Below, in pieces: positions 1 through 64,000 of a stretch of 64,000 bases of DNA (its first letter is position 1; every line of letters starts with the position of its first letter). Origin of the DNA: Halobacillus sp. Marseille-P3879. Lineage in GTDB: Bacteria; Bacillota; Bacilli; Bacillales; Halobacillaceae. A program made the translations under genes and the position numbers. Below the pieces are notes generated by a model. It made no database searches. It was not told where the DNA came from and saw only the letters and a program-made list of their open reading frames with translations. The DNA lies in NCBI RefSeq assembly GCF_900240285.1, contig NZ_OESS01000002.1, positions 310,001 to 374,000 on the forward strand. Direction: 5' to 3'.

Positions 1-1130
1 TCTGAGGAACGGATTGTTTCTATTTCTTCTTCAGATAACTCAACACTTGTATATTCTTCTACTACTTGAGCAACGTTTGAACGATCTTTATTTAATTGTT
101 CAGCCATGTGGTCCCCTGTAGCACTGACACCCTGGATTACATCCTGCTTGACGTCATATTCTCCATTTGATCCTACAGTCATTCCGCCTGTTTCATGATC
201 CCCCGCAATAACGACCAGAGTTTCTTTATCCTCCTTTGCGTATTCTATGGCTTCTTCTACTGCTTTCTCAAAGGCTGCAGTATCATTCATAGCCCATGCT
301 GCATCATGAGCGTGCCCCGCCCAATCAATCTGGCTTCCTTCTACCATTAGGAAAAAGCCGTCTTCATCCTGAGAAAGTGAGTCTATGGCTGTAGAGGTCA
401 TATCTGATAAGCTTGGTTCTTCCGTTTCGCTGCGTTCTAATTCAGGACTAAGTGCTTCATCCGCAAAGAGCCCTAATATTCTATCTTTCTTCTTCAGATC
501 CATAAGCTCATCTTTCGTTTCTGCAAAAGCATATCCATCTTCTTCCGCTTGTTGTATTAAGTTCTCAGCCTGCTGGCCACCTTCAGATTCAGGTAAAAAC
601 ATTTCCTTGCCGCCGCCTAACAGGATGTCCACATCATTTTCAAGCAGCTGAGGAGCAATCCCTGCTTCGTTATCGCGATCCTCAACATGAGAAGCAAATA
701 CAGCAGGTGTGGCATGGGTGATCGTTGAGGTGGCTACTAGACCTGATGATTTTCCGGCATTTTCTGAAGCATTAAGTATACTATCTAGTTTTTCTCCGTC
801 GGGCGTTACACCCACCATACCGTTGTTTGTTTTACTTCCGGTTGCCATAGCAGTTCCGGCGGCCGCAGAGTCTGTTACTTCAGTATCTTCTGAGTATGTT
901 TTCATCATCCCTTTCAAATAAGGGTCAAATGAAGAATCCTCCCCTTTAAACCATCGATAATTCGTGGCGTAACCTGCAGAGTAACCATCTGGAATCATGT
1001 AGATAACATTTTTTACGTTTTCATTTCCGGAATTCGATTCCTCTGCATAAACAGAGCCTTTATCTCCCAAACTGGCACCTGAAAATAAAATGGTTGAGCT
1101 TACTAGTAATGCTGCGGATTTTTTCAACAA
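1..1130 (-). CDS. Alkaline phosphatase, C-terminus cut by window edge
   Basis: Secreted phosphomonoesterase of the PhoA/PhoB superfamily, releasing phosphate from organic esters outside the membrane. Reading the minus strand from a TTG at 1130 gives a Lys-rich N-terminus, a hydrophobic signal segment (about residues 4-22), then the metal-binding IPDG motif near residue 46-49 and the nucleophile motif TDSAAAGTAMATG with Ser at about residue 88. Later metal-ligand motifs are visible (EGSQIDWAGHAHD and GDHETGG). GGAGG lies 7 bases before the TTG; a second TTG at 1127 is an alternative. The frame is open to base 1, so the last part of the protein is outside the window. A PhoP-dependent promoter would be expected in this family but I cannot point to clear Pho boxes. 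Confidence 0.93.
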   Translation of the reverse strand, partial: MLKKSAALLVSSTILFSGASLGDKGSVYAEESNSGNENVKNVIYMIPDGYSAGYATNYRWFKGEDSSFDPYLKGMMKTYSEDTEVTDSAAAGTAMATGSKTNNGMVGVTPDGEKLDSILNASENAGKSSGLVATSTITHATPAVFASHVEDRDNEAGIAPQLLENDVDILLGGGKEMFLPESEGGQQAENLIQQAEEDGYAFAETKDELMDLKKKDRILGLFADEALSPELERSETEEPSLSDMTSTAIDSLSQDEDGFFLMVEGSQIDWAGHAHDAAWAMNDTAAFEKAVEEAIEYAKEDKETLVVIAGDHETGGMTVGSNGEYDVKQDVIQGVSATGDHMAEQLNKDRSNVAQVVEEYTSVELSEEEIETIRSS

Positions 1131-1448
1131 ATTGATTCCTCCCTTTCTACTAAAAGCTTGTACATCCGCAATATTAATGAACGATTATTAATAGAACTAA
1201 AATTTTATGTAAATCTATTGAAAATATAGAAAAACAAGTATTTATGCCTAGTTCATTAGAAGGGTATAAGATTACTTGTTTAGCTGGATAAGAGATAAAT
1301 AAAGAAGAATTGCAGAAACTTGAAGTAAGGCATAATACCGAGTTCTGATAACCTTTCGTGGAGGATGGATTTTAAGATGATTTTTTAACAAAAAACGAGC
1401 GCTTCATGATAAGCTAAGAAAGGAATTGTGCTTTTGAGGAGTGGTGTC
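1131..1448. other. Divergent intergenic region
   Basis: About 320 bases between the divergent phosphatase and YcxB-like genes. It is AT-rich next to the phosphatase and should hold both promoters. One TTTACA hexamer on the minus strand resembles half a PhoP box, but the regular spacing of a Pho box array is not visible. No gene seen. Confidence 0.4.
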
Positions 1449-1976
1449 ATGAAGGAAAATCAAAAAATCTCGGTCAGCGGCAAATTGACATCAGCAGATT
1501 ATAGAAGGCATAGCAATTATCATATGAAAAAGGTCAAGCTGTTCTATTTTGCAGCTGCATTCGCTTTATTCTTCTTTGTTAGCTTTCAGTCAATGGAAGC
1601 TCCGCTTTTGTTTTCTATTATTTTCACTGCTGTTGTTTCCTTTTTGTTAGCAGGGTTTATGGTGTTATTTCTCGTACTAATGATAAATTTAAGAGCTTCG
1701 AGAGAGTATAAAAAGAACTCAGCTCTTCAGCAGGAGGTCAATTATGTTTTCCGTCCGGGAATCATTCAGCAGAAAACAAGGAATTCAATGAACCGTTATG
1801 CCTGGACAGATATTATCTCTATTTATGAACAGCAGGATTTGTTTCAACTTTATCTTTCCAAGCAAAGTGCTATGATTCTGCCAAAATGGTTTTTCCAATC
1901 TAAGGAAGAAATCATTGCTTTTAAAAAAATGATTCAAAAATATGCCGACACTAAACAAATAAAATTAAAAGATTAA
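1449..1976 (+). CDS. YcxB-like membrane protein
   Basis: Small membrane protein of the YcxB-like family, function unknown. Two hydrophobic segments lie at about residues 31-47 and 52-80, followed by a soluble C-terminal domain with the family pattern of an aromatic/WTDI segment and an ILPKWFF segment near the end. The ATG at 1449 is chosen because GAGGAG sits 7 bases upstream; a GTG at 1428 in the same frame would add seven residues without a ribosome site. A terminator follows directly, so it looks monocistronic. Confidence 0.7.
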   Translation: MKENQKISVSGKLTSADYRRHSNYHMKKVKLFYFAAAFALFFFVSFQSMEAPLLFSIIFTAVVSFLLAGFMVLFLVLMINLRASREYKKNSALQQEVNYVFRPGIIQQKTRNSMNRYAWTDIISIYEQQDLFQLYLSKQSAMILPKWFFQSKEEIIAFKKMIQKYADTKQIKLKD

Positions 1977-1987
1977 CAAGTATGCAA

Positions 1988-2028
1988 AAAAGGCGGGTCT
2001 CACATATAGATCTGCCTTTGGTTTTTTA
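1988..2028 (+). terminator. Intrinsic terminator
   Basis: GGCGGGTCT pairs with AGATCTGCC (nine pairs, two G-T) around a short loop, followed by TTTGGTTTTTT. It ends the YcxB-like transcript. Confidence 0.8.
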
Positions 2029-2090
2029 GTCAGGAAAAAAGTCATCTTGTGATTTTATGTGCCACCTCATCATGAGGAGGCAGTTTGAAA

Positions 2091-2136
2091 TATAACCAAT
2101 AGGTGTTACAATTAATTATAACACCTATTGGTTATA
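2091..2136. promoter_or_regulatory. Perfect 18-bp palindrome, likely ArsR operator
   Basis: TATAACCAATAGGTGTTA is repeated exactly in inverted orientation after a 10-base spacer, ending 22 bases before the SRPBCC start codon and just before its ribosome site. The position and the adjacent ArsR gene suggest the operator of an autorepressed SRPBCC-ArsR operon. As RNA it would also form a strong hairpin, but no T-rich tract typical of a terminator runs into the gene beyond TATTTTT. Confidence 0.7.
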
Positions 2137-2158
2137 TTTTTGAGGAGGAGAATAGCAG

Positions 2159-2596
2159 ATGACACAATCTTCGAATGATAAGGTTCCTGAAATAAAAAAG
2201 AAAGCTTTGTTTGATGCTCCGATTGAACGCGTATGGAAAGCTGTAGCTACATCTGAAGGAATTGAGGAGTGGTTTATGCCGAACGATTTCAAACCTGTTG
2301 AAGGGTATAAGTTTACAATTAAGTCTCAATTTGAAGATTCGCCTTGTCAGGTGGTTACAGTGAATAAACCATATGAACTTTCCTTTACCTGGGGCGACCG
2401 GGGGTGGGTCGTCTCTTTTTATTTGAAAGAAGTAGAGAATAGGAAGACAGAATTTACATTAGTGCATTCCGGCTGGGGTCAGCCAGAAGAAGTTATGAGC
2501 GTAACATCAAAAACTCAGTTGGATACACGTAATACCATGAATAAAGGATGGGAAATGATTGTTCATGAGAAACTGAGAAAGGCAGTAGAAGGCTGA
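2159..2596 (+). CDS. SRPBCC (AHSA1-like) domain protein
   Basis: A 145-residue START/Bet v 1-type (SRPBCC, Aha1 C-terminal-like) protein that folds as a helix-grip ligand-binding cavity. The family signature is seen at the start (FDAPIERVWKAVAT), then EGIEEWFMP, a glycine-rich strand section and a C-terminal helix (GWEMIVHEKLR). Its ligand cannot be told from sequence. GAGGAGGAG precedes the ATG by 8 bases. It overlaps the next gene by one base (TGATG), so the two are co-translated. In Bacillaceae such SRPBCC-ArsR pairs are common, with the ArsR protein as autorepressor. Confidence 0.85.
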   Translation: MTQSSNDKVPEIKKKALFDAPIERVWKAVATSEGIEEWFMPNDFKPVEGYKFTIKSQFEDSPCQVVTVNKPYELSFTWGDRGWVVSFYLKEVENRKTEFTLVHSGWGQPEEVMSVTSKTQLDTRNTMNKGWEMIVHEKLRKAVEG

Positions 2597-2913
2597 TGGA
2601 TGTCCGTCAATCACATGATGTATATCAGGCTATTGCTGATCCTGCGAGGCGAAAAATACTTCAGATGTTAGCCAATGAGGAGTATTCTATTAAGGCAATA
2701 AGTAAACATTTTGAATTTACTCGGACGGCCGTGGTAAAGCATTTAAATGTACTTGAAGAGGCACGGCTGGTAAAACCGAGAAAGTCCGGCAGGGAGAAAA
2801 TTTATTCTCTGCAGCCTGATGAACTTATGGAAGTGAGGGATTGGTTGAGCTTCTTCGACCAATACTGGGATAATAAAATCGATAAACTTAAACATATTGT
2901 CGAGGAGGAATAA
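2596..2913 (+). CDS. ArsR-family winged-helix repressor
   Basis: A 105-residue DNA-binding protein of the ArsR/SdpR type. The N-terminal helix motif AIADPARRKILQML is typical, the recognition helix region is about residues 32-56 (AISKHFEFTRTAVVKHLNVLEEA), and the wing follows (KSGREKIYSL). No metal-binding Cys motif is present, so it is more like the SdpR subgroup than a metal sensor. It is coupled to the upstream SRPBCC gene and probably represses both through the palindrome at 2091-2136. A terminator follows. Confidence 0.9.
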   Translation: MDVRQSHDVYQAIADPARRKILQMLANEEYSIKAISKHFEFTRTAVVKHLNVLEEARLVKPRKSGREKIYSLQPDELMEVRDWLSFFDQYWDNKIDKLKHIVEEE

Positions 2914-2918
2914 TAATA

Positions 2919-2957
2919 GTCCAGTATCTGGAGTGAGCAGATACTGGACATTTTTTA
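2919..2957 (+). terminator. Intrinsic terminator
   Basis: GTCCAGTATCTG pairs fully with CAGATACTGGAC, followed by a run of T. It ends the SRPBCC-ArsR operon and touches the stop codon of the convergent 46-residue gene. Confidence 0.88.
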
Positions 2958-3095
2958 TTGATCGCTGGTTTCTTTGTGAAATGGCTGATCGCCTTCCCAG
3001 GCAATCAATACTTTCCCAATTTCTTTTTCTAAACTTGATAATTTTTCTCTTTCAGTTTCAGTAAGGCGGGCTAAATGATAGTCACCTTTGTTCAT
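2955..3095 (-). CDS. Small hydrophilic protein, 46 residues
   Basis: A short reading frame beginning MNKGDYHLARLTETEREKLS and ending ETSDQ. GGAGG lies 9 bases before the ATG, codon use matches the neighbours, and the predicted protein is a charged helix followed by an IAWEGDQPFH segment. I do not recognise a characterised family. It ends inside the terminator of the convergent operon and starts 64 bases downstream of the glycosylase gene, so it may be its co-transcribed follower. Confidence 0.6.
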   Translation of the reverse strand: MNKGDYHLARLTETEREKLSSLEKEIGKVLIAWEGDQPFHKETSDQ

Positions 3096-3159
3096 TTAAA
3101 GGAACCTCCTTATAGATATCTACTTTAAGTATTAACTAAATAAGGAGGTCTATTCGGAA

Positions 3160-3738
3160 TTATTTAGAAACAAATTTATTATTGGTTACCCAGAAACGCC
3201 ATGGAAAATCACGGGCTTCGCCTGAATTCTCAATCCCAATCCGGGTCCCTTGTGAAATACTGACAGGAGAGAAGCCGGAGGTTAGGTAAAGAGGAGGAGT
3301 GAGGTAGGAGCGGCCGTAATCCTCTTTTGTAATTCCCAGAGCTTTGGTTAATTTTCCTGGTCCGTTCGTTAAGTCTTTTTCCTTTTTATCTCCACGCCTT
3401 TCATACATGAGTTTGATTCCTTCTACCGGTTCTACGGCTCGTATGAGCACAGCTTCCGGGCTTCCCTCCACACCGCTGACTACGTTGACAAGACAATGAG
3501 TATGCATAACATACGTGTAAGCAAAGCCGGCAGGACCAAACATGACTTCTGTCCGTTTTGTTCTTTTATAGTTGTAGCTGTGCGCTGCACGATCAACAGG
3601 ACCAATATACGCTTCAGTTTCAACTATATAACCTGAAGCTGTTCCTGATGTGGTTTCTTTCACCAGGCGGCACCCTAACAGGGATCTGGCCAGCTCAAGA
3701 GTAGGTTGATTATAAAATTCCTTTGGCAGGAGATCCAT
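3160..3738 (-). CDS. DNA-3-methyladenine glycosylase, AAG/MPG type
   Basis: Base-excision repair enzyme that removes alkylated purines such as 3-methyladenine and hypoxanthine. Of normal length for the family (192 residues). The family core is clear: LGCRLVKE, then VETEAYIGPVDRAAHSY with the catalytic Glu, the TEVMFGPAGFAYTYVMHTHC block, and NGPGKLTKALGI. The ATG at 3738 is preferred (GAGGTG 9 bases upstream) over a GTG four codons earlier. Confidence 0.95.
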   Translation of the reverse strand: MDLLPKEFYNQPTLELARSLLGCRLVKETTSGTASGYIVETEAYIGPVDRAAHSYNYKRTKRTEVMFGPAGFAYTYVMHTHCLVNVVSGVEGSPEAVLIRAVEPVEGIKLMYERRGDKKEKDLTNGPGKLTKALGITKEDYGRSYLTPPLYLTSGFSPVSISQGTRIGIENSGEARDFPWRFWVTNNKFVSK

Positions 3739-4022
3739 TACAAAACACACCTCTTTAATCGTTATAGTGTTGTCCCTTGAAATTTCTAAGGAGATCTCGG
3801 GTAGATCGTCAGGACGATAAAATAAGAAAAGTTCGTGTTATTCCCTCTTAGAATTCATGATTCATCGTATCATTGTATCATCATAAACTTATTTATGCTT
3901 ATTTCGGATTGTTTATATTTATCCCATCAGGACCTTTATTCAAAATGAAAATGGTAAGGCAAAAAAGGATTTCCAGACGTCTGGGCTCATTACTAAAAGT
4001 GGGGGGGAATTAAGGAAGCTGA

Positions 4023-4145
4023 ATGCAGAAGACATTTACTTTGAGGGAGCTACAGATTCTTCAAGAGAAGGAGCTGCAATTGGTTGAGATCAAGTCTCAG
4101 GGAATTAATAAACGTAACATATATAAAAACGGCATCCACAATTGA
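4023..4145 (+). CDS. Possible small protein, 40 residues
   Basis: Frame beginning MQKTFTLRELQILQEKELQ, a charged helix, with AAGGA 6 bases before the ATG. Its stop codon lies in the loop of the terminator hairpin, which is unusual, and no family is recognised. It may be a real short gene, the remnant of one, or chance. Confidence 0.25.
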   Translation: MQKTFTLRELQILQEKELQLVEIKSQGINKRNIYKNGIHN

Positions 4146-4160
4146 AGGGATGCCGTTTTT
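4126..4160. terminator. Bidirectional terminator
   Basis: AAAAACGGCATCC pairs with GGATGCCGTTTTT. Both strands end in a T run, so it serves sspH on the minus strand and any transcript of the small plus-strand frame. Confidence 0.85.
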
Positions 4161-4164
4161 TAGT

Positions 4165-4350
4165 TTAATGCTCTAATTCCTTTAACTCGTATAGCGGAAC
4201 TTCCTGGATGATATTAGGCTGATCCATTGGATGAACACGAGCTGTTTCATTTCTTTCAATGACTTCTTCAATATAGACTTCTCTTTCTTCATGCGTAACA
4301 TTAATCATTTCGGGGGAGTGGAAAATCTCTTTAGCACGTTCCTTATTCAT
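4165..4350 (-). CDS. sspH: Small acid-soluble spore protein, H type (copy 1)
   Basis: A 61-residue SspH-family protein made in the forespore late in sporulation. Family features are the N-terminal MNKERAKEIFHSPEMINVT, the ERNETARVHPMDQP block and a hydrophobic-acidic C-terminus (EVPLYELKELEH). GGAGG precedes the ATG by 8 bases. A second, more typical copy is found at 34431-34616; the two share the RA-KEI, MANVT/MINVT and ETARI/ETARV motifs. Copy 1 is the more diverged one, with THEEREVYIEEV where copy 2 has TYNNASIYIQHV. Confidence 0.85.
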   Translation of the reverse strand: MNKERAKEIFHSPEMINVTHEEREVYIEEVIERNETARVHPMDQPNIIQEVPLYELKELEH

Positions 4351-4412
4351 TCAAAAGACCTCCTTTAGAGTATATGTTTAATTTTGGCCCGAAGCTGGAA
4401 TTATATGCAGGC

Positions 4413-4441
4413 AAAAAAAAGCACCTCCTATATAGAGGTGC
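4413..4441 (-). terminator. Intrinsic terminator
   Basis: GCACCTC and GAGGTGC pair around a 7-base loop, and the minus strand continues with eight T. It ends the SET-domain gene. Confidence 0.8.
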
Positions 4442-4451
4442 GAGGGATAAT

Positions 4452-4847
4452 TCATTCGTTATTTTCATTATTCTCTTCATTAAACCAAAGGGGATCGTTA
4501 TTTTCGACTTCGCCATTATAGTTAATGAATATTTCTTCCCCTTCCTTGATGTCTGAGAATGCATAGAAATCAAATGAATCGTTATCAAAATTAATTCTGT
4601 AATCAGCATTAGGCTGATAAGAGTGATTAAACATCATTCCATACCCTAGGAGGAATGCTGTGTGGTTGGAACCATATTCAAACGCATAATCAGCAAGATA
4701 TGTTTTCTCTATATGTTTATGTTCACTATTAGGATAAGGCAGTACTGGAGCTTGGTGAATAAGTTCATTTTTTTGTATGTTTCTGGTAGCAAATACACCT
4801 TTATTGGATTCATCTGCTGTGATTGAAGATTTTCTTACTTCGATCAT
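4452..4847 (-). CDS. SET-domain protein
   Basis: A 131-residue protein made almost wholly of a SET domain, the fold of lysine methyltransferases. Seen: KGVFATRNIQKNELI at the start, the MFNHSYQPNADY segment matching the SET NHS-x-N motif, and EEIFINYNGE matching the closing E-x-x-x-x-YG/YN motif. No pre- or post-SET zinc domain. Small SET proteins are scattered in Bacilli and their substrates are unknown; ribosomal or other basic proteins are possible. It stands alone between two terminated genes. GGTGAGG precedes the ATG. Confidence 0.8.
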   Translation of the reverse strand: MIEVRKSSITADESNKGVFATRNIQKNELIHQAPVLPYPNSEHKHIEKTYLADYAFEYGSNHTAFLLGYGMMFNHSYQPNADYRINFDNDSFDFYAFSDIKEGEEIFINYNGEVENNDPLWFNEENNENNE

Positions 4848-5007
4848 ATCCTCACCTGCATTTCTTTTTCAATTTGGTGGTTCCTCTACAGTCTGACATG
4901 TGCTTTGTAAGAATGCAATTGATGGAATATTCTATCAAATTAGATATGATAAAATTAATTAAAGCATGTTCTATCAGCTCTTATTAATACATATGGAAGT
5001 GAGTAAT

Positions 5008-6087
5008 ATGAAGAACTTAATTGAATCGTTGAAAAATTATCAACTTTTTGGCGGACGAACGCTGAAAACAGGCATATCCGTTTTTATTACGGCACTGATT
5101 TGCGGGTTTTTTAATTTACCTGTTGTTTTCGCAGTTATAACAGCAATTGTGACGATTGAGCATACAGCTGCTGACTCCATAAAAAAAGCGATGATTCGTT
5201 TTCCGGCTTCAGCCATCGGTGCTCTGCTAGCAACTTCCTTCTATGCTATATTTGGAAAAAGTGCAATCACCTTTGCGTTAGCCGCCATGCTGACAATTGC
5301 TATTTGTCACAAGTTAAAACTGGATGATGGAATTTTAGTAGCAGCCATAACTGCTACTGCCATGATTCCTGATTTTCAGGATCACCATTTTATCTCTTTT
5401 TTCACAAGATTAGGAACGACATCTATTGGAATTGTAGTGTCAACGGCGGTGAATTTTTTCCTGCTTCCCCCTAACTACACCCCCGGGATTTATCGAAATA
5501 TAAATGCTTTATTTAATCAAGCAGCAAAACTGCTTGAACGTATAGTTATGGGAGGGAAAAAAGATTTAAAAGAAAGGAACTGGAATATAAGCCGCTCCTA
5601 CCGTCAGTTAACAGCACGTTTAGAGAAGACTTATCAACTTTCTCAATTTCAACGGGAAGAGTGGAAATATCACAAACATACAAAAGACGAAATGCGATCC
5701 TTTCAATTTGCTCAAAGAAAGTTGGCCGCTCTACAGCAAATTGCTTATCACCTCGGTAATTTACAATATGTGAAAGTACAGCTTAAAGATTTTAATCAAA
5801 AGGAACGTGAATTGATAGAAACAGTGACGGCCTCTTACATTAAAATACTAGTCGATCCGGCGCACAATATAGGTGAAGAACATTTTCAGCTGGTGGAGAA
5901 GCTGGACCGTTTATTCTGGGAATGGAAAGAAAACCATGTGGTGAAGGAAGGCCGTTTCCGACAGCACCTGCCCCCTCAAACGATTTTAATCTATGAACTG
6001 CTTAGTTTTCATGATGTGCTTGAGGAGTTGACTGAGTTGTGTAAATCTCATCCAAAGACCATCGAACGATGTTATATTAAATCATAA
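5008..6087 (+). CDS. Aromatic acid exporter family (ArAE/DUF939) membrane protein
   Basis: Inner-membrane protein of the FUSC/ArAE superfamily. The N-terminal half has about six hydrophobic segments (roughly residues 15-150) with the small-residue pattern of the family (TLKTGISVFITALIC, then IEHTAADSIKKAMIRFPASAIGA). The C-terminal half, from about residue 165, is cytosolic, helical and highly charged. This is the YqjA-like arrangement. Export of aromatic or other weak acids is the family role; the actual substrate is unknown. The ATG at 5008 (GGAAGTGA upstream) is preferred to a more distal start at 4966. Confidence 0.75.
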   Translation: MKNLIESLKNYQLFGGRTLKTGISVFITALICGFFNLPVVFAVITAIVTIEHTAADSIKKAMIRFPASAIGALLATSFYAIFGKSAITFALAAMLTIAICHKLKLDDGILVAAITATAMIPDFQDHHFISFFTRLGTTSIGIVVSTAVNFFLLPPNYTPGIYRNINALFNQAAKLLERIVMGGKKDLKERNWNISRSYRQLTARLEKTYQLSQFQREEWKYHKHTKDEMRSFQFAQRKLAALQQIAYHLGNLQYVKVQLKDFNQKERELIETVTASYIKILVDPAHNIGEEHFQLVEKLDRLFWEWKENHVVKEGRFRQHLPPQTILIYELLSFHDVLEELTELCKSHPKTIERCYIKS

Positions 6088-6191
6088 AATCTTGGTTCCT
6101 GGGACATTTCCTTTGAGTTGGTCATTGGATCCCTTTAGTTGAATAGGTTTGTAATAATGAAAGTAATTATTCGATCAACGGAGGGGATTAA

Positions 6192-7040
6192 ATGATTCAA
6201 ATAGGAGGACGGCTTGTTGAACCAGATGAAATAAATGCAGCCAACAGTGAAGAAGAGATGATTGTTAGAATTATGAGCTCCTCCCAGAATGTGTATGCTT
6301 TTCATTCGATGGATGCCTTGAAGTTCGAGTTAAGAGTTCGCAGAAGCATTCTGAGAAGCGCAGAGTTAATGAACCAGAGTGAAGTGAAATTTGCTACTTT
6401 CGATACCACACGCAGTGATCCTCGGTATTGGATCGTAACGAATTATGGAGCCATTCGATTACGGCCGGGTGTAAAACCATCGGCGGCTATTCAAGATATA
6501 TATTCCAACAGCCGCGAATATGCATTTGAATGTGCCGGGGCGATGTTGATTATTTATTATCACGCAGTATTAAATGTAATTGGTGAATCGGCTTTTAATT
6601 TTTTATTTCCTGATATTTATATTTACAGCTGGCATGCCGATAGTGACCTTGGGTTATATCCAGTGTATACACGGCGTTTCTTACCCGGAGATATCGTCTA
6701 TTTTGATAATCCCGATTTTGATCCACAAGCACCACAGTGGAGAGGGGAAAATGCTGTATTTCTTGGGAATGACCTTTATTTTGGACATGGGCTGGGAATT
6801 TTATCTGCTGAGCAAATGGTGATAACACTTAACGAGCTGAGACGGCCGGATGCGGGCAGGTCTTCTTACTTAACAAATCTTGTCGTTCGTCTGAACTACA
6901 CTCATATGCAGCAATTTGCCGGAAGTGGGAGAGCTTATCCTCGGCGTAAATACCAGCCGGCTTTGATTTTACACAACGAGAACTCTATTCCTTATGAACG
7001 CTACCGGTATTATATGAACAAAATTTTTAAAAGAATATAA
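6192..7040 (+). CDS. tgl: Spore coat protein-glutamine gamma-glutamyltransferase
   Basis: Bacterial transglutaminase that cross-links spore coat proteins through glutamyl-lysine bonds in the mother cell. The 282-residue length matches the family, and the catalytic Cys is seen at residue 114 in YAFECAGAM, corresponding to Cys116 of the B. subtilis enzyme. The DDxGLYPVYTRRFLPGDIVYFDNPD-like middle region and the FLGNDLYFGHGLG segment are also typical. GGAGGGG precedes the ATG. Strong evidence that the host forms endospores; a SigK-type promoter is expected but not located. Confidence 0.95.
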   Translation: MIQIGGRLVEPDEINAANSEEEMIVRIMSSSQNVYAFHSMDALKFELRVRRSILRSAELMNQSEVKFATFDTTRSDPRYWIVTNYGAIRLRPGVKPSAAIQDIYSNSREYAFECAGAMLIIYYHAVLNVIGESAFNFLFPDIYIYSWHADSDLGLYPVYTRRFLPGDIVYFDNPDFDPQAPQWRGENAVFLGNDLYFGHGLGILSAEQMVITLNELRRPDAGRSSYLTNLVVRLNYTHMQQFAGSGRAYPRRKYQPALILHNENSIPYERYRYYMNKIFKRI

Positions 7041-7076
7041 AAGCAATAGGGAATGAATGGCTTATTAATGGCAATT

Positions 7077-7111
7077 CAGGTTGTTGAGAAGGTCTCTACA
7101 ACCTGTTTTTT
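7077..7111 (+). terminator. Intrinsic terminator
   Basis: CAGGTTGTTGAGA pairs with TCTCTACAACCTG with one mismatch, followed by six T. Ends tgl. Confidence 0.85.
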
Positions 7112-7177
7112 GCGTTTGGTATTTTTATGACAGAACTTCTATAATTGATTTAACAAGTCGGAGAGGGGAATCTTGAC

Positions 7178-7708
7178 ATGAATTTTACAATGAAGGAATC
7201 AGTGGAAGTGCTGGAACGAACGCCTCCCACTCTTAAAAATTTTATAACGGGATTATCTGTCGGCTGGCTGCAGTGTAACGAAGGAGAAGGAACATGGACA
7301 ATTCGAGAGGTAATTGCTCATTTAATTGAAGCGGAGAAATATAACTGGATCCCTCGAATTTCATTTATTCTCAAGGAAGAAATGACCGTTCCTTTTCCTG
7401 CATTTGATCGCTTCTCTCATCTCCATCTTAAAAGAATAGAACCTATTGAGTATAAGTTAGAGGAGTTTGCCTCACTTCGAAAGGATAATCTTCGCAGACT
7501 TGAAGAGTTAGTAGATACAGAAGCAAAACTAGAACTTAAAGGAAGTCATCCTGCCTTCGGGGAAGTAAAGGTAAAAGAGTTGATCTCTACCTGGGCCGTA
7601 CATGATTTAACCCATATTTCACAAATGGTAAGGGTGATGGCTGAAAGGTATCGAGAGGATGTGGGACCCTGGGCCTCATATTTAGGAATTTTACACAGAA
7701 AATCTTGA
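7178..7708 (+). CDS. DinB/YfiT-like metal-binding protein
   Basis: A 176-residue four-helix-bundle protein of the DinB superfamily, which includes bacillithiol S-transferases and many proteins of unknown role. The three-His metal site is visible: His in [10 protein letters not shown] (near residue 50) and the pair in [11 protein letters not shown] (near residues 145-149). Substrate unknown. GGAGAGGGG precedes the ATG. Transcribed alone, converging on the next gene. Confidence 0.8.
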
Positions 7709-7779
7709 GCAGTGGCAGGGAGAAATGGCATGTGGCCATTGGAAGATCTTTGAGGAAGAGGGAGTAGAGGGGGATTTCT

Positions 7780-7824
7780 AAAAAAAGAAACCGGACAGGG
7801 TAAGGGATCAACCTGTCCGGTTTC
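7780..7824 (-). terminator. Intrinsic terminator
   Basis: GAAACCGGACAGG and CCTGTCCGGTTTC form a perfect 13-bp stem. The minus strand continues with seven T, so it ends the gene at 7849-8370. Confidence 0.85.
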
Positions 7825-7848
7825 TATGTAATAAAGGCTGCAAACTGT

Positions 7849-8370
7849 TTATTTATGGCGCGGCTGTTGTAGGATTTTGCTTTCACCAAAGTTGTTTAAA
7901 GGTGATTCAGAGGGGAAAGGGATGAACTCCTCGCTCTTTTTGGAATCAGAAAGGTTTTGTTTTCCTAAAGATTTGTACCTGATATGAAATTCTTCTTCAA
8001 ATTCAGGAATCTCTTTTGCAGAGTCTGAGGAAGACTGTTCCATACCAGAAATCCAAGTTTCAAATTTGTACGTTCCCCGGTCAATGATTTCACACAGATC
8101 CTCAAGAGATAGAGTTAACTCAATCAGACAGTCCAAACCATTTCTTAAAATAATTCCTCTTTCTTTAGCCTGTTCGATTGAATGTTCTAATCGGTAAGGT
8201 TTATCGTGATAATTAAATTCGATAAAGCAGCTGCTGCGATCCCAATTAAAAGTGAAATCCTCAATTTTTAATCGTTTGATCACCTTTACAAGTTTTTTCT
8301 CGCAAATATACTGTTCCTTATGGGGCATCCATTTGTACAACGTGTTTTTAAAAAATCCTTTTTTAAACAT
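7849..8370 (-). CDS. Unrecognised soluble protein, 173 residues
   Basis: I do not recognise the family. The N-terminal part is basic (MFKKGFFKNTLYKW, then EKKLVKVIKRLKIEDF), the middle is a globular section with SCFIEFNYHDKPYRLE and LDCLIELTLSLEDLCE, and the C-terminus is acidic and probably disordered. The start at 8370 has AAAGGAG 6 bases upstream; a longer frame to 8571 has no ribosome site. Own terminator, so monocistronic. Confidence 0.6.
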   Translation of the reverse strand: MFKKGFFKNTLYKWMPHKEQYICEKKLVKVIKRLKIEDFTFNWDRSSCFIEFNYHDKPYRLEHSIEQAKERGIILRNGLDCLIELTLSLEDLCEIIDRGTYKFETWISGMEQSSSDSAKEIPEFEEEFHIRYKSLGKQNLSDSKKSEEFIPFPSESPLNNFGESKILQQPRHK

Positions 8371-8772
8371 CACTTTCTCCTTTCTTTTGTGTCTCGCGAA
8401 AAGTTGCATAGATTTATTGCTATTTACTCTATAACTTCTACAAAGACTTAAAGATCCCTGCAATAATCGTTTTACACTTATTGCGGTTTTTCTACAAAAA
8501 TCGGGAAGAAGATGAAACCCTATCAAAGAAAAAGCGTGATACTGAAACACGATATTGCACTCAAAAACCAATACAGTAATTAGATATGATAAAGGAAACG
8601 TTTATTTTGATGACTTTATGAGATCCAAGAAAACCAGCAGAGATGCCGTCCGCTTTCGAATAGAAGGAATCGAATAGCAAAATTGAAGTCGGTCTTACCA
8701 CAGTCTATCTGTTGCACCACAGAGTGCCTTCGAGCCGTATGGGTAACTTTGGATCCTCCACTATAACAGAGA
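8371..8772. other. Intergenic region, nothing recognised
   Basis: About 400 bases between the unknown minus-strand gene and the end of metE. I see no gene and no clear terminator for metE. Short stretches of mirrored GAATAG sequence occur at 8660-8680 but make no convincing structure. Confidence 0.4.
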
Positions 8773-11073
8773 CTATTCGCCTTTTACATATATATCTTCA
8801 TTAATTCTTTCACGAACACGATTGGCAGCTTCAACCATGTTGAGAAGCGCCTCAGTTGTTTCATGAACACCTCTTGTTTTTAGTCCACAATCCGGGTTGA
8901 CCCAGAATTGGCGTGGATTAAGAACCTTTAATGCCCGCCAAATACTTTTTTCTATTTCTTCTACTGACGGAACTCTGGGGCTGTGGATATCATATACACC
9001 AAGCCCGATTTCTTTCCTGTAAGAAGTCTTTTCAAAGTCTGAAACTAATTCGCCGTGACTTCGTGCAGCTTCGATAGATATGACGTCGGCATCCAGTTGA
9101 TTAATCGTATCCATGATTTCTCCAAATTCCGAATAACACATGTGTGTATGAATTTGGGTTTTATCTTTTACTTTTGAGGTGGCCAGTTTAAAAGCATAGA
9201 CAGCTTCATTCAAGTACTCTTGTTGTTTATAAGGCTTAAGCGGCAAGCCTTCACGTAATGCTGGTTCATCTACTTGAATCATATGGACGTTATTTTCTTC
9301 TAAAGCTTTGATTTCTTTTTGTAAAGCTAAAGCAATTTGTTTAGTAACATCATATTTGCTTATATCTTCTCGAACGAATGACCAATTTAAAATTGTGATC
9401 GGCCCGGTGAGCATGCCTTTAACCGGTTTGTCTGTTAGCGATTGAGCAAAGGCGATTTCGTTGACAGTCATTGGCGAGTTTAAAGCGACATCACCGTAAA
9501 TAACAGGAGGCTTTACACAGCGGGAACCATAGGATTGTACCCAGGCATATCGGGTAAAGGCAAATCCATCTAGTTTCTCACCAAAAAACTCTACCATATC
9601 GTTTCGTTCGAATTCCCCGTGAATTAATACATCTAAACCGATCTCTTCCTGACGGTCAATCCACTCTTCCATGCTTGAATTGATGAAATGTTGATATTCC
9701 TCATCGGACCACTCGTTTCTTCGCCACTTTAATCTCGCCTGGCGGATTTCAGAAGTTTGAGGCAGACTTCCGATTGTTGTAGTAGGTAAGAGGGGCAGCT
9801 TAAAATATGCCTGTTGTTTTTTTTGCCGTGTTTCATATGGGTGATCCCGGTTCGGTTCAACTCCTTTCCAAAACTCAACTTCTTTCTGTACGTTATGTTT
9901 ATTTCTGCTGTCGGAATTCATAAGTCGATCGAGAGACTGTGCCTGGAGGCTTAATCTTTCTTTAATGATTTCTTCTCCTTTGTGCAAACCTTCCGACAAT
10001 ATTGATATTTCTTCTATTTTTTGATCAGCAAAAGCTAAAGCGTCTTTTAAATGTGGCTCCAGTTCTTTTTCAGTTTCTACAGTTACCGGAACATGCAGGA
10101 GACTGCAGGACGGCTGAATCAGAATATTTTTCTTATCTACAATTGAGGAAATGATGTTCAACTTCTCTAAGGCTGCCTGTAAGTCACTTTTCCAAATATT
10201 ACGGCCATTGACTATGCCGGCGGCAAGTAATTTATTTTCAGGAAAACCATATTCCTTCAAAGAGTGAAGGTTGGCATCCTCATCATGAACAAAATCAAGT
10301 CCGATTCCTGCCACGGGAAGATTTACAATTTCTTTATAGTTTTCAATTGACTCAAAGTAGGTCTGAAGAATTACCTTTAGGGATGAAAGCTCCTTATCGA
10401 AAGCTTGATATACTTCCTTAAAATAAGAAAGATCTTCCTCGGACAGCGATGTAGATAAAATCGGTTCATCAACTTGTACCCAGTCTGCTCCTTCTCTTTC
10501 CAGTTCCTGAAGAACTTGAACATAAAGAGGGAGTAGTTTTCTTAGAATAGCAGGGAATTCTTTTTGTTCGTAACCTTTCGCTAACTTTAAAAAGGTTATA
10601 GGTCCTAATAGAACAGGTTTGCTCTTAATCCCTAGCTGTTCAGCTTCTTTAAAATAGGTAAGCAGCCGGTTCTCATCTAAAAATGGTTCGTCTTCAGGCT
10701 GTATTTCAGGGACAATATAATGATAATTGGTATTGAACCATTTGGTCATCTCTGAAGCGACTGCATCTTTATTTCCTCTGGCGATATCGAAATAGGTTTG
10801 TAAACTACTTTTATTCTCGTCTTTGAATCGTTCAGGGATCAATCCAAACATAAATGAAGTATCAAGAACGTGATCATAAAAGCTGAAATCACCTACAGGA
10901 ATCAAATCAATTCCCTTGTCCTGCTGCTTTTTTAAGTTAATCAATCTAAGCTTCTTCAATTCCGTTTGAAGTTCGGATTCTGATAGATTTCCTTTCCAGA
11001 ACTGTTCAAGTGCTTTTTTCCATTCCCGCATTTCTCCAATTCTGGGATAACCAATAGTAGATGTCTTAGGCAT
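8773..11073 (-). CDS. metE: Cobalamin-independent methionine synthase
   Basis: Transfers a methyl group from 5-methyltetrahydropteroyl-polyglutamate to homocysteine, the last step of methionine synthesis, without B12. Length (766 residues) and the two-barrel layout are normal. The N-terminal TIGYPRIGEMREWKKALE is typical, and the C-terminal zinc ligands are seen in HTHMCYSEF and NPDCGLKTRG. The second ATG (11073) is chosen because GGAGGA is 6-7 bases upstream. The leader holds SAM-I and adenosylcobalamin riboswitches in series, so expression should need both ligands to be low. Confidence 0.98.
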   Translation of the reverse strand: MPKTSTIGYPRIGEMREWKKALEQFWKGNLSESELQTELKKLRLINLKKQQDKGIDLIPVGDFSFYDHVLDTSFMFGLIPERFKDENKSSLQTYFDIARGNKDAVASEMTKWFNTNYHYIVPEIQPEDEPFLDENRLLTYFKEAEQLGIKSKPVLLGPITFLKLAKGYEQKEFPAILRKLLPLYVQVLQELEREGADWVQVDEPILSTSLSEEDLSYFKEVYQAFDKELSSLKVILQTYFESIENYKEIVNLPVAGIGLDFVHDEDANLHSLKEYGFPENKLLAAGIVNGRNIWKSDLQAALEKLNIISSIVDKKNILIQPSCSLLHVPVTVETEKELEPHLKDALAFADQKIEEISILSEGLHKGEEIIKERLSLQAQSLDRLMNSDSRNKHNVQKEVEFWKGVEPNRDHPYETRQKKQQAYFKLPLLPTTTIGSLPQTSEIRQARLKWRRNEWSDEEYQHFINSSMEEWIDRQEEIGLDVLIHGEFERNDMVEFFGEKLDGFAFTRYAWVQSYGSRCVKPPVIYGDVALNSPMTVNEIAFAQSLTDKPVKGMLTGPITILNWSFVREDISKYDVTKQIALALQKEIKALEENNVHMIQVDEPALREGLPLKPYKQQEYLNEAVYAFKLATSKVKDKTQIHTHMCYSEFGEIMDTINQLDADVISIEAARSHGELVSDFEKTSYRKEIGLGVYDIHSPRVPSVEEIEKSIWRALKVLNPRQFWVNPDCGLKTRGVHETTEALLNMVEAANRVRERINEDIYVKGE

Positions 11074-11102
11074 ACTCATTCCTCCTGTTATTATTAAACA
11101 AA

Positions 11103-11132
11103 TAAAAAATCTCTCCTAATAGAAGAGAGATT
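11103..11132 (-). terminator. Terminator of the cobalamin riboswitch
   Basis: AATCTCTC pairs with GAGAGATT around a 9-base loop, and the minus strand continues with a T run, about 30 bases before the metE start codon. It is the expression platform of the upstream B12 aptamer. Confidence 0.85.
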
Positions 11133-11212
11133 GTAAAGCCCATCTTTAATAAAGTCTGTAGAGACAGACTGGTCCAAATAAAGCGGCATACACCTCCCTA
11201 TTCCTCGTAGGT

Positions 11213-11412
11213 AATAGTGTGAAATCGCCAGGCAGGTCTCCTGACTCAAGTTCTTCACACCCTGCGTCTTCCCATCTGCTTTGATAGTGACGTTCTCTGC
11301 AGGATGCTCCCTTTTACAGTGGCGGGACCGTGCCGGATTTTCACCGGTCTTCCCTTTTAAGCTGAATAAGCTGCCTTATGCTTATCCAACACCTGAGCGA
11401 CTTTCGTTATTT
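11213..11412 (-). ncRNA. Adenosylcobalamin riboswitch
   Basis: The minus strand carries the conserved B12 aptamer core: GGGAAGACCGGTGAAAATCC, then GGCACGGTCCCGCCACTGT, and further on the AGTCAGGAGACCTGCCTGG box. It lies between the S-box unit and metE and is followed by its own terminator. It should turn off the B12-independent enzyme when adenosylcobalamin is present, which implies that the host can also use a B12-dependent methionine synthase. Confidence 0.95.
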
Positions 11413-11432
11413 TGTTTTATTCAGGATAGGTA

Positions 11433-11460
11433 TGAAAAAAACCTCTCAAGCTGAGAGGTT
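11433..11460 (-). terminator. Terminator of the SAM-I riboswitch
   Basis: AACCTCTC and GAGAGGTT pair around a 5-base loop, followed by seven T on the minus strand. It lies after the S-box aptamer and before the cobalamin aptamer, so each riboswitch has a separate stop point. Confidence 0.88.
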
Positions 11461-11465
11461 TTCAT

Positions 11466-11583
11466 ACGCACCTCTCTTATCTTCCAAAGCCATAGCTTTG
11501 CTGGAATTAGCACCACAATCATAGATTGATCGGTTGCCGGGCTTCATTGGGCCAGTCCCTCCGCCTCTCTAAATAAGAGAATC
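11466..11583 (-). ncRNA. SAM-I (S-box) riboswitch
   Basis: The minus strand shows the S-box consensus: TTATTTAGAGAGGCGGAGGG, then ACTGGCCCAATGAAGCCCGG with CAACC, then GGTGCTAATTCCAGCAAAG and the closing GATAAGAG. High S-adenosylmethionine should end transcription before the B12 aptamer and metE. Confidence 0.96.
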
Positions 11584-11598
11584 TATTGAATTGTTATA

Positions 11599-11627
11599 AG
11601 CCTAGCATGAGAGGGGAAAGCTGTCAA
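11599..11627 (-). promoter_or_regulatory. Probable SigA promoter of metE
   Basis: On the minus strand, TTGACA, a 17-base spacer, then an extended minus-10 TGC-TAGGCT. The start point would fall just upstream of the S-box. The minus-10 matches the consensus only in part, but the minus-35 is perfect. Confidence 0.65.
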
Positions 11628-11664
11628 CGTAATTTAAGTGATTAAATTCGTTGCATACCATACT

Positions 11665-13134
11665 TTAAATCGCAACCTCTTTGCCGGACTTTTCCGTTTT
11701 TTCTTCGGCAGCTGGTACTTTCTCTTTACTATGTTCTTTGCCGGGCTCGTTTAAGAAGAAACAAGTGATGAAGCAGCAGAATGCCATAATTGATATTCCT
11801 AAGAAAAATAAAGATGGATTTAAGAGTCCAAGAATAGCAAGGAATAACACGGAACCGACACTTCCGTACGCACCGACCATTCCAGCCACTTGCCCTGTCA
11901 GTCGTTTTTTTACTAATGGAACCATAGAAAAAACAGCACCCTCACCAGCCTGTACAAAGAAAGAACAAGTCATTGTTAATAGGACGGCAGCAGCGATGGG
12001 CCAGTTAGATCCTATCTGTGACATACATAAGTAGGCAGCAGAAGTAGCAGCCAGTAGTATAATTAACGTCTTCTTTCTTCCAAATTTATCGCTCAGCCAG
12101 CCCCCGCCCGGCCGTGCTACAAGATTCATAAAAGCAAAAGAACTTGCAATCATCCCGGCACCGGCCACTCCCATGCTGAAGGTAGCTTCAAAAAACATGG
12201 GAAGCATAGAGATGACGGCCAGTTCGGATCCGAATGTGATAAAGTAAGCGAAATCTAAGATGGCTACTTGTTTAAATGAATACTGTTCTTTGGCAGGAAC
12301 ACCTTTTCTTAAGTGGTCACGGTTAACGGTCCAGATTTTATACAAGTTATATCCATATACAGCTGCTAAAGCTGTATAAACTGCCACAGCTATTTGATTT
12401 GAAATAAGAGATGTATTGCTTAACTGCCAGGTAATCAAAGCCAGGGCCGCATAAAGAGGAATTGACATGAGCATTAGGGCTGCCATGCTTTTGTAGCTTG
12501 TTACCTCCATAGCACCGCTTCTCCTGGGCTTTTTGAACTCTTTTTGGGACGGTGTGTTTTCTACTGATTTGAAATAAATAAATGAATAGACAATACATAG
12601 AACGCCTGTTAATGCTATGGCCATACGCCAGCCATTTTCACCGCCGAACAACAAGGCAAGAAGGGGAAGGGAAAAGGCTGCCGCTGAAGAACCGAAATTG
12701 CCCCATCCACCATAAATGCCTTCCGCTAAACCAAGATGTTTAGAAGGAAACCATTCAGATACCATGCGGATTCCTATAACAAAACCGGCTCCTACAACAG
12801 AGAGCAGGGCACGAGCCATAAATAACTGCCAAAATGAATCCGCAAACGCGAACCAGAAGCAGGGGATGCTCGCAAAGATAAGCAGCGCAGCGTACACGTG
12901 CTTTGGACCGAACCGATCCACAAGCATACCAATAATTATTCTTGCTGGAATCGTCAATGCAACGTTGATCGAGAGTAATACACCAATTTCTTCATTGGAT
13001 AACTGTAATGCTTTCTGAATCGTTGAAGCAAAAGGAGCCATATTAAACCAGACAACGAAACTTAAAAAGAAAGCAAATGTTGTCATAAATAATATTTTTT
13101 TGTTTCCTTTGTAAATATTTTGTTCTTCAACCAT
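11665..13134 (-). CDS. NarK/NNP-family nitrate/nitrite MFS transporter
   Basis: Twelve-segment major facilitator of the nitrate/nitrite porter family. The nitrate signature is seen as GIYGGWGNFGSSAAAF in the fifth membrane segment and a related glycine-rich motif follows in the second half (ARPGGGWLSDKFGRKK). Length (489 residues) includes a 50-residue cytosolic loop in the middle and a charged tail rich in Glu and Lys. Uptake of nitrate or export of nitrite are both possible. No nitrate reductase genes are in the window. ATG at 13134 with GGAGG 7 bases upstream. Confidence 0.85.
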   Translation of the reverse strand: MVEEQNIYKGNKKILFMTTFAFFLSFVVWFNMAPFASTIQKALQLSNEEIGVLLSINVALTIPARIIIGMLVDRFGPKHVYAALLIFASIPCFWFAFADSFWQLFMARALLSVVGAGFVIGIRMVSEWFPSKHLGLAEGIYGGWGNFGSSAAAFSLPLLALLFGGENGWRMAIALTGVLCIVYSFIYFKSVENTPSQKEFKKPRRSGAMEVTSYKSMAALMLMSIPLYAALALITWQLSNTSLISNQIAVAVYTALAAVYGYNLYKIWTVNRDHLRKGVPAKEQYSFKQVAILDFAYFITFGSELAVISMLPMFFEATFSMGVAGAGMIASSFAFMNLVARPGGGWLSDKFGRKKTLIILLAATSAAYLCMSQIGSNWPIAAAVLLTMTCSFFVQAGEGAVFSMVPLVKKRLTGQVAGMVGAYGSVGSVLFLAILGLLNPSLFFLGISIMAFCCFITCFFLNEPGKEHSKEKVPAAEEKTEKSGKEVAI

Positions 13135-13250
13135 AACCAAACCTCCAGTTTTTATAATATACTGATTATTTCAAAAAGAGGACATCATGTCACAGTTTGT
13201 GTTAGGTTTTCTTACATATAAAATAAAAATTAAGGCGTTTTTCCCATGAC

Positions 13251-13283
13251 AAAAATGACCGTTTCCTTATGAGGAAACGGTCA
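13251..13283 (-). terminator. Intrinsic terminator
   Basis: TGACCGTTTCC pairs with GGAAACGGTCA, and the minus strand continues with five T. Ends the Bcr/CflA-type gene. Confidence 0.85.
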
Positions 13284-13289
13284 GGTCAA

Positions 13290-14498
13290 TTAGGCAGCTG
13301 CCTGCTTATATTTTTTTGTTAAAGTGAAAAAAGTAATTGAGCCAATCGCGGCGGTTGTAAACAATACAGTTCCCATTGGAATGGCAGTCGATTCATTAAT
13401 CCCTACTAAAGGAGAAACCATGGAGCCGAATAAAAGAGGCAGCATTCCTAACACGGCGCTTGCGCTTCCTGCCCGATGACTCTGATGCTCCATTGCTAAA
13501 GTGAAAGTACTTGTCAAGACCATTCCCATAGCAGTCATATAAATGAATATCGGGATGACAAGAGTCGGAAGAGGGCCTTCAATGATCGTCATGATGAGAA
13601 GGAAGGAGGTTGCTGATACTGCTGTGAGAATCGCGGTTCTCAGCAGAGTCCTTTCATGAATAATACCGCCTAAACGTCCAATGATAAAGCTCCCTGATAT
13701 AATTGCAAGTCCATTAATCCCAAATAGTATACTAAACACTTGTGGGGAAACCCCATAAATATCCTGATAAACAAAAGGTGTTCCTGAGACATAGGCGAAA
13801 CTGCCTCCGTGAACAAAACCAATTGTCAAAGCATAGCCGATAAATGATCGATCTTTAAATAAACTGCCTATGGTCCGGATTGAATCTTTTAACGTACTCG
13901 GAATTCTTCTTTCTGGAGGCAGGGTTTCTGGTAAACGTAAAGATATGACAAGAACAATTAATAAACCGAGTATACTTAGAAAATAAAAAATTGTATGCCA
14001 GCTGGAAAATGGCAGGAGCAGTATACCGCCTCCAGCCATGGGAGCAATCATAGGGGCGGTGGCATTGATCACCATGAGCAGGGCAAAGAACTTAGTCAGT
14101 TCTCTACCGCTAAATACATCTCTGACTACAGCCCTTGAAAGTACCACACCCGCCGAAGCTGTAAATCCCTGTAAGAAACGGGCTGCAATCAGGGTGAAAA
14201 TGTTGGGAGCCAGCGCACAAAGTAAAGAGGAGACGGCGAATAAAAAGATGGATATCATTAATGGTCTCCTTCTTCCTTGCGCATCGCTTATCGTCCCGAC
14301 TACCAACTGTCCTACTGCCAGCCCGATTAAACAAGTTGTTAAACTAAGCTGTACAAGGGAAGCACTTGCATTTAAGTCACTCGCGATTCCGGGAAAACTC
14401 GGCAGGTACATATCGATATTAAGGGGACCGAGTATTCCAAGCATTCCAAGCAGGAAAGCAAGGCCTATACGTTCTTTTCCTGTAGGATTGTGTATCAT
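13290..14498 (-). CDS. Bcr/CflA-family drug-efflux MFS transporter
   Basis: Proton-coupled exporter of the DHA1 Bcr/CflA group, about 402 residues and twelve membrane segments. Typical motifs are NIDMYLPSFPGIA in the first segment, VGTISDAQGRRRPLM in loop 2-3, and RFLQGFTASAGVVLSRAVVRD in segments 4-5. Members export drugs, dipeptides or amino acids such as cysteine; substrate here is unknown. The ATG at 14498 has AAAGGTG 9 bases upstream; an in-frame GTG at 14510 is the alternative. Confidence 0.88.
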   Translation of the reverse strand: MIHNPTGKERIGLAFLLGMLGILGPLNIDMYLPSFPGIASDLNASASLVQLSLTTCLIGLAVGQLVVGTISDAQGRRRPLMISIFLFAVSSLLCALAPNIFTLIAARFLQGFTASAGVVLSRAVVRDVFSGRELTKFFALLMVINATAPMIAPMAGGGILLLPFSSWHTIFYFLSILGLLIVLVISLRLPETLPPERRIPSTLKDSIRTIGSLFKDRSFIGYALTIGFVHGGSFAYVSGTPFVYQDIYGVSPQVFSILFGINGLAIISGSFIIGRLGGIIHERTLLRTAILTAVSATSFLLIMTIIEGPLPTLVIPIFIYMTAMGMVLTSTFTLAMEHQSHRAGSASAVLGMLPLLFGSMVSPLVGINESTAIPMGTVLFTTAAIGSITFFTLTKKYKQAAA

Positions 14499-14628
14499 GT
14501 TTATTGGCACCTTTCTAGTATTGTTTTAATAGAGTAGTTTTTAAGTTTGGCAATTTTTCAATCTAATAACTATACAATATTTAGGCCGAAAACAAAAGAA
14601 CAACGAATTCAATTTTCTCCTGTTATCC

Positions 14629-14660
14629 TAAAAAAGCCAGTGCGATTTCGCACTGGCTTG
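14629..14660 (-). terminator. Intrinsic terminator
   Basis: AAGCCAGTGCG pairs with CGCACTGGCTT around a 4-5 base loop, with a T run on the minus strand. Ends the NlpC/P60 gene. Confidence 0.9.
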
Positions 14661-14674
14661 CTACTCTATATTTA

Positions 14675-15451
14675 TTATTGAAAGGACTTAACGCCTAAAT
14701 AATGATCTTGCCAATAGTCGATACTCATATCTGCAACTTCGACCCCATTACTTCCAGAGTGAATCATTTGATTATCCCCAATATAAATTCCGCTGTGAGA
14801 TGCTCCTTCTGTGTTATAAGTTCCTTCAAAGAATACAACATCTCCAACTTCTGGAGAATCTACTTGGACACCGTCATTTAACCACATGTCGCTTTCTTTA
14901 CGGTGAAGGTCGACGCCTACCTGTTCAAACACATGAAGAATAAAACCACTGCTGTCCATCCCTTCAGGTGTAGTTCCTCCCCATACATAAGGAGTTCCAA
15001 TTAAGTCTTCTGCAATGGAGACAACGTCAGATTGAGAAGTGGACTCATCCTTGGATGGCTCTTCAATATCAGCTTCTTGGTCTTCCTCAATGCTGTTTTC
15101 TGAGAGCGTGGATAATGCAGATTTTGTTTCCGGTCCTACAATGCCGTCAACAGCTAATCCTTCTTCAGATTGAAAAGATTCAACTGCATCTTCTGTAATA
15201 GGTCCGTAGATACCGTCTATGTTCGCTGTGTAATAGCCTTGAGTTTTTAATTCATCCTGGACGGATTCTACTTCTGACCCTCGGTCACCGCTGTGTAATA
15301 TTTGAGAAGGTTCTGAAGAGCTGCTGGACTCAGAAGAACCCGGATCCGCTTTCGCCGAAACATTTTCTGCTAACACTGGTGTAAGTGCCAAAGAAGTGAT
15401 TAACGCGGAAGAAACCACATACTTTCGCATTGACTGAGATGACTTTGCCAT
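14675..15451 (-). CDS. Secreted PG-binding/NlpC-P60 protein with catalytic Cys replaced by Ser
   Basis: Exported 258-residue protein. Signal peptide at about residues 8-33 (MRKYVVSSALITS..., cleavage near VSA), a Ser-rich linker, a peptidoglycan-binding PG_1 domain at about 51-118 (GDRGSEVESVQDELK), an acidic linker, then an NlpC/P60 domain from about 141 to the end. The usual active-site motif DCSGF reads DSSGF here: residue 167 is Ser (codon AGC, bases 14951-14953) in place of the nucleophilic Cys. His219 (SHSGIYIG) and His231 remain. It is therefore probably a non-catalytic wall-binding protein, unless Ser acts as a weak nucleophile. GGAGG lies 7 bases before the ATG. Confidence 0.9.
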   Translation of the reverse strand: MAKSSQSMRKYVVSSALITSLALTPVLAENVSAKADPGSSESSSSSEPSQILHSGDRGSEVESVQDELKTQGYYTANIDGIYGPITEDAVESFQSEEGLAVDGIVGPETKSALSTLSENSIEEDQEADIEEPSKDESTSQSDVVSIAEDLIGTPYVWGGTTPEGMDSSGFILHVFEQVGVDLHRKESDMWLNDGVQVDSPEVGDVVFFEGTYNTEGASHSGIYIGDNQMIHSGSNGVEVADMSIDYWQDHYLGVKSFQ

Positions 15452-15761
15452 GATAAATCCTCCTAAGATTTGAGTTTTTCAGTTTGAAAAAATAAAAACA
15501 TATAGCTCAACTATAGAGGATTATATGTAATCCTAACCTAATTAAAGAAAGGTTGACTAATTCATTCCTATGTTTTTTCAAACTAGATCCTAGTCTAACA
15601 GATAAAACTAGATAGAAGGTTTCACTGAGATTAAGCTGATTTTATAATACATTTACAGTAGGATGTTTGACTGCATCCATTAAGGTAGAATTGGTAACGA
15701 CTTCACAAGTGGTCTATACATTAAATTAATATGATTAAATGGAGAACGGGAGAGAAACGGG
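15452..15761. other. Divergent intergenic region
   Basis: About 310 bases with promoters for the NlpC/P60 gene and the GNAT gene. AGTTTGAAAAAA near 15481 and its inverted copy TTTTTTCAAACT near 15575 flank the NlpC/P60 upstream sequence. No gene seen. Confidence 0.4.
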
Positions 15762-16259
15762 ATGGTAATAAGAGAAATAAAAAATTCTGATGCAGAAAAT
15801 TTAGCAAGCCTCACTTACCAGGTTGAGAACAGCTCTCAGTATATGCTTTGGGAGGCGGGAGAAAGAGTGAATCAGGCTGAAAACTATTTGAAGCTGATTG
15901 AACGTATTAGAAGGGAAATAAACTCAGTCATATTAGTTGCTGAAAAGGAAAATCAATTGGTTGGTTATGTGTGTGCTTTTGGTGGAAGTGCGAAGAGAAA
16001 TAAACATTCGGCATACATTGTTATTGGAATTTTAAAGGGATTTAGAGGACAGGGGCTCGGTTCAAAGTTATTTAATGAACTGGAACATTGGGCTAAGCAT
16101 CACAACATTCGAAGGTTAGAACTGACTGTTGTCACAGAGAATGAACCAGCTTTGTCATTATATAAGAATAAAGGTTTTAAAATAGAAGGAGCTAAAAGGA
16201 AGGCCTTGTATATTGAGAGTGAATTTGTTGACGAATATTATATGTCAAAACTTTTATAA
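15762..16259 (+). CDS. GNAT-family N-acetyltransferase
   Basis: A 165-residue acetyl-CoA-dependent acyltransferase. The acetyl-CoA loop is seen as FRGQGLGSKLFNELEHWA (about residues 94-111) and the closing ENEPALSLYKNKGFKIEG motif of the RimJ/RimL and Pat-like branch follows. Substrate (amine, peptide N-terminus or protein) is unknown. GGGAG precedes the ATG; the gene stands alone. Confidence 0.85.
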   Translation: MVIREIKNSDAENLASLTYQVENSSQYMLWEAGERVNQAENYLKLIERIRREINSVILVAEKENQLVGYVCAFGGSAKRNKHSAYIVIGILKGFRGQGLGSKLFNELEHWAKHHNIRRLELTVVTENEPALSLYKNKGFKIEGAKRKALYIESEFVDEYYMSKLL

Positions 16260-16415
16260 TCTATCTTCAAAGGTTGGAGTATGGGTGTATGGGGGCTGCA
16301 TGAAAAGAGGCTGAGCAGAAGTTAAGGATCATTTGGTGGTTATTCCACCAGGGCTCGAGGCTCATCCGGAGCCCTCCCACGAAAAAAGAAAGGGTCCTAT
16401 AACCCTTCCAGCAGG

Positions 16416-16454
16416 AAAACAGCTTGTGGAAACAAGCAGTATTTCCACAAGCTG
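16416..16454 (-). terminator. Probable terminator of the CoA-transferase/dehydrogenase operon
   Basis: CAGCTTGTGGAAA and TTTCCACAAGCTG form a perfect 13-bp stem with a 9-base loop, 25 bases past the dehydrogenase stop codon. The minus strand continues with TTTTCC, a short tail. Confidence 0.65.
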
Positions 16455-16478
16455 CATCACTTTCCCGATAAGAATTGG

Positions 16479-17666
16479 CTATCCTCTCCAGGCAGGCAGC
16501 ATTTGACTGAGTGGTTTATCTTTTCGATACCCAAGTACATATTCAGCCTGCATAATCGTATGAATCTCTCGTGTTCCTTCGTAAATTACAGGGGCTTTTG
16601 AATTCCGCAAATAACGTTCGACCGGGTATTCGTTAGAGTAGCCGTATGCCCCGTGAATTTGTACAGCATCATCAGCCGCCTGATTGGCAAAATCACACGC
16701 CTGCCATTTAGCAAGGGAGGTTTCGCGTGTGTTTCTTACTCCTTTATTCTTAAGTTCACCAGCTCGATAGACGAGAAGCCGGCTCATTTGCAAGCCTGCT
16801 TCCATTTTTGCGATCATTTGCTGCACAAGCTGATGCTTTCCTATCTCTTTACCGAAGGTTTTGCGATTGTGACAGTAATCTACGCAAGATTCAAGGCAGG
16901 CCATGATTTGTCCGCATGCCCCCGCTGCTACGGTAAACCGTCCATTATCTAATGCTGCCATTGCAATTTTAAATCCGTCACCTTCATTTCCCAGTAGGTT
17001 CTGTTTCGGTACTTTTACTTGATCAAAGAATAGTTCACCAGTGTTTCCCGCTCGGATACCAAGCTTGCCTTTTGTAGCTTTGGAAGAGAAGCCCTCCATT
17101 GTCCGTTCGACGATGAAGGCTGATATGCCATTGTGTCTCTTGTTCTTGTCGGTATAAGCAAATACGAGGAAGTGATCAGCATTGTCACACAATGAAATCC
17201 AGGTTTTTTGTCCGTTCAATACGTAATAATCGCCTTCTCGTTTAGCGGTTGATTGTAAGGAGGCTACGTCAGATCCAGCACCAGGTTCAGTTAATCCAAA
17301 TGCTCCGATCTTCTTGCCGGTTGCTTGAGACACTAAATATTTTTGCTTCTGCTCTTCAGTTCCCCATTGCAATAAGGTCATGCTGTTAAGTCCTGTGTGT
17401 ACAGAAACCGCTGTACGAAAAGCTGTATCTCCTCTCTCCAGCTCTTCACATACAATCGCCAGGGAATTATAATCCATCCCGCTTCCACCGTAGTTCTCTG
17501 GAATACAGACGCCCATTAATCCCAAATCTGCAAGCTTAGATAGAATGTTTTTGTCAAAGTATCCTTTTGCATCCCATTCTCCGATGAAAGGCATGATTTC
17601 ACAATCAACAAAGTCTTTGACCGTTTTTCGGAGTAATATTTGTTCATCGCTAAAATCAAAGTTCAT
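16479..17666 (-). CDS. Acyl-CoA dehydrogenase, glutaryl-CoA dehydrogenase-like
   Basis: FAD-dependent acyl-CoA dehydrogenase of 395 residues. The catalytic base is the Glu in IYEGTREIH (about residue 363), and GAFGLTEPGAGSDVAS is the family FAD/substrate motif. At residues 77-90 the protein reads ERGDTAFRTAVSVH, which aligns with ERVDSGYRSAMSVQ of human glutaryl-CoA dehydrogenase. Its Glu87 and Arg94, which hold the distal carboxylate, are kept (Glu77, Arg84), with Ser95 replaced by Thr. Oxidative decarboxylation of glutaryl-CoA to crotonyl-CoA is therefore the best call. It follows the CoA-transferase gene by 12 bases and shares its operon. ATG 17666 is 8 bases after AAGGAG; 17669 is possible. 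Confidence 0.85.
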   Translation of the reverse strand: MNFDFSDEQILLRKTVKDFVDCEIMPFIGEWDAKGYFDKNILSKLADLGLMGVCIPENYGGSGMDYNSLAIVCEELERGDTAFRTAVSVHTGLNSMTLLQWGTEEQKQKYLVSQATGKKIGAFGLTEPGAGSDVASLQSTAKREGDYYVLNGQKTWISLCDNADHFLVFAYTDKNKRHNGISAFIVERTMEGFSSKATKGKLGIRAGNTGELFFDQVKVPKQNLLGNEGDGFKIAMAALDNGRFTVAAGACGQIMACLESCVDYCHNRKTFGKEIGKHQLVQQMIAKMEAGLQMSRLLVYRAGELKNKGVRNTRETSLAKWQACDFANQAADDAVQIHGAYGYSNEYPVERYLRNSKAPVIYEGTREIHTIMQAEYVLGYRKDKPLSQMLPAWRG

Positions 17667-17678
17667 CATTACCACTCC

Positions 17679-18863
17679 TTAAATAATACACTTTTTTCTT
17701 AACTCCTCTATTTCCTTCGCATTATACCCTAACGAGTGGAGAATCTCAGTTGAATGTTCCCCGGGATCTGGTGGATGTTTTTGTGCTTTCACAGGTGTAC
17801 GGGACAGCTTGATAGGACTTCCGATCATTTTAATTTCTCCAGCTGTAGGATGGGCAGCGTGAATAAACATGTTCCTTGCATTTAACTGCGGATCGCACGC
17901 TACATCTTCTAACGTCTGAATAGCTCCGAATGGGACGTTAGCTTCGTGGCATTTATCCCTCCAGTAATCCGTAGGTTTGGATAGGAAGGCCTTTTGTAAA
18001 ATTTCAGTAAGTGAGTCCCGGTGGGTGACCCGGTCTGGGTTGGTATGAAAACGATGGTCTCCAGCTAGGTCAGGGAGTTGAATTATCTTACACAAGGACC
18101 TGAACTGTGTATCATTCCCAACGGCTATTACCATTTCCCCGTCAGAAGATGAGAAAGTTTGATAGGGAACAATGTTGGCGTGATGACTGCCAAGTCTTTT
18201 TGGCACGGATCCAGCCATTAAATAATTGCTTCCAATATTAACCAAGGCGCTCACGGCAGAATCATAAAGCGAGAGATCAATCTTTTGACCGCTTCCTGAT
18301 TGATATCTTTCCAACAAAGCAGCTTGTATGGCAATACCCGCATATAATCCTGTCAGGATGTCTGTTATAGCGACCCCCATTTTTTGAGGTCCTGAGGATT
18401 TATCGCCGGTAATACTCATTAATCCGCTCATCGCTTGTATGATGAAGTCGTAGCCAGGCAGATTTTTATAAGGCCCGGTTTCTCCAAACCCCGTAATCGA
18501 GCAGTAGATTAGCTTTGGGTTCCGTTTTTTTAATACCGGGTATGAAAGTCCCAGGCGTTCCATTGTCCCGGTTTTAAAGTTATGAATAATCACATCGCTT
18601 TTTTCTGATAGTTTCTTAACAATTTCCTTGCCTTTTTCTGTTTTTAAATCGACGGTCAGGCTTTTTTTATTACGGTTGGCACATAAATAGTACGCACTTA
18701 CTCCTTCTTGAAATGGAGGCCCCCATCTTCTTGTTTCATCACTTCCGCCTGGCGCTTCTATCTTAATTACCTCTGCACCGAGATCACCTAATATCATGGA
18801 ACAGTAAGGACCTGCCAGCACACGCGTTAAGTCCAGTATCGTAATACCCGAGAGGGCAGTCAT
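17679..18863 (-). CDS. Family III CoA-transferase (CaiB/BaiF), probable glutarate CoA-transferase
   Basis: A 394-residue class III CoA-transferase of the formyl-CoA transferase fold, which passes CoA through an aspartyl-CoA intermediate. The N-terminal DLTRVLAGPYCSMILGDLGA and the catalytic Asp (about residue 168, VAITDILTGLYAG) are seen. The pairing with a glutaryl-CoA-dehydrogenase-like gene, and the SUGCT precedent in animals, point to glutarate as acceptor and succinyl-CoA as donor; this is inference. The ATG at 18863 has AGGAAGTG 8 bases upstream; a longer frame to 18980 runs through a hairpin in the leader and is rejected. Confidence 0.85.
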   Translation of the reverse strand: MTALSGITILDLTRVLAGPYCSMILGDLGAEVIKIEAPGGSDETRRWGPPFQEGVSAYYLCANRNKKSLTVDLKTEKGKEIVKKLSEKSDVIIHNFKTGTMERLGLSYPVLKKRNPKLIYCSITGFGETGPYKNLPGYDFIIQAMSGLMSITGDKSSGPQKMGVAITDILTGLYAGIAIQAALLERYQSGSGQKIDLSLYDSAVSALVNIGSNYLMAGSVPKRLGSHHANIVPYQTFSSSDGEMVIAVGNDTQFRSLCKIIQLPDLAGDHRFHTNPDRVTHRDSLTEILQKAFLSKPTDYWRDKCHEANVPFGAIQTLEDVACDPQLNARNMFIHAAHPTAGEIKMIGSPIKLSRTPVKAQKHPPDPGEHSTEILHSLGYNAKEIEELRKKCII

Positions 18864-18891
18864 GGTTTCATCACTTCCTTTCTGAATAAGG

Positions 18892-18934
18892 AAAAAGTCA
18901 GCCGAACCCATACAATGTATGAATCCAACTGACT
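18892..18934 (-). terminator. Terminator-like hairpin in the CoA-transferase leader (possible attenuator)
   Basis: On the minus strand AGTCAGTTGGATTCATAC can pair along its full 18 bases with GTATGGGTTCGGCTGACT (several G-T pairs), with a 3-base loop and a TTTTT tail. It lies 29 bases upstream of the CoA-transferase start codon. There is no room for a promoter between them, so the transcript must cross this hairpin. Conditional read-through (attenuation) is likely, but I find no known aptamer or T-box in the roughly 100 bases before it. Confidence 0.65.
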
Positions 18935-19075
18935 TGGGATCTGCTGGGGTCAGGGCATACGGATTAGGTTTGTCCCACACTTTACCCTATTCTCCGTTAG
19001 ATAAGAGTATGACCGGGATATGCTTTAAAAGCAAAAAGACCTATCATGAAAAAGTTTTTTCCCTAATAGGATAGA

Positions 19076-19094
19076 TTAATGGGACAACCATTAA
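19076..19094. promoter_or_regulatory. Inverted repeat upstream of the lysine-catabolic operon
   Basis: TTAATGG-GACAA-CCATTAA, a perfect 7-bp inverted repeat ending 29 bases before the aminotransferase start. It is placed where a repressor or activator site would be expected. No regulator gene is adjacent. Confidence 0.45.
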
Positions 19095-19123
19095 AAATGA
19101 TCTTTTAATAAGGGGGTGGATGT

Positions 19124-20299
19124 GTGAAATATGGTTCGAGCCAGGTAAACCGCTTGCCGCCATATTTATTCTCTGTTTTTCAGCAGAAGAAAAAGGAGCT
19201 AGAGGCACGGGGGATGGACATTATCGATTTAGGGATCGGGGCGCCGGATCTTCCGACTCCTCCTTTCATTATAGAAAGGTTAATAGAAGAGGCAAAAAAA
19301 CCAGAAAATCATAAATATTCTCCATATGGAGGCTGTGCTGAATTTAAACAAGCTGTAGCTTCCTTCTATAAACGCCATTATAACGTAGAATTAGATCCTG
19401 ATACCGAGGTTCATGCTCTGATTGGTTCAAAGGAAGGAATTGCGCATTTAATCCAGGCCGTGCTGGATCCGGGTGATTATGTACTCCTCCCTGATCCAGG
19501 TTATCCAGTTTACCAATCAGCTGTTCATTTAGCTTACGGAGTGGCTTCACCATTTAAGCTTGTAGAAGAACACGGATATATTCCGCAATTCAAGCAAATA
19601 AGGGCTTCCGAACTTAACCGGGCAAAGCTCATGCTGCTTAACTATCCGAGTAATCCAACAGGAGCTACCGTGGAAATTGGTGTGTTTACTGAAGCGGTTG
19701 ATTTTGCCCGAAAAAATAAACTATCTCTCATTCATGACGCAGCTTATGACTTGGTGACTTTTTCAACGTATAAGTCGCCTAGCATCTTACAGGTGCCAGG
19801 AGCCAAAGAGGTGGCTGTTGAATTTGGTTCATTGTCAAAGAGCTTTAACATGGCGGGGTGGAGACTCGGATATGTAGTTGGCAATAAAGACTTAATTCAA
19901 GCGTTGGCAGTAGTAAAGAGCAATACAGATACGAGCCAATTTCTAGCTATCCAGAAAGCGGGAGCAGAAGCTTTACAAAGTGACCTTACAGCAGTGAAGG
20001 AAAATAACCGAATCTATTATGACCGTATGAAACTTATGGTTAATGCTCTACAGGAAATGGGTCTTACAGCCGGTGAACCAAGAGGTACTTTCTTTGTCTG
20101 GGCCAAAGTTCCGGCAAGTTTTACCTCTCAATCCTTTGCAGAAAAATTATTAGAGGAGGCCGGGGTGATCGTAACACCGGGGAACGCTTTTGGTGCCGGA
20201 GGAGAAGGGTATGTAAGAATTTCTCTTTCAACTCCAGTTCATCGATTAAGAGAAGCAGTAAAACGTATGAAAAAAATGAATGGAGGCGGGGCTCCTTGA
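19124..20299 (+). CDS. Class I/II aminotransferase, putative 2-aminoadipate aminotransferase
   Basis: PLP-dependent fold-type I aminotransferase of 391 residues. Seen: GIGAPDLPTPP near the N-terminus, LNYPSNPTGA, the HDAAYD segment binding the cofactor, and the PLP lysine in SLSKSFNMAGWRLGY. It resembles LL-diaminopimelate-type aminotransferases, which have broad dicarboxylic amino acid specificity. First gene of a four-gene operon with a thiamine enzyme, an aldehyde dehydrogenase and lysine 6-dehydrogenase, so conversion of 2-aminoadipate to 2-oxoadipate is inferred. It starts with GTG at 19124, 5 bases after GGGGGTG, and overlaps the next gene by 4 bases. Confidence 0.85.
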   Translation: MKYGSSQVNRLPPYLFSVFQQKKKELEARGMDIIDLGIGAPDLPTPPFIIERLIEEAKKPENHKYSPYGGCAEFKQAVASFYKRHYNVELDPDTEVHALIGSKEGIAHLIQAVLDPGDYVLLPDPGYPVYQSAVHLAYGVASPFKLVEEHGYIPQFKQIRASELNRAKLMLLNYPSNPTGATVEIGVFTEAVDFARKNKLSLIHDAAYDLVTFSTYKSPSILQVPGAKEVAVEFGSLSKSFNMAGWRLGYVVGNKDLIQALAVVKSNTDTSQFLAIQKAGAEALQSDLTAVKENNRIYYDRMKLMVNALQEMGLTAGEPRGTFFVWAKVPASFTSQSFAEKLLEEAGVIVTPGNAFGAGGEGYVRISLSTPVHRLREAVKRMKKMNGGGAP

Positions 20300-21951
20300 A
20301 GATCCCAAATCAATCTCAGCTGATGACAAGTGCTCAAGCCATTGTCAAGTGTATTAAGCTTGAAAACATTCAAAAGGTATTTTGTGTGCCTGGTGAAAGT
20401 TATTTACCTGTAATGGACGCTATATATGATGAGACGAGCATTGAATTGATTTCTTCGAGGCACGAAGGGGGAGCCTCATTCATGGCTGAGGGGTTTGCGA
20501 AAGCCAGTGGCAAACCAGGGGTTGTATTAGCCACGAGAGGCGTTGGTGGATCCAATCTTACCATAGGTGTCCATACCGCCTACCAGGATTCTACACCGAT
20601 GGTCGTATTCTTAGGCCAAGTCCACAGCTTATTTAGAGGAAGAGAGGGGTTTCAGGAAGTAGAATTGGAAGATTTCTTTGCACCTATTGCTAAATGGACG
20701 GTAGAAATCAAGCACCCTTCTAGAGTTCCTGAACTCGTTCAACGGGCTTTTCGCATTGCTAAAACCGGTCGACCGGGCCCTGTAGTGGTGTCGCTGCCAG
20801 AGGATCTGCTCAATGAAAAGGCTGAAATGACATTTAAAAAACCAGCTGTCAGACCGAGACCATGTCCTTCTCCTGACGAAGTAAAAGAAATGGAATTATT
20901 GCTTCAAAACTCTGAACGCCCTGTCGTTATTGCCGGAGGCGGGGTGAAATGTGCTGGAGCTGAGAATGAGTTGACTGAATTTGCTGAAAAGTTCAATTTG
21001 CCTGTAGTATCAGCCTTTCGCCGTCATGACGTCTTTCCCAACCAAAATCGCCTTTATGCGGGGCATCTGGGTTTAGGTGTGAAGCCGCAGATAACGGAAA
21101 CAGTAAAAAAAGCCGATGTGGTCGTTGCTCTCGGGACAAGGTTGTCAGAAGTCACTACTCAGGACTACTCTATTTTGAACAATGGACAGTCTCTCGTTCA
21201 CATCGATATTGATTATGAAACATTAGGCAAGGTCTATCCTCCCGACATAGGAATAATAGCTGATGTGAAGGAAGCATTACAATGTCTTATGGCGTTAAAG
21301 CTTAGAGCAGGGTGGCAATTATGGACAGAGCAGTGCCGCTCTGCTTATGTTCAAACGTTACATCCACAAAAAAAACAAACGAATTATAACATTATTTCTA
21401 CGCTTCAAAAACACTTGCCTGCCGATGCTGTTGTGACAAATGATGCTGGAAACTTTGCAGGCTGGCTTCATACCTATTTTCAATTTAATCAAAAGCAAAC
21501 TTATGTCGGTCCGACTTCGGGAGCGATGGGTTACGGTATGCCTGCTGCCGTAGGAGTGAAACTTGCCACACCTGATAGAACAGTAGTTTCGATTTCGGGG
21601 GACGGCGGATTTATGATGACGATGCAGGAGCTGGAGACCGCTGTACGTTATAAGGTCCCGATTATTAGTATTGTTTTTAATAATCAGATGTATGGGACGA
21701 TCCGTATGCACCAGGAGATTCACTTCCCATATAAAATCATTGGAACACAATTAGGTTACGTGCCGTTTTACAGACTGGCTCAGGATTTAGGAGCTGAAGG
21801 ATTTTATGTAAAAACACCGGAAGAATTTGAGACAGTATTAATTAAGGCTCTGTCATCCGAGGGTCCAGTAGTTATAGAAATAGAGTATAAGCGGGAAGAC
21901 ATTTCCGTTTCCTCTACAATTGAACAAATTAGAAACAAATCTGGAAAATAA
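20296..21951 (+). CDS. Thiamine diphosphate-dependent decarboxylase/lyase, acetolactate synthase-like
   Basis: A 551-residue ThDP enzyme with the three-domain layout of acetohydroxyacid synthase (AHAS) large subunits. Cofactor-activating Glu at about residue 57 (SSRHEGGA), GDGGFMMTMQE and the NNQMYG end of the ThDP motif near 435-465. It is not a second IlvB. The AHAS acceptor-site Trp in MVRQWQ of the IlvB in this same window is replaced (TIRMHQ), and no small-subunit gene follows. Context suggests decarboxylation of 2-oxoadipate to glutarate semialdehyde. The start is a TTG overlapping the previous stop (TTGA) with GGAGG 9 bases upstream, so it is translationally coupled. Confidence 0.85.
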   Translation: MKIPNQSQLMTSAQAIVKCIKLENIQKVFCVPGESYLPVMDAIYDETSIELISSRHEGGASFMAEGFAKASGKPGVVLATRGVGGSNLTIGVHTAYQDSTPMVVFLGQVHSLFRGREGFQEVELEDFFAPIAKWTVEIKHPSRVPELVQRAFRIAKTGRPGPVVVSLPEDLLNEKAEMTFKKPAVRPRPCPSPDEVKEMELLLQNSERPVVIAGGGVKCAGAENELTEFAEKFNLPVVSAFRRHDVFPNQNRLYAGHLGLGVKPQITETVKKADVVVALGTRLSEVTTQDYSILNNGQSLVHIDIDYETLGKVYPPDIGIIADVKEALQCLMALKLRAGWQLWTEQCRSAYVQTLHPQKKQTNYNIISTLQKHLPADAVVTNDAGNFAGWLHTYFQFNQKQTYVGPTSGAMGYGMPAAVGVKLATPDRTVVSISGDGGFMMTMQELETAVRYKVPIISIVFNNQMYGTIRMHQEIHFPYKIIGTQLGYVPFYRLAQDLGAEGFYVKTPEEFETVLIKALSSEGPVVIEIEYKREDISVSSTIEQIRNKSGK

Positions 21952-21984
21952 TAAAAGTCGCCTTATTAAAGGAGGATCTCGTCT

Positions 21985-23487
21985 ATGAGTTTAAAACTGA
22001 TAAAAGAGGAGAAGCTGCTTAACTTTATCGATGGAGAATGGAAAGAGCCTTCGAGTGATGAATATACGAAAGTTTACAATCCAGCTAATCTTGAACTCCT
22101 CGTTCAAGTCCCTTTGTCGCGTGCACAGGATGTTCAAGACGCAGTACAAACTGCTAAACAAGCCCAGAAAAGCTGGGCGCTCGTGCCAGCTCCTCAGCGT
22201 GCTGAAGTGTTATTTAGGGTTGGAACTCTTATGAAGGAGCGGAAAGAGAGATTATCCCAGCTGTTGACGATGGAGAACGGAAAAGTAATTGAGGAAGCAC
22301 GTGGGGAAGTTCAGGAAGGTATTGACATGGCTTTTTACATGGCAGGAGAAGGTCGGCGCTTATTTGGTCAAACCACCCCGTCTGAGCTGAAGGATAAATT
22401 TGCAATGAGTGTCCGCGCACCTGTGGGGGTCGTTGGCATTATTACCCCATGGAATTTCCCGATTGCCATTGCCACATGGAAGTCATTTCCTGCCATTGTA
22501 GCTGGAAATGCAGTTGTATGGAAACCGGCAACAGAAACTCCGATTATGGCTTATGAATTAGCCCGCATCTTTCAAGAAGCAGGTTTGCCCAAAGGTGTAG
22601 TTAATGTTGTGTTCGGATCAGGTTCAACTGTTGGAGAAGCAATGATTGAACAAGATGACATACGGGTCATTTCTTTCACCGGATCCAATGAAGTAGGACG
22701 TGAAATTGCTGGTAAGTGTGGACAGCGACTGAAAAAAGTGTCTCTTGAGATGGGTGGAAAGAATGCAGTTATCGTAATGGAGGATGCTGACTTATCTCTG
22801 GCGGTAGAAGGAATTCTATGGAGTGCGTATGGTACCAGTGGTCAGCGCTGTACGGCTTGCAGCCGGGTAATGGTTCACGAAAGTGTAAAAGAAGAATTGG
22901 AGGACCGCCTGCAAAGTGAGATTGCGAAACTTACGATTGGAAACGGGTTAGACGAATCAATAAAAGTCGGTCCGATTATCAATAGAAGCGGAATAGAAAA
23001 AATAAAAAATTATATTCAAATTGGTAAAGAGGAAGGGGCTGAACTTCTCACGGGGGGATATGTTTTAAACTCAGGGGAGCACAGGAAAGGGAATTATTTT
23101 GCTCCAACACTATTTACGAATGTTACTGGGGATATGCGTATAGCGCAGGAGGAGATTTTTGGTCCTGTAGTCTCACTGATTCCGGTAAAGAACATGGAGG
23201 AAGCTGTGGCGATTAACAACAGTGTAGAATACGGGTTATCGAGTTCGATTTTCACGCGCGATGTGAATAAAGTATTTGCGGCCCAGCGAGATTTAGACAC
23301 CGGGATTGTATATGTAAATGCAGGAACTACAGGGGCTGAGATTCATCTGCCGTTTGGGGGAACGAAAGGGACAGGCAATGGGCATCGGGATTCAGGTGTG
23401 GCCGCGCTTGATGTGTTTACAGAATGGAAAGCAGTATACGTGGATTTCAGTGGAAAATTACAGCGTGCTCAAATTGATGTGGAATAG
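21985..23487 (+). CDS. Aldehyde dehydrogenase, putative 2-aminoadipate semialdehyde dehydrogenase
   Basis: NAD(P)-dependent aldehyde dehydrogenase of 500 residues. Rossmann and substrate motifs are present: ITPWNFPIA, LEMGGKNAVIV with the general-base Glu, the catalytic Cys at residue 289 (SGQRCTACSRV), and EEIFGPVVSL. The C-terminal NAGTTGAEIHLPFGGTKGTG region resembles the ALDH group that oxidises semialdehydes of basic amino acids. Directly upstream of lysine 6-dehydrogenase, it should oxidise 2-aminoadipate 6-semialdehyde. If the pathway drawn here is right, it may also oxidise glutarate semialdehyde, as no second aldehyde dehydrogenase is in the cluster. AAAGGAGG precedes the ATG. Confidence 0.9.
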   Translation: MSLKLIKEEKLLNFIDGEWKEPSSDEYTKVYNPANLELLVQVPLSRAQDVQDAVQTAKQAQKSWALVPAPQRAEVLFRVGTLMKERKERLSQLLTMENGKVIEEARGEVQEGIDMAFYMAGEGRRLFGQTTPSELKDKFAMSVRAPVGVVGIITPWNFPIAIATWKSFPAIVAGNAVVWKPATETPIMAYELARIFQEAGLPKGVVNVVFGSGSTVGEAMIEQDDIRVISFTGSNEVGREIAGKCGQRLKKVSLEMGGKNAVIVMEDADLSLAVEGILWSAYGTSGQRCTACSRVMVHESVKEELEDRLQSEIAKLTIGNGLDESIKVGPIINRSGIEKIKNYIQIGKEEGAELLTGGYVLNSGEHRKGNYFAPTLFTNVTGDMRIAQEEIFGPVVSLIPVKNMEEAVAINNSVEYGLSSSIFTRDVNKVFAAQRDLDTGIVYVNAGTTGAEIHLPFGGTKGTGNGHRDSGVAALDVFTEWKAVYVDFSGKLQRAQIDVE

Positions 23488-23517
23488 CTTTGCTCAGCTG
23501 TTGAAAGGAGACAGACT

Positions 23518-24672
23518 ATGAAAGTAGCTGTATTAGGATCTGGTTTAATGGGGAAAGAAGCGGCTCGCGATTTAGTCCAAAGCGCAGGTGTAATTAAGGT
23601 CGGACTTGCCGACATTGATATAAACCGGGCAGAAGCTGCGGCTCGAGTGATAAACTCGACTAAGCTGCAAGCCTATAAAGTGGATGCAGGGAACGCAGGT
23701 GAATTAGCGGCATTTATTAGGGAATATGACGTAGTGATTAATGCGTTATTTTACTCTTTTAATGAAATGGTTGCTCGTACAGCTATAGATGTGGGAGTCA
23801 GTTCCGTTGATTTAGGGGGCCACATTGGGCACATTACTGACCGGGTACTGAGGCTGAATGATAAAGCGAAGTCTGCAAATGTAACCATCGTACCTGATCT
23901 AGGGGTAGCACCTGGAATGATCAATATTCTTTCGGGATATGGTGCGGGTAAGCTTGACGAACTACAATCCATTCGATTGTTCGTCGGCGGTATTCCTGTT
24001 CAGCCGGAGCCGCCGTTGGAATATAATCACGTCTTCTCGATGGAGGGGTTGTTCGATCATTATACTGATCCATCAACTATCATACGGGATGGCAAAAAGG
24101 TGGAAGTGCCTTCGTTATCAGAAGTCGAACGTCTTTATTTTGATCGGTTCGGACCGTTGGAAGCATTTCACACATCCGGGGGAACTTCTACATTATTAGG
24201 ATCCTACCCTGAGATTAACACGCTGGAATATAAAACGATCCGTTACCCGGGACATGCAGAAAAAATGAAGCTTCTCGTAGATTTGAAATTAACGAGAAAT
24301 GACTATGAAGTGGACGTAAATGGTATAAAAGTGAAGCCGCGTGAGGTGCTGCTTAAAACCCTTGATCCAATTGTAGATCTAAAGGATAAAGATGATGCTG
24401 TTCTGCTGCGCGTATGCGTAGGCGGACAGAAAGATGAGTTAAGCTCGACTTATCAATATGAAATGGTTACGTATAAAGATCGTGTGCATCAAGTCACGGC
24501 AATGGCAAGGGCGACAGCTAATACGATCTCCGTTGTTGCTCAAATGATTGCCGGCCGATTTATTACAAAGTCAGGAGTTCTTCCCCCTGAGCAGGTTGTT
24601 CCAGGTGACTTGTATATTGCTGAAATGGCGAAAAGAGGAGTGGTTATATCAGAAGAACTTCTGCAGCCATAA
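23518..24672 (+). CDS. Lysine 6-dehydrogenase (saccharopine dehydrogenase family)
   Basis: NAD-dependent oxidative deamination of L-lysine at the epsilon carbon to 2-aminoadipate semialdehyde / 1-piperideine-6-carboxylate. The 384-residue protein starts with a Rossmann [13 protein letters not shown] and reads through [44 protein letters not shown] and [10 protein letters not shown]. From memory this strongly resembles the Geobacillus stearothermophilus lysine dehydrogenase over its whole length. A saccharopine reductase of plant/fungal type is longer or has other neighbours. Last gene of the operon; AAAGGAG precedes the ATG and a terminator follows. Confidence 0.88.
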
Positions 24673-24676
24673 AGGC

Positions 24677-24717
24677 AAAACCAGCCCCAAGTCCTGCTTA
24701 GGGGCTGGTTTAATTTT
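24677..24717 (+). terminator. Intrinsic terminator
   Basis: AAACCAGCCCC pairs with GGGGCTGGTTT (11 bp), followed by AATTTT. Ends the lysine-catabolic operon. Confidence 0.85.
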
Positions 24718-24739
24718 GGGTTGAAAAAAAGGTACCTTA

Positions 24740-24976
24740 CTACTCCGGTATGCCTGTCAGCTGTTTCAATTTCTTATTTCTTGCTACTCTCTCTTCTTTT
24801 TCTGTTAAATCGTATTTTTTAAGCAAATGAAAAAGCTCATTTAGTTCATGTTGTGCTGGTCGATTTTTTAAAAATTCGCTTGCCTCGTTGTACATATGGT
24901 CCGGCAGAAATTGTTTCTGGCTTTCAAGCTTGTTTCTAGTATCTGCGTTTGTATGATCAATATTACAGGAACTCAT
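24740..24976 (-). CDS. Unrecognised small protein downstream of fdhD
   Basis: A 78-residue helical, charged protein (MSSCNIDHTNADTRNKLES, then EASEFLKNRPAQHELNELFH and a Lys-rich end). No family is recognised. GAGGTGA sits 5 bases before the ATG at 24976; a GTG three codons earlier is less likely. It starts 17 bases after fdhD ends, on the same strand, so it is probably co-transcribed with it. Confidence 0.65.
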   Translation of the reverse strand: MSSCNIDHTNADTRNKLESQKQFLPDHMYNEASEFLKNRPAQHELNELFHLLKKYDLTEKEERVARNKKLKQLTGIPE

Positions 24977-24993
24977 AGACTTCACCTCATTTT

Positions 24994-25785
24994 TTAAATT
25001 ATTACCCTCTCAGGGTGAGAATAAATGTTAAATGAACCTCCACGGATAAAGCCGATGGCAGTAATGTTCAAATCTTCAGCCAGCTGGACGGCTAAATCTG
25101 TAGGAGCAGACTTTGACAATACGATGCCTACACCTATTTTAGCTGCTTTAGTTAATACCTCAGAAGATATACGTCCACTGAATACGAGAACTTTATCCCG
25201 TACTGAAATTTGATTTAAGAGACAATAACCATATAGTTTATCTAATGCATTATGGCGGCCGATGTCAGTCCGGTCTACTACCATTTCACGGCTCGTACAA
25301 ATGGCAGCGTTATGTACGCCGCCTGTGCCTTTAAACAGGTGGCTGTCTTCCTGCATCTGCTGCATTAACTGAATGCACTGATCACTAGAGATGGTGGTAG
25401 TGGATGTAGAAGTCTTAGCTGTCTGTACATCATTTTGAAAATAAAATTGACGACTTTTCCCACAACATGATCCGATAAAACGTTTAGAAAAATCACGCTG
25501 ATTATTTACCGCTTTTTCATCTGTCAGTTCGACGTAAGCAAATCCTTTATCCTCATCAATATTCAGGGATTTGATCTCTCTTCTAAATCGTATGACTCCT
25601 TCAGAAGCTAAGAATCCAACGACCATTTCATCGAAGTGGGAAGGTGTACAGACCATGGTAGCAAATTCTACCTGATTTATATAAATCGTCATGGGGAATT
25701 CCGTTACAATTTCGTCCTCCACCTGTTGAAAGTTCCCATTTTTAAATCGCACAATAGGATATGTGGCACTCATTCTTTCGTCCAC
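24994..25785 (-). CDS. fdhD: Formate dehydrogenase accessory sulfurtransferase
   Basis: FdhD transfers sulfur from a cysteine desulfurase to the molybdenum cofactor of formate dehydrogenase. Seen: the Cys-containing loop FIGSCCGKSR, FKGTGGVHNAA, VDRTDIGRHNALDKL, and the GRISSEVLTKAA segment. Length 264 residues. The start is a GTG at 25785, 8 bases after GGAGG; longer readings start without a ribosome site. Divergent from the OFA-type transporter and near the FdhF/YdeP oxidoreductase it may serve. Confidence 0.93.
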   Translation of the reverse strand: MDERMSATYPIVRFKNGNFQQVEDEIVTEFPMTIYINQVEFATMVCTPSHFDEMVVGFLASEGVIRFRREIKSLNIDEDKGFAYVELTDEKAVNNQRDFSKRFIGSCCGKSRQFYFQNDVQTAKTSTSTTTISSDQCIQLMQQMQEDSHLFKGTGGVHNAAICTSREMVVDRTDIGRHNALDKLYGYCLLNQISVRDKVLVFSGRISSEVLTKAAKIGVGIVLSKSAPTDLAVQLAEDLNITAIGFIRGGSFNIYSHPERVII

Positions 25786-26123
25786 GTGGTTCACCTCCCA
25801 TGTAAAAGTTACATTACCAAAACTATAACGAATAGAGAACAAGGATGACAAGCTAAAAAATTAATAATTACGTGATCAAAAAAATCATTTGATATTTTTA
25901 AAGAAAACAGATAATATCTATAATAGATTCATAAATTTGTAACATTTAAGGTGCGAGACAGCGTTCCTGTCGTCGACTTAAGTGCAGTTGTTGTAAGCGA
26001 TTACTTTGGTGAGTGAGTAGTGAACCTGCTTTAAACTAAACGTCGCCGCTTTTATTTTGTATGGGAATCTTCTCTACAAAATGAAAGGGCGGCGTTTTTT
26101 TAGGTAGCAAAGGAGTGAGAGAA
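25786..26123. other. Divergent intergenic region of the formate module
   Basis: About 340 bases between the fdhD and OFA-type transporter start codons. The left part, AT-rich, should hold the fdhD promoter on the minus strand and the transporter promoter on the plus strand. From 25946 on it is the structured leader described separately. Confidence 0.5.
25946..26101 (+). promoter_or_regulatory. Structured leader A with terminator, upstream of the OFA transporter
   Basis: TTTAAG pairs with CTTAAG and encloses a hairpin GACAG-CGTTC-CTGTC (about 25946-25982). After 50 bases comes a strong terminator: ACGTCGCCGC and TTTTGTA pair with TACAAAA and GCGGCGT, followed by seven T (26038-26101), immediately before the ribosome site. 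A closely similar motif and terminator stand before the oxidoreductase at 27926. This arrangement is that of a transcription-attenuating riboswitch or RNA-binding-protein target. I do not match it to a known class. Confidence 0.55.
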
Positions 26124-27368
26124 TTGAAGAAAACAAAAAACCGCTGGTTGATTGCATTGTCAGCTGTAGGTATCCATATCTCAATTGGTTCAGTTTATGC
26201 CTGGAGTGTTTTTACGAATCCGCTTATTGAGCAATATGGATGGGAACTTAGTTATGTATCACTAACATTCAGTATTGCCATTTTATTCCTCGGGCTTTCT
26301 GCTGCTTTTATGGGCCACTTTGTAGAAAAGTATGGACCTAGAACTTCGGGAATTGTAGCTGCCGGCTTTTTTGGCATCGGAATGATGGCTTCTGGAGGAG
26401 CGGCTGTACTGGAGTCGCTTTGGCTGCTGTATATTACATATGGAATTCTGGCAGGAATTGGCCTGGGAATTGGTTACATTACCCCTGTGTCAACTTTGGT
26501 TAAGTGGTTTCCTGACCGGAGAGGACTTGCCACCGGGCTTGCGATTATGGGTTTTGGGTTTTCCGCAATGATTGCAAGCCCGATTATGGCCAATTTAATT
26601 GATACAGTCGGGATTCCGGCAACATTCTTTATCTTAGGTTTGATCTATTTCATAGTTATGATGGCATCAGCGTTGTACCTGGAACGTCCTCCTGAAGGCT
26701 ATATGAATGAGTTTTCTGAAGAGAAAAAGAAAACCCCTGATCTTTCTCAATTGACCGCAAATGAAGCAGTCAAAACGAGAAGGTTTTGGCTGCTTTGGGT
26801 GATGCTGTTTATAAATATTACATGTGGAATCGCTATTTTATCAGTAGCTTCACCGATCGCACAGGAAATCGCAGGCCTATCTACAGGGGCAGCTGCGGCG
26901 ATGGTTGGGATAATGGGATTTTTTAATGGAGCGGGAAGGATTGCCTGGGCGTCGATATCTGACTATATGGGGCGGCCTAACGTATATTCCACATTCTTTT
27001 TGATTCAAATCATAGCCTTTTTCACCTTACCTGCGATTACACATGCTTTATTGTTTCAACTCGTTTTGTTCTTAATTATATCGTGTTATGGAGGAGGCTT
27101 TGCTTCTGTTCCGGCATACATTGGCGATCTGTTCGGAACGAAGCAGTTAGGTGCTATCCACGGTTATATATTAACAGCATGGGCAGCTGCAGGTTTAGTG
27201 GGTCCTCTATTAGTATCCTGGATCCGTGAAGCAACCGAGAGCTATGTACTGACGTTATCCATTTTCGGCATATCACTGGCAGCTGCTTTTATTGTATCTT
27301 TATGGATTCGCCTTGATATCAGGCAATTGAAACAGGAAAATGAAGACAGCCAACGAAATACTGCTTAA
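26124..27368 (+). CDS. OFA-family MFS transporter (oxalate/formate antiporter-like)
   Basis: Twelve-segment major facilitator of about 414 residues. The start WLIALSAVGIHISIGSVYAWSVF and the KWFPDRRGLATGLAIMGFGF loop are typical of the OFA (oxalate:formate antiporter, YhjX-like) family. The start is taken as the TTG at 26124, since AAAGGAG is 8 bases upstream; a GTG at 26115 overlaps the ribosome site. Its position between fdhD and the molybdopterin oxidoreductase, and the shared leader motif, suggest a small-carboxylate substrate such as formate or oxalate. Confidence 0.82.
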   Translation: MKKTKNRWLIALSAVGIHISIGSVYAWSVFTNPLIEQYGWELSYVSLTFSIAILFLGLSAAFMGHFVEKYGPRTSGIVAAGFFGIGMMASGGAAVLESLWLLYITYGILAGIGLGIGYITPVSTLVKWFPDRRGLATGLAIMGFGFSAMIASPIMANLIDTVGIPATFFILGLIYFIVMMASALYLERPPEGYMNEFSEEKKKTPDLSQLTANEAVKTRRFWLLWVMLFINITCGIAILSVASPIAQEIAGLSTGAAAAMVGIMGFFNGAGRIAWASISDYMGRPNVYSTFFLIQIIAFFTLPAITHALLFQLVLFLIISCYGGGFASVPAYIGDLFGTKQLGAIHGYILTAWAAAGLVGPLLVSWIREATESYVLTLSIFGISLAAAFIVSLWIRLDIRQLKQENEDSQRNTA

Positions 27369-27440
27369 ATCAGTTTAAGTTGACTACTTTAATCGTATAG
27401 TTTTATAATCTTGTAATAAACGAAAAAAGGTTGAACCTCT

Positions 27441-27800
27441 ATGAATAAATATGAAGCTGAATTTAGTAATCTAGTGAAATCTTTTAGGAAAAAACATATG
27501 GGTAAGGGGCCGAGGAAGATTAGTACCACCTTTTGCAGAAATTGGGCGATCTGTGAAATGGAAGGGAACTTGTCTCCTGTTGAGAAATTTATAGCGAGTG
27601 CAGATGATGGCAGGCAGATGCTGCGAGCGGCCCGCACAGAAATGGTAAAAGAGATGTACCGGAAGAATCATCCTGTTGAAATGGAAGAGTTTTTGCAGTG
27701 TGAATTTATAGATTTGTTCGTAGATATTGATATCGAAAAAGATTTTGGCATGTCTATCTTTGTATTTAATGAAGACATTGGAGAGAAATTTATAAAATAA
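27441..27800 (+). CDS. DUF2294 (MpsC-like) protein
   Basis: A 119-residue protein of the DUF2294 family, later linked to the MpsC component of sodium-translocating systems. The family pattern KKHMGKGPRKISTTFC, then MEGNLSPVEKFIA and GRQMLRAARTEMVKEM, is clear. Cellular role unknown. It stands directly before the second structured leader and the FdhF/YdeP oxidoreductase, so it may belong to the same formate module. Confidence 0.75.
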   Translation: MNKYEAEFSNLVKSFRKKHMGKGPRKISTTFCRNWAICEMEGNLSPVEKFIASADDGRQMLRAARTEMVKEMYRKNHPVEMEEFLQCEFIDLFVDIDIEKDFGMSIFVFNEDIGEKFIK

Positions 27801-27897
27801 ATTAAGAGGTTTGGCACTTTGCAGCGTTCCTGCTTAAGACTTAACCACCGTTATATGCCTTTCATTTTTATGGGGAAGGCCTGGCGGTGGTTTTTTT
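27801..27897 (+). promoter_or_regulatory. Structured leader B with terminator, upstream of the FdhF/YdeP gene
   Basis: TTAAG (27803) can pair with a CTTAA after the hairpin GCAG-CGTTC-CTGC (27821-27833). ACCACCG (27844) then starts a terminator: it pairs with CGGTGGT, with an inner GCCTT-AAGGC stem, followed by seven T ending at 27897, 12 bases before the oxidoreductase ribosome site. CAGCGTTCCTG and a following GACTTAA are shared exactly with leader A. The short distance between motif and terminator arm fits a small ligand-responsive switch. Confidence 0.55.
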
Positions 27898-27925
27898 GAT
27901 TATATAACGAGGAGGACTAAGTGAT

Positions 27926-30286
27926 ATGGGAAAGACAAAGCATAACGGACCAATAAAAAAAATAAAGAAACCTGCCCCTGAACATTGGGTAAGCCCGATT
28001 CCTTTCGGGTTAGGGAAAGTAAAACCTAAGCACATTCGTGACACGGTGAAGGTTGCCTGGAACAATAAAGATAATCTCAGCTATGCCAAAAATATTATTA
28101 CAAAAGGTGTTTGTGACGGGTGTGCATTAGGGGTATCCGGTCTGTATGATCAAACGTTAACTGGACCACATATTTGCACGACTCGCTTAAACGTACTTAG
28201 GCTGAATACGATGCCGGCTATAGAGGAAACTATCCTGCACTCAGATATTGATGAGCTCAGGAAGTTCACGAGTACGGAACTGAGACAACTGGGAAGAATT
28301 CCTTATCCGATGATACGCCGCAAAGGAGAGCGGAAGTTTTCGCGGCTGACATGGGATGAGGCTATGGATATGGTTGCTGATAAAATGAAACACCTGGATC
28401 CGAAACAGTATAGTTTTTACTTAACTTCAAGGGGGATTACTAACGAATCCTACTATGTGGCTGGGAAAGTTTCACGTTTTCTCGGTACCAATCATATCGA
28501 TAATGCATCTCGAATTTGTCATTCACCAAGTAAAACAGCATTGAAACGATCGGTGGGTGTTGGAGCTTCGACGGCGAACTATCAGGATTGGATCGGAACA
28601 GACGTGCTGTTATTCTGGGGCAGCGTAGCATCTAATAGCTCTCCTGTTTCTACAAAGTATATGCTGGAAGCAAAGAAAAAGGGGACAAAGATTGTTGTCA
28701 TCAACCCCTATCGGGAACCTTCCATGGATAAATACTGGATTCCTTCGAATACGGAGTCTGCTTTATTTGGAACAAAAATAGCAGATGATTTTTACCAAAT
28801 TAATATTGGTGGAGATATTGCCTTTATGCATGGAATTATGAAGCATTGGTTCGACCTCGAAGAAATAAAGCATGGGTCTGCTGTTAATCATGAATTTGTA
28901 AAAAAACACGTGAATGGGTTTGATGAGCTGAAAGCAAGCGTACAAGCTCAATCATGGGAACAAATAACGAAATCATCGGGTGTAACACAGGAGAGAATTA
29001 TTGAATTATCAGAGTTGTTAGCGAACAGTAAAAATGCTGTTTTTGCATGGGCGCTGGGTTTGACCATGCATTCTTTTGCTACAGATAACATTTCTCAAGT
29101 TGCAAATTTAGCGTTGCTGCGCGGATTCCTTGGTCGCAAATATAACGGACTGATGCCATTTCGCGGTCATTCGAGTGTTCAAGGAAGTGGTGAAATGGGA
29201 GCTGATCCATTCGTGCTGCCCGGAGGAGACTTTAAAGGAGATAATATTAACCGTATTGAAGACCTATGGGGATTTGAACTCCCAAGATGGCAAGGAGATG
29301 TGGTGGGAGTCACATTAGAAAATATATTACTTCCTGAAGATCATGAAAGAAAAATTAAACTATATTATTTATCAGGAGGTAATTTCTTAGAAACTATGCC
29401 CGACCCTGATTATGTTGAGAAGGCATTGTCTGAACTTGATATACGTGTCCACCAGGACATCATTTTGAATACTTCAACTTTAGTAGATGCGAAAGAAGCG
29501 GTGATCGTACTGCCTGCTAAAACACGGTATGAACAGGAGGGAGGCGGCACATCAACCTCGACAGAACGAATGGTTTATTTCTCTCCGCAGATTGAAGGTA
29601 ATAAAAATAAAATTGAAGAAGCTCGTACTGAGTGGAAAATTTATATCGACTTAGCGAAACGAGTGAAGCCTGATAATGCCCACTTAGTAGAATTCCGTGA
29701 CGCTCAGGAAGTGCGAGAAGAAATCGCTCAGGCAAACTCCAATTATGATGGGGTGCAGCATTTGAACAAACAAGGAGATGTTTTTCAATGGGGCGGTGCC
29801 TGGCTGTGTGAGGGAGGAGTCTGTCCGACACCTGATGGCAGGGGGAACCTCATTCCAGTGGAAATTCCTGATTTAGAGAAAAAACCAGGTGACTTTTATT
29901 TAACCACAAGGCGCGGAAAGCAGTTCAACTCTATGATCTATAAAGAAACGGATCCGCTTAATGGAGCCGAGCGATATGATGTCCTGCTCAATTCTGAAGA
30001 TGCCCGTAGTTTAAGGGTTCAAGATGGAGAAGCAGTTGTACTTCATAACTCGTATGGAATTTTTCAAGGGCAGGCCAGGTTTGCAGACATCGCTAGAGGA
30101 AACGTAGGCGTCCATTTTCCTGAAGGCAATTTCCTTCTCCCTAAAGGCAGGTATGAACGGTTTGCTAAAATCCCTGATTATAACGTTGGTGTAAAAATCG
30201 AAAAAGCTGAAAAATTTAATGCGAGAAAAGATACGCAGTATTTAGAGAAACGTGTAGATGATCTGGAGGATACCCCTGGAGCATAG
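27926..30286 (+). CDS. FdhF/YdeP-family molybdopterin oxidoreductase
   Basis: Large bis-MGD oxidoreductase of 786 residues, of the formate-dehydrogenase-alpha-like FdhF/YdeP family. N-terminal iron-sulfur cysteines at 63, 66 and 84 (GVCDGCALG, HICTTRLN). The metal-ligand position is Cys198 in ASRICHSPS, aligned with the selenocysteine of E. coli FdhF (VUHGPS), with the following His kept. The C-terminal MGD-binding domain starts near residue 655. Formate is the expected substrate given fdhD and the OFA transporter, but YdeP-type enzymes are not well characterised. GAGGAGG lies 10 bases before the ATG. Confidence 0.88.
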   Translation: MGKTKHNGPIKKIKKPAPEHWVSPIPFGLGKVKPKHIRDTVKVAWNNKDNLSYAKNIITKGVCDGCALGVSGLYDQTLTGPHICTTRLNVLRLNTMPAIEETILHSDIDELRKFTSTELRQLGRIPYPMIRRKGERKFSRLTWDEAMDMVADKMKHLDPKQYSFYLTSRGITNESYYVAGKVSRFLGTNHIDNASRICHSPSKTALKRSVGVGASTANYQDWIGTDVLLFWGSVASNSSPVSTKYMLEAKKKGTKIVVINPYREPSMDKYWIPSNTESALFGTKIADDFYQINIGGDIAFMHGIMKHWFDLEEIKHGSAVNHEFVKKHVNGFDELKASVQAQSWEQITKSSGVTQERIIELSELLANSKNAVFAWALGLTMHSFATDNISQVANLALLRGFLGRKYNGLMPFRGHSSVQGSGEMGADPFVLPGGDFKGDNINRIEDLWGFELPRWQGDVVGVTLENILLPEDHERKIKLYYLSGGNFLETMPDPDYVEKALSELDIRVHQDIILNTSTLVDAKEAVIVLPAKTRYEQEGGGTSTSTERMVYFSPQIEGNKNKIEEARTEWKIYIDLAKRVKPDNAHLVEFRDAQEVREEIAQANSNYDGVQHLNKQGDVFQWGGAWLCEGGVCPTPDGRGNLIPVEIPDLEKKPGDFYLTTRRGKQFNSMIYKETDPLNGAERYDVLLNSEDARSLRVQDGEAVVLHNSYGIFQGQARFADIARGNVGVHFPEGNFLLPKGRYERFAKIPDYNVGVKIEKAEKFNARKDTQYLEKRVDDLEDTPGA

Positions 30287-30291
30287 ATGAA

Positions 30292-30425
30292 GAGGCTGAG
30301 CTCAAAATGAATAAAGCATAAAATAATCCGAACGATTTTGTATAAATCAGTTCGGATTATTTATGGGCCAATAAAGAATTTTATCCTCGCTCCGTCAAAA
30401 AACTTCGCTTTTTCGGCACAGCCTC
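30292..30425. repeat. MITE-like palindromic repeat bounded by GAGGCTG/CAGCCTC
   Basis: A 134-base unit opening with GAGGCTGAG and closing with CACAGCCTC, containing the hairpin AAATAATCCGAAC/GTTCGGATTATTT (30321-30362). Units of this type recur in Bacillaceae genomes. The inner hairpin, with T-rich ends on both strands, can act as terminator for the oxidoreductase and for the convergent DUF420 gene. The 180 bases from 30426 to 30604 hold no gene I can support. Confidence 0.6.
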
Positions 30426-30604
30426 AGATTTCTCTTAAAGCAAAACGTGCTTTCCTGCAGGATACTTGCATCGCGCTATTATCCCACAAGAGTCTTAAAC
30501 ATTTTGACTACGCTGGTAATCTACGTATTTAATTTTTATTGTTTGTGTTTTGACCATGTTGTTTTACTTATGTTTCAGTCTATAGTTTTGTTTTCAATAC
30601 TCGT

Positions 30605-31135
30605 TTAATAATAGGGAGAAATCATTAAATATACAATGACTCCGGTGATACTTACATAAAGCCAAATGGGCATTGTCCAGCGCGCAATCCTTCGATGTTT
30701 ATCCACTTTCATCGCCAGCCCGCGAAAAAGCGTTAATAATGCTAATGGTACAATCGCAGCTGCCAGGACAATATGGGTAATAAGAATGAAATAGTAAACC
30801 GCTGCTATAATGCCTTCGCCTCCATAAGAAGTGGAACTAGCCATCGAGTGATAAGTTAAATAAGAAATCAGGAAAAAAGCCGTAGTCGTAAAAGCTGCGA
30901 AAATAAACCTTTTATGCCACTTAACGTTTTTTCTTAGAATCATAAATAAAGCAGCGAGCAGAAATACAAACGTAAATGAATTTAGTATCGCATTTAGCAG
31001 AGGAAGCAGTTTAATATCAAAGCTTGCTCCGCTTTCAATTTCAGGTATAAAAAGCAGAGCTACGACAATAGCGTTGATAGCAATGGATAGTCCGACAACC
31101 CAGGGGACATAATTGTATTCTTTATTAATTTGCAC
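30605..31135 (-). CDS. DUF420 membrane protein (YozB/CtaM-like)
   Basis: Five-segment membrane protein of 176 residues in the DUF420 family. Members include YozB and CtaM, the latter needed to mature a haem-copper oxidase. Conserved histidines lie in KWHKRFIFAAF, LTYHSMA and ITHIVLAA, as expected of the family. Start is a GTG at 31135 with AAGGAG 7 bases upstream. A maturation role for a terminal oxidase is inferred from family only. Confidence 0.82.
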   Translation of the reverse strand: MQINKEYNYVPWVVGLSIAINAIVVALLFIPEIESGASFDIKLLPLLNAILNSFTFVFLLAALFMILRKNVKWHKRFIFAAFTTTAFFLISYLTYHSMASSTSYGGEGIIAAVYYFILITHIVLAAAIVPLALLTLFRGLAMKVDKHRRIARWTMPIWLYVSITGVIVYLMISPYY

Positions 31136-31557
31136 TATTATTCTCCTTCTTTTCTAAAAGATGTTCCATATTTAGTAGTATATCTAAAAAAACTGTCGAA
31201 TTCATCACCACAGCTGATACAGAGGTGACGAATTTGTTAACTTTAATAAGGAGGAAATCTAAACTTTTTCGCCATGATACGAGGTTTTCATGATGATCCG
31301 GGCCGAAGTATTAGAAGGTGAGTTTATTTCAACAAAATAACAATCATTGAAGAGCAGAGACAAACATGAAAAGTATGTGACAAAATTCTAAAAATCTCGA
31401 CAAACCTTCTATGGATAAGAGATACTAGACTTATTGTTGGTTTATACACTGCAATAACAATTTTCTTTAAGTGAGCAGGAGTAGAATCGCTTCTTGTAAG
31501 AGACAAAAAAAGAGACGCTTAGACGACGTAATAACTTAATTAAGGGAGTGAAGGGAG
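31136..31557. other. Divergent intergenic region with an inverted repeat
   Basis: About 420 bases between the DUF420 and D,D-carboxypeptidase genes. GAATTCATCACC and GGTGACGAATTT (about 31197-31236) form an interrupted 11-12 bp inverted repeat 60 bases upstream of the DUF420 gene, possibly an operator. No gene supported; a 15-codon frame at 31274 is ignored. Confidence 0.4.
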
Positions 31558-32487
31558 ATTCAACACAGAAATACCATCCTCATTTTGATTTTCACAATAT
31601 TATTTACTTTTACCATCCCCACGCTTTCTCTTGGAGAAACTAAAGAAAAATCACCTGACTTATTGAGTGAGTCAGCGGTTGTAATTGAGGAGCAGTCGGG
31701 ATTGACACTTTATGAGAAAAACGCTGATAAAGAAATGTATCCAGCCAGCTTAACTAAAATAGCCACAGCTATATATGTAATAGAAAATGAGAATTTAGAT
31801 GATAAAGTTACCGTCAGTGAGAATGCAAGATCCGTTGAAGGGACCCGTGTGTATTTAGAGGAAGGGGAAGAAGTGTCTCTCGAGAAGCTTGTCCAAGGCT
31901 TATTGATTAATTCAGGTAATGATGCCGGGGTAGCAATAGCTGAACATATTAGCGGGTCGGAAAAGGAATTCGCTGAAGATTTAAATAGTTTTTTAGAAGA
32001 GGAAGTAGGTATAGAGGACACTCATTTTACCAATCCACACGGGTTGTTTGATGAAGATCATGTCACTACCGCGAAAGACTTAGCCAAATTGACGAGGTAT
32101 GCGCTGAAGGATCCTGTATTTGATGAATATTTTGGAACAGAGGAACTTGACTGGAAGGGCGATGCATGGGAAACCACCCTCCGCTCTCATCACAAATTAT
32201 TAATCGATCAGAATGAAACGTCGGTTACAGGCGGGAAAACAGGCTATGTGGACAAGTCTGGTAATACGTTAGCTACTTCCGCAGAGAAAGACGGCCTAGA
32301 AGTAATTGTGATAACCTTAAAAAGTGAATCACAGGATATTGCCTATAGAGAAACACGTGAACTGTTAGACTATACTTTTAAAACGTACCACTCTACAGAG
32401 CGGTCCTCTGAAACGGATCTTTTCACTATTAAAGGTAAAGATGGGATTTCATATAGGTCCACCTCTTTACTGCAATTAATCAATTAA
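31558..32487 (+). CDS. D-alanyl-D-alanine carboxypeptidase (DacF/PBP5-like), possible ATT start
   Basis: Serine peptidase S11 that trims pentapeptides in peptidoglycan outside the membrane. All three motifs are present: SLTK (PASLTKIATA), SGN (INSGNDAGV) and KTG (TGGKTGYVDKSG). About 309 residues, shorter than PBP5 because the C-terminal domain is reduced, and no amphipathic anchor is obvious. The frame opens after a stop at 31549. The only start giving a normal signal peptide (QHRNTILILIFTILF...LSLGE) is an ATT at 31558, 7 bases after GGGAGTG. The first standard start, TTG 31585, would lose the charged N-terminus and any ribosome site. Confidence 0.85.
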   Translation: MQHRNTILILIFTILFTFTIPTLSLGETKEKSPDLLSESAVVIEEQSGLTLYEKNADKEMYPASLTKIATAIYVIENENLDDKVTVSENARSVEGTRVYLEEGEEVSLEKLVQGLLINSGNDAGVAIAEHISGSEKEFAEDLNSFLEEEVGIEDTHFTNPHGLFDEDHVTTAKDLAKLTRYALKDPVFDEYFGTEELDWKGDAWETTLRSHHKLLIDQNETSVTGGKTGYVDKSGNTLATSAEKDGLEVIVITLKSESQDIAYRETRELLDYTFKTYHSTERSSETDLFTIKGKDGISYRSTSLLQLIN

Positions 32488-32489
32488 AG

Positions 32490-32526
32490 ACCTGCAAACT
32501 TGCTGACAGCAAGCTGCAGGTTTTTT
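32490..32526 (+). terminator. Intrinsic terminator
   Basis: ACCTGCA pairs with TGCAGGT with an inner GCTTG/CTTGC-type stem, followed by six T. Ends the carboxypeptidase gene. Confidence 0.82.
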
Positions 32527-32608
32527 CTTTGACAAAAAGAGGATATCCCTTCTCCGGATAGAAGATAAATATGAAGGCGTAAAATTATTATTAGAAAGAG
32601 GAGATCTT

Positions 32609-32944
32609 ATGGGCAGAGTAGTGGGATTTGAATTAAATAGTCAGGAGCCTGAGAAGGCAGCAGAATTCTATTCCAATGTTTTTGATTGGAAGATTGATGA
32701 AGCCCTTTTCGGCTATCGATCCGTGCAAACTGAAGGGATAAACGGAGGTATTGCTGAGGGTTCCTACGATCACCCGCATGGTGTTCGAATCCAAATTGAA
32801 GTAGATTCTATCGATGAAGCAGTTGGCAAGGCGAAGAAGTTTGGTGCAAAAGTGGTTAGAGAGAGAATGGAATTTGATGATTTCTATCTAGCCTATCTGG
32901 TGGACCCCACCGGCCTGGGATTCGGGGTCATCGAGAAAAAATAA
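32609..32944 (+). CDS. VOC-superfamily (glyoxalase-like) protein
   Basis: A 111-residue protein with two beta-alpha-beta-beta-beta units of the vicinal-oxygen-chelate fold: VGFELNSQEPEKAAEFYSNVFDW and IEVDSIDEAVGKAKKFGAKV, closing with LVDPTGLGFGVIEKK. It lacks an obvious full set of metal ligands, so enzymatic role is open. AGAGGAG precedes the ATG. Confidence 0.82.
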   Translation: MGRVVGFELNSQEPEKAAEFYSNVFDWKIDEALFGYRSVQTEGINGGIAEGSYDHPHGVRIQIEVDSIDEAVGKAKKFGAKVVRERMEFDDFYLAYLVDPTGLGFGVIEKK

Positions 32945-32972
32945 AAAAGCACAAGGCTTTAAGCCTCATGCT
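32943..32972 (-). terminator. Intrinsic terminator
   Basis: AGCACAAGGCT pairs (with G-T pairs) with AGCCTCATGCT, and the minus strand continues with TTTTTTATTTTT. Ends the RlmN-like gene at 32971 and overlaps the end of the VOC gene. Confidence 0.75.
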
Positions 32973-34056
32973 AGTTTACTTGCAGTTTCTTCTTTTTACG
33001 GGCCTTTTCTTTTTCAATTTGCTTACTACGAAGCTGTCCGCAGGCTGCATCAATATCTGTCCCATGTTCTGTACGAACTCCACACTTGATTCCTCGATCC
33101 ATAAGTGTCTGATAGAACGTCAGGATGGATTCCTTTTCACTTCGTTCATACGGGTTATCGGCTACCGGATTGTAGGGAATTAAATTAACGTACGATAAAT
33201 GGCGTTTGTCTTTCAGTAAGTCTGCGAGTTCTTCTGCTTCTTTCTTATGGTCATTCACATCTTTTAATAAAATATATTCAAAGGTAATGCGCCGGTTTGT
33301 TTTTTCTAAATAGTAATCAATCGCAGGCATAAGTTTCTCTAATGGGTAGGCCCGGTTAATTTTCATGATTTGCGTGCGGAGCTTGTTATTTGGCGCGTGG
33401 ATAGACAAAGCCAGGTTAATCTGGATGCCTTCATCCGCAAATTCATACATCTTAGGAGCGATTCCGCTTGTAGACACAGTAATATGGCGGGCCCCGATGG
33501 ATAATCCCTTTTGGTCATTTACCACTTTTAGAAAATCAATGAGATTATCGTAATTATCAAATGGTTCGCCAATCCCCATAACGACAATATGGCTGACCCG
33601 TTCGTCATTTCCCTGCTTGTCAAGGTGCTGCTGTACCTGCATAATCTGCTCGACAATTTCGCCACTTGATAAGTCACGGTTTTTACGCAGAACGCCGCTG
33701 GCACAGAACGAGCATCCGATATTACAGCCGACCTGCGTTGTAACACATACGGAAAGCCCGTAGTTGAAGCGCATTAACACAGTCTCAATTACATTACCAT
33801 CGTGTAATTTAAATAAAAATTTAACGGTTCCGTCCTTTGATTCCTGTTTAATTTCTTCATTAAGAGTTTCTATTGTAAAATGTTCTGTTAAAAGGTCGAT
33901 ACATGATTGATTTACATTCTTCATTTGAGAAAAATCGGTAATACGTTTTTGGTAAAGCCAGTCCCACACTTGTTTAGAGCGGAACTTCTTCTCGCCATGG
34001 TACGTAATCCATTCTGTCAGCTGGTCAAAGGTCAATCCGTAAATGGATCGTTTCAT
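32971..34056 (-). CDS. RlmN-family 23S rRNA (adenine-2503-C2) methyltransferase
   Basis: Radical SAM enzyme of 361 residues. The cluster motif is CNIGCSFC, preceded by the family SVCVTTQVG, and the mechanistic second Cys is seen near the C-terminus in [11 protein letters not shown]. After the cluster motif it reads [11 protein letters not shown], unlike the ASTLGGLKRNL of B. subtilis YloN as I remember it. It may be a second RlmN paralogue, rather than the one encoded with the prpC-prkC genes, and it is not close to Cfr. GGAGG lies 9 bases before the ATG at 34056. It has a basic C-terminal tail ([10 protein letters not shown]). Confidence 0.85.
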
Positions 34057-34430
34057 AAATACGCTCCTCCGTAAAAAAGTCACTATTTCTATGATAAATG
34101 ATTTTTTTAAAGGAAACAACCACTCAGTATAATTTGTATTATATGAATATATTGTTAAACCTCATATTAATAACTAAAGGCAGCCTATGTCATAAATTAA
34201 ACCATTATTAACAGCTGGTAGATTTATCAATAAATAGAGAGAATCTCTTTTATCCATAAAGTTTTTACTCTATTCGGCAGACAAGGTCTCTGTCTTAAGA
34301 AATTAGAAGGAGGCCGGGCGCTCGCTCGTACTTTAGAAGGGAAGGACATTAGCTTTCAGAGTCAAGATAAAAACGAGAAAGTGCCCCACAAGCAGAAAAC
34401 CATCACCCAAATATGGAGTGATGGCTTCTC
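34057..34430. other. Intergenic region ending in the sspH-2 terminator
   Basis: About 370 bases with no gene. The minus strand hairpin GCCATCACTC/GGGTGATGGTTTTC (34399-34427) ends the spore protein gene at 34431. The AT-rich left half should carry the promoter of the RlmN-like gene. Confidence 0.5.
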
Positions 34431-34616
34431 TTAATGCAATTCTTCCCGTAATTCGGATAAGGAGACCTCGAGTTCATTCTCAGGATGTTCAAGAGAATAA
34501 ATCCTCGCTGTTTCTGTTTCTTCATTAACATGCTGGATATAAATTGAAGCATTATTGTAGGTAACATTCGCCATTACTGGAGAAGCTGCAATTTCTTGTG
34601 CGCGCTGTGTGTTCAC
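34431..34616 (-). CDS. sspH: Small acid-soluble spore protein, H type (copy 2)
   Basis: Second SspH-family protein of 61 residues, starting with GTG at 34616, 8 bases after AAGGAGG. NTQRAQEIAASPVMANVTYN and the ETARIYSLEHPENEL block match the B. subtilis family member well. It is more canonical than copy 1 (4165-4350), and the same length. It follows a membrane-protein gene on the same strand by 64 bases but is probably transcribed separately in the forespore. Own terminator. Confidence 0.9.
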   Translation of the reverse strand: MNTQRAQEIAASPVMANVTYNNASIYIQHVNEETETARIYSLEHPENELEVSLSELREELH

Positions 34617-34680
34617 ATTATAGACCTCCTTTTTCTTAGCATATACAGGAAACCTGGTTTTATCCAGCGCACCCAAGGCG

Positions 34681-35910
34681 TTACTTTTCGGAGTCTTCAT
34701 TCTTCTCCTGTCTGCGGCGTCGCTGACGATAACCATAGGTTGCGTTTAGGATCGTTTCTTCACTTTCAAGTCCGGCACCGAGAGAACCTGCCAGCGTAGC
34801 AACTGAACTTGCAAGCCATGCTAATAAAACATAAGTAGTCACACTTGGAGAATGCCCTAAGCTTTGTTCCAGTATATTTCCCGGCACAAAGAGAGCAACT
34901 GCTAAGAGAAAGAGGACGAAAATAACAAAATAATAAAATAGCACAGCCACCGATAAGGTCAGCAGGGTAGCCGAGTTGTACAGCCTTACTAAAAACTTAG
35001 AGCTTCTGCTGGTATGGCTCTCCCATAAATTATGAGCTACCACTATCCAAACAACCATAGCAATCATAGCAGTGAACATTAAAGCTATAAAACGAAGGAG
35101 GCTGTATCCGTCGCTAAGCTGCCATAAAGTCGGGAAGATGAGCCCGTAGGATCCGGTTGCAAAAGCTACCGCAATTACACTTTTAAAGGAAGAAAAAATC
35201 GTCCATGGGCTGTTTGCAAGAACCATTCCTGATAAAAGTCTGATACGGCCGGTGGTTTTATGCTTATTGTAAAACCTCACCCCATCATCATTTTCATTTT
35301 GGTTAAAATGTGTTTTTTCGATAGGTGACATCCGCTCTGTTAAGCTATGACCAATTAACCGTTCAGCAGCCCGCTTCTTCCTCATTTGACTCCTGGTTTT
35401 CTGTTTGTCAGCTAGTGGTTCCTCTTGTATGGCTTCCTGCTGATGGATTTCCCGAGTCAATTGAAAAATCGATTCCCGCAGCCGGCGCTGCAATGGAAAG
35501 GCCCCTAACGACGGAAAAGAAATGAAACCTGCTTTTCTATCTTTACTGGCTTCAGCAACAACTAAACGATTAGATGAAAGGATAGGTAAGTCTGTAATGC
35601 AAATTGCATAATTCCAATCGTGGTCATTTTTAAATGCTTCTGTTTTCTCCATAATTTCAATGGCGTCTTCTGTACCACCTGTTAAAGGGTCAGTTAATAC
35701 TTTAATCTCCCAATTGATTTGATCGTCAATTTGGTCATTAAGAAGTTGAGGGAGATCTTCTACAAGCTTGTAAGCGAATTTTTCTGCGAGCTCCGGTGCG
35801 GGCACTAACCCTAATGTAATCGTCTTGAATTCTGCAGGTGAACTCTCATCTGTGTACGTCTGTTCATTTGTTTCTGTGTCTGAGTAGGTAGTAGTGTGCT
35901 GATTAGACAA
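34681..35910 (-). CDS. Unrecognised membrane protein with a soluble N-terminal domain
   Basis: A 409-residue protein. Residues 1-25 are polar, 28-150 form a soluble alpha/beta domain (TITLGLVPAPELAEKFAYKL, YAICITDLPILSSNRLVVAE), 150-225 are charged, and the C-terminal part has four to five membrane segments (about 228-385), ending in a basic-acidic tail. I do not recognise a function. TTG start at 35910 with GGAGGAG upstream. Confidence 0.7.
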   Translation of the reverse strand: MSNQHTTTYSDTETNEQTYTDESSPAEFKTITLGLVPAPELAEKFAYKLVEDLPQLLNDQIDDQINWEIKVLTDPLTGGTEDAIEIMEKTEAFKNDHDWNYAICITDLPILSSNRLVVAEASKDRKAGFISFPSLGAFPLQRRLRESIFQLTREIHQQEAIQEEPLADKQKTRSQMRKKRAAERLIGHSLTERMSPIEKTHFNQNENDDGVRFYNKHKTTGRIRLLSGMVLANSPWTIFSSFKSVIAVAFATGSYGLIFPTLWQLSDGYSLLRFIALMFTAMIAMVVWIVVAHNLWESHTSRSSKFLVRLYNSATLLTLSVAVLFYYFVIFVLFLLAVALFVPGNILEQSLGHSPSVTTYVLLAWLASSVATLAGSLGAGLESEETILNATYGYRQRRRRQEKNEDSEK

Positions 35911-36177
35911 GAGTCTCTCCTCCTTTTTTAGCTCTCTCGTACTTGTCCATTAAGCAAATCTGTATTATTCATACCCTGTGAGAATGCATCTTACACTTTA
36001 AATAGGCCCACCTTAATTTTAAGTTTTTAGTACCTGTGAATTTCTTCTTAATCTACTCATATCCTTTTTTGGGGTGATTCACCGCCGGCCAGCCTTATAT
36101 TATGCCGTTCACCATTATAAACTATAAAAAGGATTTTCAGCACAATCATAGAATTAGTTTCTAAAAGGAGTGGTTGG

Positions 36178-37206
36178 ATGATTAAAATAAATCAAGTAAA
36201 AGAAGATCTGGCTGAGGAAATTGAACAGGTTAAAGGGTTTTCAGGGGCAGTGTATGTCAAGGGGAAGGGAATGACTTATCAAGGTGCTTATGGCTTTAGA
36301 AACCGTGAAGAGAACCTGCCTAATAACCCGACTACACGGTTTGGTATTGCGTCGGGTTGTAAGCTTTTTACTGCTGTCGCTATTGCTCAGCTTGTTGATC
36401 AGGGTTTATTAAATTTCCACACAAGGTTAGATGAATGTTTAAATCTTAATTTTACTCACTTTGATCCATCGATTACTATTCATCAATTGCTTACTCACTC
36501 CTCCGGTATACCTGATTATTTTGATGAAGAGGGAAATGTAAACTTTGAAGAGTTATGGAAAGAACAACCCACATACGAACTGAAGGAATTAAAAAATTTC
36601 CTGCCTATGTTTCAACATGAAAGAATGAAGTTTTTACCGGGAGAAAAATTCCACTATAACAACGCGGGATATATCATATTAGGACTGATTATTGAACAAC
36701 AGACACGGATGAAGTTTACCGATTATGTCGAAGAGCATGTTTTGAAGAAGGCAGGGATGGATCAATCCGGTTACTTTTCAATAAACAAGCTGCCTCGTAA
36801 TACTGCAAATGGATATATTGACTTGGAGGATGGAAGCTGGAAAACTAATATTTTTTCTATTCCCATTAAAGGTGGAGCGGATGGAGGAGCATTTGTAACA
36901 ACTCCTGACATGGTTAGATTCTGGGATTCCCTCTTGAATTGTGAGTTAATTAGTGAAGAAAACACCATTGTTTTACTTTCCCCTCATGCTCAAGCAGATA
37001 ACGAATTGTATTATGGCTATGGAGTATGGATGAATATTGCTCATGATGAAGTGTACAAGTACCATGTGATGGGGTATGATCCCGGGGTCAGCTTTCATTC
37101 AGCCTTTTATCCTCAATTAGACCTGACCCTTGCTGCTGCGTGCAATAAAAATGTAGGAGCATACGAGGTGGTTAAAGCCGTGGAGAAGGTTGTTTTTCAT
37201 TATTGA
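36178..37206 (+). CDS. Beta-lactamase-family (class C-like) serine hydrolase
   Basis: A 342-residue protein of the serine beta-lactamase/D-Ala-D-Ala peptidase superfamily without a signal peptide, so likely cytosolic. The SxxK motif is Ser59-GCK (GIASGCKLFTA), the Tyr-x-Asn motif is FHYNNAGYI, and HQLLTHSSGIPDYF is typical of the group. Such proteins are often esterases or peptidases; substrate unknown. AAAGGAG precedes the ATG. Confidence 0.88.
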   Translation: MIKINQVKEDLAEEIEQVKGFSGAVYVKGKGMTYQGAYGFRNREENLPNNPTTRFGIASGCKLFTAVAIAQLVDQGLLNFHTRLDECLNLNFTHFDPSITIHQLLTHSSGIPDYFDEEGNVNFEELWKEQPTYELKELKNFLPMFQHERMKFLPGEKFHYNNAGYIILGLIIEQQTRMKFTDYVEEHVLKKAGMDQSGYFSINKLPRNTANGYIDLEDGSWKTNIFSIPIKGGADGGAFVTTPDMVRFWDSLLNCELISEENTIVLLSPHAQADNELYYGYGVWMNIAHDEVYKYHVMGYDPGVSFHSAFYPQLDLTLAAACNKNVGAYEVVKAVEKVVFHY

Positions 37207-37210
37207 ATGA

Positions 37211-37423
37211 ATAACTTTAACAAAACTATCCGCTGAAGAAGTGAAAGTATATTTAAAGACAAATGAAACTATACAATACGCACATACATTGGAGGAACAG
37301 ATTCAAGGGCAAATCGAAGCGGGTTTTGTTATTGATGGTTTCTATGAAGACAATTTTGGAGGCAGCCGTCCGCTGGATCCTTATATACATACCTTTATTG
37401 CAACTAAAGCTGTAAAGCTTTAG
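37211..37423 (+). pseudogene. C-terminal fragment of a class I SAM-dependent methyltransferase
   Basis: The frame reads LTKLSAEEVKVYLKTNETIQ, then AHTLEEQIQGQIEAGFVI, GFYEDNFGG and PLDPYIHTFIATKAVKL. This matches the C-terminal 65-70 residues of a common Bacilli methyltransferase family. The SAM-binding Rossmann part is missing: a stop codon lies at 37208-37210 and the serine hydrolase gene ends at 37206. The remnant of a deletion is the best explanation. A GTG at 37241 would give a 60-residue product, but nothing suggests it is functional. Confidence 0.7.
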
Positions 37424-37551
37424 AAGAAAAGAGAAAGCATTCAATGGTAGAAGGAGAGAGGGCTGTAACTTGAAATAAATGTAGAAAAAAACGAAACATT
37501 TTTTGTTTAGTTTCGTAATAGGTATAGATATTGATTTTTAGGGGGAGAATC

Positions 37552-40284
37552 GTGACAAAACAAACAAGAAGCATTAGCCCGGAAACCGCTGGAAAGGTGA
37601 AAAAGCTGGGTTCATTTATTGGCAGGATCCTTGGGGTGCTGTTCATCCTGGCTTTTATCGGCTGGTTATCCGTTTACTGGATTACTGATTACATATGGAT
37701 GGATACTCTCGGATTTCGTAACGTATATACAACGATTTTAGGAAGCAAGGTCTTATTAACCATTATAGGATTCGCTTTATTTTTTATTACGAGTTATTTT
37801 ACCTTGTCATGGATTAGAAAGTCGTATTTAGGACATTTTGATCCATCGCAGCTTCCTGCCTTTATCCGTGAAAAGAAGTGGAGCCGGATCACAGCCGGAG
37901 GTATTGCTCTTTTTGTCGGGGGAGTAGGCAGCATTATTGTCCAGGGAATAGGGTGGGAATTATGGTTGAAGTTTCTGCATCATGCTTCCTTTGGGGAGAA
38001 TGACCCTCATTTCTCCATGGATCTTTCATTTTATATGTTTGAATTGCCTTTCCTGGAGTTTGCGATAGGGACTTTGCTCGGGTTATCAATTTTTCTATTG
38101 CTTATCGAAATAGGCTTTTACTCTTCGTTTCGTATGTACCGCAGGAGCCGTGCTGCTCAAATCCATATGGGGATTACATTAGGAATAATCGGACTGCTTC
38201 TGGCAGCTTCCCATCTGCTTGAGCCATACGAAACGTTGTTAACGAATCAAGTGAATATATTCCAGGAAAGTGTCGTTCACGGGTTAAGCTACACAGACAG
38301 CGTTGTGAATATTCCAGCTTCTTACGTGATGGCTGGTACTGCTGTCCTTGGTGCGCTCTGGATGATTATTGCTTTAACTAAAGGAAATTTAAGAACTATG
38401 ATGGTGCCGGTAATTGTTTACGGCAGTCTGGCCTTATTAGCACAGGGAGCATCATTTATTGTCCAGAATTACGTGGTATCTCCAAATGAATTTTCCAAAG
38501 AGAGTCCTTATCTGGAACACAATCTGGATTTTACCCGGGCTGCGTATGAATTAAATAGTATTGATGAAAGGGAACATCCAGGGAACCAATCTCTTGATGA
38601 GGCTATGGTTGAGCGGAATGAATTAACGATAAATAATGTAAGAATCAATGATGCGCGTCCCATCCTTGATGTTTATAACCAGCTTCAAACGTTTCGGACG
38701 TACTATGAGTTTAATGATATTGACATCGATCGATACGAAGTGGATGGAGAATATCAACAAGTCTTTCTTGGAGCAAGAGAACTTAATACCTCAGATCTTC
38801 CTTCGCAATCAAAAAATTGGGAGAATCAGAACTTACGATACACCCACGGATATGGCGTGGCGATGAGTGATGTAAATGAAATAACATCACAGGGACAGCC
38901 TGAGTATATGCTTCAAAACATTCCGCCAGAAGGGGAGATCGAGGTTGAAAGACCACAAATTTACTTTGGAGAAGAAAATTCCAGGAATGTGATGGTAAAC
39001 AGTGAAGTTGATGAATTTGATTATCCGGCTGGAGATGAAAACATGTCATCCAGATATGAAGCAGATGCTGGTATTCCGTTAAGTGGTCTGAATCGTTTAT
39101 TGTTTTCAATAAACGAAGGGTCCTTCCGCATGTTCGTTTCAGACCAGATTACAAGTGATAGTCAGCTGCTTGACACACGCAACATTATGGACCGTGTAGA
39201 GCGTATCGCACCGTTTTTTGAATACGATGATGACCCGTACATTTTTATTCGGGATGATGGCAGTTTAGCGTGGTTAATAGATGCATATGTCACAGCAGAG
39301 GATTATCCTTACTCAGAGGCCCATAGGGAAAATGAAAATTATATTCGCAATTCTGTTAAGGTTGAAGTAGATGCTTATACTGGAGAAGTAGAGTTTTACG
39401 CAGTAGAACCTGATGAACCACTGCTGCAAACGTATGACGCAATGTTCCCTGAGTTGTTTACTAAAGAAATTCCAGAGGATGTTCAAGCTCACTTCCGCTA
39501 TCCAATCGATTTATTTAAAATCCAGGCTGAGATGTATGGAACCTATCATATGACTAACCTTGAAGTTTTTTATAATCGGGAAGATTATTGGCAATTCCCC
39601 ACAGAAAAATATTTTAATGAAGACATTGAAATGGAACCTTATTATGTAACAATGCAGCTCCCTGAATACGAGGAAGAGGAATTTGTACTTATGATGCCGT
39701 ATACCCCAAGAAATCGTCAAAATATGGTGGCATGGATGGGCGTGCGTAACGATGGGGAAAACTACGGAGAAACGTTCGTTTACCAATTCCCGAAACAGCG
39801 TAATGTTTATGGTCCCCAGCAAATTGAGAATCGCATTAACCAGGACAGCACGATTTCCCAGCAGCTTAATTTATGGTCTCAGGGAGGATCAGAAGTTATT
39901 AGAGGCAATCTGCTGGCCATTCCTATTGAAGATACTGTGATGTATGCTGAACCTATTTACATTGAATCTTCTAACGAAACTTCATTGCCAGAAGTCAAAC
40001 AAGTTATCTTAGCTTATGGTGATGAAATCGTAATGGAGCCGACGTTTGATCAGGCAGTTGAACGAATGCTTAGTCTGATTGATCCGGATGTAGAAATGGA
40101 AGAAGATGAAATTGAAGAGGACCCGCAAGCTGAAGGAGAAGAAGCATTAATTGAATCTGAAGAAATCCTACAGGAAATTTCTTCACTATTTGATGAATAC
40201 CAAAATGCCCTATCCAGTGGAGACTGGGAAGAAGCGGGAGCAATCATGGGAGAGATTGAGGAACAATTAGCAGAGAATGAATAA
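37552..40284 (+). CDS. UPF0182-family large membrane protein
   Basis: A 910-residue protein of the UPF0182 family, function unknown. Seven or so membrane segments in the first third (about residues 20-300, including ITDYIWMDTLGF), then a large extracellular domain that includes the conserved FTRAAYELNSI, IDAYVTAEDYPYSE and YVTMQLPEYEEEEFVLMMPYTPRNR blocks. The last 70 residues are very acidic (EEDEIEEDPQAEGEEALIE) and end in a helix. The acidic tail fits a halotolerant host. GTG start at 37552 with GGGGGAG 4 bases upstream. Confidence 0.92.
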   Translation: MTKQTRSISPETAGKVKKLGSFIGRILGVLFILAFIGWLSVYWITDYIWMDTLGFRNVYTTILGSKVLLTIIGFALFFITSYFTLSWIRKSYLGHFDPSQLPAFIREKKWSRITAGGIALFVGGVGSIIVQGIGWELWLKFLHHASFGENDPHFSMDLSFYMFELPFLEFAIGTLLGLSIFLLLIEIGFYSSFRMYRRSRAAQIHMGITLGIIGLLLAASHLLEPYETLLTNQVNIFQESVVHGLSYTDSVVNIPASYVMAGTAVLGALWMIIALTKGNLRTMMVPVIVYGSLALLAQGASFIVQNYVVSPNEFSKESPYLEHNLDFTRAAYELNSIDEREHPGNQSLDEAMVERNELTINNVRINDARPILDVYNQLQTFRTYYEFNDIDIDRYEVDGEYQQVFLGARELNTSDLPSQSKNWENQNLRYTHGYGVAMSDVNEITSQGQPEYMLQNIPPEGEIEVERPQIYFGEENSRNVMVNSEVDEFDYPAGDENMSSRYEADAGIPLSGLNRLLFSINEGSFRMFVSDQITSDSQLLDTRNIMDRVERIAPFFEYDDDPYIFIRDDGSLAWLIDAYVTAEDYPYSEAHRENENYIRNSVKVEVDAYTGEVEFYAVEPDEPLLQTYDAMFPELFTKEIPEDVQAHFRYPIDLFKIQAEMYGTYHMTNLEVFYNREDYWQFPTEKYFNEDIEMEPYYVTMQLPEYEEEEFVLMMPYTPRNRQNMVAWMGVRNDGENYGETFVYQFPKQRNVYGPQQIENRINQDSTISQQLNLWSQGGSEVIRGNLLAIPIEDTVMYAEPIYIESSNETSLPEVKQVILAYGDEIVMEPTFDQAVERMLSLIDPDVEMEEDEIEEDPQAEGEEALIESEEILQEISSLFDEYQNALSSGDWEEAGAIMGEIEEQLAENE

Positions 40285-40416
40285 GTTTTAAACATGGAGA
40301 ACGAGATAGCCGAGATTACTGAAAGTAGTTTATCGTGAAGAAGCACGGGTGGTCGTCCGCTAAAAAGGGGAAGAGGCCTTCGTTCCTTGCGGCAAGAAAA
40401 AAGCTTGCGGAAAAAC

Positions 40417-40667
40417 GAGGCCACTGAAAAAGTCCTTTCTGATCTAGAAGAGCTTATAAAGTTTGTTGTTGCTTCTCACGAATCGCTTATCGGTGGATGC
40501 TTGCCAGGGGCACGGCCTCAGCTAACTTGGTCAAGAAGGTCACTTGACCAAGTAGATCTTCTGCTCGTGCTGTTCCCGCGACGCACCGGACGTGCTAGTG
40601 TTGATGTTGGCCACAGGACGTGGACGGTTTTAATCGACCAGGCGTCACCACCGAACGCTCATCGTGG
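40417..40667 (+). repeat. Dispersed repeat, copy 1 (251 bp)
   Basis: Begins GAGGCCACTGAAAAAGTCC and ends CGAACGCTCATCGTGG; a second copy lies at 50021-50232. The shared core includes TTGTTGCTTCTCACGAATCG, TATCGGTGGATGCTTG, the 10-bp inverted repeat CTTGGTCAAG/CTTGACCAAG and TTCCCGCGACGCACCGGACG. Copy 1 has an extra TCTAGAAGAGCTTAT-like segment near the left and about 28 extra bases flanked by GGACGTG. The first 20 bases resemble IS1182-family ends, and a transposase fragment follows. A reading frame across it is not coding in appearance. Confidence 0.8.
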
Positions 40668-40673
40668 TCTTAA

Positions 40674-40896
40674 CAGAGGTAAAACAATAGAAAAGGAAGT
40701 CATTGAATCCAAGTCTGTCATCTTAGATGCCACGCATACCCGATCACGATATAAACAGCTGTCTCCAGAAGAAGTGTTGCGCAATCGATCAAAATCCGTA
40801 TGCAAGACGATTGACACAGTAGATGAAAGCATGAAAGAGAAGTTCCCAGAGAAGCCGATGGAGAATAACCTTGGTTGCCCTACTCCAAACGTCTAG
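40674..40896 (+). pseudogene. IS1182-family transposase fragment
   Basis: The frame GKTIEKEVIESKSVILDATH, then TRSRYKQLSPEEVLRNRSKS and DESMKEKFPEKP matches the middle of IS1182-group DDE transposases, where the Asp in LDATHT is the second catalytic region. The N-terminal part is replaced by the dispersed repeat and the frame ends at 40896, so the element is inactive. No matching right-hand inverted end is visible after it. Confidence 0.75.
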
Positions 40897-40969
40897 TCGA
40901 GGTTATGGAGAAAGAACCGTTTTCGGCGGTATAAGCTATATTTCCTCTTTCCGAATACGCAGCGTCCGA

Positions 40970-41002
40970 CAGTGCTTCTAACTTGTTAGAGGCACTGTTT
41001 TT
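40970..41002 (+). terminator. Intrinsic terminator
   Basis: CAGTGCTTCTAA pairs with TTAGAGGCACTG around TTG-type loop bases, followed by TTTTTATT. It may end transcripts from the UPF0182 gene or from the IS remnant. Confidence 0.7.
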
Positions 41003-41070
41003 ATTATACAAGGCCTTCTAGGAGCTGAAAAAATCAACACACTTTTCCTTCGTAAATAAGAGTACGATCT

Positions 41071-41565
41071 TCAAGGATGGATTAAAACAGGAGTACCGAT
41101 AGGAATGATGCTTGCAAGCTCTTCAACATCATGGTTATACATGCGGATACATCCTAGTGAAACGGCTTGCCCGATGGAGGATGGATCATTTGTGCCATGA
41201 ATTCCATAATGTTGTTTGGATAAACTCATCCACATCGTTCCATACGGGCCACCTGGGTTTGGCGCTTTATTAATAATGACGAAATCTCCGACTGGCGTTC
41301 CGTGAAGCATCCTGCCGACCGCGATAGGGTATTGTTTTTCCATTACGCTGTTTTTAAACAGTGTCAACTGGCGGTTGTTAATCGAAACGTCGATTTGATA
41401 AGGGATAGTATCTGGATCGGGGAGACCGGGAATGGTAATTGTTTGTCCGGAATAAATTAAATCAGGATTTAGTGAAGGATTAGCCCCGATAAGCGCAGGG
41501 AGGGGAGTACGGTAATCGAGTGAGATTTGAAATAAAGTTTCGCCGGGTTTAACCGTATGAATCAT
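41071..41565 (-). CDS. LysM L,D-transpeptidase (YkuD-like)
   Basis: A 164-residue protein with an N-terminal LysM domain ([20 protein letters not shown], residues 1-48) and a YkuD catalytic domain. The active-site motif is [11 protein letters not shown]...[11 protein letters not shown] with the nucleophilic Cys. No signal peptide is seen, as in B. subtilis YkuD, which is found in spores. It cross-links peptidoglycan through 3-3 bonds. AGGAGGTG precedes the ATG. Confidence 0.93.
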
Positions 41566-41726
41566 GATAATTCACCTCCTAAATTATTCATGACGTTATT
41601 AACCTGGATCACTGCGTAAACACTCATGACCTGATCAACTCCAAAACACGGTGTTCTTTTACCTTTGTGTATAACAGCATTTGAGATCGAACAAACTAGC
41701 AGCAAAACCGTACGAGGAGGAACGTT

Positions 41727-41954
41727 ATGAAAATTAAATATTACTGCCGTCAATGTAACCGTCAGGTAGGTCAGTTGGATGCCGCACAGACCGATGTGTC
41801 ACAATTAGGATCAGATGTATTAAATGATGCGGATCAGCAGCAAACCGTTCAAATGGAAGGGGAGCACGGGCTCGCCATTCGTACGATTTGCGACGACTGT
41901 AATGAATCAAAGAGTCAGTCTTCTGTTCGCTATGATCCTAATATTTTCAGTTAA
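41727..41954 (+). CDS. Fin-family anti-sigma-F factor
   Basis: A 75-residue zinc-ribbon-like protein with two CxxC pairs (YYCRQCNRQVG and TICDDCNES), matching B. subtilis Fin (YabK), which inhibits SigF to help the switch to SigG in the forespore. It is not in the usual spoVT/mfd neighbourhood, so it may be a paralogue of the true fin gene. AGGAGGAACG precedes the ATG. Confidence 0.8.
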   Translation: MKIKYYCRQCNRQVGQLDAAQTDVSQLGSDVLNDADQQQTVQMEGEHGLAIRTICDDCNESKSQSSVRYDPNIFS

Positions 41955-41960
41955 TCTCTC

Positions 41961-41999
41961 CGTCCTTACACAATTTTTTTGTGTGTAAGGACGTTTTTT
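41961..41999 (+). terminator. Intrinsic terminator
   Basis: CGTCCTTACACA pairs with TGTGTAAGGACG around a T-rich loop, followed by TTTTTTATTT. Ends the Fin-like gene. Confidence 0.88.
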
Positions 42000-42005
42000 A
42001 TTTAA

Positions 42006-42938
42006 TCACATCATAACTTGTATGAAATCCTGTAAGAAAAAGTTATAGTCAAAATCAAGAACAATAGTATGAATGGGATGATTAGCTTTCATATCAGGGA
42101 CGTGACGAAAATCTGCGTAGGTCAATCCTTTGGAGGCATCAGATTCTACTACAAATATCTGGCGATTCACGGAGTAGAAGCGTTCTTTATTTAACAGGTA
42201 GCAGAATAGGGTTACATCATGAAGGGGTGCCCCATTAATATTAGGAATTATATTTTCGTATTGAGAACTATAGTATGACATCATCGGGTGAAAAATTTTT
42301 GCGAAAGGTGATTTTGAGTATTTAGTGAGGTAGGTAATAGCTTCATTTGATATGATGGCACGGTTAGTGACGTTTAGAGGGATAAAGGTCAAATCTTTAC
42401 CATGAGTGGCAACAACCTTTGCCGCATGGGGATCGCCGTAAATATTGGCTTCAGCTAGATGGGTAACATTTCCCGGCACATGAAATGCCCCGCCCATAAT
42501 CATTATATTCTCTGCGAGTTCAATGTTGCTCTCTTGATGAAGATGCATAAGTGCCAATGTAGAAAGCCTTGAAAGGTTAACAAGGGTGAGTTTACCATTA
42601 TGTTCTCTTATGAGATCGTAAACTTTCATGAATGGGAACACCGTTATAGAATCCTTTAACCGGGGACGCACAAATCCCAATCCTTCAACCCCGTGAATGT
42701 TATAAAAATACTCAGGAGAATTCCCTGTTAAAGGTTGATGTGCTCCAAGGATAATGGGAATCTCCTCTTTACCTGCGATTTTAAGTAAGTACCAGGTATT
42801 TCGTACCGCGTCCTCCTGACTGACATTTCCATATTCATTTATAATGCCCGCCACCTCAATATCAGGGTGAAGAAGTGCATAAATAATAGCAAACGCATCA
42901 TCAACTCCAGGGTCAGCAACTATTAAAACCTTTTCCAA
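42006..42938 (-). CDS. Inosine-uridine-type nucleoside hydrolase
   Basis: Hydrolyses the N-glycosidic bond of nucleosides to free base and ribose. The calcium-binding motif is VADPGVDDAFAI (usual DxDPGxDDA; the first Asp is replaced by Val or Ala context here). EANIYGDPHAA and the HD pair in GAPLHDVTLF are also present. Length 310 residues. The start is a TTG at 42938, 9 bases after GGGAGG. The altered first Asp of the DxDPG motif may lower activity or change specificity. Confidence 0.82.
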   Translation of the reverse strand: MEKVLIVADPGVDDAFAIIYALLHPDIEVAGIINEYGNVSQEDAVRNTWYLLKIAGKEEIPIILGAHQPLTGNSPEYFYNIHGVEGLGFVRPRLKDSITVFPFMKVYDLIREHNGKLTLVNLSRLSTLALMHLHQESNIELAENIMIMGGAFHVPGNVTHLAEANIYGDPHAAKVVATHGKDLTFIPLNVTNRAIISNEAITYLTKYSKSPFAKIFHPMMSYYSSQYENIIPNINGAPLHDVTLFCYLLNKERFYSVNRQIFVVESDASKGLTYADFRHVPDMKANHPIHTIVLDFDYNFFLQDFIQVMM

Positions 42939-42961
42939 TTAGAGGAGCCTCCCTAAGTGAA

Positions 42962-44086
42962 CTATTTTTTGTGAAACCATTTATTTTTTGCAAAAGCTGC
43001 CATTTCGAGTTCTTCAATAGTGGCACAATACGTTTTTTCTATTTCACCATCAAGCGGCTTAGCTCCTTTTTTAATAAAATGCAGCATTTTTTTATTGTGA
43101 CACCAGTCCCCGGGCTCAGCTTGTTCATGTTCCCAATCTTTCCATACAGTGGTTAATGAAGGACTGTAGATTCTTTGCTTATTAGTCTGAAGAGTGCAAG
43201 GACTGCTTTGAAGTTCATGGACCTGCTGGGGCGGGGATTCTTTTATATCATTAAATAAGTCTGGCCAATAGTCTTTTCTTGAGCCTGTATGGGGGTGTGT
43301 TTTTGCCCATTCAACTGTCTGTTCAAGCCGGCTTTGTATAGAGTAAAGCAAAGCATACAGACCTTTGCCGAAATGTATACGTTCATCTACTGAAGAAAAA
43401 TGGTGAACAGTCCCTCCGGTAAGTTTCATTTTCTTCTGCAGAGGTGTTTGGTATGGAAATAAAATATGATTAAAGTTTAAAATGTCCTGGAGCTTAAACA
43501 TTGTCTTGTTAAGTACAGTATCTTTATAAACTGAATTCTGAATAACGCGATTCTCAATATATTGTTGTTCATTAATGATTAAAGCTACCGTTAATTCATT
43601 ATTTCTTTTGTTTGTCCAGAGACTTTCCCAGAAGGGTTTCATAAACTTGGAAATGTGAAGGTGCGATAGTAAATGAAAGAGAGGGCGAGACTGCTTCTTG
43701 CTTTCAGCGTATAATAGCAACTGTGGATAGGCATCCTGAAAAATCAGCCAGTTTCCTCTCTCTAAAAAAGCAAAAAAGTCGATTTGCTCTTGTTGAGTGA
43801 GCAGCTTCGGCAAATATTCCCCTTTTAAATCCGTCATGTTCCATCCGGCATTTCTTGATACAAGATGTGCCAGAAGCGCCCAGTGTATCTCGGGATGTTC
43901 TACATAAAAATCTAAATAAGCTTGAGTGCGTGTAATGTTATTCTTATTCCGACAAGTCGTTAAATGTTGAATATGTTCAATGATTTCTTTTTCTTTAAGA
44001 GTTAAGTCTTGTAGGTTTCTCTTTAACAAGGATGCGGTTATACTACGCTTCAATTGATTGATATGCTCTTTAGTCTGCTTAAACAA
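42962..44086 (-). CDS. DUF2515 (YppC-like) protein
   Basis: A 374-residue soluble protein of the DUF2515 family, known only from Bacilli and of unknown function. Recognisable blocks are NITRTQAYLDFYVEHPEIHW, LVSRNAGWNMTDL and FGKGLYALLYS. TTG start at 44086, 7 bases after GGAGGAGG; an earlier TTG overlaps the ribosome site. The nucleoside hydrolase gene follows by 23 bases on the same strand, so they may be co-transcribed. Confidence 0.75.
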   Translation of the reverse strand: MFKQTKEHINQLKRSITASLLKRNLQDLTLKEKEIIEHIQHLTTCRNKNNITRTQAYLDFYVEHPEIHWALLAHLVSRNAGWNMTDLKGEYLPKLLTQQEQIDFFAFLERGNWLIFQDAYPQLLLYAESKKQSRPLFHLLSHLHISKFMKPFWESLWTNKRNNELTVALIINEQQYIENRVIQNSVYKDTVLNKTMFKLQDILNFNHILFPYQTPLQKKMKLTGGTVHHFSSVDERIHFGKGLYALLYSIQSRLEQTVEWAKTHPHTGSRKDYWPDLFNDIKESPPQQVHELQSSPCTLQTNKQRIYSPSLTTVWKDWEHEQAEPGDWCHNKKMLHFIKKGAKPLDGEIEKTYCATIEELEMAAFAKNKWFHKK

Positions 44087-44214
44087 GTCCAGTCCTCCTC
44101 CTTTCAAAGCTGCTTGTTAATGTATATGGATGAAATTACCTGATGATGTTGTTGGAAAAATAAACTAATATTTAGTTTTTACTTTATTTATAGTGCTATA
44201 CAACCCAACAAAAA

Positions 44215-44243
44215 GAAAAGGAAACTCTTAAAAAGTTAAGAGT
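44215..44243 (-). terminator. Weak terminator
   Basis: ACTCTTAA and TTAAGAGT form an 8-bp stem with a 4-base loop; the minus strand goes on with TTCCTTTTC. It lies 14 bases past the ABC-F stop codon. Confidence 0.5.
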
Positions 44244-44256
44244 CCCCCAGTCTGAT

Positions 44257-45816
44257 TTATTGAAATACTTTAGTTGTCCAGCTTTCACAATTCCATGTAT
44301 CTGTGACTACATCCTGATAAAAATCTGGCTCGTGTGAAATGAGTAACACACTGCCCTTATACTCCTTTAAGGCACGCTTAAGTTCTGCCTTGGCATCGCC
44401 ATCTAAGTGATTTGTAGGCTCGTCAAGGACGAGTAGGTTTGTTTCATTGTTAATGAGCTTACAAAGCCGGACTTTAGCTTTCTCTCCACCACTTAATACC
44501 TGGACTTTGCTTTCGATATGTTTTTTCGTTAAACCGCATTTCGCTAATGAACCACGGACTTCCTGCTGGGTAAAGTGACGGAATTCTTCCCATATTTCTT
44601 CAATACAAGTCTGCTGTGATTCTTCTTTCAACTCTTGTTCAAAGTAACCAATATGCAAATGCTCTCCTAATTCCACCGTACCAGCAACAGGGCTGATTTC
44701 TCCGAGGATGCTTTTAAGCAGCGTTGTTTTACCAATTCCGTTAGCACCGGAAAGGGCAATTTTCTGTCCTCGTTCCATAGATAAGTTCAACGGCCTGGAT
44801 AATGGTTCATCGTAACCGATGACAAGATCATTGGTTTCGAACAAATATTTTCCAGGAGTTCTTGCCTGCTTAAATTGAAAAGATGGTTTTGGCTTTTCTG
44901 AATCAAGTTCAATTACATCCATCTTATCGAGCTTCTTCTGACGGGACATCGCCATTCTGCTTGTAGCCGCATTGGCTTTATTACGTGCTACGAAATCTTT
45001 CAGGCTGGCTATTTCCTTTTGCTGCTTTTTAAATGCAGCTTCTTTCTGTTGTTTCTTCATTTCATATACACGCAAAAACTCGTTATAGTCACCAGGATAG
45101 CGGGTCAGTTCCTGGTTTTCCATATGATAGATCAAGTTAGCAACATTGTTCAAAAATGGGATGTCATGAGAGACAAGAATAAATGCGTGATCATATTCGA
45201 TTAAATAATTTTTCAGCCATTCAATGTGTTCAACATCTAAATAGTTTGTAGGTTCATCAAGCAGGAGGATATCAGGCTTTTCTAACAACAATTTCGCTAA
45301 TAATACTTTTGTCCGCTGTCCCCCGCTAAGGTCATGCACATCGCGATTAAGACCGATCTCGTCCAGGCCCAGTCCATTTGCGATTTCTTCGACTTTAGCA
45401 TCAATCGTGTAAAAGTCGTTGTTGGTAAGGGAGTCCTGAAGCAGTCCCGTTTCTTCCAGTAATTCCTCTAACTTATCAGGTTCTACTTCGCCCATTTTCG
45501 CAAATAATTCGTTCATTTCCTTCTCGATATCAAACAAATATTGAAAGGCGGTACGCAGGACATCACGTATATCCATGCCCTGTTGCAAATCTGCATGCTG
45601 ATCCAGATATCCAACACGAACGTTTTTTGCCCACGTTACGCTTCCTGCATCAGGTTCCAGTTGTCCGTTTATAATATTCATAAAAGTTGATTTACCTTCT
45701 CCATTCGCTCCGATTAAACCAATGTGTTCTCCTTGAAGCAATCGGAAGGACACATCGTCAAAGATGGCGCGATCACCGAACCCATGACTTAACTGCTGAA
45801 CTGTGAGTAAACTCAT
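44257..45816 (-). CDS. ABC-F ATPase (YkpA-like)
   Basis: Soluble ATPase of 519 residues with two ABC domains and no membrane part, of the ABC-F group that acts on ribosomes. Walker A GANGEGKST and GANGIGKTT, signatures LSGGQRTKVLLAK and LSGGEKAKVRLCK, Walker B LLLDEPTNYLD and LVLDEPTNHLD. The linker between domains (about 240-310) is helical and charged. The sequence follows B. subtilis YkpA rather than antibiotic-resistance members. GGTGG precedes the ATG. Confidence 0.92.
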   Translation of the reverse strand: MSLLTVQQLSHGFGDRAIFDDVSFRLLQGEHIGLIGANGEGKSTFMNIINGQLEPDAGSVTWAKNVRVGYLDQHADLQQGMDIRDVLRTAFQYLFDIEKEMNELFAKMGEVEPDKLEELLEETGLLQDSLTNNDFYTIDAKVEEIANGLGLDEIGLNRDVHDLSGGQRTKVLLAKLLLEKPDILLLDEPTNYLDVEHIEWLKNYLIEYDHAFILVSHDIPFLNNVANLIYHMENQELTRYPGDYNEFLRVYEMKKQQKEAAFKKQQKEIASLKDFVARNKANAATSRMAMSRQKKLDKMDVIELDSEKPKPSFQFKQARTPGKYLFETNDLVIGYDEPLSRPLNLSMERGQKIALSGANGIGKTTLLKSILGEISPVAGTVELGEHLHIGYFEQELKEESQQTCIEEIWEEFRHFTQQEVRGSLAKCGLTKKHIESKVQVLSGGEKAKVRLCKLINNETNLLVLDEPTNHLDGDAKAELKRALKEYKGSVLLISHEPDFYQDVVTDTWNCESWTTKVFQ

Positions 45817-46121
45817 CTAATCCACCTATTCCTTTTTAAAATTCCGCTTCTCCCATTATATAGGGGAATAACAGGACAATAAAGCATTAGTTTGGGAAAA
45901 AATTCGTATGGTATAATAAGGTAACATCAATAATTTGCCTTTACTCCCTTTCAGGGAATGCCAAGTATAAAACAACATTATTAGAGGAAAGTACTTTTGT
46001 ATGTTTTAAGCCAAAATAATTGTCTGTTAAAAAGCATGAAATGTTAATAAAGAATTACCAAATACATACCTGTATCAACTATTCTTAACTGTGAAAGATA
46101 AGACAGAGGGAGGTGAATGTC
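45817..46121. other. Divergent intergenic region
   Basis: About 305 bases between the ABC-F gene and the DUF1540 gene. A TATAAT-like element (GGTATAATAAGG, 45909-45920) suggests a promoter on the plus strand. No gene seen. Confidence 0.4.
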
Positions 46122-46277
46122 GTGGCCAAAGATGTATTATGTGAAGTAAACAACTGTAAATATTGGGATAAGGGCAATAAATGTACTGCCGATGCCATAT
46201 ATGTGGTCAGTCATACAGGAGACCAAGCTTCAAAGAAAGAGGAAACAGATTGTAAAACATTCGATCCTAAAATTTAA
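46122..46277 (+). CDS. DUF1540 small cysteine-rich protein
   Basis: A 51-residue protein (AKDVLCEVNNCKYWDKGNKC, then a Ser/Lys-rich middle and EETDCKTFDPKI) with the four-Cys pattern of DUF1540, probably a metal-binding fold of unknown role. GTG start at 46122, with GGGAGGTGA 6 bases upstream. Confidence 0.85.
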   Translation: MAKDVLCEVNNCKYWDKGNKCTADAIYVVSHTGDQASKKEETDCKTFDPKI

Positions 46278-46472
46278 ATACTCACGGGCAGTCATTTTAA
46301 ATGGCTGCTCTCCGACAAAAAGAGTGTAACTATGTGGATTAAGTGAAATCCGGGGGCTTTTGAAACAACACTGTTTGAACAAAGCAGAACAATTATGCCC
46401 TTTTAAATAGAAAAAAGCAGGAAACAAGGGGCGTTGTAAAGAAATAAACTACTAGGAATAGCAGGTGGTACA

Positions 46473-47152
46473 TTGATTAGAGCTGTACTGTTTGATTTAG
46501 ATGGAACAATGCTAAACAGAGAGCAATCTTTGAAAAAGTTTGCGCGAAGCCAATATTATAAATACATACAGAGTCCTTGTATATAGCCCGGTTAATGGAA
46601 TTGGACGACAGAGGGTACGTGGCCAAGGAAGTGGTTTATGACACATTGATGGAGGAACTTAAATTAAAGGAACTGACAGCAGGAATGTTAGTTGAAGATT
46701 ATTTTACTCGCTTTCAGCAATTTTGTACCCCTTTTCCTCAGTTGAATGAGACATTAACGAATTTAAAACAACAAGGATATAAACTCGGAATAATAACGAA
46801 TGGCAAATATCCTTTTCAACACGACAACATAAGAGCTCTTCATATTGATCACTTTTTTAATGTTATTTTAACTTCTGAATATGAAGGAATAAAAAAACCG
46901 GACCCGCTGATCTTTCAAAGAGCGCTGAATCGCTTACGCGTAACAGCAGAAGAAAGTGTATTCGTTGGTGATCACCCTGAGAAAGACGTACAGGCAGCTG
47001 TTTCTGTAGGGATGCACGGTGTTTTAAAAAGGGATGATTACTGGGGTGATGTAAATACTGAACACGAGGTTTTAGAGCTGGATGAAGTTCCTGACCTCCT
47101 AGAGCGATTAAAACTGGAGGGAAGCTCAAGAGGTGAAAATGAAGAGAGGTAG
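46473..47152 (+). pseudogene. HAD-family hydrolase with an internal frameshift
   Basis: A phosphatase-like HAD protein split between two frames. The first frame starts at TTG 46473 and reads IRAVLFDLDGTMLNREQSLK with the catalytic DxDGT, but runs into a TAG at 46582. The second frame (from about 46577) carries YIARLMELDDRGYVAKEVVY, then the ITNGK motif II, KKPDPLIF and the motif III Asp in VFVGDHPEKDVQAA. One base is missing (or two extra) near 46570-46580. It may be a true mutation or a sequence error. The two parts together give a full-length family member. Confidence 0.8.
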
Positions 47153-47158
47153 TGTAAA

Positions 47159-47641
47159 TTGGTTATTACATATATTCCCCCGAAAATTAAAGCCTCTACA
47201 AGAGAGATTGCTATCCAGAAAGGTAAATATATCGTTGGTTATATGGCTCACTATTTTCATGAAGATGTTCAGACCTTAAAAGAGTACCCTGTTAATTTAG
47301 AAGTACAAAGTGAGGAAACGAATAACACTTATATTATTCAGCAGGATATTGAAACCAAAAACAAATGGACCATTTTTCAAGCGGGGAAACAAATTGGCGA
47401 GATTGCAGCAAATCGTACTAAAAAATTTAAATTAGAAGCATCGATAATTAATAATGAAGTAATAAAAGTCGAAGCAGGCTTTAAGGGAACCGGGAGAATT
47501 AATAAGAATGGGGTCACTGCTGTCAAAGGTCTTTTTCAGCATAAAATTAAAATCGATACCATTGAGGAATTAAGAGAAATCGATTCCGCCTTGTTAACAA
47601 GTATAGTCCATGTTTTCTGGTGCTCTCACACTGCAAAATAA
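47159..47641 (+). CDS. Unrecognised beta-rich protein, possibly tubby-C-like
   Basis: A 160-residue protein of alternating beta strands (REIAIQKGKYIVGYMAHYF, TYIIQQDIETKNKWTIF, FKLEASIINNEVIKVEAGFK), ending in a hydrophobic helix (IDSALLTSIVHVFW). That order, with a closing hydrophobic helix, recalls tubby C-terminal-like/LURP-one-related domains, but I cannot confirm it. TTG start with GAGAGGTAG upstream, 6 bases after the HAD gene, so it was probably in the same operon. Confidence 0.5.
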   Translation: MVITYIPPKIKASTREIAIQKGKYIVGYMAHYFHEDVQTLKEYPVNLEVQSEETNNTYIIQQDIETKNKWTIFQAGKQIGEIAANRTKKFKLEASIINNEVIKVEAGFKGTGRINKNGVTAVKGLFQHKIKIDTIEELREIDSALLTSIVHVFWCSHTAK

Positions 47642-47671
47642 ACTGCGGACTTGAACAGTAAGTCCGCAGTT
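47641..47671. terminator. Bidirectional terminator
   Basis: AACTGCGGACTT and AAGTCCGCAGTT form a perfect 12-bp stem between two convergent genes. The minus strand continues with TATTTTG; the plus strand has only a weak tail. Confidence 0.7.
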
Positions 47672-48317
47672 AAGAAATATGGACTTTTTGCTTGTTTGCT
47701 GAACTCCTGTTTATGAGACTTTCCGCTTTTGCAGTGAAAGGCATAAAGAAGTGAATAACTATGCCGCTGAATAGAGTGATGATCACTGTCCCCACTCCAA
47801 TCGGCCCATTAAAAAGAAAGGCTATGGCTGCAAGGACCAGACTTACTAATGCCCGGGATATGGATACATTTAATCCTGTCAATTTCTTTACGACCAGCAT
47901 CGTCCGGTCAAATGGATTAGGGGCAAAGTCAGCCTGCAGATTCACAGCAATGCCTAAGCCTGCAAAAAAGAGCCCGAAAAGAAGACACGTCAGCTGCATA
48001 CCAGCGGTTTCCGGTTCAATCCAGGCTTCAGTAGAGAAGACCCACACATCAATAAAAAAACCGGTCACAAGTGCCGTGATGATCGCGAAAAATTCAGGCT
48101 TCTTTCTTTCTGCCAGGGCATTAAAAAGAATTAGAGAAAAAGCGACCACAACTTCCCAGCTTCCAATTGTGAGTCCGAATGTTCGATAAAGTCCAACTAG
48201 GAGGGCGTCAAAAGGAGAAGTCCCGAGATGGGAATGAATGGTAAGTGCAATACCGAACGTCATAATAATAATGCCGATTATATAAAAGAAAATCCGATTC
48301 TTCGTACGTAACGTCAT
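47670..48317 (-). CDS. YczE/YyaS/YitT-family membrane protein
   Basis: A 215-residue membrane protein with five to six segments. The family pattern GIIIMTFGIALTIHSHLGTSPFDALL and the second-half repeat GLGIAVNLQADFAPNPFDRTMLV are clear. Function unknown; B. subtilis YczE influences bacillaene/surfactin-type production. GAGGGTGA precedes the ATG. Confidence 0.88.
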   Translation of the reverse strand: MTLRTKNRIFFYIIGIIIMTFGIALTIHSHLGTSPFDALLVGLYRTFGLTIGSWEVVVAFSLILFNALAERKKPEFFAIITALVTGFFIDVWVFSTEAWIEPETAGMQLTCLLFGLFFAGLGIAVNLQADFAPNPFDRTMLVVKKLTGLNVSISRALVSLVLAAIAFLFNGPIGVGTVIITLFSGIVIHFFMPFTAKAESLINRSSANKQKVHIS

Positions 48318-48644
48318 GATATCACCCTCTTAAAGAACTTCTTTACACTCCTTCTATCATAAAGGTAATTCGAATTTTTTCCAATCATTTAATGTTAAAT
48401 TTCAATCGAGGTCCCAACTTTAGAAATGGCTGAAAAGTGTTAATTATATGATTATCGTATTTGGGATATCTATCTCTTGTCACACTCCTTGCTTTGCTGT
48501 ACAGTTATCCTGTATTTCAAATAGCTATAGCTTTTATTTTTATGAAAGTGGATTTTATGGGTGAAAAATAAATTTTTGTGACAAAAAGTCTTCTCAACTG
48601 TGAGAAGATTTTTCATTTGTGTGGCCATGATAGGAGGATGCTAT
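48318..48644. other. Divergent intergenic region with a hairpin before nhaC
   Basis: About 325 bases. The left part should hold the promoter of the YczE-like gene, the right part the leader of the NhaC gene with a terminator-like hairpin at 48587-48613. No gene seen and no known riboswitch recognised. Confidence 0.4.
48587..48613 (+). terminator. Terminator-like hairpin in the nhaC leader
   Basis: TCTTCTCA pairs with TGAGAAGA around ACTG, extended by AAAAA/TTTTT and ending in TTTTTC, 31 bases before the NhaC start. It may attenuate the antiporter gene, or end transcription arriving from the left. Confidence 0.5.
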
Positions 48645-49946
48645 ATGAATCAAGGGATAAAATCAAACCCGCTTGCACTTATTCCGTTCGGAGTATTTAT
48701 TTTATTATTTATCGGTTCTGGAATAATTACGGGTGATTTTTATCAAATGCCGGTCTTAGTAGCCGTTTTTTCAGCTATTTTAACAGCCTTATTTATGAAT
48801 AGAAAAACCGATTTTAATACGAAAGTTCATCAGCTAACAGAAGGGGGAGGCCATCCGAATATCATTTTAATGGTGGTCATCTTCCTTCTGGCAGGGGCTT
48901 TTGCTTCAGTTGCTGAAGGAGTAGGGGCAGTCGATTCTACTGTTAACTTAGGGTTAAGTATTCTTCCGGAAAACTTGCTGCTCGTAGGCTTGTTTATGAT
49001 CTGCTGTTTTATATCAATTTCTATGGGAACCTCTACCGGAACGATCGCAGCCTTAGCTCCTATTGGACTGGGTATAGCAGAGCAAACAGATATAGGACTT
49101 GCTTTAACAATGGGTGCTATCGTAAGTGGTTCGATGTTTGGTGATAACTTATCAATAATTTCAGATACTACCATTGCTGCAGTTCGAACTCAGGGGACAG
49201 CGATGAAAGATAAATTTAAGGCGAACTTTTTTATTGTATTACCTGCTGCTATCATCACTGCTATTCTTTTTAGTGTATTGACGCTGGAGGCTTCAACTGC
49301 TGTTGGAGAGGATCAGAACTTTCACTTGATGAAGGTGCTGCCTTACTTAGGGGTTCTCGTGTTTGCGTTGGCTGGTGTAAACGTAATATTTGTGCTTATT
49401 GGCGGAATTATTTTCGCCGGGATCGTAGGTTTTATTATAGATGGCTTATCTATATCTAAGTACGTCACTTTAATAGGGGATGGGTTTGCAAATATGCAGG
49501 AGCTGGCTATGCTTGCGATCCTGTTAGGAGGATTAGTAGAACTGATACGCCAAAACGGCGGGATCGCTTTCTTGCTTCAGTTAATAAGCACAAGGCTTTC
49601 ATCATATAAAGGAGGAGAATTAGGGATTGCAGGATTGGTGAGTTTGGTTAACTTCTCAACAGCAAATAATACGATTTCTATTATTACAGCTGGGCCGCTA
49701 GCTAAACAGATGGCGGAGCGATTTAATATTGACCCACGTCGCTCAGCTAGTCTGCTTGATATCTTTGCCAGCTCTGTACAGGGTATCATCCCTTATGGGG
49801 CACAACTTCTGGCTGTAGCGGGGGTGGCACAAATCTCACCACTTGAAATAACGCCGTATTGTTTTTACCCAATGTTAATTGCTATATCAGGAATATGTGC
49901 TATAACCTTTGGACTGCCTAAATTTACGATACAAAATAGAAGTTGA
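48645..49946 (+). CDS. NhaC-family sodium/proton antiporter
   Basis: Membrane antiporter of about 433 residues and eleven to twelve segments. Characteristic motifs of the NhaC family are SISMGTSTGTIAALAPIG and GSMFGDNLSIISDTTIAA in the middle, and LVSLVNFSTANNTISIITAGPLAK in the second half. Role is sodium or pH homeostasis, fitting a halotolerant host. The ATG at 48645 has AGGAGG 7 bases upstream; the frame extends further without a ribosome site. Confidence 0.9.
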   Translation: MNQGIKSNPLALIPFGVFILLFIGSGIITGDFYQMPVLVAVFSAILTALFMNRKTDFNTKVHQLTEGGGHPNIILMVVIFLLAGAFASVAEGVGAVDSTVNLGLSILPENLLLVGLFMICCFISISMGTSTGTIAALAPIGLGIAEQTDIGLALTMGAIVSGSMFGDNLSIISDTTIAAVRTQGTAMKDKFKANFFIVLPAAIITAILFSVLTLEASTAVGEDQNFHLMKVLPYLGVLVFALAGVNVIFVLIGGIIFAGIVGFIIDGLSISKYVTLIGDGFANMQELAMLAILLGGLVELIRQNGGIAFLLQLISTRLSSYKGGELGIAGLVSLVNFSTANNTISIITAGPLAKQMAERFNIDPRRSASLLDIFASSVQGIIPYGAQLLAVAGVAQISPLEITPYCFYPMLIAISGICAITFGLPKFTIQNRS

Positions 49947-50020
49947 TTTCACTATGAATTATCAGGCGATCTAAAAACTCAAAGTGAGAGAACGGAGGAT
50001 AAAAACAGCTTGCTTTTTAA

Positions 50021-50232
50021 GAGGCCACTGAAAAAGTCCTTTCTGCTTTTAAAGTTTGTTGTTGCTTCTCACGAATCGCCTATCGGTGGATGCTTGTCGC
50101 GGGCACAGCCTCGGCTAACTTGGTCAAGAAGATCACTTGACCAAGTGGATCTTCGGCTCGCGCTGTTCCCGCGACGCACCGGACGTGACCGGTTTTAATC
50201 GACCAGGCGTCACCACCGAACGCTCATCGTGG
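50021..50232 (+). repeat. Dispersed repeat, copy 2 (212 bp)
   Basis: Same ends and core as the copy at 40417-40667, in the same orientation, with GAGGCCACTGAAAAAGTCC at the left and CGAACGCTCATCGTGG at the right. It lacks two inserts of copy 1. It lies between nhaC and that gene's terminator. No transposase fragment follows here, so the repeat unit can exist apart from the IS remnant. Confidence 0.85.
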
Positions 50233-50240
50233 CAAAACGA

Positions 50241-50286
50241 AAAAGAGTGATTTTCTTTGATGGAGAAAAGAAAGTCACTCTTTTTT
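50241..50286 (+). terminator. Intrinsic terminator
   Basis: AAAGAGTGATTTTCTTT pairs with AAAGAAAGTCACTCTTT with a mismatch, followed by a T run. It ends transcription from nhaC and the repeat. Confidence 0.78.
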
Positions 50287-50325
50287 CTTATACAATGAAA
50301 GGAATACATAAAAGGGAGGGGTTGG

Positions 50326-50421
50326 ATGTTAGATCGACAATTATCCATGAACTTCAGTCAATTGGAGGGACTACACTCTAGAAAACATGAAAATGGTTGC
50401 CCTTCGCCTAGACAGGGTTAG
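50326..50421 (+). CDS. Doubtful 31-residue frame
   Basis: MLDRQLSMNFSQLEGLHSRK followed by HENGCPSPRQG, with AAGGGAGGGG 4 bases before the ATG. The stop codon is in a terminator-like hairpin. The strong ribosome site is the only real support; it may be the remaining start of a deleted gene. Confidence 0.25.
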   Translation: MLDRQLSMNFSQLEGLHSRKHENGCPSPRQG

Positions 50422-50449
50422 CTAGGTGAAGGAGAGTCTTTTTCGGTAC

Positions 50450-50525
50450 GGGTGGGCGAATACTGCGAGATTCCTGCGGAAAACCGGGCGTTCGTCCGCG
50501 GAAAGCTAGGGGTATTCGCCCGCCC
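50450..50525. repeat. Palindromic repeat of the Bacillaceae GGGCGAATAC type
   Basis: GGGTGGGCGAATAC at the left and GTATTCGCCCGCCC at the right are inverted copies (one G-T), around CTGCGAGATTCCTGCGG and CCGCGGAAAGC. Related units (often with CTGCGGGA and CCGCGGAAAGCGAGTATTCG) are frequent in intergenic DNA of Bacillaceae. This one is short and lacks the usual middle. Confidence 0.7.
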
Positions 50526-50597
50526 GAGCACACAAAAAAGTTTGCAGTAAAACACGGGATTTCTCCACAAGCGGACAGCTGGTGGGGCGGCTGTTTT

Positions 50598-51776
50598 TTA
50601 TTTTGTTCCGGATAATTGCTCTGCTGCTCCTACATGTTCCAGCCCTTTTTCAAAATCACGAATTAAATCATCAGGATTTTCCAGTCCGACGGATAGTCGA
50701 AGCAGTCCCCCGGTGATGCCCCGGTTTAGCCGTTCCTGCTCCGGCATTGCAGCGTGCGACATTTTAGCTGGATACGATAGAATGGATTCTACTGCGCCAA
50801 GACTAACTGCGAATACCGGGAGTTCGATATGCTGACTAAAGGTTCGAACTGCTGCTTCATCTTTTAATTTAAAAGATAATACTGCACCGGCCCCCTTAGC
50901 CTGATAGGCATGAATAGAGGAGCCAGGGTGGCAGTTAAAGCCAGGATAATAAACCTCCTCAATAACAGGATGATCTGTTAGGTACTCTGCGATCTTATAA
51001 GCCGAATCAGATGATTGCTTAAGTCGGCAGTCAAGAGTTTTCAGCCCTCTTAGTACGAGCCAGCAATCATGAGCTCCTAATATCGAACCGAATGAATTCT
51101 GCAAAAAGCCGAGCTTCTCTCCAATTTCAGGGTCATTGGTTGCGGCAAGTCCAGCAACGACATCACTATGCCCGGCAATGAATTTAGTGGCGCTGTGTAA
51201 TACAAGATCGGCCCCTAGTTCAAGAGGCTGCTGCAAAGCTGGAGTCATAAATGTGTTATCTACGAAGGTCATGCATTGATTAGCTTTGGCAAGCTTACTG
51301 ACGGCTTGAATATCTGTAATGTTTAACAAGGGGTTTGAAGGTGTTTCAATATATAATAAACGGGTGTTCGGTTTAATAGCGGTAGCTACCTCGTGAAGAT
51401 CGGTCATATTAACGAATGTATGCTCAATTCCGAACCTTCCAAGCACATCATTAATCATGCGAAACGTACCACCATAAACATCTTCTGAAATCACCACATG
51501 ATCACCTTTAGACAACAACATGAAGGAAGTTGAAATCGCGGCCATTCCCGAAGCAAAAGCAAATCCGTGAGTACCGTTTTCAAGGTTTGCAATTGTATCT
51601 TCAAGAGCTTCACGTGTTGGATTACCGGATCGGCTGTAGTCATATATACCAGGGTTGTCAAAATCAGCCTGGTGAAATGTAGAAGCCTGTTGAATCGGAA
51701 CACTTACCGCTCCTGTTTCCCGATCAAATTTATGGTCGTTGTGTAACAGCCTCGTTTGAAAAGTATGATTAGTCAT
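50598..51776 (-). CDS. metC: Cystathionine beta-lyase
   Basis: PLP enzyme of the Cys/Met metabolism family, 392 residues, cleaving cystathionine to homocysteine. Seen: YSRSGNPTREALEDTIANLE, GMAAISTSFMLL, VDNTFMTPALQQPLELGADL and the PLP lysine in HSATKFIAGHSDVVAG. It overlaps metI by 8 bases and has GGAGG 9 bases before the ATG. The assignment as lyase, with the upstream gene as synthase, follows the B. subtilis metIC order. Confidence 0.88.
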   Translation of the reverse strand: MTNHTFQTRLLHNDHKFDRETGAVSVPIQQASTFHQADFDNPGIYDYSRSGNPTREALEDTIANLENGTHGFAFASGMAAISTSFMLLSKGDHVVISEDVYGGTFRMINDVLGRFGIEHTFVNMTDLHEVATAIKPNTRLLYIETPSNPLLNITDIQAVSKLAKANQCMTFVDNTFMTPALQQPLELGADLVLHSATKFIAGHSDVVAGLAATNDPEIGEKLGFLQNSFGSILGAHDCWLVLRGLKTLDCRLKQSSDSAYKIAEYLTDHPVIEEVYYPGFNCHPGSSIHAYQAKGAGAVLSFKLKDEAAVRTFSQHIELPVFAVSLGAVESILSYPAKMSHAAMPEQERLNRGITGGLLRLSVGLENPDDLIRDFEKGLEHVGAAEQLSGTK

Positions 51777-52893
51777 GGTAAATTTCCTCCTTCGTTAAAC
51801 TTTCCAGTGCTTGTGTTAAATCATTTTTTAAATCTTCTACGTGTTCAATTCCTACAGAAAACCGTAATAACCGGTTGCATACCCCGTAACGCTGGCGGGT
51901 TTCTTCAGGGATGTCTGCATGCGTTTGAGTTGTAGGATAGGTAATGAAGCTCTCGACTCCCCCAAGGCTTTCAGCGAATGTAATTATTTTTAAGCTTCGC
52001 AGAAATGGATCCACACAATATTCATCCTGAAGTCTAAATGACAACATGCCTCCGCGCCCGGGATAAAAAACGTCCGTGATCCCCTCATGATTTCGCAAAA
52101 ATTCTACAAGTGAAATTGCGTTGGACTCATGTTTTTCCATCCGAAGTGATAAAGTTTTCATGCCCCTCATAAGAAGCCAGGAGTCAAAAGGCGATAAAAC
52201 TCCTCCAGCTGTGTTCTGAAAGTACCCCAATTTCTCACTAATCTCCTCATCCTTGGCTACGAGCAGACCGGCCAGAACATCATTATGCCCTCCCAAGTAC
52301 TTTGTAGCACTGTGGATCACGATATCGGCTCCTTCTGTGAGCGGCTGCTGAAGTAAAGGGGTATAAAGTGTGTTATCGACCAGCAGTAAAGCTCCGTGTT
52401 TTTTTGCAATTTTCGAGATTGCAGCAATATCAGCAGTATGCATTAAAGGGTTGGTTGGCGATTCAATATAAAGGGCCTTTGTATCCTTTGTTATGTAATT
52501 TTCAATTTCCATTAGCCGTTTACTGTCACAATAAACAAATTTAATACCATATTGATTGGATAAATAGTCGAAGAAACGGTAGCTGCCTCCGTAGACATCT
52601 TCAGAGACAATGATTTGATCTCCAGTTTTAAAAATTGATAAGGCACCTTGAATAGCAGCCATACCAGAACTAAAAGCAAATGCAGATGTTCCTTTTTCAA
52701 GCTCGGCTACGGACTGTTCCAGCAACTGACGGGTAGGATTGCCGGTTCTTGTGTAATCAAACCCGGTGGATTCACCTAAACCCGGATGCTCATACGCCGT
52801 AGAAAAATGGACGGGGGCGTTAATCGCACCTGAAGCATCTCCGTTATTCTTTCCTGTATGAACTAGTTTCGTTTCGGTTTTTCTACAACACAT
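51769..52893 (-). CDS. metI: Cystathionine gamma-synthase / O-acetylhomoserine thiolyase
   Basis: PLP enzyme of the Cys/Met metabolism family, 374 residues, joining cysteine with O-acetylhomoserine (and possibly sulfide directly). FDYTRTGNPTRQLLEQSVAE, SSGMAAIQGAL, VDNTLYTPLLQQPL and the PLP lysine in HSATKYLGGHNDVLAG are present. First gene of the metI-metC operon, under a SAM-I riboswitch. Start taken as ATG 52893, 7 bases after GGGG; an ATG two codons earlier is too near the ribosome site. Confidence 0.9.
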   Translation of the reverse strand: MCCRKTETKLVHTGKNNGDASGAINAPVHFSTAYEHPGLGESTGFDYTRTGNPTRQLLEQSVAELEKGTSAFAFSSGMAAIQGALSIFKTGDQIIVSEDVYGGSYRFFDYLSNQYGIKFVYCDSKRLMEIENYITKDTKALYIESPTNPLMHTADIAAISKIAKKHGALLLVDNTLYTPLLQQPLTEGADIVIHSATKYLGGHNDVLAGLLVAKDEEISEKLGYFQNTAGGVLSPFDSWLLMRGMKTLSLRMEKHESNAISLVEFLRNHEGITDVFYPGRGGMLSFRLQDEYCVDPFLRSLKIITFAESLGGVESFITYPTTQTHADIPEETRQRYGVCNRLLRFSVGIEHVEDLKNDLTQALESLTKEEIYHD

Positions 52894-52920
52894 GGTCATT
52901 CCCCTTTTTAAATAAAAATA

Positions 52921-53088
52921 AAAAAAGCCTTCTTATAAGAAGAAGACTTTGTGGTTTACATTCTTCTTCTTATCTTTCAAGTTGGTCTAATCGTCAACTT
53001 GCTGGAGTTAGCACCTTACTGGTTATACCAGTGGTTGCTGAGGCTTCAACGGGCCAGTCCCTCTGCCTCTCTAGATAAGAGATTACGT
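52921..53088 (-). ncRNA. SAM-I (S-box) riboswitch with terminator, metIC leader
   Basis: The minus strand reads TCTCTTATCTAGAGAGGCAG, AGGGACTGGCCCGTTGAAGC, CTCAGCAACC, GGTGCTAACTCCAGC and GATAAGAAG, the S-box order. Then AGTCTTCTTCTT pairs with AAGAAGGCTT, followed by seven T just before the metI ribosome site. Unlike metE, metIC has only the SAM-responsive unit. Confidence 0.96.
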
Positions 53089-53271
53089 TTTACTATTTAA
53101 TTCCTTCACCTTAATGTACACTACACACTTTCTTTTGACAAGAGTATTAAACGAATTTTTTGAAATTTATACTCAAATGATTTGTTTATTAATGTTTGTG
53201 ATATGGTTAATAGACAAGTAAATGAAATGACCAGTAACAGCACTGCAGTCAAAACAAAAGGGGACATGAAT

Positions 53272-54138
53272 ATGAACGTTGAATTATTCATTGACAGTCG
53301 ATCAACCTTAGGGGAGGGACCTTGCTATAATCAAATGAAGGATGAATTTTACTGGGTTGATATACTTGAGAAAAAAATAGGTATTTACAGCTTTAAGACA
53401 AAGCAAATATCTTATATTACTCTTAATTCTTATGTAGGAACAGTAGCTCCAAGAGAAAAAGGAGGGTTAATTGCTGCATTGCAGGACGGACTGTATTTTA
53501 TAGATGAATATACTAAAGAGGTTCATCAAATAACAGATCCGGAACCAGAGCAGCATTCCAACCGATTTAATGATGGGAAATGTGATCCGGAAGGAAGGTT
53601 CTGGGCAGGGACAATGGATGGGGAGGAAAAAAAGACTACAGGTTCATTGTACTGTCTTGACACTGATCTAAATGTTGAACGTAAAATTGACAACGTAGGT
53701 ATATCAAATGGGCTTGCCTGGTACAACGATTGGATGTATTTCATTGATACACCCACCATGAAAGTTTTACGTTATGATTATGATTCTTCTACTTCAAAAA
53801 TTTCTAATCCTAAAACAGCTGTAGAATTTCCGCAAGGAGTCGGTTTCCCTGACGGAATGACCGTAGACGAAGACGGAATGTTGTGGATTGCTCATTTTGC
53901 AGGATTTGGCGTGTCAAGGTGGAACCCTTATACGAACGAGCAACTTGAATTTATTGAGGTCCCTGCTCCGAATGCTACTTCTTGCACATTTGGGGGTAAA
54001 GACCATGCAGATTTATTCATCACTACGGCTAGAAAAGGAATGAGTAAAGAAGAGTTAGAAAAGTACCCGAATTCTGGCGGCGTTTTCAAAGTAAATACAG
54101 GGGTGAAAGGAGTTCTCAATCATGCTTTTAAGGGGTGA
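53272..54138 (+). CDS. SMP-30/gluconolactonase-family protein
   Basis: Six-bladed beta-propeller lactonase of about 288 residues. The metal ligands are visible: Glu in TLGEGPCYNQ, Asn in NRFNDGKCDPEGRFWAGTMD, Asn in GISNGLAW and Asp in FPDGMTVDEDGMLWIAH. It should hydrolyse a sugar lactone such as gluconolactone, though other lactones or phosphotriesters are possible. The ATG at 53272 is 8 bases after AAGGGG; 53266 is the alternative. Stands alone, with a terminator. Confidence 0.88.
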   Translation: MNVELFIDSRSTLGEGPCYNQMKDEFYWVDILEKKIGIYSFKTKQISYITLNSYVGTVAPREKGGLIAALQDGLYFIDEYTKEVHQITDPEPEQHSNRFNDGKCDPEGRFWAGTMDGEEKKTTGSLYCLDTDLNVERKIDNVGISNGLAWYNDWMYFIDTPTMKVLRYDYDSSTSKISNPKTAVEFPQGVGFPDGMTVDEDGMLWIAHFAGFGVSRWNPYTNEQLEFIEVPAPNATSCTFGGKDHADLFITTARKGMSKEELEKYPNSGGVFKVNTGVKGVLNHAFKG

Positions 54139-54208
54139 ACTAAAAAGGCTTTAAGAATCAACATATATAATAGGTAGAAACTCGGAAAAAAATATAGAAA
54201 CTATTAGA

Positions 54209-54242
54209 AGAAGCTTGCTTGACTTTGTGCAAGCTTCTTTCT
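54209..54242 (+). terminator. Intrinsic terminator
   Basis: AGAAGCTTGC pairs with GCAAGCTTCT, followed by TTCT. Ends the SMP-30 gene. Confidence 0.78.
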
Positions 54243-54775
54243 AGTTTCTACTATTATAATGGAACTTCTATAAATGGGGGGACTTGGAATTTGTGATTCA
54301 TGCAAATTTATCAGCCAATAAGAATGTTACATTTAAGTTCCTTTCATTTTTTTAGTTTTATATTGCAGATTCACATAAAATCAACCATGCAAATTTTTGC
54401 ATGGTTATTTGTCGAATGAATAACCGTTCTGGTTAATTCTTTCACTTTATATTGAGTTTTAGTATGTCGAATGGGTCGACAACTTTACTTACCAAACATA
54501 GCTGGATCAGTGTGAATTTGAATGTCGTTAAATGTTATTAGAAGTATTGACGCTTTACAGAGCCTGTCTTGCTTATAGAAATCGACATTATGTAAAAATG
54601 GGCGCAAAATAGGCAGTTTTATAGGATTTTCCAGGACATTCCTGTTTCATTTTTAAGATAAAAAAGAAAAAAATAAACTTTTCCTGACTGCTGAGAATTC
54701 ATATATGGTCTGAATGAAAACGCTTTCTTAATTGATTCAATAATCGAACTAGTCAGAAAACTTACAAAAAAGCTG
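54243..54775. other. Long AT-rich intergenic region before ilvE
   Basis: About 530 bases with no supported gene. One perfect hairpin AACCATGCAAA/TTTGCATGGTT (about 54387-54412), followed by ATTTG, could be another terminator. TGTCGAATGGGTCGACA near 54463 is a short palindrome (TGTCGA-ATGGG-TCGACA) that could bind a regulator. Confidence 0.45.
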
Positions 54776-54804
54776 TTGACCTTTTTCTGAAATGGCGTTA
54801 AAGT
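54776..54804 (+). promoter_or_regulatory. Probable SigA promoter of ilvE
   Basis: TTGACC, a 17-base spacer, then TAAAGT. The start would be near 54811, the base where the structured leader begins. Confidence 0.6.
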
Positions 54805-54810
54805 AGTCCT

Positions 54811-54920
54811 CAATCAACTATATCGCTACCGAAACCAGTGGCCGCGCAAGTTGATTCATGTGGAAAGATTGACCTTTGACCTGTACGTGCAGGAGTGCAT
54901 GCCTGCACGGGGTCACCCCA
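54811..54920 (+). promoter_or_regulatory. Structured ilvE leader of unknown class
   Basis: AATCAACT (54812) pairs with AGTTGATT (54849), enclosing GCTAC/GTGGC. A second hairpin follows: TGACC and GTGCAGG pair with CCTGCAC and GGTCA (about 54877-54915). No T run follows, so any control would be at translation or by another route. It has no T-box sequence and does not match a riboswitch class I can name. Confidence 0.45.
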
Positions 54921-54969
54921 ACTTTAATAACTATGTTAAACAAAATCTAAAAAGAAAGGAGTGCTTTAA

Positions 54970-55875
54970 ATGAGCAACCAGTGGATTTATTTAAGCGGCG
55001 AATTCGTGGATAAAAACGAGGCTGTTGTGAGCGTCTATGACCATGGGTTCTTATATGGTGATGGGGTGTTCGAAGGCATTCGTGTCTACGAAGGGAATAT
55101 ATTTAAACTAGATGAACACTTAAAACGCCTTTACGATTCAGCAAAGTCAATCATGCTTCATATCCCATATGAAAAGGAGGAATTGGAGCAGATTATTGCT
55201 GAAACCGTCCGCAAGAATCAGCTGGAAACGGCTTACATCCGTGTCGTTGTATCCAGAGGTTCCGGCAATTTAGGCTTAGACCCGTCCAGCTGTGCAAATC
55301 CGCGAGTGGTTGTCATTGCTGAAGCACTTGCTTTATTTCCTAAAGAATTATATGAACGCGGCGTAAGGCTAGCATCGGTTTCAAGCAGAAGAAACCGCCC
55401 GGATGTATTGCCCCCGCAAGTTAAATCATTAAACTATCTCAATAATATCTTAGTGAAACTTGAAGCAAACCAGGCAGGCGTTGATGAGGCGCTGATGTTA
55501 AACGACCAAGGATATGTAACAGAAGGCTCAGCAGACAACATTTTCATAGTGAAAAACGGTACGATTTATACCCCTCCTGTATATTTAGGGGCTTTAGAAG
55601 GAATTACACGTAATGCGATTATTGATCTTGCAAAAGAACATGGTTATGAAATTAAACAGGAACCATTCACAAGGCATGATGTGTACGTAGCAGACGAAGT
55701 ATTTTTAACTGGAACTGCAGCTGAAGTTATTGCTGTTGTAGAAGTAGATCAACGAAAAGTAGGCGATGGAAGTCCGGGTGCAGTTACGAACCACTTGTTA
55801 TCTGAATTTAGAAAGATTACTACAACAGATGGCTGCCAGGTTTACCCTTCAAAAGGCAAAGCCCAGGTCAGCTAA
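54970..55875 (+). CDS. ilvE: Branched-chain amino acid aminotransferase
   Basis: Fold-type IV PLP aminotransferase of 301 residues, last step of valine, leucine and isoleucine synthesis. VYDHGFLYGDGVFEGIRVYEG at the start, the PLP lysine in QVKSLNYLNNILVKLEA, and EGSADNIFIVKNG with LEGITRNAIIDLA are typical. The D-amino acid aminotransferase branch is close, but the neighbours settle it. It heads the ilv-leu region and is separated from ilvB by a T-box leader, so it can be transcribed with or apart from the rest. AAAGGAG precedes the ATG. Confidence 0.93.
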   Translation: MSNQWIYLSGEFVDKNEAVVSVYDHGFLYGDGVFEGIRVYEGNIFKLDEHLKRLYDSAKSIMLHIPYEKEELEQIIAETVRKNQLETAYIRVVVSRGSGNLGLDPSSCANPRVVVIAEALALFPKELYERGVRLASVSSRRNRPDVLPPQVKSLNYLNNILVKLEANQAGVDEALMLNDQGYVTEGSADNIFIVKNGTIYTPPVYLGALEGITRNAIIDLAKEHGYEIKQEPFTRHDVYVADEVFLTGTAAEVIAVVEVDQRKVGDGSPGAVTNHLLSEFRKITTTDGCQVYPSKGKAQVS

Positions 55876-55896
55876 CGAATTATACAATTAAATCTG

Positions 55897-56217
55897 TTAA
55901 CTCGAAGACAGGAATAAAGGAATAAGTTCAGGCATTTACAGAGAGCCGGGGTTGCTGGAAGCCCGGAATTGCTCCTTATCTCCGACATCATCCTTGAGTG
56001 TCCCGACTGAACGAGAAATCAAGTAGGTGGGATCAGGTGTACTTAAGAATACACCTGTTATCAAAATGGAGCTTACGTTTTAATTAAGCTCCCTGAGGCG
56101 TATTTCTTTTTACGCAAATGAGGGTGGTACCGTGGAAAATAACCAAGACCTTTTCACCCCTCCATTCTTTCTACAAGTGTCTATTTGTAGAGGAATAGAG
56201 GATGAAAAGGTCTTTTT
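55897..56217 (+). ncRNA. T-box leader of ilvB, probably isoleucine-specific
   Basis: Has the AGAGAGCCGGGGTTGCTGGA-type stem I apex, the T-box sequence AGGGTGGTACCGTGG at 56121-56135 (pairs with uncharged tRNA acceptor end) and a strong terminator: AAGACCTTTTCACCCCTC pairs with GAGGATGAAAAGGTCTT and a T run follows (to 56217). In the specifier region GACATCATCCTTGAGTG the best codon is ATC (55987-55989, followed by A), so isoleucine. B. subtilis uses leucine here, so this call is only moderate. Uncharged tRNA should allow read-through into ilvB-leuD. Confidence 0.9.
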
Positions 56218-56243
56218 ATATGTAATTTAGGAGGGATTAAAAA

Positions 56244-57959
56244 ATGAAGGCTGAAGCAGCTCAAGAAGTTAAGACAGCACCACGTACGGGAGCAGATTTG
56301 TTGGTAGATTCATTGATCGAACAGGGTGTTGACACTTTATTTGGGTATCCTGGAGGAGCGGTTCTCCCAATCTATGACGCAATTTATCGTGCGGAAGGCT
56401 CTTTTGATCATGTACTTCCCCGTCACGAACAGGGAGCTATACATGCAGCAGAAGGATATGCCAGAGTGTCCGGACGACCAGGGGTTGTAATCGGAACTTC
56501 TGGACCTGGTGCAACAAACCTAATTACAGGTATTGCAGATGCGATGATGGACTCGTTACCAGTTGTTATTTTCACTGGGCAGGTAGCCAAAGGAGTAATC
56601 GGCACAGATGCATTTCAGGAGTCGGACGTTATGGGTATTACTACCCCGATTACAAAGCATAATTATCAAATCCAGCATATTGAAGAACTGCCTAGAGTGG
56701 TGAAAGAAGCTTTTCATATTGCGACAACCGGCCGTCCAGGACCTGTAGTTGTCGATATCCCTAAAGATATTTCTTCTACGGTGCATGAGAAAGATGTGGA
56801 ATCTGATTTTCATCTGCCGGGATATCAGCCGACAGTTCATCCGAATCCACTGCAAATTAATAAACTTCACGATGCGCTGTTACAGGCTAAGAAGCCGGTG
56901 ATTCTGGCTGGAGCTGGTGTTATCCACTCTAAAGGCTCGGAGGAACTACAGCGTTTCGCTAAGAATTATAACCTTCCCGTAGTAACTACTTTGCTTGGAC
57001 TGGGCAGCTTCCCGGGAAGCGACGAACTCTCATTAGGTATGGGAGGGATGCACGGCACGTATTCAGCAAATATGGCCCTTTACGAATGCGATTTGCTCAT
57101 TAACATCGGTGCTCGATTTGATGATAGGCTGACAGGGAATCTGGAACACTTCGCACCAAACGCGAAGGTAGCACATGTGGACATCGATCCTGCTGAAATT
57201 GGTAAAAACGTTCCGACTTCTATACCAATCGTGTCGGATGCAAAAGCAGCTCTGGAAGCCCTGAATAAGCGGGGAATCTCCCAGCTGGATCATCAGGAAT
57301 GGCTTGATAAAACAAATACGAATAAAAAAGAGTATCCGCTTTGGCATGATGATTTCGAAGGACAAATTTCACCACAGTGGCTGATGAAAAAAGTTCATGC
57401 ATATACCCAGGGAGAGTCCATCGTTACCACAGATGTTGGGCAGCATCAAATGTGGGCAGCACAGTATTACAGCTTCCATCAGCCTAACAAATGGGTAACC
57501 TCCGGAGGGCTGGGCACTATGGGATTTGGCTTCCCTGCCGCAATTGGCGCTCAGTTAGCTTCCCCGGATGCGAATGTTGTAGCCATCGTAGGGGATGGCG
57601 GATTTCAAATGACGATGCAGGAACTCTCGTTACTTCAGGAAAGAAACATTCCTGTCAAAGTAGTAATCGTTAATAATCAGGCTCTTGGTATGGTAAGGCA
57701 GTGGCAGGAGAAGTTTTATGAAGAGCGTTATTCTCATTCACTTGTTCAATCTCAGCCTGACTTCGTTAAATTGGCGGAGAGCTACGACATTCCTGGTTTT
57801 AAGATCGAAACGAAGGAAGAATTGGAAAAGACACTGCCAGAAGTATTGAGTAACAATAAGCCGGCAGTGATCGACTGCCGAGTTATGCAAATGGAAAATG
57901 TATATCCTATGATCGCTCCAGGCAAGGGACTTCATGAAATGATTGGGGTGACACGATGA
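56244..57959 (+). CDS. ilvB: Acetolactate synthase large subunit
   Basis: ThDP- and FAD-dependent enzyme of 571 residues joining two pyruvates, or pyruvate and 2-oxobutyrate. Catalytic Glu at about 62 ([20 protein letters not shown]), [11 protein letters not shown] and [16 protein letters not shown] with the Trp that gives AHAS its acceptor preference. Followed at once by the regulatory subunit gene with ATGA overlap. Serves as an internal reference against the paralogue at 20296, which lacks the RQWQ Trp. Confidence 0.97.
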
Positions 57960-58477
57960 AACGTATAGTAACTGCTACTGTTCATAACCGAAGTGGAGTG
58001 TTAAACCGGGTGACAGGGCTGCTGTCAAAAAGACAGTTTAATATTGAAAGCATCTCAGTCGGCCGTACCGAGACTGAAGGCGTTTCGAAGATGACTTTCG
58101 TCGTAGAAGTTGAGGATGAGCGTAAATTAGAACAGCTGACAAAACAGCTTAATAAACAAATCGATGTTTTGAAAGTATCTGATATTACCGATAAAGCGAT
58201 TGTGGCGCGGGAGCTGGCAATGGTAAAAGTAATCAGCAACCCGCAAATTCGCAGCGAGATTCAAGGGATTGTGGAACCATTCAGGGCAACAGTGATTGAT
58301 GTCAGTCGAGAAAGCATGACTGTTCAAGTTACAGGAAATTCGGATAAGGTAGATGCATTAATTGATCTGCTTAGACCATATGGCATTAAAGAACTTGCAA
58401 GAACAGGCTTAACGGCTTTTACAAGAGGTCATCAGCCGCAAGTAGCAGAAATCAAATCTTATTCACTACTAAAATAA
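57956..58477 (+). CDS. ilvN: Acetolactate synthase small subunit
   Basis: Regulatory subunit of 173 residues with an N-terminal ACT domain ([22 protein letters not shown]) that binds valine, and the C-terminal domain [14 protein letters not shown]. Called ilvH in B. subtilis. Starts 4 bases inside ilvB, so it is translationally coupled. Confidence 0.96.
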
Positions 58478-58501
58478 CTTACAAACGAAAGGGAGATTAA
58501 A

Positions 58502-59533
58502 ATGGCACAAGTTTATTATCACAACGACATTCAAGATGAGGTACTAAAAAATAAAAAGGTAGCAGTAGTTGGTTATGGCTCCCAAGGGCATGCTCATGCA
58601 CAAAACTTAAAAGAGAGCGGATACGATGTAGTTGTAGGCCTTAGACAAGGTAAATCATGGGATAAAGCAGAACAGGACGGTCTTGAAGTAAAAGAGGTAG
58701 CCGACGCAGTAGCAGAATCCGACGTTGTAATGGTTTTGCTGCCGGATGAATATCAGCCGACAGTATATGAGGAACAAATTAAACCAAATCTTAAAGCTGG
58801 AGCAGCACTCGCATTTGCTCATGGGTTCAACGTTCATTTTGATCAGGTTGTTCCTCCAAGCAATGTAGATGTATTCCTTGTAGCACCTAAAGGGCCTGGA
58901 CACCTTGTCCGCCGTACTTTTGAAGAAGGTGCAGGGGTGCCGGCACTATTTGGTGTAGAACAAAATGTAACTGGGGAAGCTCGTGAAATCGCTCTTGCTT
59001 ATGCGAAAGGCATCGGCGGCGGCCGTGCAGGTGTTCTTGAAACTTCTTTCCAGGAAGAAACAGAAACTGACTTGTTTGGTGAGCAGGCTGTACTTTGCGG
59101 AGGACTATCAAGCCTTGTTAAAGCAGGATTTGAAACTCTTACAGAAGCAGGGTACCAGCCGGAAGTTGCTTACTTCGAATGTATGCATGAATTAAAATTG
59201 ATTGTCGATTTGATGTACGAAGGCGGTCTTGAAGGTATGCGCTACTCAATCTCTGACACTGCACAATGGGGTGACTTCGTTTCCGGACCGCGCGTGATTA
59301 ACGAAGAAACGAAAAGCCGGATGAAAGATGTACTTTCCGATATTCAAACGGGTAAATTCGCAAAAGGGTGGATCCTTGAGAATCAGGTGAACCGTGCAGA
59401 ATTTAACGCAATTAATAATTTAGAAAACAATCATCAGATCGAGAAGGTGGGTAGAGAGTTACGAGAGTTAATGCCTTTTGTTAAAAAATCTCAATCTAAA
59501 GAAAAGGAAGTGGTCAATCATGGCTCGCGTTAA
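58502..59533 (+). CDS. ilvC: Ketol-acid reductoisomerase
   Basis: NADPH-dependent class I enzyme of 343 residues. The Rossmann motif [42 protein letters not shown] and the metal-binding [16 protein letters not shown] with the SDTAQWGD segment are all present. Fourth gene in the ilv-leu run. Its last 14 bases overlap leuA. Confidence 0.97.
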
Positions 59534-61067
59534 TGTCTTTGACACTACACTACGAGACGGGGAACAGTCAGCAGGAGTTAACTTAAATCGTCTTGAAAAG
59601 ATTGAGATTGCTAAGCAGCTGGAACGATTTGGTGTAGATATAATGGAGGCGGGTTTTCCCGCTTCCTCTCAAGAAGACTTTGATGCCGTTAAAGAAATTG
59701 CCGATACGGTTCGTAACTGTTCAGTTACCGGGTTAGCCCGTTCCTTCAAAAGTGATATTGATGCGGCCTGGGATGCCTTAAAAGGAGGCGCAGAGCCAAG
59801 ACTGCATATCTTCCTTGCGACTTCACCGATTCATATGACTCATAAGTTGAAGAAGACACCGAATGAGGTTGTAGAAACTGCTGTAGAGTCCGTAGCCTAC
59901 GCAAAGCAGAAAGGTTTTTCTAAGGTGCAGTGGTCGGCAGAAGATGCCACTCGCTCAGATTATGATTTTCTCATTCACGTGATTGAGAAAGTAATCAATG
60001 CAGGTGCAGATGTTATCAACCTTCCAGACACAGTAGGTTACACAACTCCTGATGAATATGCGAAGCTTTTTAAATATGTAAGGGAAAATGTTCCTAATAT
60101 AGATGGAGTAATATTGTCTGCTCATTGTCACGATGACCTCGGGATGGCGGTAAGTAATTCGCTCTCAGCTATTGAAGCAGGAGCCGGTCAGATCGAAGGC
60201 ACTATTAATGGAATAGGTGAGCGTGCTGGTAATGCGGCTCTGGAGGAAGTATCAGTTGCATTGGAAATTAGGAAAGATCGATACGATTACCAGACGGGTC
60301 TGGTTTTAAAAGAAATCAAGCGTACAAGTGACCTGGTCAGCAAACTAACTGGAATGCAAGTACCAGGTAACAAGGCAGTAGTGGGACGTAATGCGTTTGC
60401 CCACGAATCTGGTATTCACCAGGACGGAGTACTGAAAGAGGCCACCACGTACGAAATCATTACACCAAAAATGGTAGGTATTGATTCTAATAATCTAGTC
60501 CTTGGAAAACATTCCGGCCGACATGCCTTTAAACAAAAAGCTGAATCCTTCGGCTTTGAATTATCAGAATCAAAGTTGAAAGAAGCATTTCGTGCTTTTA
60601 AAGAATTAACCGGTAAAAAGAAAGAAGTTACAGATGAAGATTTGTTTGCTATCTTGGCGGATAAGCAGACCGAGAACGAAGATGTTCCCAAGTATGATTT
60701 GAAAGCATTTCAAGTGCAATATGGCAGTATTAACCGCCCAACAGCCACCATACTGCTTACACGTCCTGATGGAGAAGAAGTTGAGAAAGCTAGTACCGGT
60801 GAAGGAAGTGTAGAAGCGATCTATAATACCTTAGATGAGCTGCTGGATGAAGAGGTCCATCTTCAAGATTATCAATTAAGTTCTATCGGAAAAGGCAGAG
60901 ACGCCCTGGCCGAGGTTTATGTTCAATTAACGGTTAACGGTCAGAAAGCATCTGGACGCGGTTCTGCTCAGGACGTGCTCGAAGCTTCTGCCCACGCATT
61001 CTTAAATGCTGTGAACCGTACATTGCATACTAAACAATCTAACGTGGTAAAGGAAGCTCAACTATAG
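59520..61067 (+). CDS. leuA: 2-isopropylmalate synthase
   Basis: Condenses acetyl-CoA and 2-oxoisovalerate, the first step of leucine synthesis. [16 protein letters not shown] at the start, [23 protein letters not shown] with the metal His pair, and [15 protein letters not shown] follow; the C-terminal regulatory domain (about 390-515) binds leucine. The ATG at 59520 has GGAAGTGG 6 bases upstream; an upstream frame to 59478 is inside ilvC and not used. 515 residues. Confidence 0.97.
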
Positions 61068-61079
61068 GAGGGGAAAGAA

Positions 61080-62186
61080 ATGGAAAAGCATATCGTCATA
61101 CTGCCTGGAGATGGCATTGGTCAAGAAGTTACAAAAGCAGCAAAAGGTGTTCTTGAGACTTTAGCTGCTCAATTTGGTCATAGTTTTACTTTTGAAACTC
61201 ACGACATTGGCGGTGCTGCTATTGATAACCATGGTACCCCTTTACCTGAAGATACAGTAGCTGCTTGTAAAAAGGCAGATGGTATTTTGTTAGGAGCAGT
61301 TGGAGGTCCTAAGTGGGATAATCTTCCCGGACATATGCGCCCTGAAAAGGGATTGCTCGGAATTCGTAAACAGCTGGGACTTTTTGCCAACCTTCGGCCT
61401 GTAAAAGGTTTTGAATCCTTATTGCATGCTTCTCCTTTAAAACCGGAAGTAGTGGGGGGAAGTGACCTGTTAATTGTCCGTGAACTTACTGGCGGTTTAT
61501 ATTTTGGGGAACCAAGAGAACGTCGTAACAACGGGCAGGATGTAGTGGATACTTTGGCTTATTCAAGACATGAAATGGAACGAATTGTAGATCAGGCCTT
61601 TCAAAGTGCACAAGTCCGCCGCAACAAGCTGACTTCAGTAGATAAAGCCAACGTACTTGAATCAAGCCGTATGTGGCGTGAAGTGGTTGAGGAGAAGAAA
61701 GAGAATTATCCTGATGTAGAAGTGGAACATATGCTCGTGGATGCTGCGGCTATGAAGCTTGTTACAAATCCGGGTTATTTTGATGTGATTGTCACAGAGA
61801 ATATGTTCGGAGATATTTTGAGTGATGAAGCATCAGTATTGACGGGGTCACTGGGAATGCTTCCCTCAGCAAGCATTCGAGAGGACGGTTTAGGTTTATA
61901 CGAACCTGTCCATGGTTCAGCTCCTGATATAGCCGGTGAGGATAAGGCAAATCCGCTGGCAACTATCCTCTCGGCAGCGATGATGCTCCGCTATTCTTTT
62001 CATATGAATGTGGAAGCGGATGAAATTGAAGCAGCGGTTCATGCGGTGCTTAATGATAAATATCACACAGCTGATTTGAAAATCGAAGGCGGTACTGAGG
62101 TGAGCGGAAGCGAACTTGCGAAAAAGGTATCAGAACAAATGAATTCCAATGAAACTACTGAAAACATTATGAGGTGTTACGCATAA
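61080..62186 (+). CDS. leuB: 3-isopropylmalate dehydrogenase
   Basis: NAD-dependent beta-decarboxylating dehydrogenase of 368 residues. [18 protein letters not shown], the [15 protein letters not shown] loop, [32 protein letters not shown] and [21 protein letters not shown] are typical. GGAGGGG precedes the ATG, 12 bases after leuA. Confidence 0.97.
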
Positions 62187-62207
62187 AGAAAGAAAGGAGC
62201 GACCATT

Positions 62208-63626
62208 ATGGGGCGACCTAAAACGATTGTTGAAAAAATTTGGGATCAGCATGTCATTCATCAGGAAGAGGGTAAGCCTGAGTTAATCTATATTGATCTG
62301 CATTTAGTTCACGAAGTTACTTCCCCTCAAGCGTTTGAAGGACTGAGAATGAAAGATCGCAAAGTACGTCGTCCTGATCGCACGTACGCAACCATGGATC
62401 ACAACGTGCCGACTTTGCACAGGCACATTATTAAAGACCAAATTTCTAAGAAGCAAATGGATACACTGAAGCAAAACTGTGATGAGTTTGGCATTAGACT
62501 AGCTGATATTGATCACCCTGACCAGGGGATTGTCCACATTATTGGACCTCAGCTTGGTCTTACACAGCCAGGAAAAACGATTGTCTGCGGAGACAGCCAC
62601 ACGTCCACTCATGGAGCATTCGGCGCACTGGCCTTTGGAATTGGAACAAGTGAAGTAGAGCATGTACTTGCGACACAGTCATTGTGGCAGTCAACTCCAA
62701 AAACTCTCCAGGTAAACGTGGATGGAGAGCTTGGAACCGGGGTGACCGCCAAGGATTTAATATTGGCGATCATCGCAAAATTCGGGGTACGCTTTGGAAC
62801 CGGCTATGTTGTGGAATATACTGGAGAAGCGATCCGCAAGCTTTCGATGGAAGAGCGGATGACAATATGTAATATGTCAATTGAAGCAGGAGCTCGTGCC
62901 GGCCTGATCAGCCCGGACGAAACTACGGTGGAATATTTAAGAGGTAAACGACACGTTCCTAAAGATGAAGAATTTGAAGCTGCAGCTCAAGAGTGGCTTT
63001 CCCTTGCCACTGACTCGGGTGCTGAATATGATGCCGCTGTTGAAATAAATGCGTCAGAGATTGAGCCTCAAGTAACATGGGGAACAAACCCATCTCAGTG
63101 TGTGCCTGTGGGTGCAACTACCCCGGATCCATCAGTACTTGAAGATGCTCAAGAACAGGACAGCATTCAAAGGGCGCTTGATTACATGGGATTAGAACCC
63201 AATCAAGAAATTCAATCGATACCGATTGAACATGTTTTTATTGGGTCCTGTACGAACTCAAGAATCAGTGATCTCCGCAAAGCTGCCGAGATTGTTAAAG
63301 GCGGCAAGGTTCACCAGGGAGTAAGAGCCATGGTGGTACCAGGTTCATTCTCTGTGAAACAGCAGGCTGAAGCAGAAGGGTTGGATACGATTTTTCTCAC
63401 AGCAGGATTTGAATGGAGAGATGCGGGATGCAGTATGTGTCTGGCCATGAATGATGACATTGTTCCTCCAGGTGAACGCTGTGCCTCTACCTCTAATCGT
63501 AATTTCGAAGGCAGACAGGGCAACGGAGCACGTACTCACCTTGTGAGTCCGGAAATGGCGGCAGCAGCAGCTTTGGAAGGTTCATTTGTAGATGTAAGAA
63601 AATTTGGCGCGACGGTAGGAGGGTAA
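62208..63626 (+). CDS. leuC: 3-isopropylmalate dehydratase large subunit
   Basis: Iron-sulfur isomerase subunit of 472 residues in the aconitase superfamily. The [4Fe-4S] ligands are in FIGSCTNSR and in the later [28 protein letters not shown] is also seen. AAAGGAG precedes the ATG. Partner LeuD follows with 3 bases between. Confidence 0.97.
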
Positions 63627-63629
63627 ATG

Positions 63630-64000
63630 ATGGAACCTATTAAACAGCATACTGGATTGATTTACCCGCTTGATCGATCGAATGTAGATACCGATCAAAT
63701 TATACCCAAGCAATTTTTAAAACGAATTGAGCGTCAGGGTTTCGGTCAGTTTCTATTTTATAACTGGCGCTTTAACGATGACGGTTCCAAGCGGGAGGAT
63801 TTTTCTTTAAACTATCCGATGTATAAGGATGCCACTGTACTGGTAGCTGGTGAGAATTTCGGATGTGGATCTTCTCGGGAGCACGCCCCCTGGGCGATTC
63901 AGGATTTCGGTTTTAAGGTTGTCATAGCCACCAGCTTTGCAGATATTTTTTATAATAACTGCTTTAAAAATGGTATTCTTCCAATTGTGCTGCCTCGAAA
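63630..64000 (+). CDS. leuD: 3-isopropylmalate dehydratase small subunit, cut by window edge
   Basis: The first 123 residues of the small subunit: [20 protein letters not shown], then [38 protein letters not shown] and [17 protein letters not shown]. The second of two adjacent ATGs (63630) is chosen, 7 bases after AGGAGG and matching the MEPxK start of the family. The C-terminus is outside the window. Confidence 0.96.

Follow-up and report, generated by a model that had tools for sequence, protein, structure and literature searches.

A putative lysine-to-crotonyl-CoA route through a ThDP-dependent decarboxylase and free glutarate in Halobacillus and relatives

Between positions 16479 and 24672 of the window (the whole 64,000-nucleotide stretch of Halobacillus sp. 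Marseille-P3879 DNA that was analysed), two divergent operons raise the question of whether lysine is broken down to crotonyl-CoA with the help of a thiamine diphosphate (ThDP) enzyme resembling acetohydroxyacid synthase (AHAS). The original prediction read the six genes in this way, and regarded the decarboxylase step and the possible double use of one aldehyde dehydrogenase (ALDH) as new. We put at about two in three the probability that the two operons form a single lysine catabolic route proceeding via ThDP-dependent decarboxylation to free glutarate. The predicted pathway was upheld in part: the gene identities make a coherent lysine-to-crotonyl-CoA set, and the 2-oxoadipate decarboxylase activity is one that we infer from gene context.

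The locus and the proposed route

All six open reading frames (ORFs) were found in two divergent operons at the positions predicted, each with the expected domain in a Pfam scan (Table 1). Shine-Dalgarno-like sequences lie upstream of the ORF starts, and the stop of the aminotransferase gene overlaps the start of the ThDP gene by four bases. The CoA-transferase (CoAT) probably starts at an internal ATG at 18863 rather than at the GTG at 18980 (the start given both in the ORF list and in the original prediction), since a AGGAAGTGATG site lies upstream of that ATG and the alignable part of the protein begins at around residue 40.

Table 1. Features of the locus, in window coordinates
Feature	Coordinates	Strand	Basis
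Acyl-CoA dehydrogenase (ACAD), proposed glutaryl-CoA dehydrogenase	16479..17675	-	Pfam Acyl-CoA_dh, substrate loop
Family III CoA-transferase (CoAT), proposed succinyl-CoA:glutarate CoA-transferase	17679..18863	-	CoA_transf_3, solved structures
17-pair hairpin and U-run, CoAT operon leader	18895..18935	-	Alignment of divergent region
Class I aminotransferase, proposed 2-aminoadipate aminotransferase	19124..20299	+	Pfam Aminotran_1_2
ThDP enzyme, proposed 2-oxoadipate decarboxylase yielding glutarate semialdehyde	20296..21951	+	Three TPP domains (Pfam), NF006052
ALDH, proposed 2-aminoadipate-6-semialdehyde (piperideine-6-carboxylate) dehydrogenase	21985..23487	+	Pfam Aldedh
L-lysine 6-dehydrogenase (LysDH)	23518..24672	+	Seven active-site residues, structure 3abi

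In the proposed route, LysDH would oxidatively deaminate L-lysine at C6 to 2-aminoadipate semialdehyde, the ALDH would oxidize this to 2-aminoadipate, and the aminotransferase would convert the latter to 2-oxoadipate. Non-oxidative decarboxylation by the ThDP enzyme would then yield glutarate semialdehyde, whose oxidation to glutarate would fall to a second ALDH in many relatives, and here to a distant paralogue or to the same ALDH. CoAT would form glutaryl-CoA, with succinyl-CoA as the probable donor, and ACAD would produce crotonyl-CoA by oxidative decarboxylation. The substrates in this scheme are assigned indirectly, that of the ThDP enzyme above all.

Eleven of 12 divergent-type loci, the window among them, carry the leader hairpin, which is missing in L014. 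Its alignment is fully paired (170 of 170 cells), with 16 invariant pairs and a single compensatory change, a number equalled by 45 of 500 shuffles. The conserved hairpin and its U-run probably act as an intrinsic terminator or attenuator. No Rfam family was found at the hairpin at the gathering threshold; a search of the leader at a weak threshold gave one chance-like match, on the opposite strand. A lysine riboswitch, considered as a tie to lysine, was found neither in the window nor in the seven loci searched of about 100.

Family and active-site evidence

The window LysDH is identical, under the same numbering, at the seven active-site residues published for LysEDH of G. stearothermophilus (V130, V172, F173, H181, Y238, T240 and R242; PMC6697735), and every one of the 49 proteins counted, that of the window among them, keeps all seven; L073 (a cut ORF of 278 residues) is outside this count. 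The best solved structure was 3abi (PH1688). The product would be an NAD-dependent lysine epsilon-deaminating enzyme. The aminotransferase falls near an LL-DAP-aminotransferase-like subfamily (504.7 bits, cut-off 507). The neighbouring ALDH scored below the cut-off for all 25 NCBIfam models shown, including the best, 2-oxoglutarate semialdehyde dehydrogenase, and NF050084, the piperideine-6-carboxylate/2-aminoadipate semialdehyde dehydrogenase (427 bits, cut-off 730).

The ThDP protein belongs to the NF006052 subfamily (738.7 bits, cut-off 539) and scored under the cut-off of the AHAS large-subunit model TIGR00118 (422.6 bits, cut-off 538). The arginine of the AHAS motif GARFDDR, which we take to be AHAS II Arg276, is replaced by Val286; FDDR is retained by the ilvB of the same window (56244) and by E. 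coli AHAS I. At the second-substrate position, a tryptophan (presumably AHAS II Trp464) or, in AHAS I, a glutamine, the protein has His472 (motif MHQE), and PGGS reads PGES. On these missing signature residues, the curated cut-off and the separate ilvB in the window, we reject an ordinary acetolactate synthase, in line with the prediction. The nearest solved structures are carboligases, namely the HKA synthase BbmA and AHAS. Its conserved cationic residues (R81, H93, R116, R242 and R243) recur, R116 in part as Lys, in a sister clade of mixed context, and so suit an anionic substrate without pointing to 2-oxoadipate specifically. The structure alignment comprised 25 rows, leaving out L062 and L044 (whose stretch contains a stop codon), with the ends of L045, L048 and L050 shortened. 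The predicted structure (mean pLDDT 87.6, under 50 at residues 285-288 around Val286) contributes no more than the AHAS-like fold.

For CoAT, the proposed succinyl-CoA:glutarate CoA-transferase (SUGCT), the nearest solved relatives of this CoA_transf_3 protein were 9br7 and 9br6 (succinate–hydroxymethylglutarate CoA-transferase; E 2e-106), the former presumably the human glutarate enzyme; the best NCBIfam model, NF052585 (succinate–glutarate CoA-transferase), gave 445 bits against a cut-off of 750. In ACAD, all 48 rows of at least 76% identity, which come from 47 different stretches, carry an ELERGDTxxRT loop and YEGT, and none of the seven rows below that level does. The loop segment alone ranked the glutaryl-CoA dehydrogenases (GCDHs) 3d6b, 3eom and 3gnc first, by a margin of 0.3 bits over 4u83, and its arginine, with E-x-ER, aligns with theirs, which we take to be equivalent to human Arg94. 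The proposal that ACAD is a GCDH is based on this loop; overall, the protein is closer to the butyryl type (4l1f, 5lnx) and to the non-decarboxylating GDH(Des) 3mpi than to other GCDHs. A tyrosine immediately precedes the catalytic glutamate, which we assume to be a feature of decarboxylating GCDH; it is likewise found in the loop-less paralogue L091_9249. A plasmid search with ACAD gave no glutaryl-CoA dehydrogenase annotation among the matches listed (40 of 1525 records).

Distribution of the genes among relatives

Loci were collected through the ThDP gene, with up to 10 kb on each side. LysDH and the same ALDH lie within the stretch in 39 of 62, and 34 of these 39 also hold CoAT and ACAD, neither of which lies within the stretch in L016, L024, L028, L029 and L038; the aminotransferase was found in 35. 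The cluster-bearing loci show six arrangements of content and order. Given these counts, the gene arrangement is not due to chance, and the co-occurrence of both operons in relatives, chosen beforehand as a test of the prediction, was thereby observed, though in loci that are mutually related and not independent draws. In the ThDP tree (77 rows; L005 and L092 were dropped as duplicates, and L062, L064, L068 and L069 are absent since the ORF caller missed the ThDP frame), the enzyme's own clade has 49 rows, counting the window, and 40 of them are no more than 11 kb from LysDH.

Searches of 249 genomes offered a less biased test. LysDH was found in 44, the ThDP enzyme in 43, and both in 35. Among the 44 LysDH genomes, CoAT was present in 32 of 35 with the ThDP enzyme versus 2 of 9 without it (Fisher 1e-4, genomes counted as independent), and CoAT adjoining ACAD or LysDH, as read from coordinates, in 31 of 35 versus 1 of 9. 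ACAD, in contrast, did not track the ThDP enzyme (30 of 35 versus 7 of 9). This is the pattern predicted by a bypass of 2-oxoadipate dehydrogenase through free glutarate. The contrast for CoAT was repeated within families f2, f21 and f41 and within genus g83, where G244 has all the genes and G144 lacks both the ThDP enzyme and an adjacent CoAT. Eight genomes have the ThDP enzyme without LysDH; in four (G022, G231, G035 and G235) its gene lies ∼4 kb or less from ACAD. Exceptions were seen: G040, G080 and G189 have LysDH and the ThDP enzyme without CoAT or ACAD; G065 and G230 have no ACAD match, and G230 no adjacent CoAT either; G011 has CoAT-ACAD, and G116 ACAD and a second ALDH, without the ThDP enzyme.

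The predicted double use of one ALDH did not hold as a general rule. A second ALDH of one type occurs in 15 of the 39 LysDH-linked loci (the only one scanned, that of L018, scores above the SSADH cut-off), and three further loci (L037, L041 and L043) have another extra ALDH. In Halobacillus-type loci, where such double use may still apply, no second ALDH is adjacent; the host genome encodes a 51%-identical homologue elsewhere. The ALDH proposed to act on 2-aminoadipate semialdehyde adjoins LysDH in five of the nine LysDH genomes without the ThDP enzyme (L074, L076, L077, L078 and L079).

Competing readings and known pathways

The ThDP enzyme might instead be a carboligase, of the acetolactate synthase or hydroxy-keto acid synthase type, with 2-oxoadipate or another acid as donor. 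Fold and sequence are nearest to BbmA and AHAS, and the TIGR00118 score, though under its cut-off, points the same way. Such an activity is improbable, given Val286 and His472 at the AHAS positions, an ilvB-ilvN-ilvC-like run already in the window (ilvN and ilvC named by eye), and a product that would leave the glutarate CoA-transferase and GCDH without substrate. Less probable again is the decarboxylation of some other anionic 2-oxo acid, e.g. 2-oxoglutarate, the siting beside LysDH being regulatory. The family does occur in sugar-acid, Rieske-oxygenase and peptide-transport contexts (assigned by eye), with relatives of 58–59% identity in peptide-transport-like clusters (L082 and L084). Plasmids of proteobacteria carry it too, in annotated clusters that hold ALDH, tripartite-transporter or hydantoinase genes (571 records in a plasmid search, all relatives below 60% identity; four regions examined). 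Against this stand the proximity of its own clade to LysDH and the need of the rest of the operon for a step consuming 2-oxoadipate.

Unlikely too, if the least so of these alternatives, is that an ordinary 2-oxoglutarate/2-oxoadipate dehydrogenase complex makes glutaryl-CoA, with the ThDP enzyme and CoAT serving a neighbouring function such as the use of external glutarate or of another 2-oxo acid. The host genome encodes the E1 of 2-oxoglutarate dehydrogenase, so 2-oxoadipate could go straight to glutaryl-CoA, and a missing complex was dropped as an argument for the bypass. Some genomes that lack LysDH have CoAT-ACAD pairs as well, which makes the pair a stand-alone glutarate module; in L093 and L094 CoAT and ACAD adjoin an ALDH and an ORF resembling, by eye, a class III aminotransferase. 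This explanation nevertheless fails to account for the way the aminotransferase and ALDH genes flank the ThDP gene in LysDH operons, for CoAT tracking the ThDP gene among LysDH genomes, and for the presence of the ThDP gene beside ACAD or CoAT where LysDH is lacking. The HglS route was set aside: the genome gave no hit to the family PF07063 at E 0.001, in a search whose control was positive in 2 of 14 genomes.

The closest analogue of the decarboxylation to glutarate semialdehyde is the cyanobacterial 2-oxoglutarate decarboxylase bypass, on which Zhang and Bryant reportedly worked in 2011. As excerpts of PMC10418658 describe it, a decarboxylase and succinate semialdehyde dehydrogenase form this bypass; the likeness would be one of reaction type, a ThDP decarboxylase turning a 2-oxo dicarboxylate into a semialdehyde for an ALDH and avoiding a dehydrogenase complex. 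The cyanobacterial reactions are one carbon shorter and belong to the TCA cycle, whereas the Halobacillus route would add CoAT and GCDH and serve lysine breakdown. The saccharopine/aminoadipate pathway with 2-oxoadipate dehydrogenase (see also PMC9367764) leads from lysine through the same 2-aminoadipate semialdehyde, 2-aminoadipate, 2-oxoadipate and glutaryl-CoA to crotonyl-CoA; here, LysDH would replace the saccharopine steps, and decarboxylase, semialdehyde dehydrogenase and CoAT the dehydrogenase complex. The 5-aminovalerate/cadaverine route (DavT-DavD or GabT-GabD to glutarate, in excerpts of PMC12861294 and PMC6265302) would meet the Halobacillus route at glutarate semialdehyde, but loses the alpha carboxyl carbon of lysine and involves no 2-oxoadipate. 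L094 resembles it, with CoAT-ACAD following the ALDH and aminotransferase-like ORF, as does L037, which has near the cluster a GABA aminotransferase scoring above its cut-off. The ThDP enzyme shares with E. coli AHAS I (6lpi) the fold, the ThDP-binding domains and about 30% identity, and differs from it in the residues named above and in its catabolic context.

As to the predicted novelty of the decarboxylase step, its chemistry has precedents, in the cyanobacterial bypass and in an engineered E. coli route from 2-oxoadipate via KivD and GabD to glutarate (excerpts of PMC12861294), which runs the same two reactions but is synthetic and uses a promiscuous decarboxylase. Among the titles and opening lines of abstracts listed in searches of an open library, none mentioned a natural 2-oxoadipate decarboxylase; a prior description is possible. 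Somewhat less firmly than for the two operons as one route, we lean towards a natural route, spread among Bacillaceae and related bacteria, whose dedicated AHAS-like 2-oxoadipate decarboxylase takes the place of the dehydrogenase complex. Free glutarate would be formed, as a C6 counterpart to the cyanobacterial bypass of the TCA cycle, and the glutarate half (CoAT and GCDH) would be a module that also serves 5-aminovalerate breakdown and that is read through the leader hairpin in Halobacillus-type loci. If so, a group of proteins at present annotated as acetolactate synthase or thiamine pyrophosphate-binding protein would gain a function, glutarate engineering a native enzyme for its borrowed step (PMC12861294, in part), and Geobacillus and relatives a complete lysine breakdown downstream of LysDH. 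As a side observation, L038 belongs to Geobacillus icigianus, and the LysDH of Geobacillus is well studied as an enzyme.

The six-gene set in the window

The genome holding the window measures 4.17 Mb. As the original prediction had described, the six genes stand in two divergent operons, where ORF calling placed them, and all six ORFs bear the expected Pfam domains. The aminotransferase and thiamine enzyme (ThDP) genes overlap by 4 bases, and Shine-Dalgarno-like sites precede the gene starts of the set; judged from the sequence, the most likely start of the CoA-transferase (CoAT) gene is 18863. The prediction had also read these genes as one lysine pathway in which the ThDP enzyme decarboxylates 2-oxoadipate to glutarate semialdehyde, an aldehyde dehydrogenase (ALDH) oxidises this to glutarate, and the CoAT forms glutaryl-CoA. 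This core stands as the best-supported reading, within which we give the decarboxylase step a probability of about two in three.

The leader hairpin of the CoAT operon is nearly invariant in sequence across the divergent-type loci that have it, and the source genome contains a single match to its exact pattern; it is possibly a regulated attenuator.

Coordinates of features in the window and in two other sequences
Feature	Location	Strand	Remark
Hairpin and U-run	18895-18935	-	Leader of CoAT operon; in 11/12 divergent-type loci
ThDP enzyme gene	20296-21951	+	Proposed 2-oxoadipate decarboxylase
FdhD-family gene, MFS transporter, molybdopterin oxidoreductase	24994-30286		Directly downstream of lysine cluster (family search)
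SAM and cobalamin riboswitches in tandem	11214-11579	-	Ahead of cobalamin-independent methionine synthase gene
Cobalamin-independent methionine synthase gene	8773-11079
SAM riboswitch	52967-53081	-	Ahead of two ORFs
Two ORFs	50598-52899		Resemble sulphur amino acid PLP enzymes, by eye
Second acyl-CoA dehydrogenase, source genome	G000:C9:1187665-1188852		Locus L091
Na+/H+ antiporter-family gene, locus L024	1721-3307		Adjoins the cluster (family search)

Co-occurrence of the CoA-transferase with the thiamine enzyme

2-Oxoadipate could instead be handled by the E1 of the 2-oxoglutarate dehydrogenase complex, which the source genome encodes; no family match to HglS was found in that genome. Since such a complex yields glutaryl-CoA directly, a CoAT is required by a bypass through free glutarate but not by the complex. 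When 249 order-level genomes were searched with four proteins, each under its own strict E-value, matches were obtained in 44 for lysine 6-dehydrogenase (LysDH), 43 for ThDP, 70 for CoAT and 72 for the acyl-CoA dehydrogenase (ACAD), with LysDH and ThDP found jointly in 35. Among the 44 LysDH genomes, CoAT was present in 32 of the 35 with ThDP versus two of the nine without it; the corresponding figures for ACAD were 30/35 versus 7/9. A CoAT lying beside ACAD or LysDH was seen in 31/35 versus 1/9 (Fisher 2e-5, uncorrected for kinship, coordinates read by eye). The same CoAT/ThDP contrast was found inside families f2, f21 and f41 (where genome G081 lacked ACAD as well) and inside genus g83. Exceptions were G040, G080 and G189, with ThDP (only 51% identical in G189) and LysDH but without CoAT or ACAD; G065 and G230, with no ACAD match and, in G230, no adjacent CoAT either; G011, with CoAT-ACAD but no ThDP; G144, with a 47% CoAT homologue on a different contig; and G116, with ACAD and a second ALDH but no ThDP.

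Searching with the ThDP protein yielded 62 loci, 39 of which hold ThDP, ALDH and LysDH together. These 39 show six arrangements of content and order; 35 also have the aminotransferase, 34 have CoAT and ACAD, and 30 have all six genes. A second ALDH of one type occurs in 15 of them (the one protein scanned, from L018, exceeds the succinate semialdehyde dehydrogenase cut-off, 650.8 vs 646.35), and L037, L041 and L043 carry an extra ALDH of another kind. Among loci without LysDH, L087 has CoAT-ACAD-ThDP-ALDH adjoining a Glu/Leu-dehydrogenase-like gene (family search) and a permease-like ORF, L080 resembles it as far as the contig end, and in L081 ThDP lies close to CoAT-ACAD.

Properties of the individual enzymes

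Among the 25 listed of the 60 NCBIfam models matching the ThDP protein, subfamily NF006052 alone exceeds its cut-off (738.7 vs 539 bits). The Arg of the acetohydroxyacid synthase (AHAS) FDDR motif is replaced by Val286, the Trp/Gln position by His472, and PGGS by PGES; the ilvB product of the same window retains FDDR and Trp. The predicted structure is similar to HKA synthase and AHAS, both carboligases. The closest ThDP relative in the scan (73%) comes from Halobacillus andaensis. The window clade of the ThDP tree comprises 49 rows; in 40 of these, counting the window, LysDH lies no more than 11 kb away. R81, H93, R242 and R243 do not vary across these 40 LysDH-linked rows and 19 sister-clade rows, and position 116 holds either Arg or Lys; such cationic residues would fit an anionic substrate without proving 2-oxoadipate. 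That the family may have other substrates is suggested by relatives in L082, L084, L085, L086 and L049, whose clusters appear, by eye, to serve peptide transport or the use of sugar acids. In the open literature, covered chiefly through titles and the openings of abstracts, no natural 2-oxoadipate decarboxylase was found; this step has a known analogue in the 2-oxoglutarate decarboxylase of cyanobacteria (PMC10418658), and the decarboxylase and dehydrogenase steps together have one in the engineered KivD-GabD route (PMC12861294).

For the late steps, the nearest solved structures to the CoAT are 9br7/9br6 (succinate--hydroxymethylglutarate CoA-transferase), presumably the human glutarate enzyme SUGCT. 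Overall, the ACAD is nearest to butyryl-CoA-type enzymes and GDH(Des). Its substrate loop ELERGDTxxRT is present in all 48 rows of at least 76% identity (two of these rows come from a single stretch) and in none of the 7 rows at 41% or less; we take the loop Arg to bind the glutaryl carboxylate. With the loop segment searched alone, three glutaryl-CoA dehydrogenases came out on top with this Arg aligned, although the next chain, 4u83, trails them by 0.3 bits and other glutaryl-CoA dehydrogenases rank lower; 4u83 and 4l1f, the two other-type chains among the matches listed, lack the Arg. As the second ACAD copy in the source genome (79% identical, flanked by ABC-transporter-like and thiolase-like ORFs) has the same loop, the cluster ACAD is not the sole glutaryl-CoA dehydrogenase candidate.

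The seven active-site residues published for Geobacillus stearothermophilus LysDH (PMC6697735) are all present in the window protein with unchanged numbering, and all seven are kept in 49/49 proteins compared, the window counted in. The aminotransferase-ThDP-ALDH-LysDH order recurs in one Geobacillus (L038) and two Parageobacillus loci (L028, L029), stretches from which CoAT and ACAD are absent. Among the nine LysDH genomes that lack ThDP, five (L074, L076, L077, L078, L079) still have ALDH adjoining LysDH, as oxidation of aminoadipate semialdehyde by ALDH would predict. An IclR-type regulator-like ORF lies directly downstream of LysDH in L015, L018 (IclR domains confirmed), L024 and L031, and is absent at the corresponding place in the window.

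Variants that may feed the glutarate module

In L024, family search identified three neighbours of the cluster: a symporter resembling PutP, an OCD/mu-crystallin protein and a DAO-family oxidase. The OCD protein scores best against a general NCBIfam model of the ornithine cyclodeaminase family and matches models for piperideine-2-carboxylate reductase as well; none of these matches reaches its cut-off. Judged by first residues only, similar ORFs for all three occur in L077, and for symporter and OCD protein in L052. From these we infer pipecolate as a further entry to the same pathway. In L094 an aminotransferase-like ORF and an ALDH precede CoAT-ACAD, and in L037 a GABA aminotransferase, above cut-off, adjoins the extra ALDH; given these and the putative pipecolate-type variants, the glutarate module seems to have several feeders. 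The L024 antiporter-family protein, which we take to be a candidate lysine transporter, is resembled by ORFs in L019 and L039.
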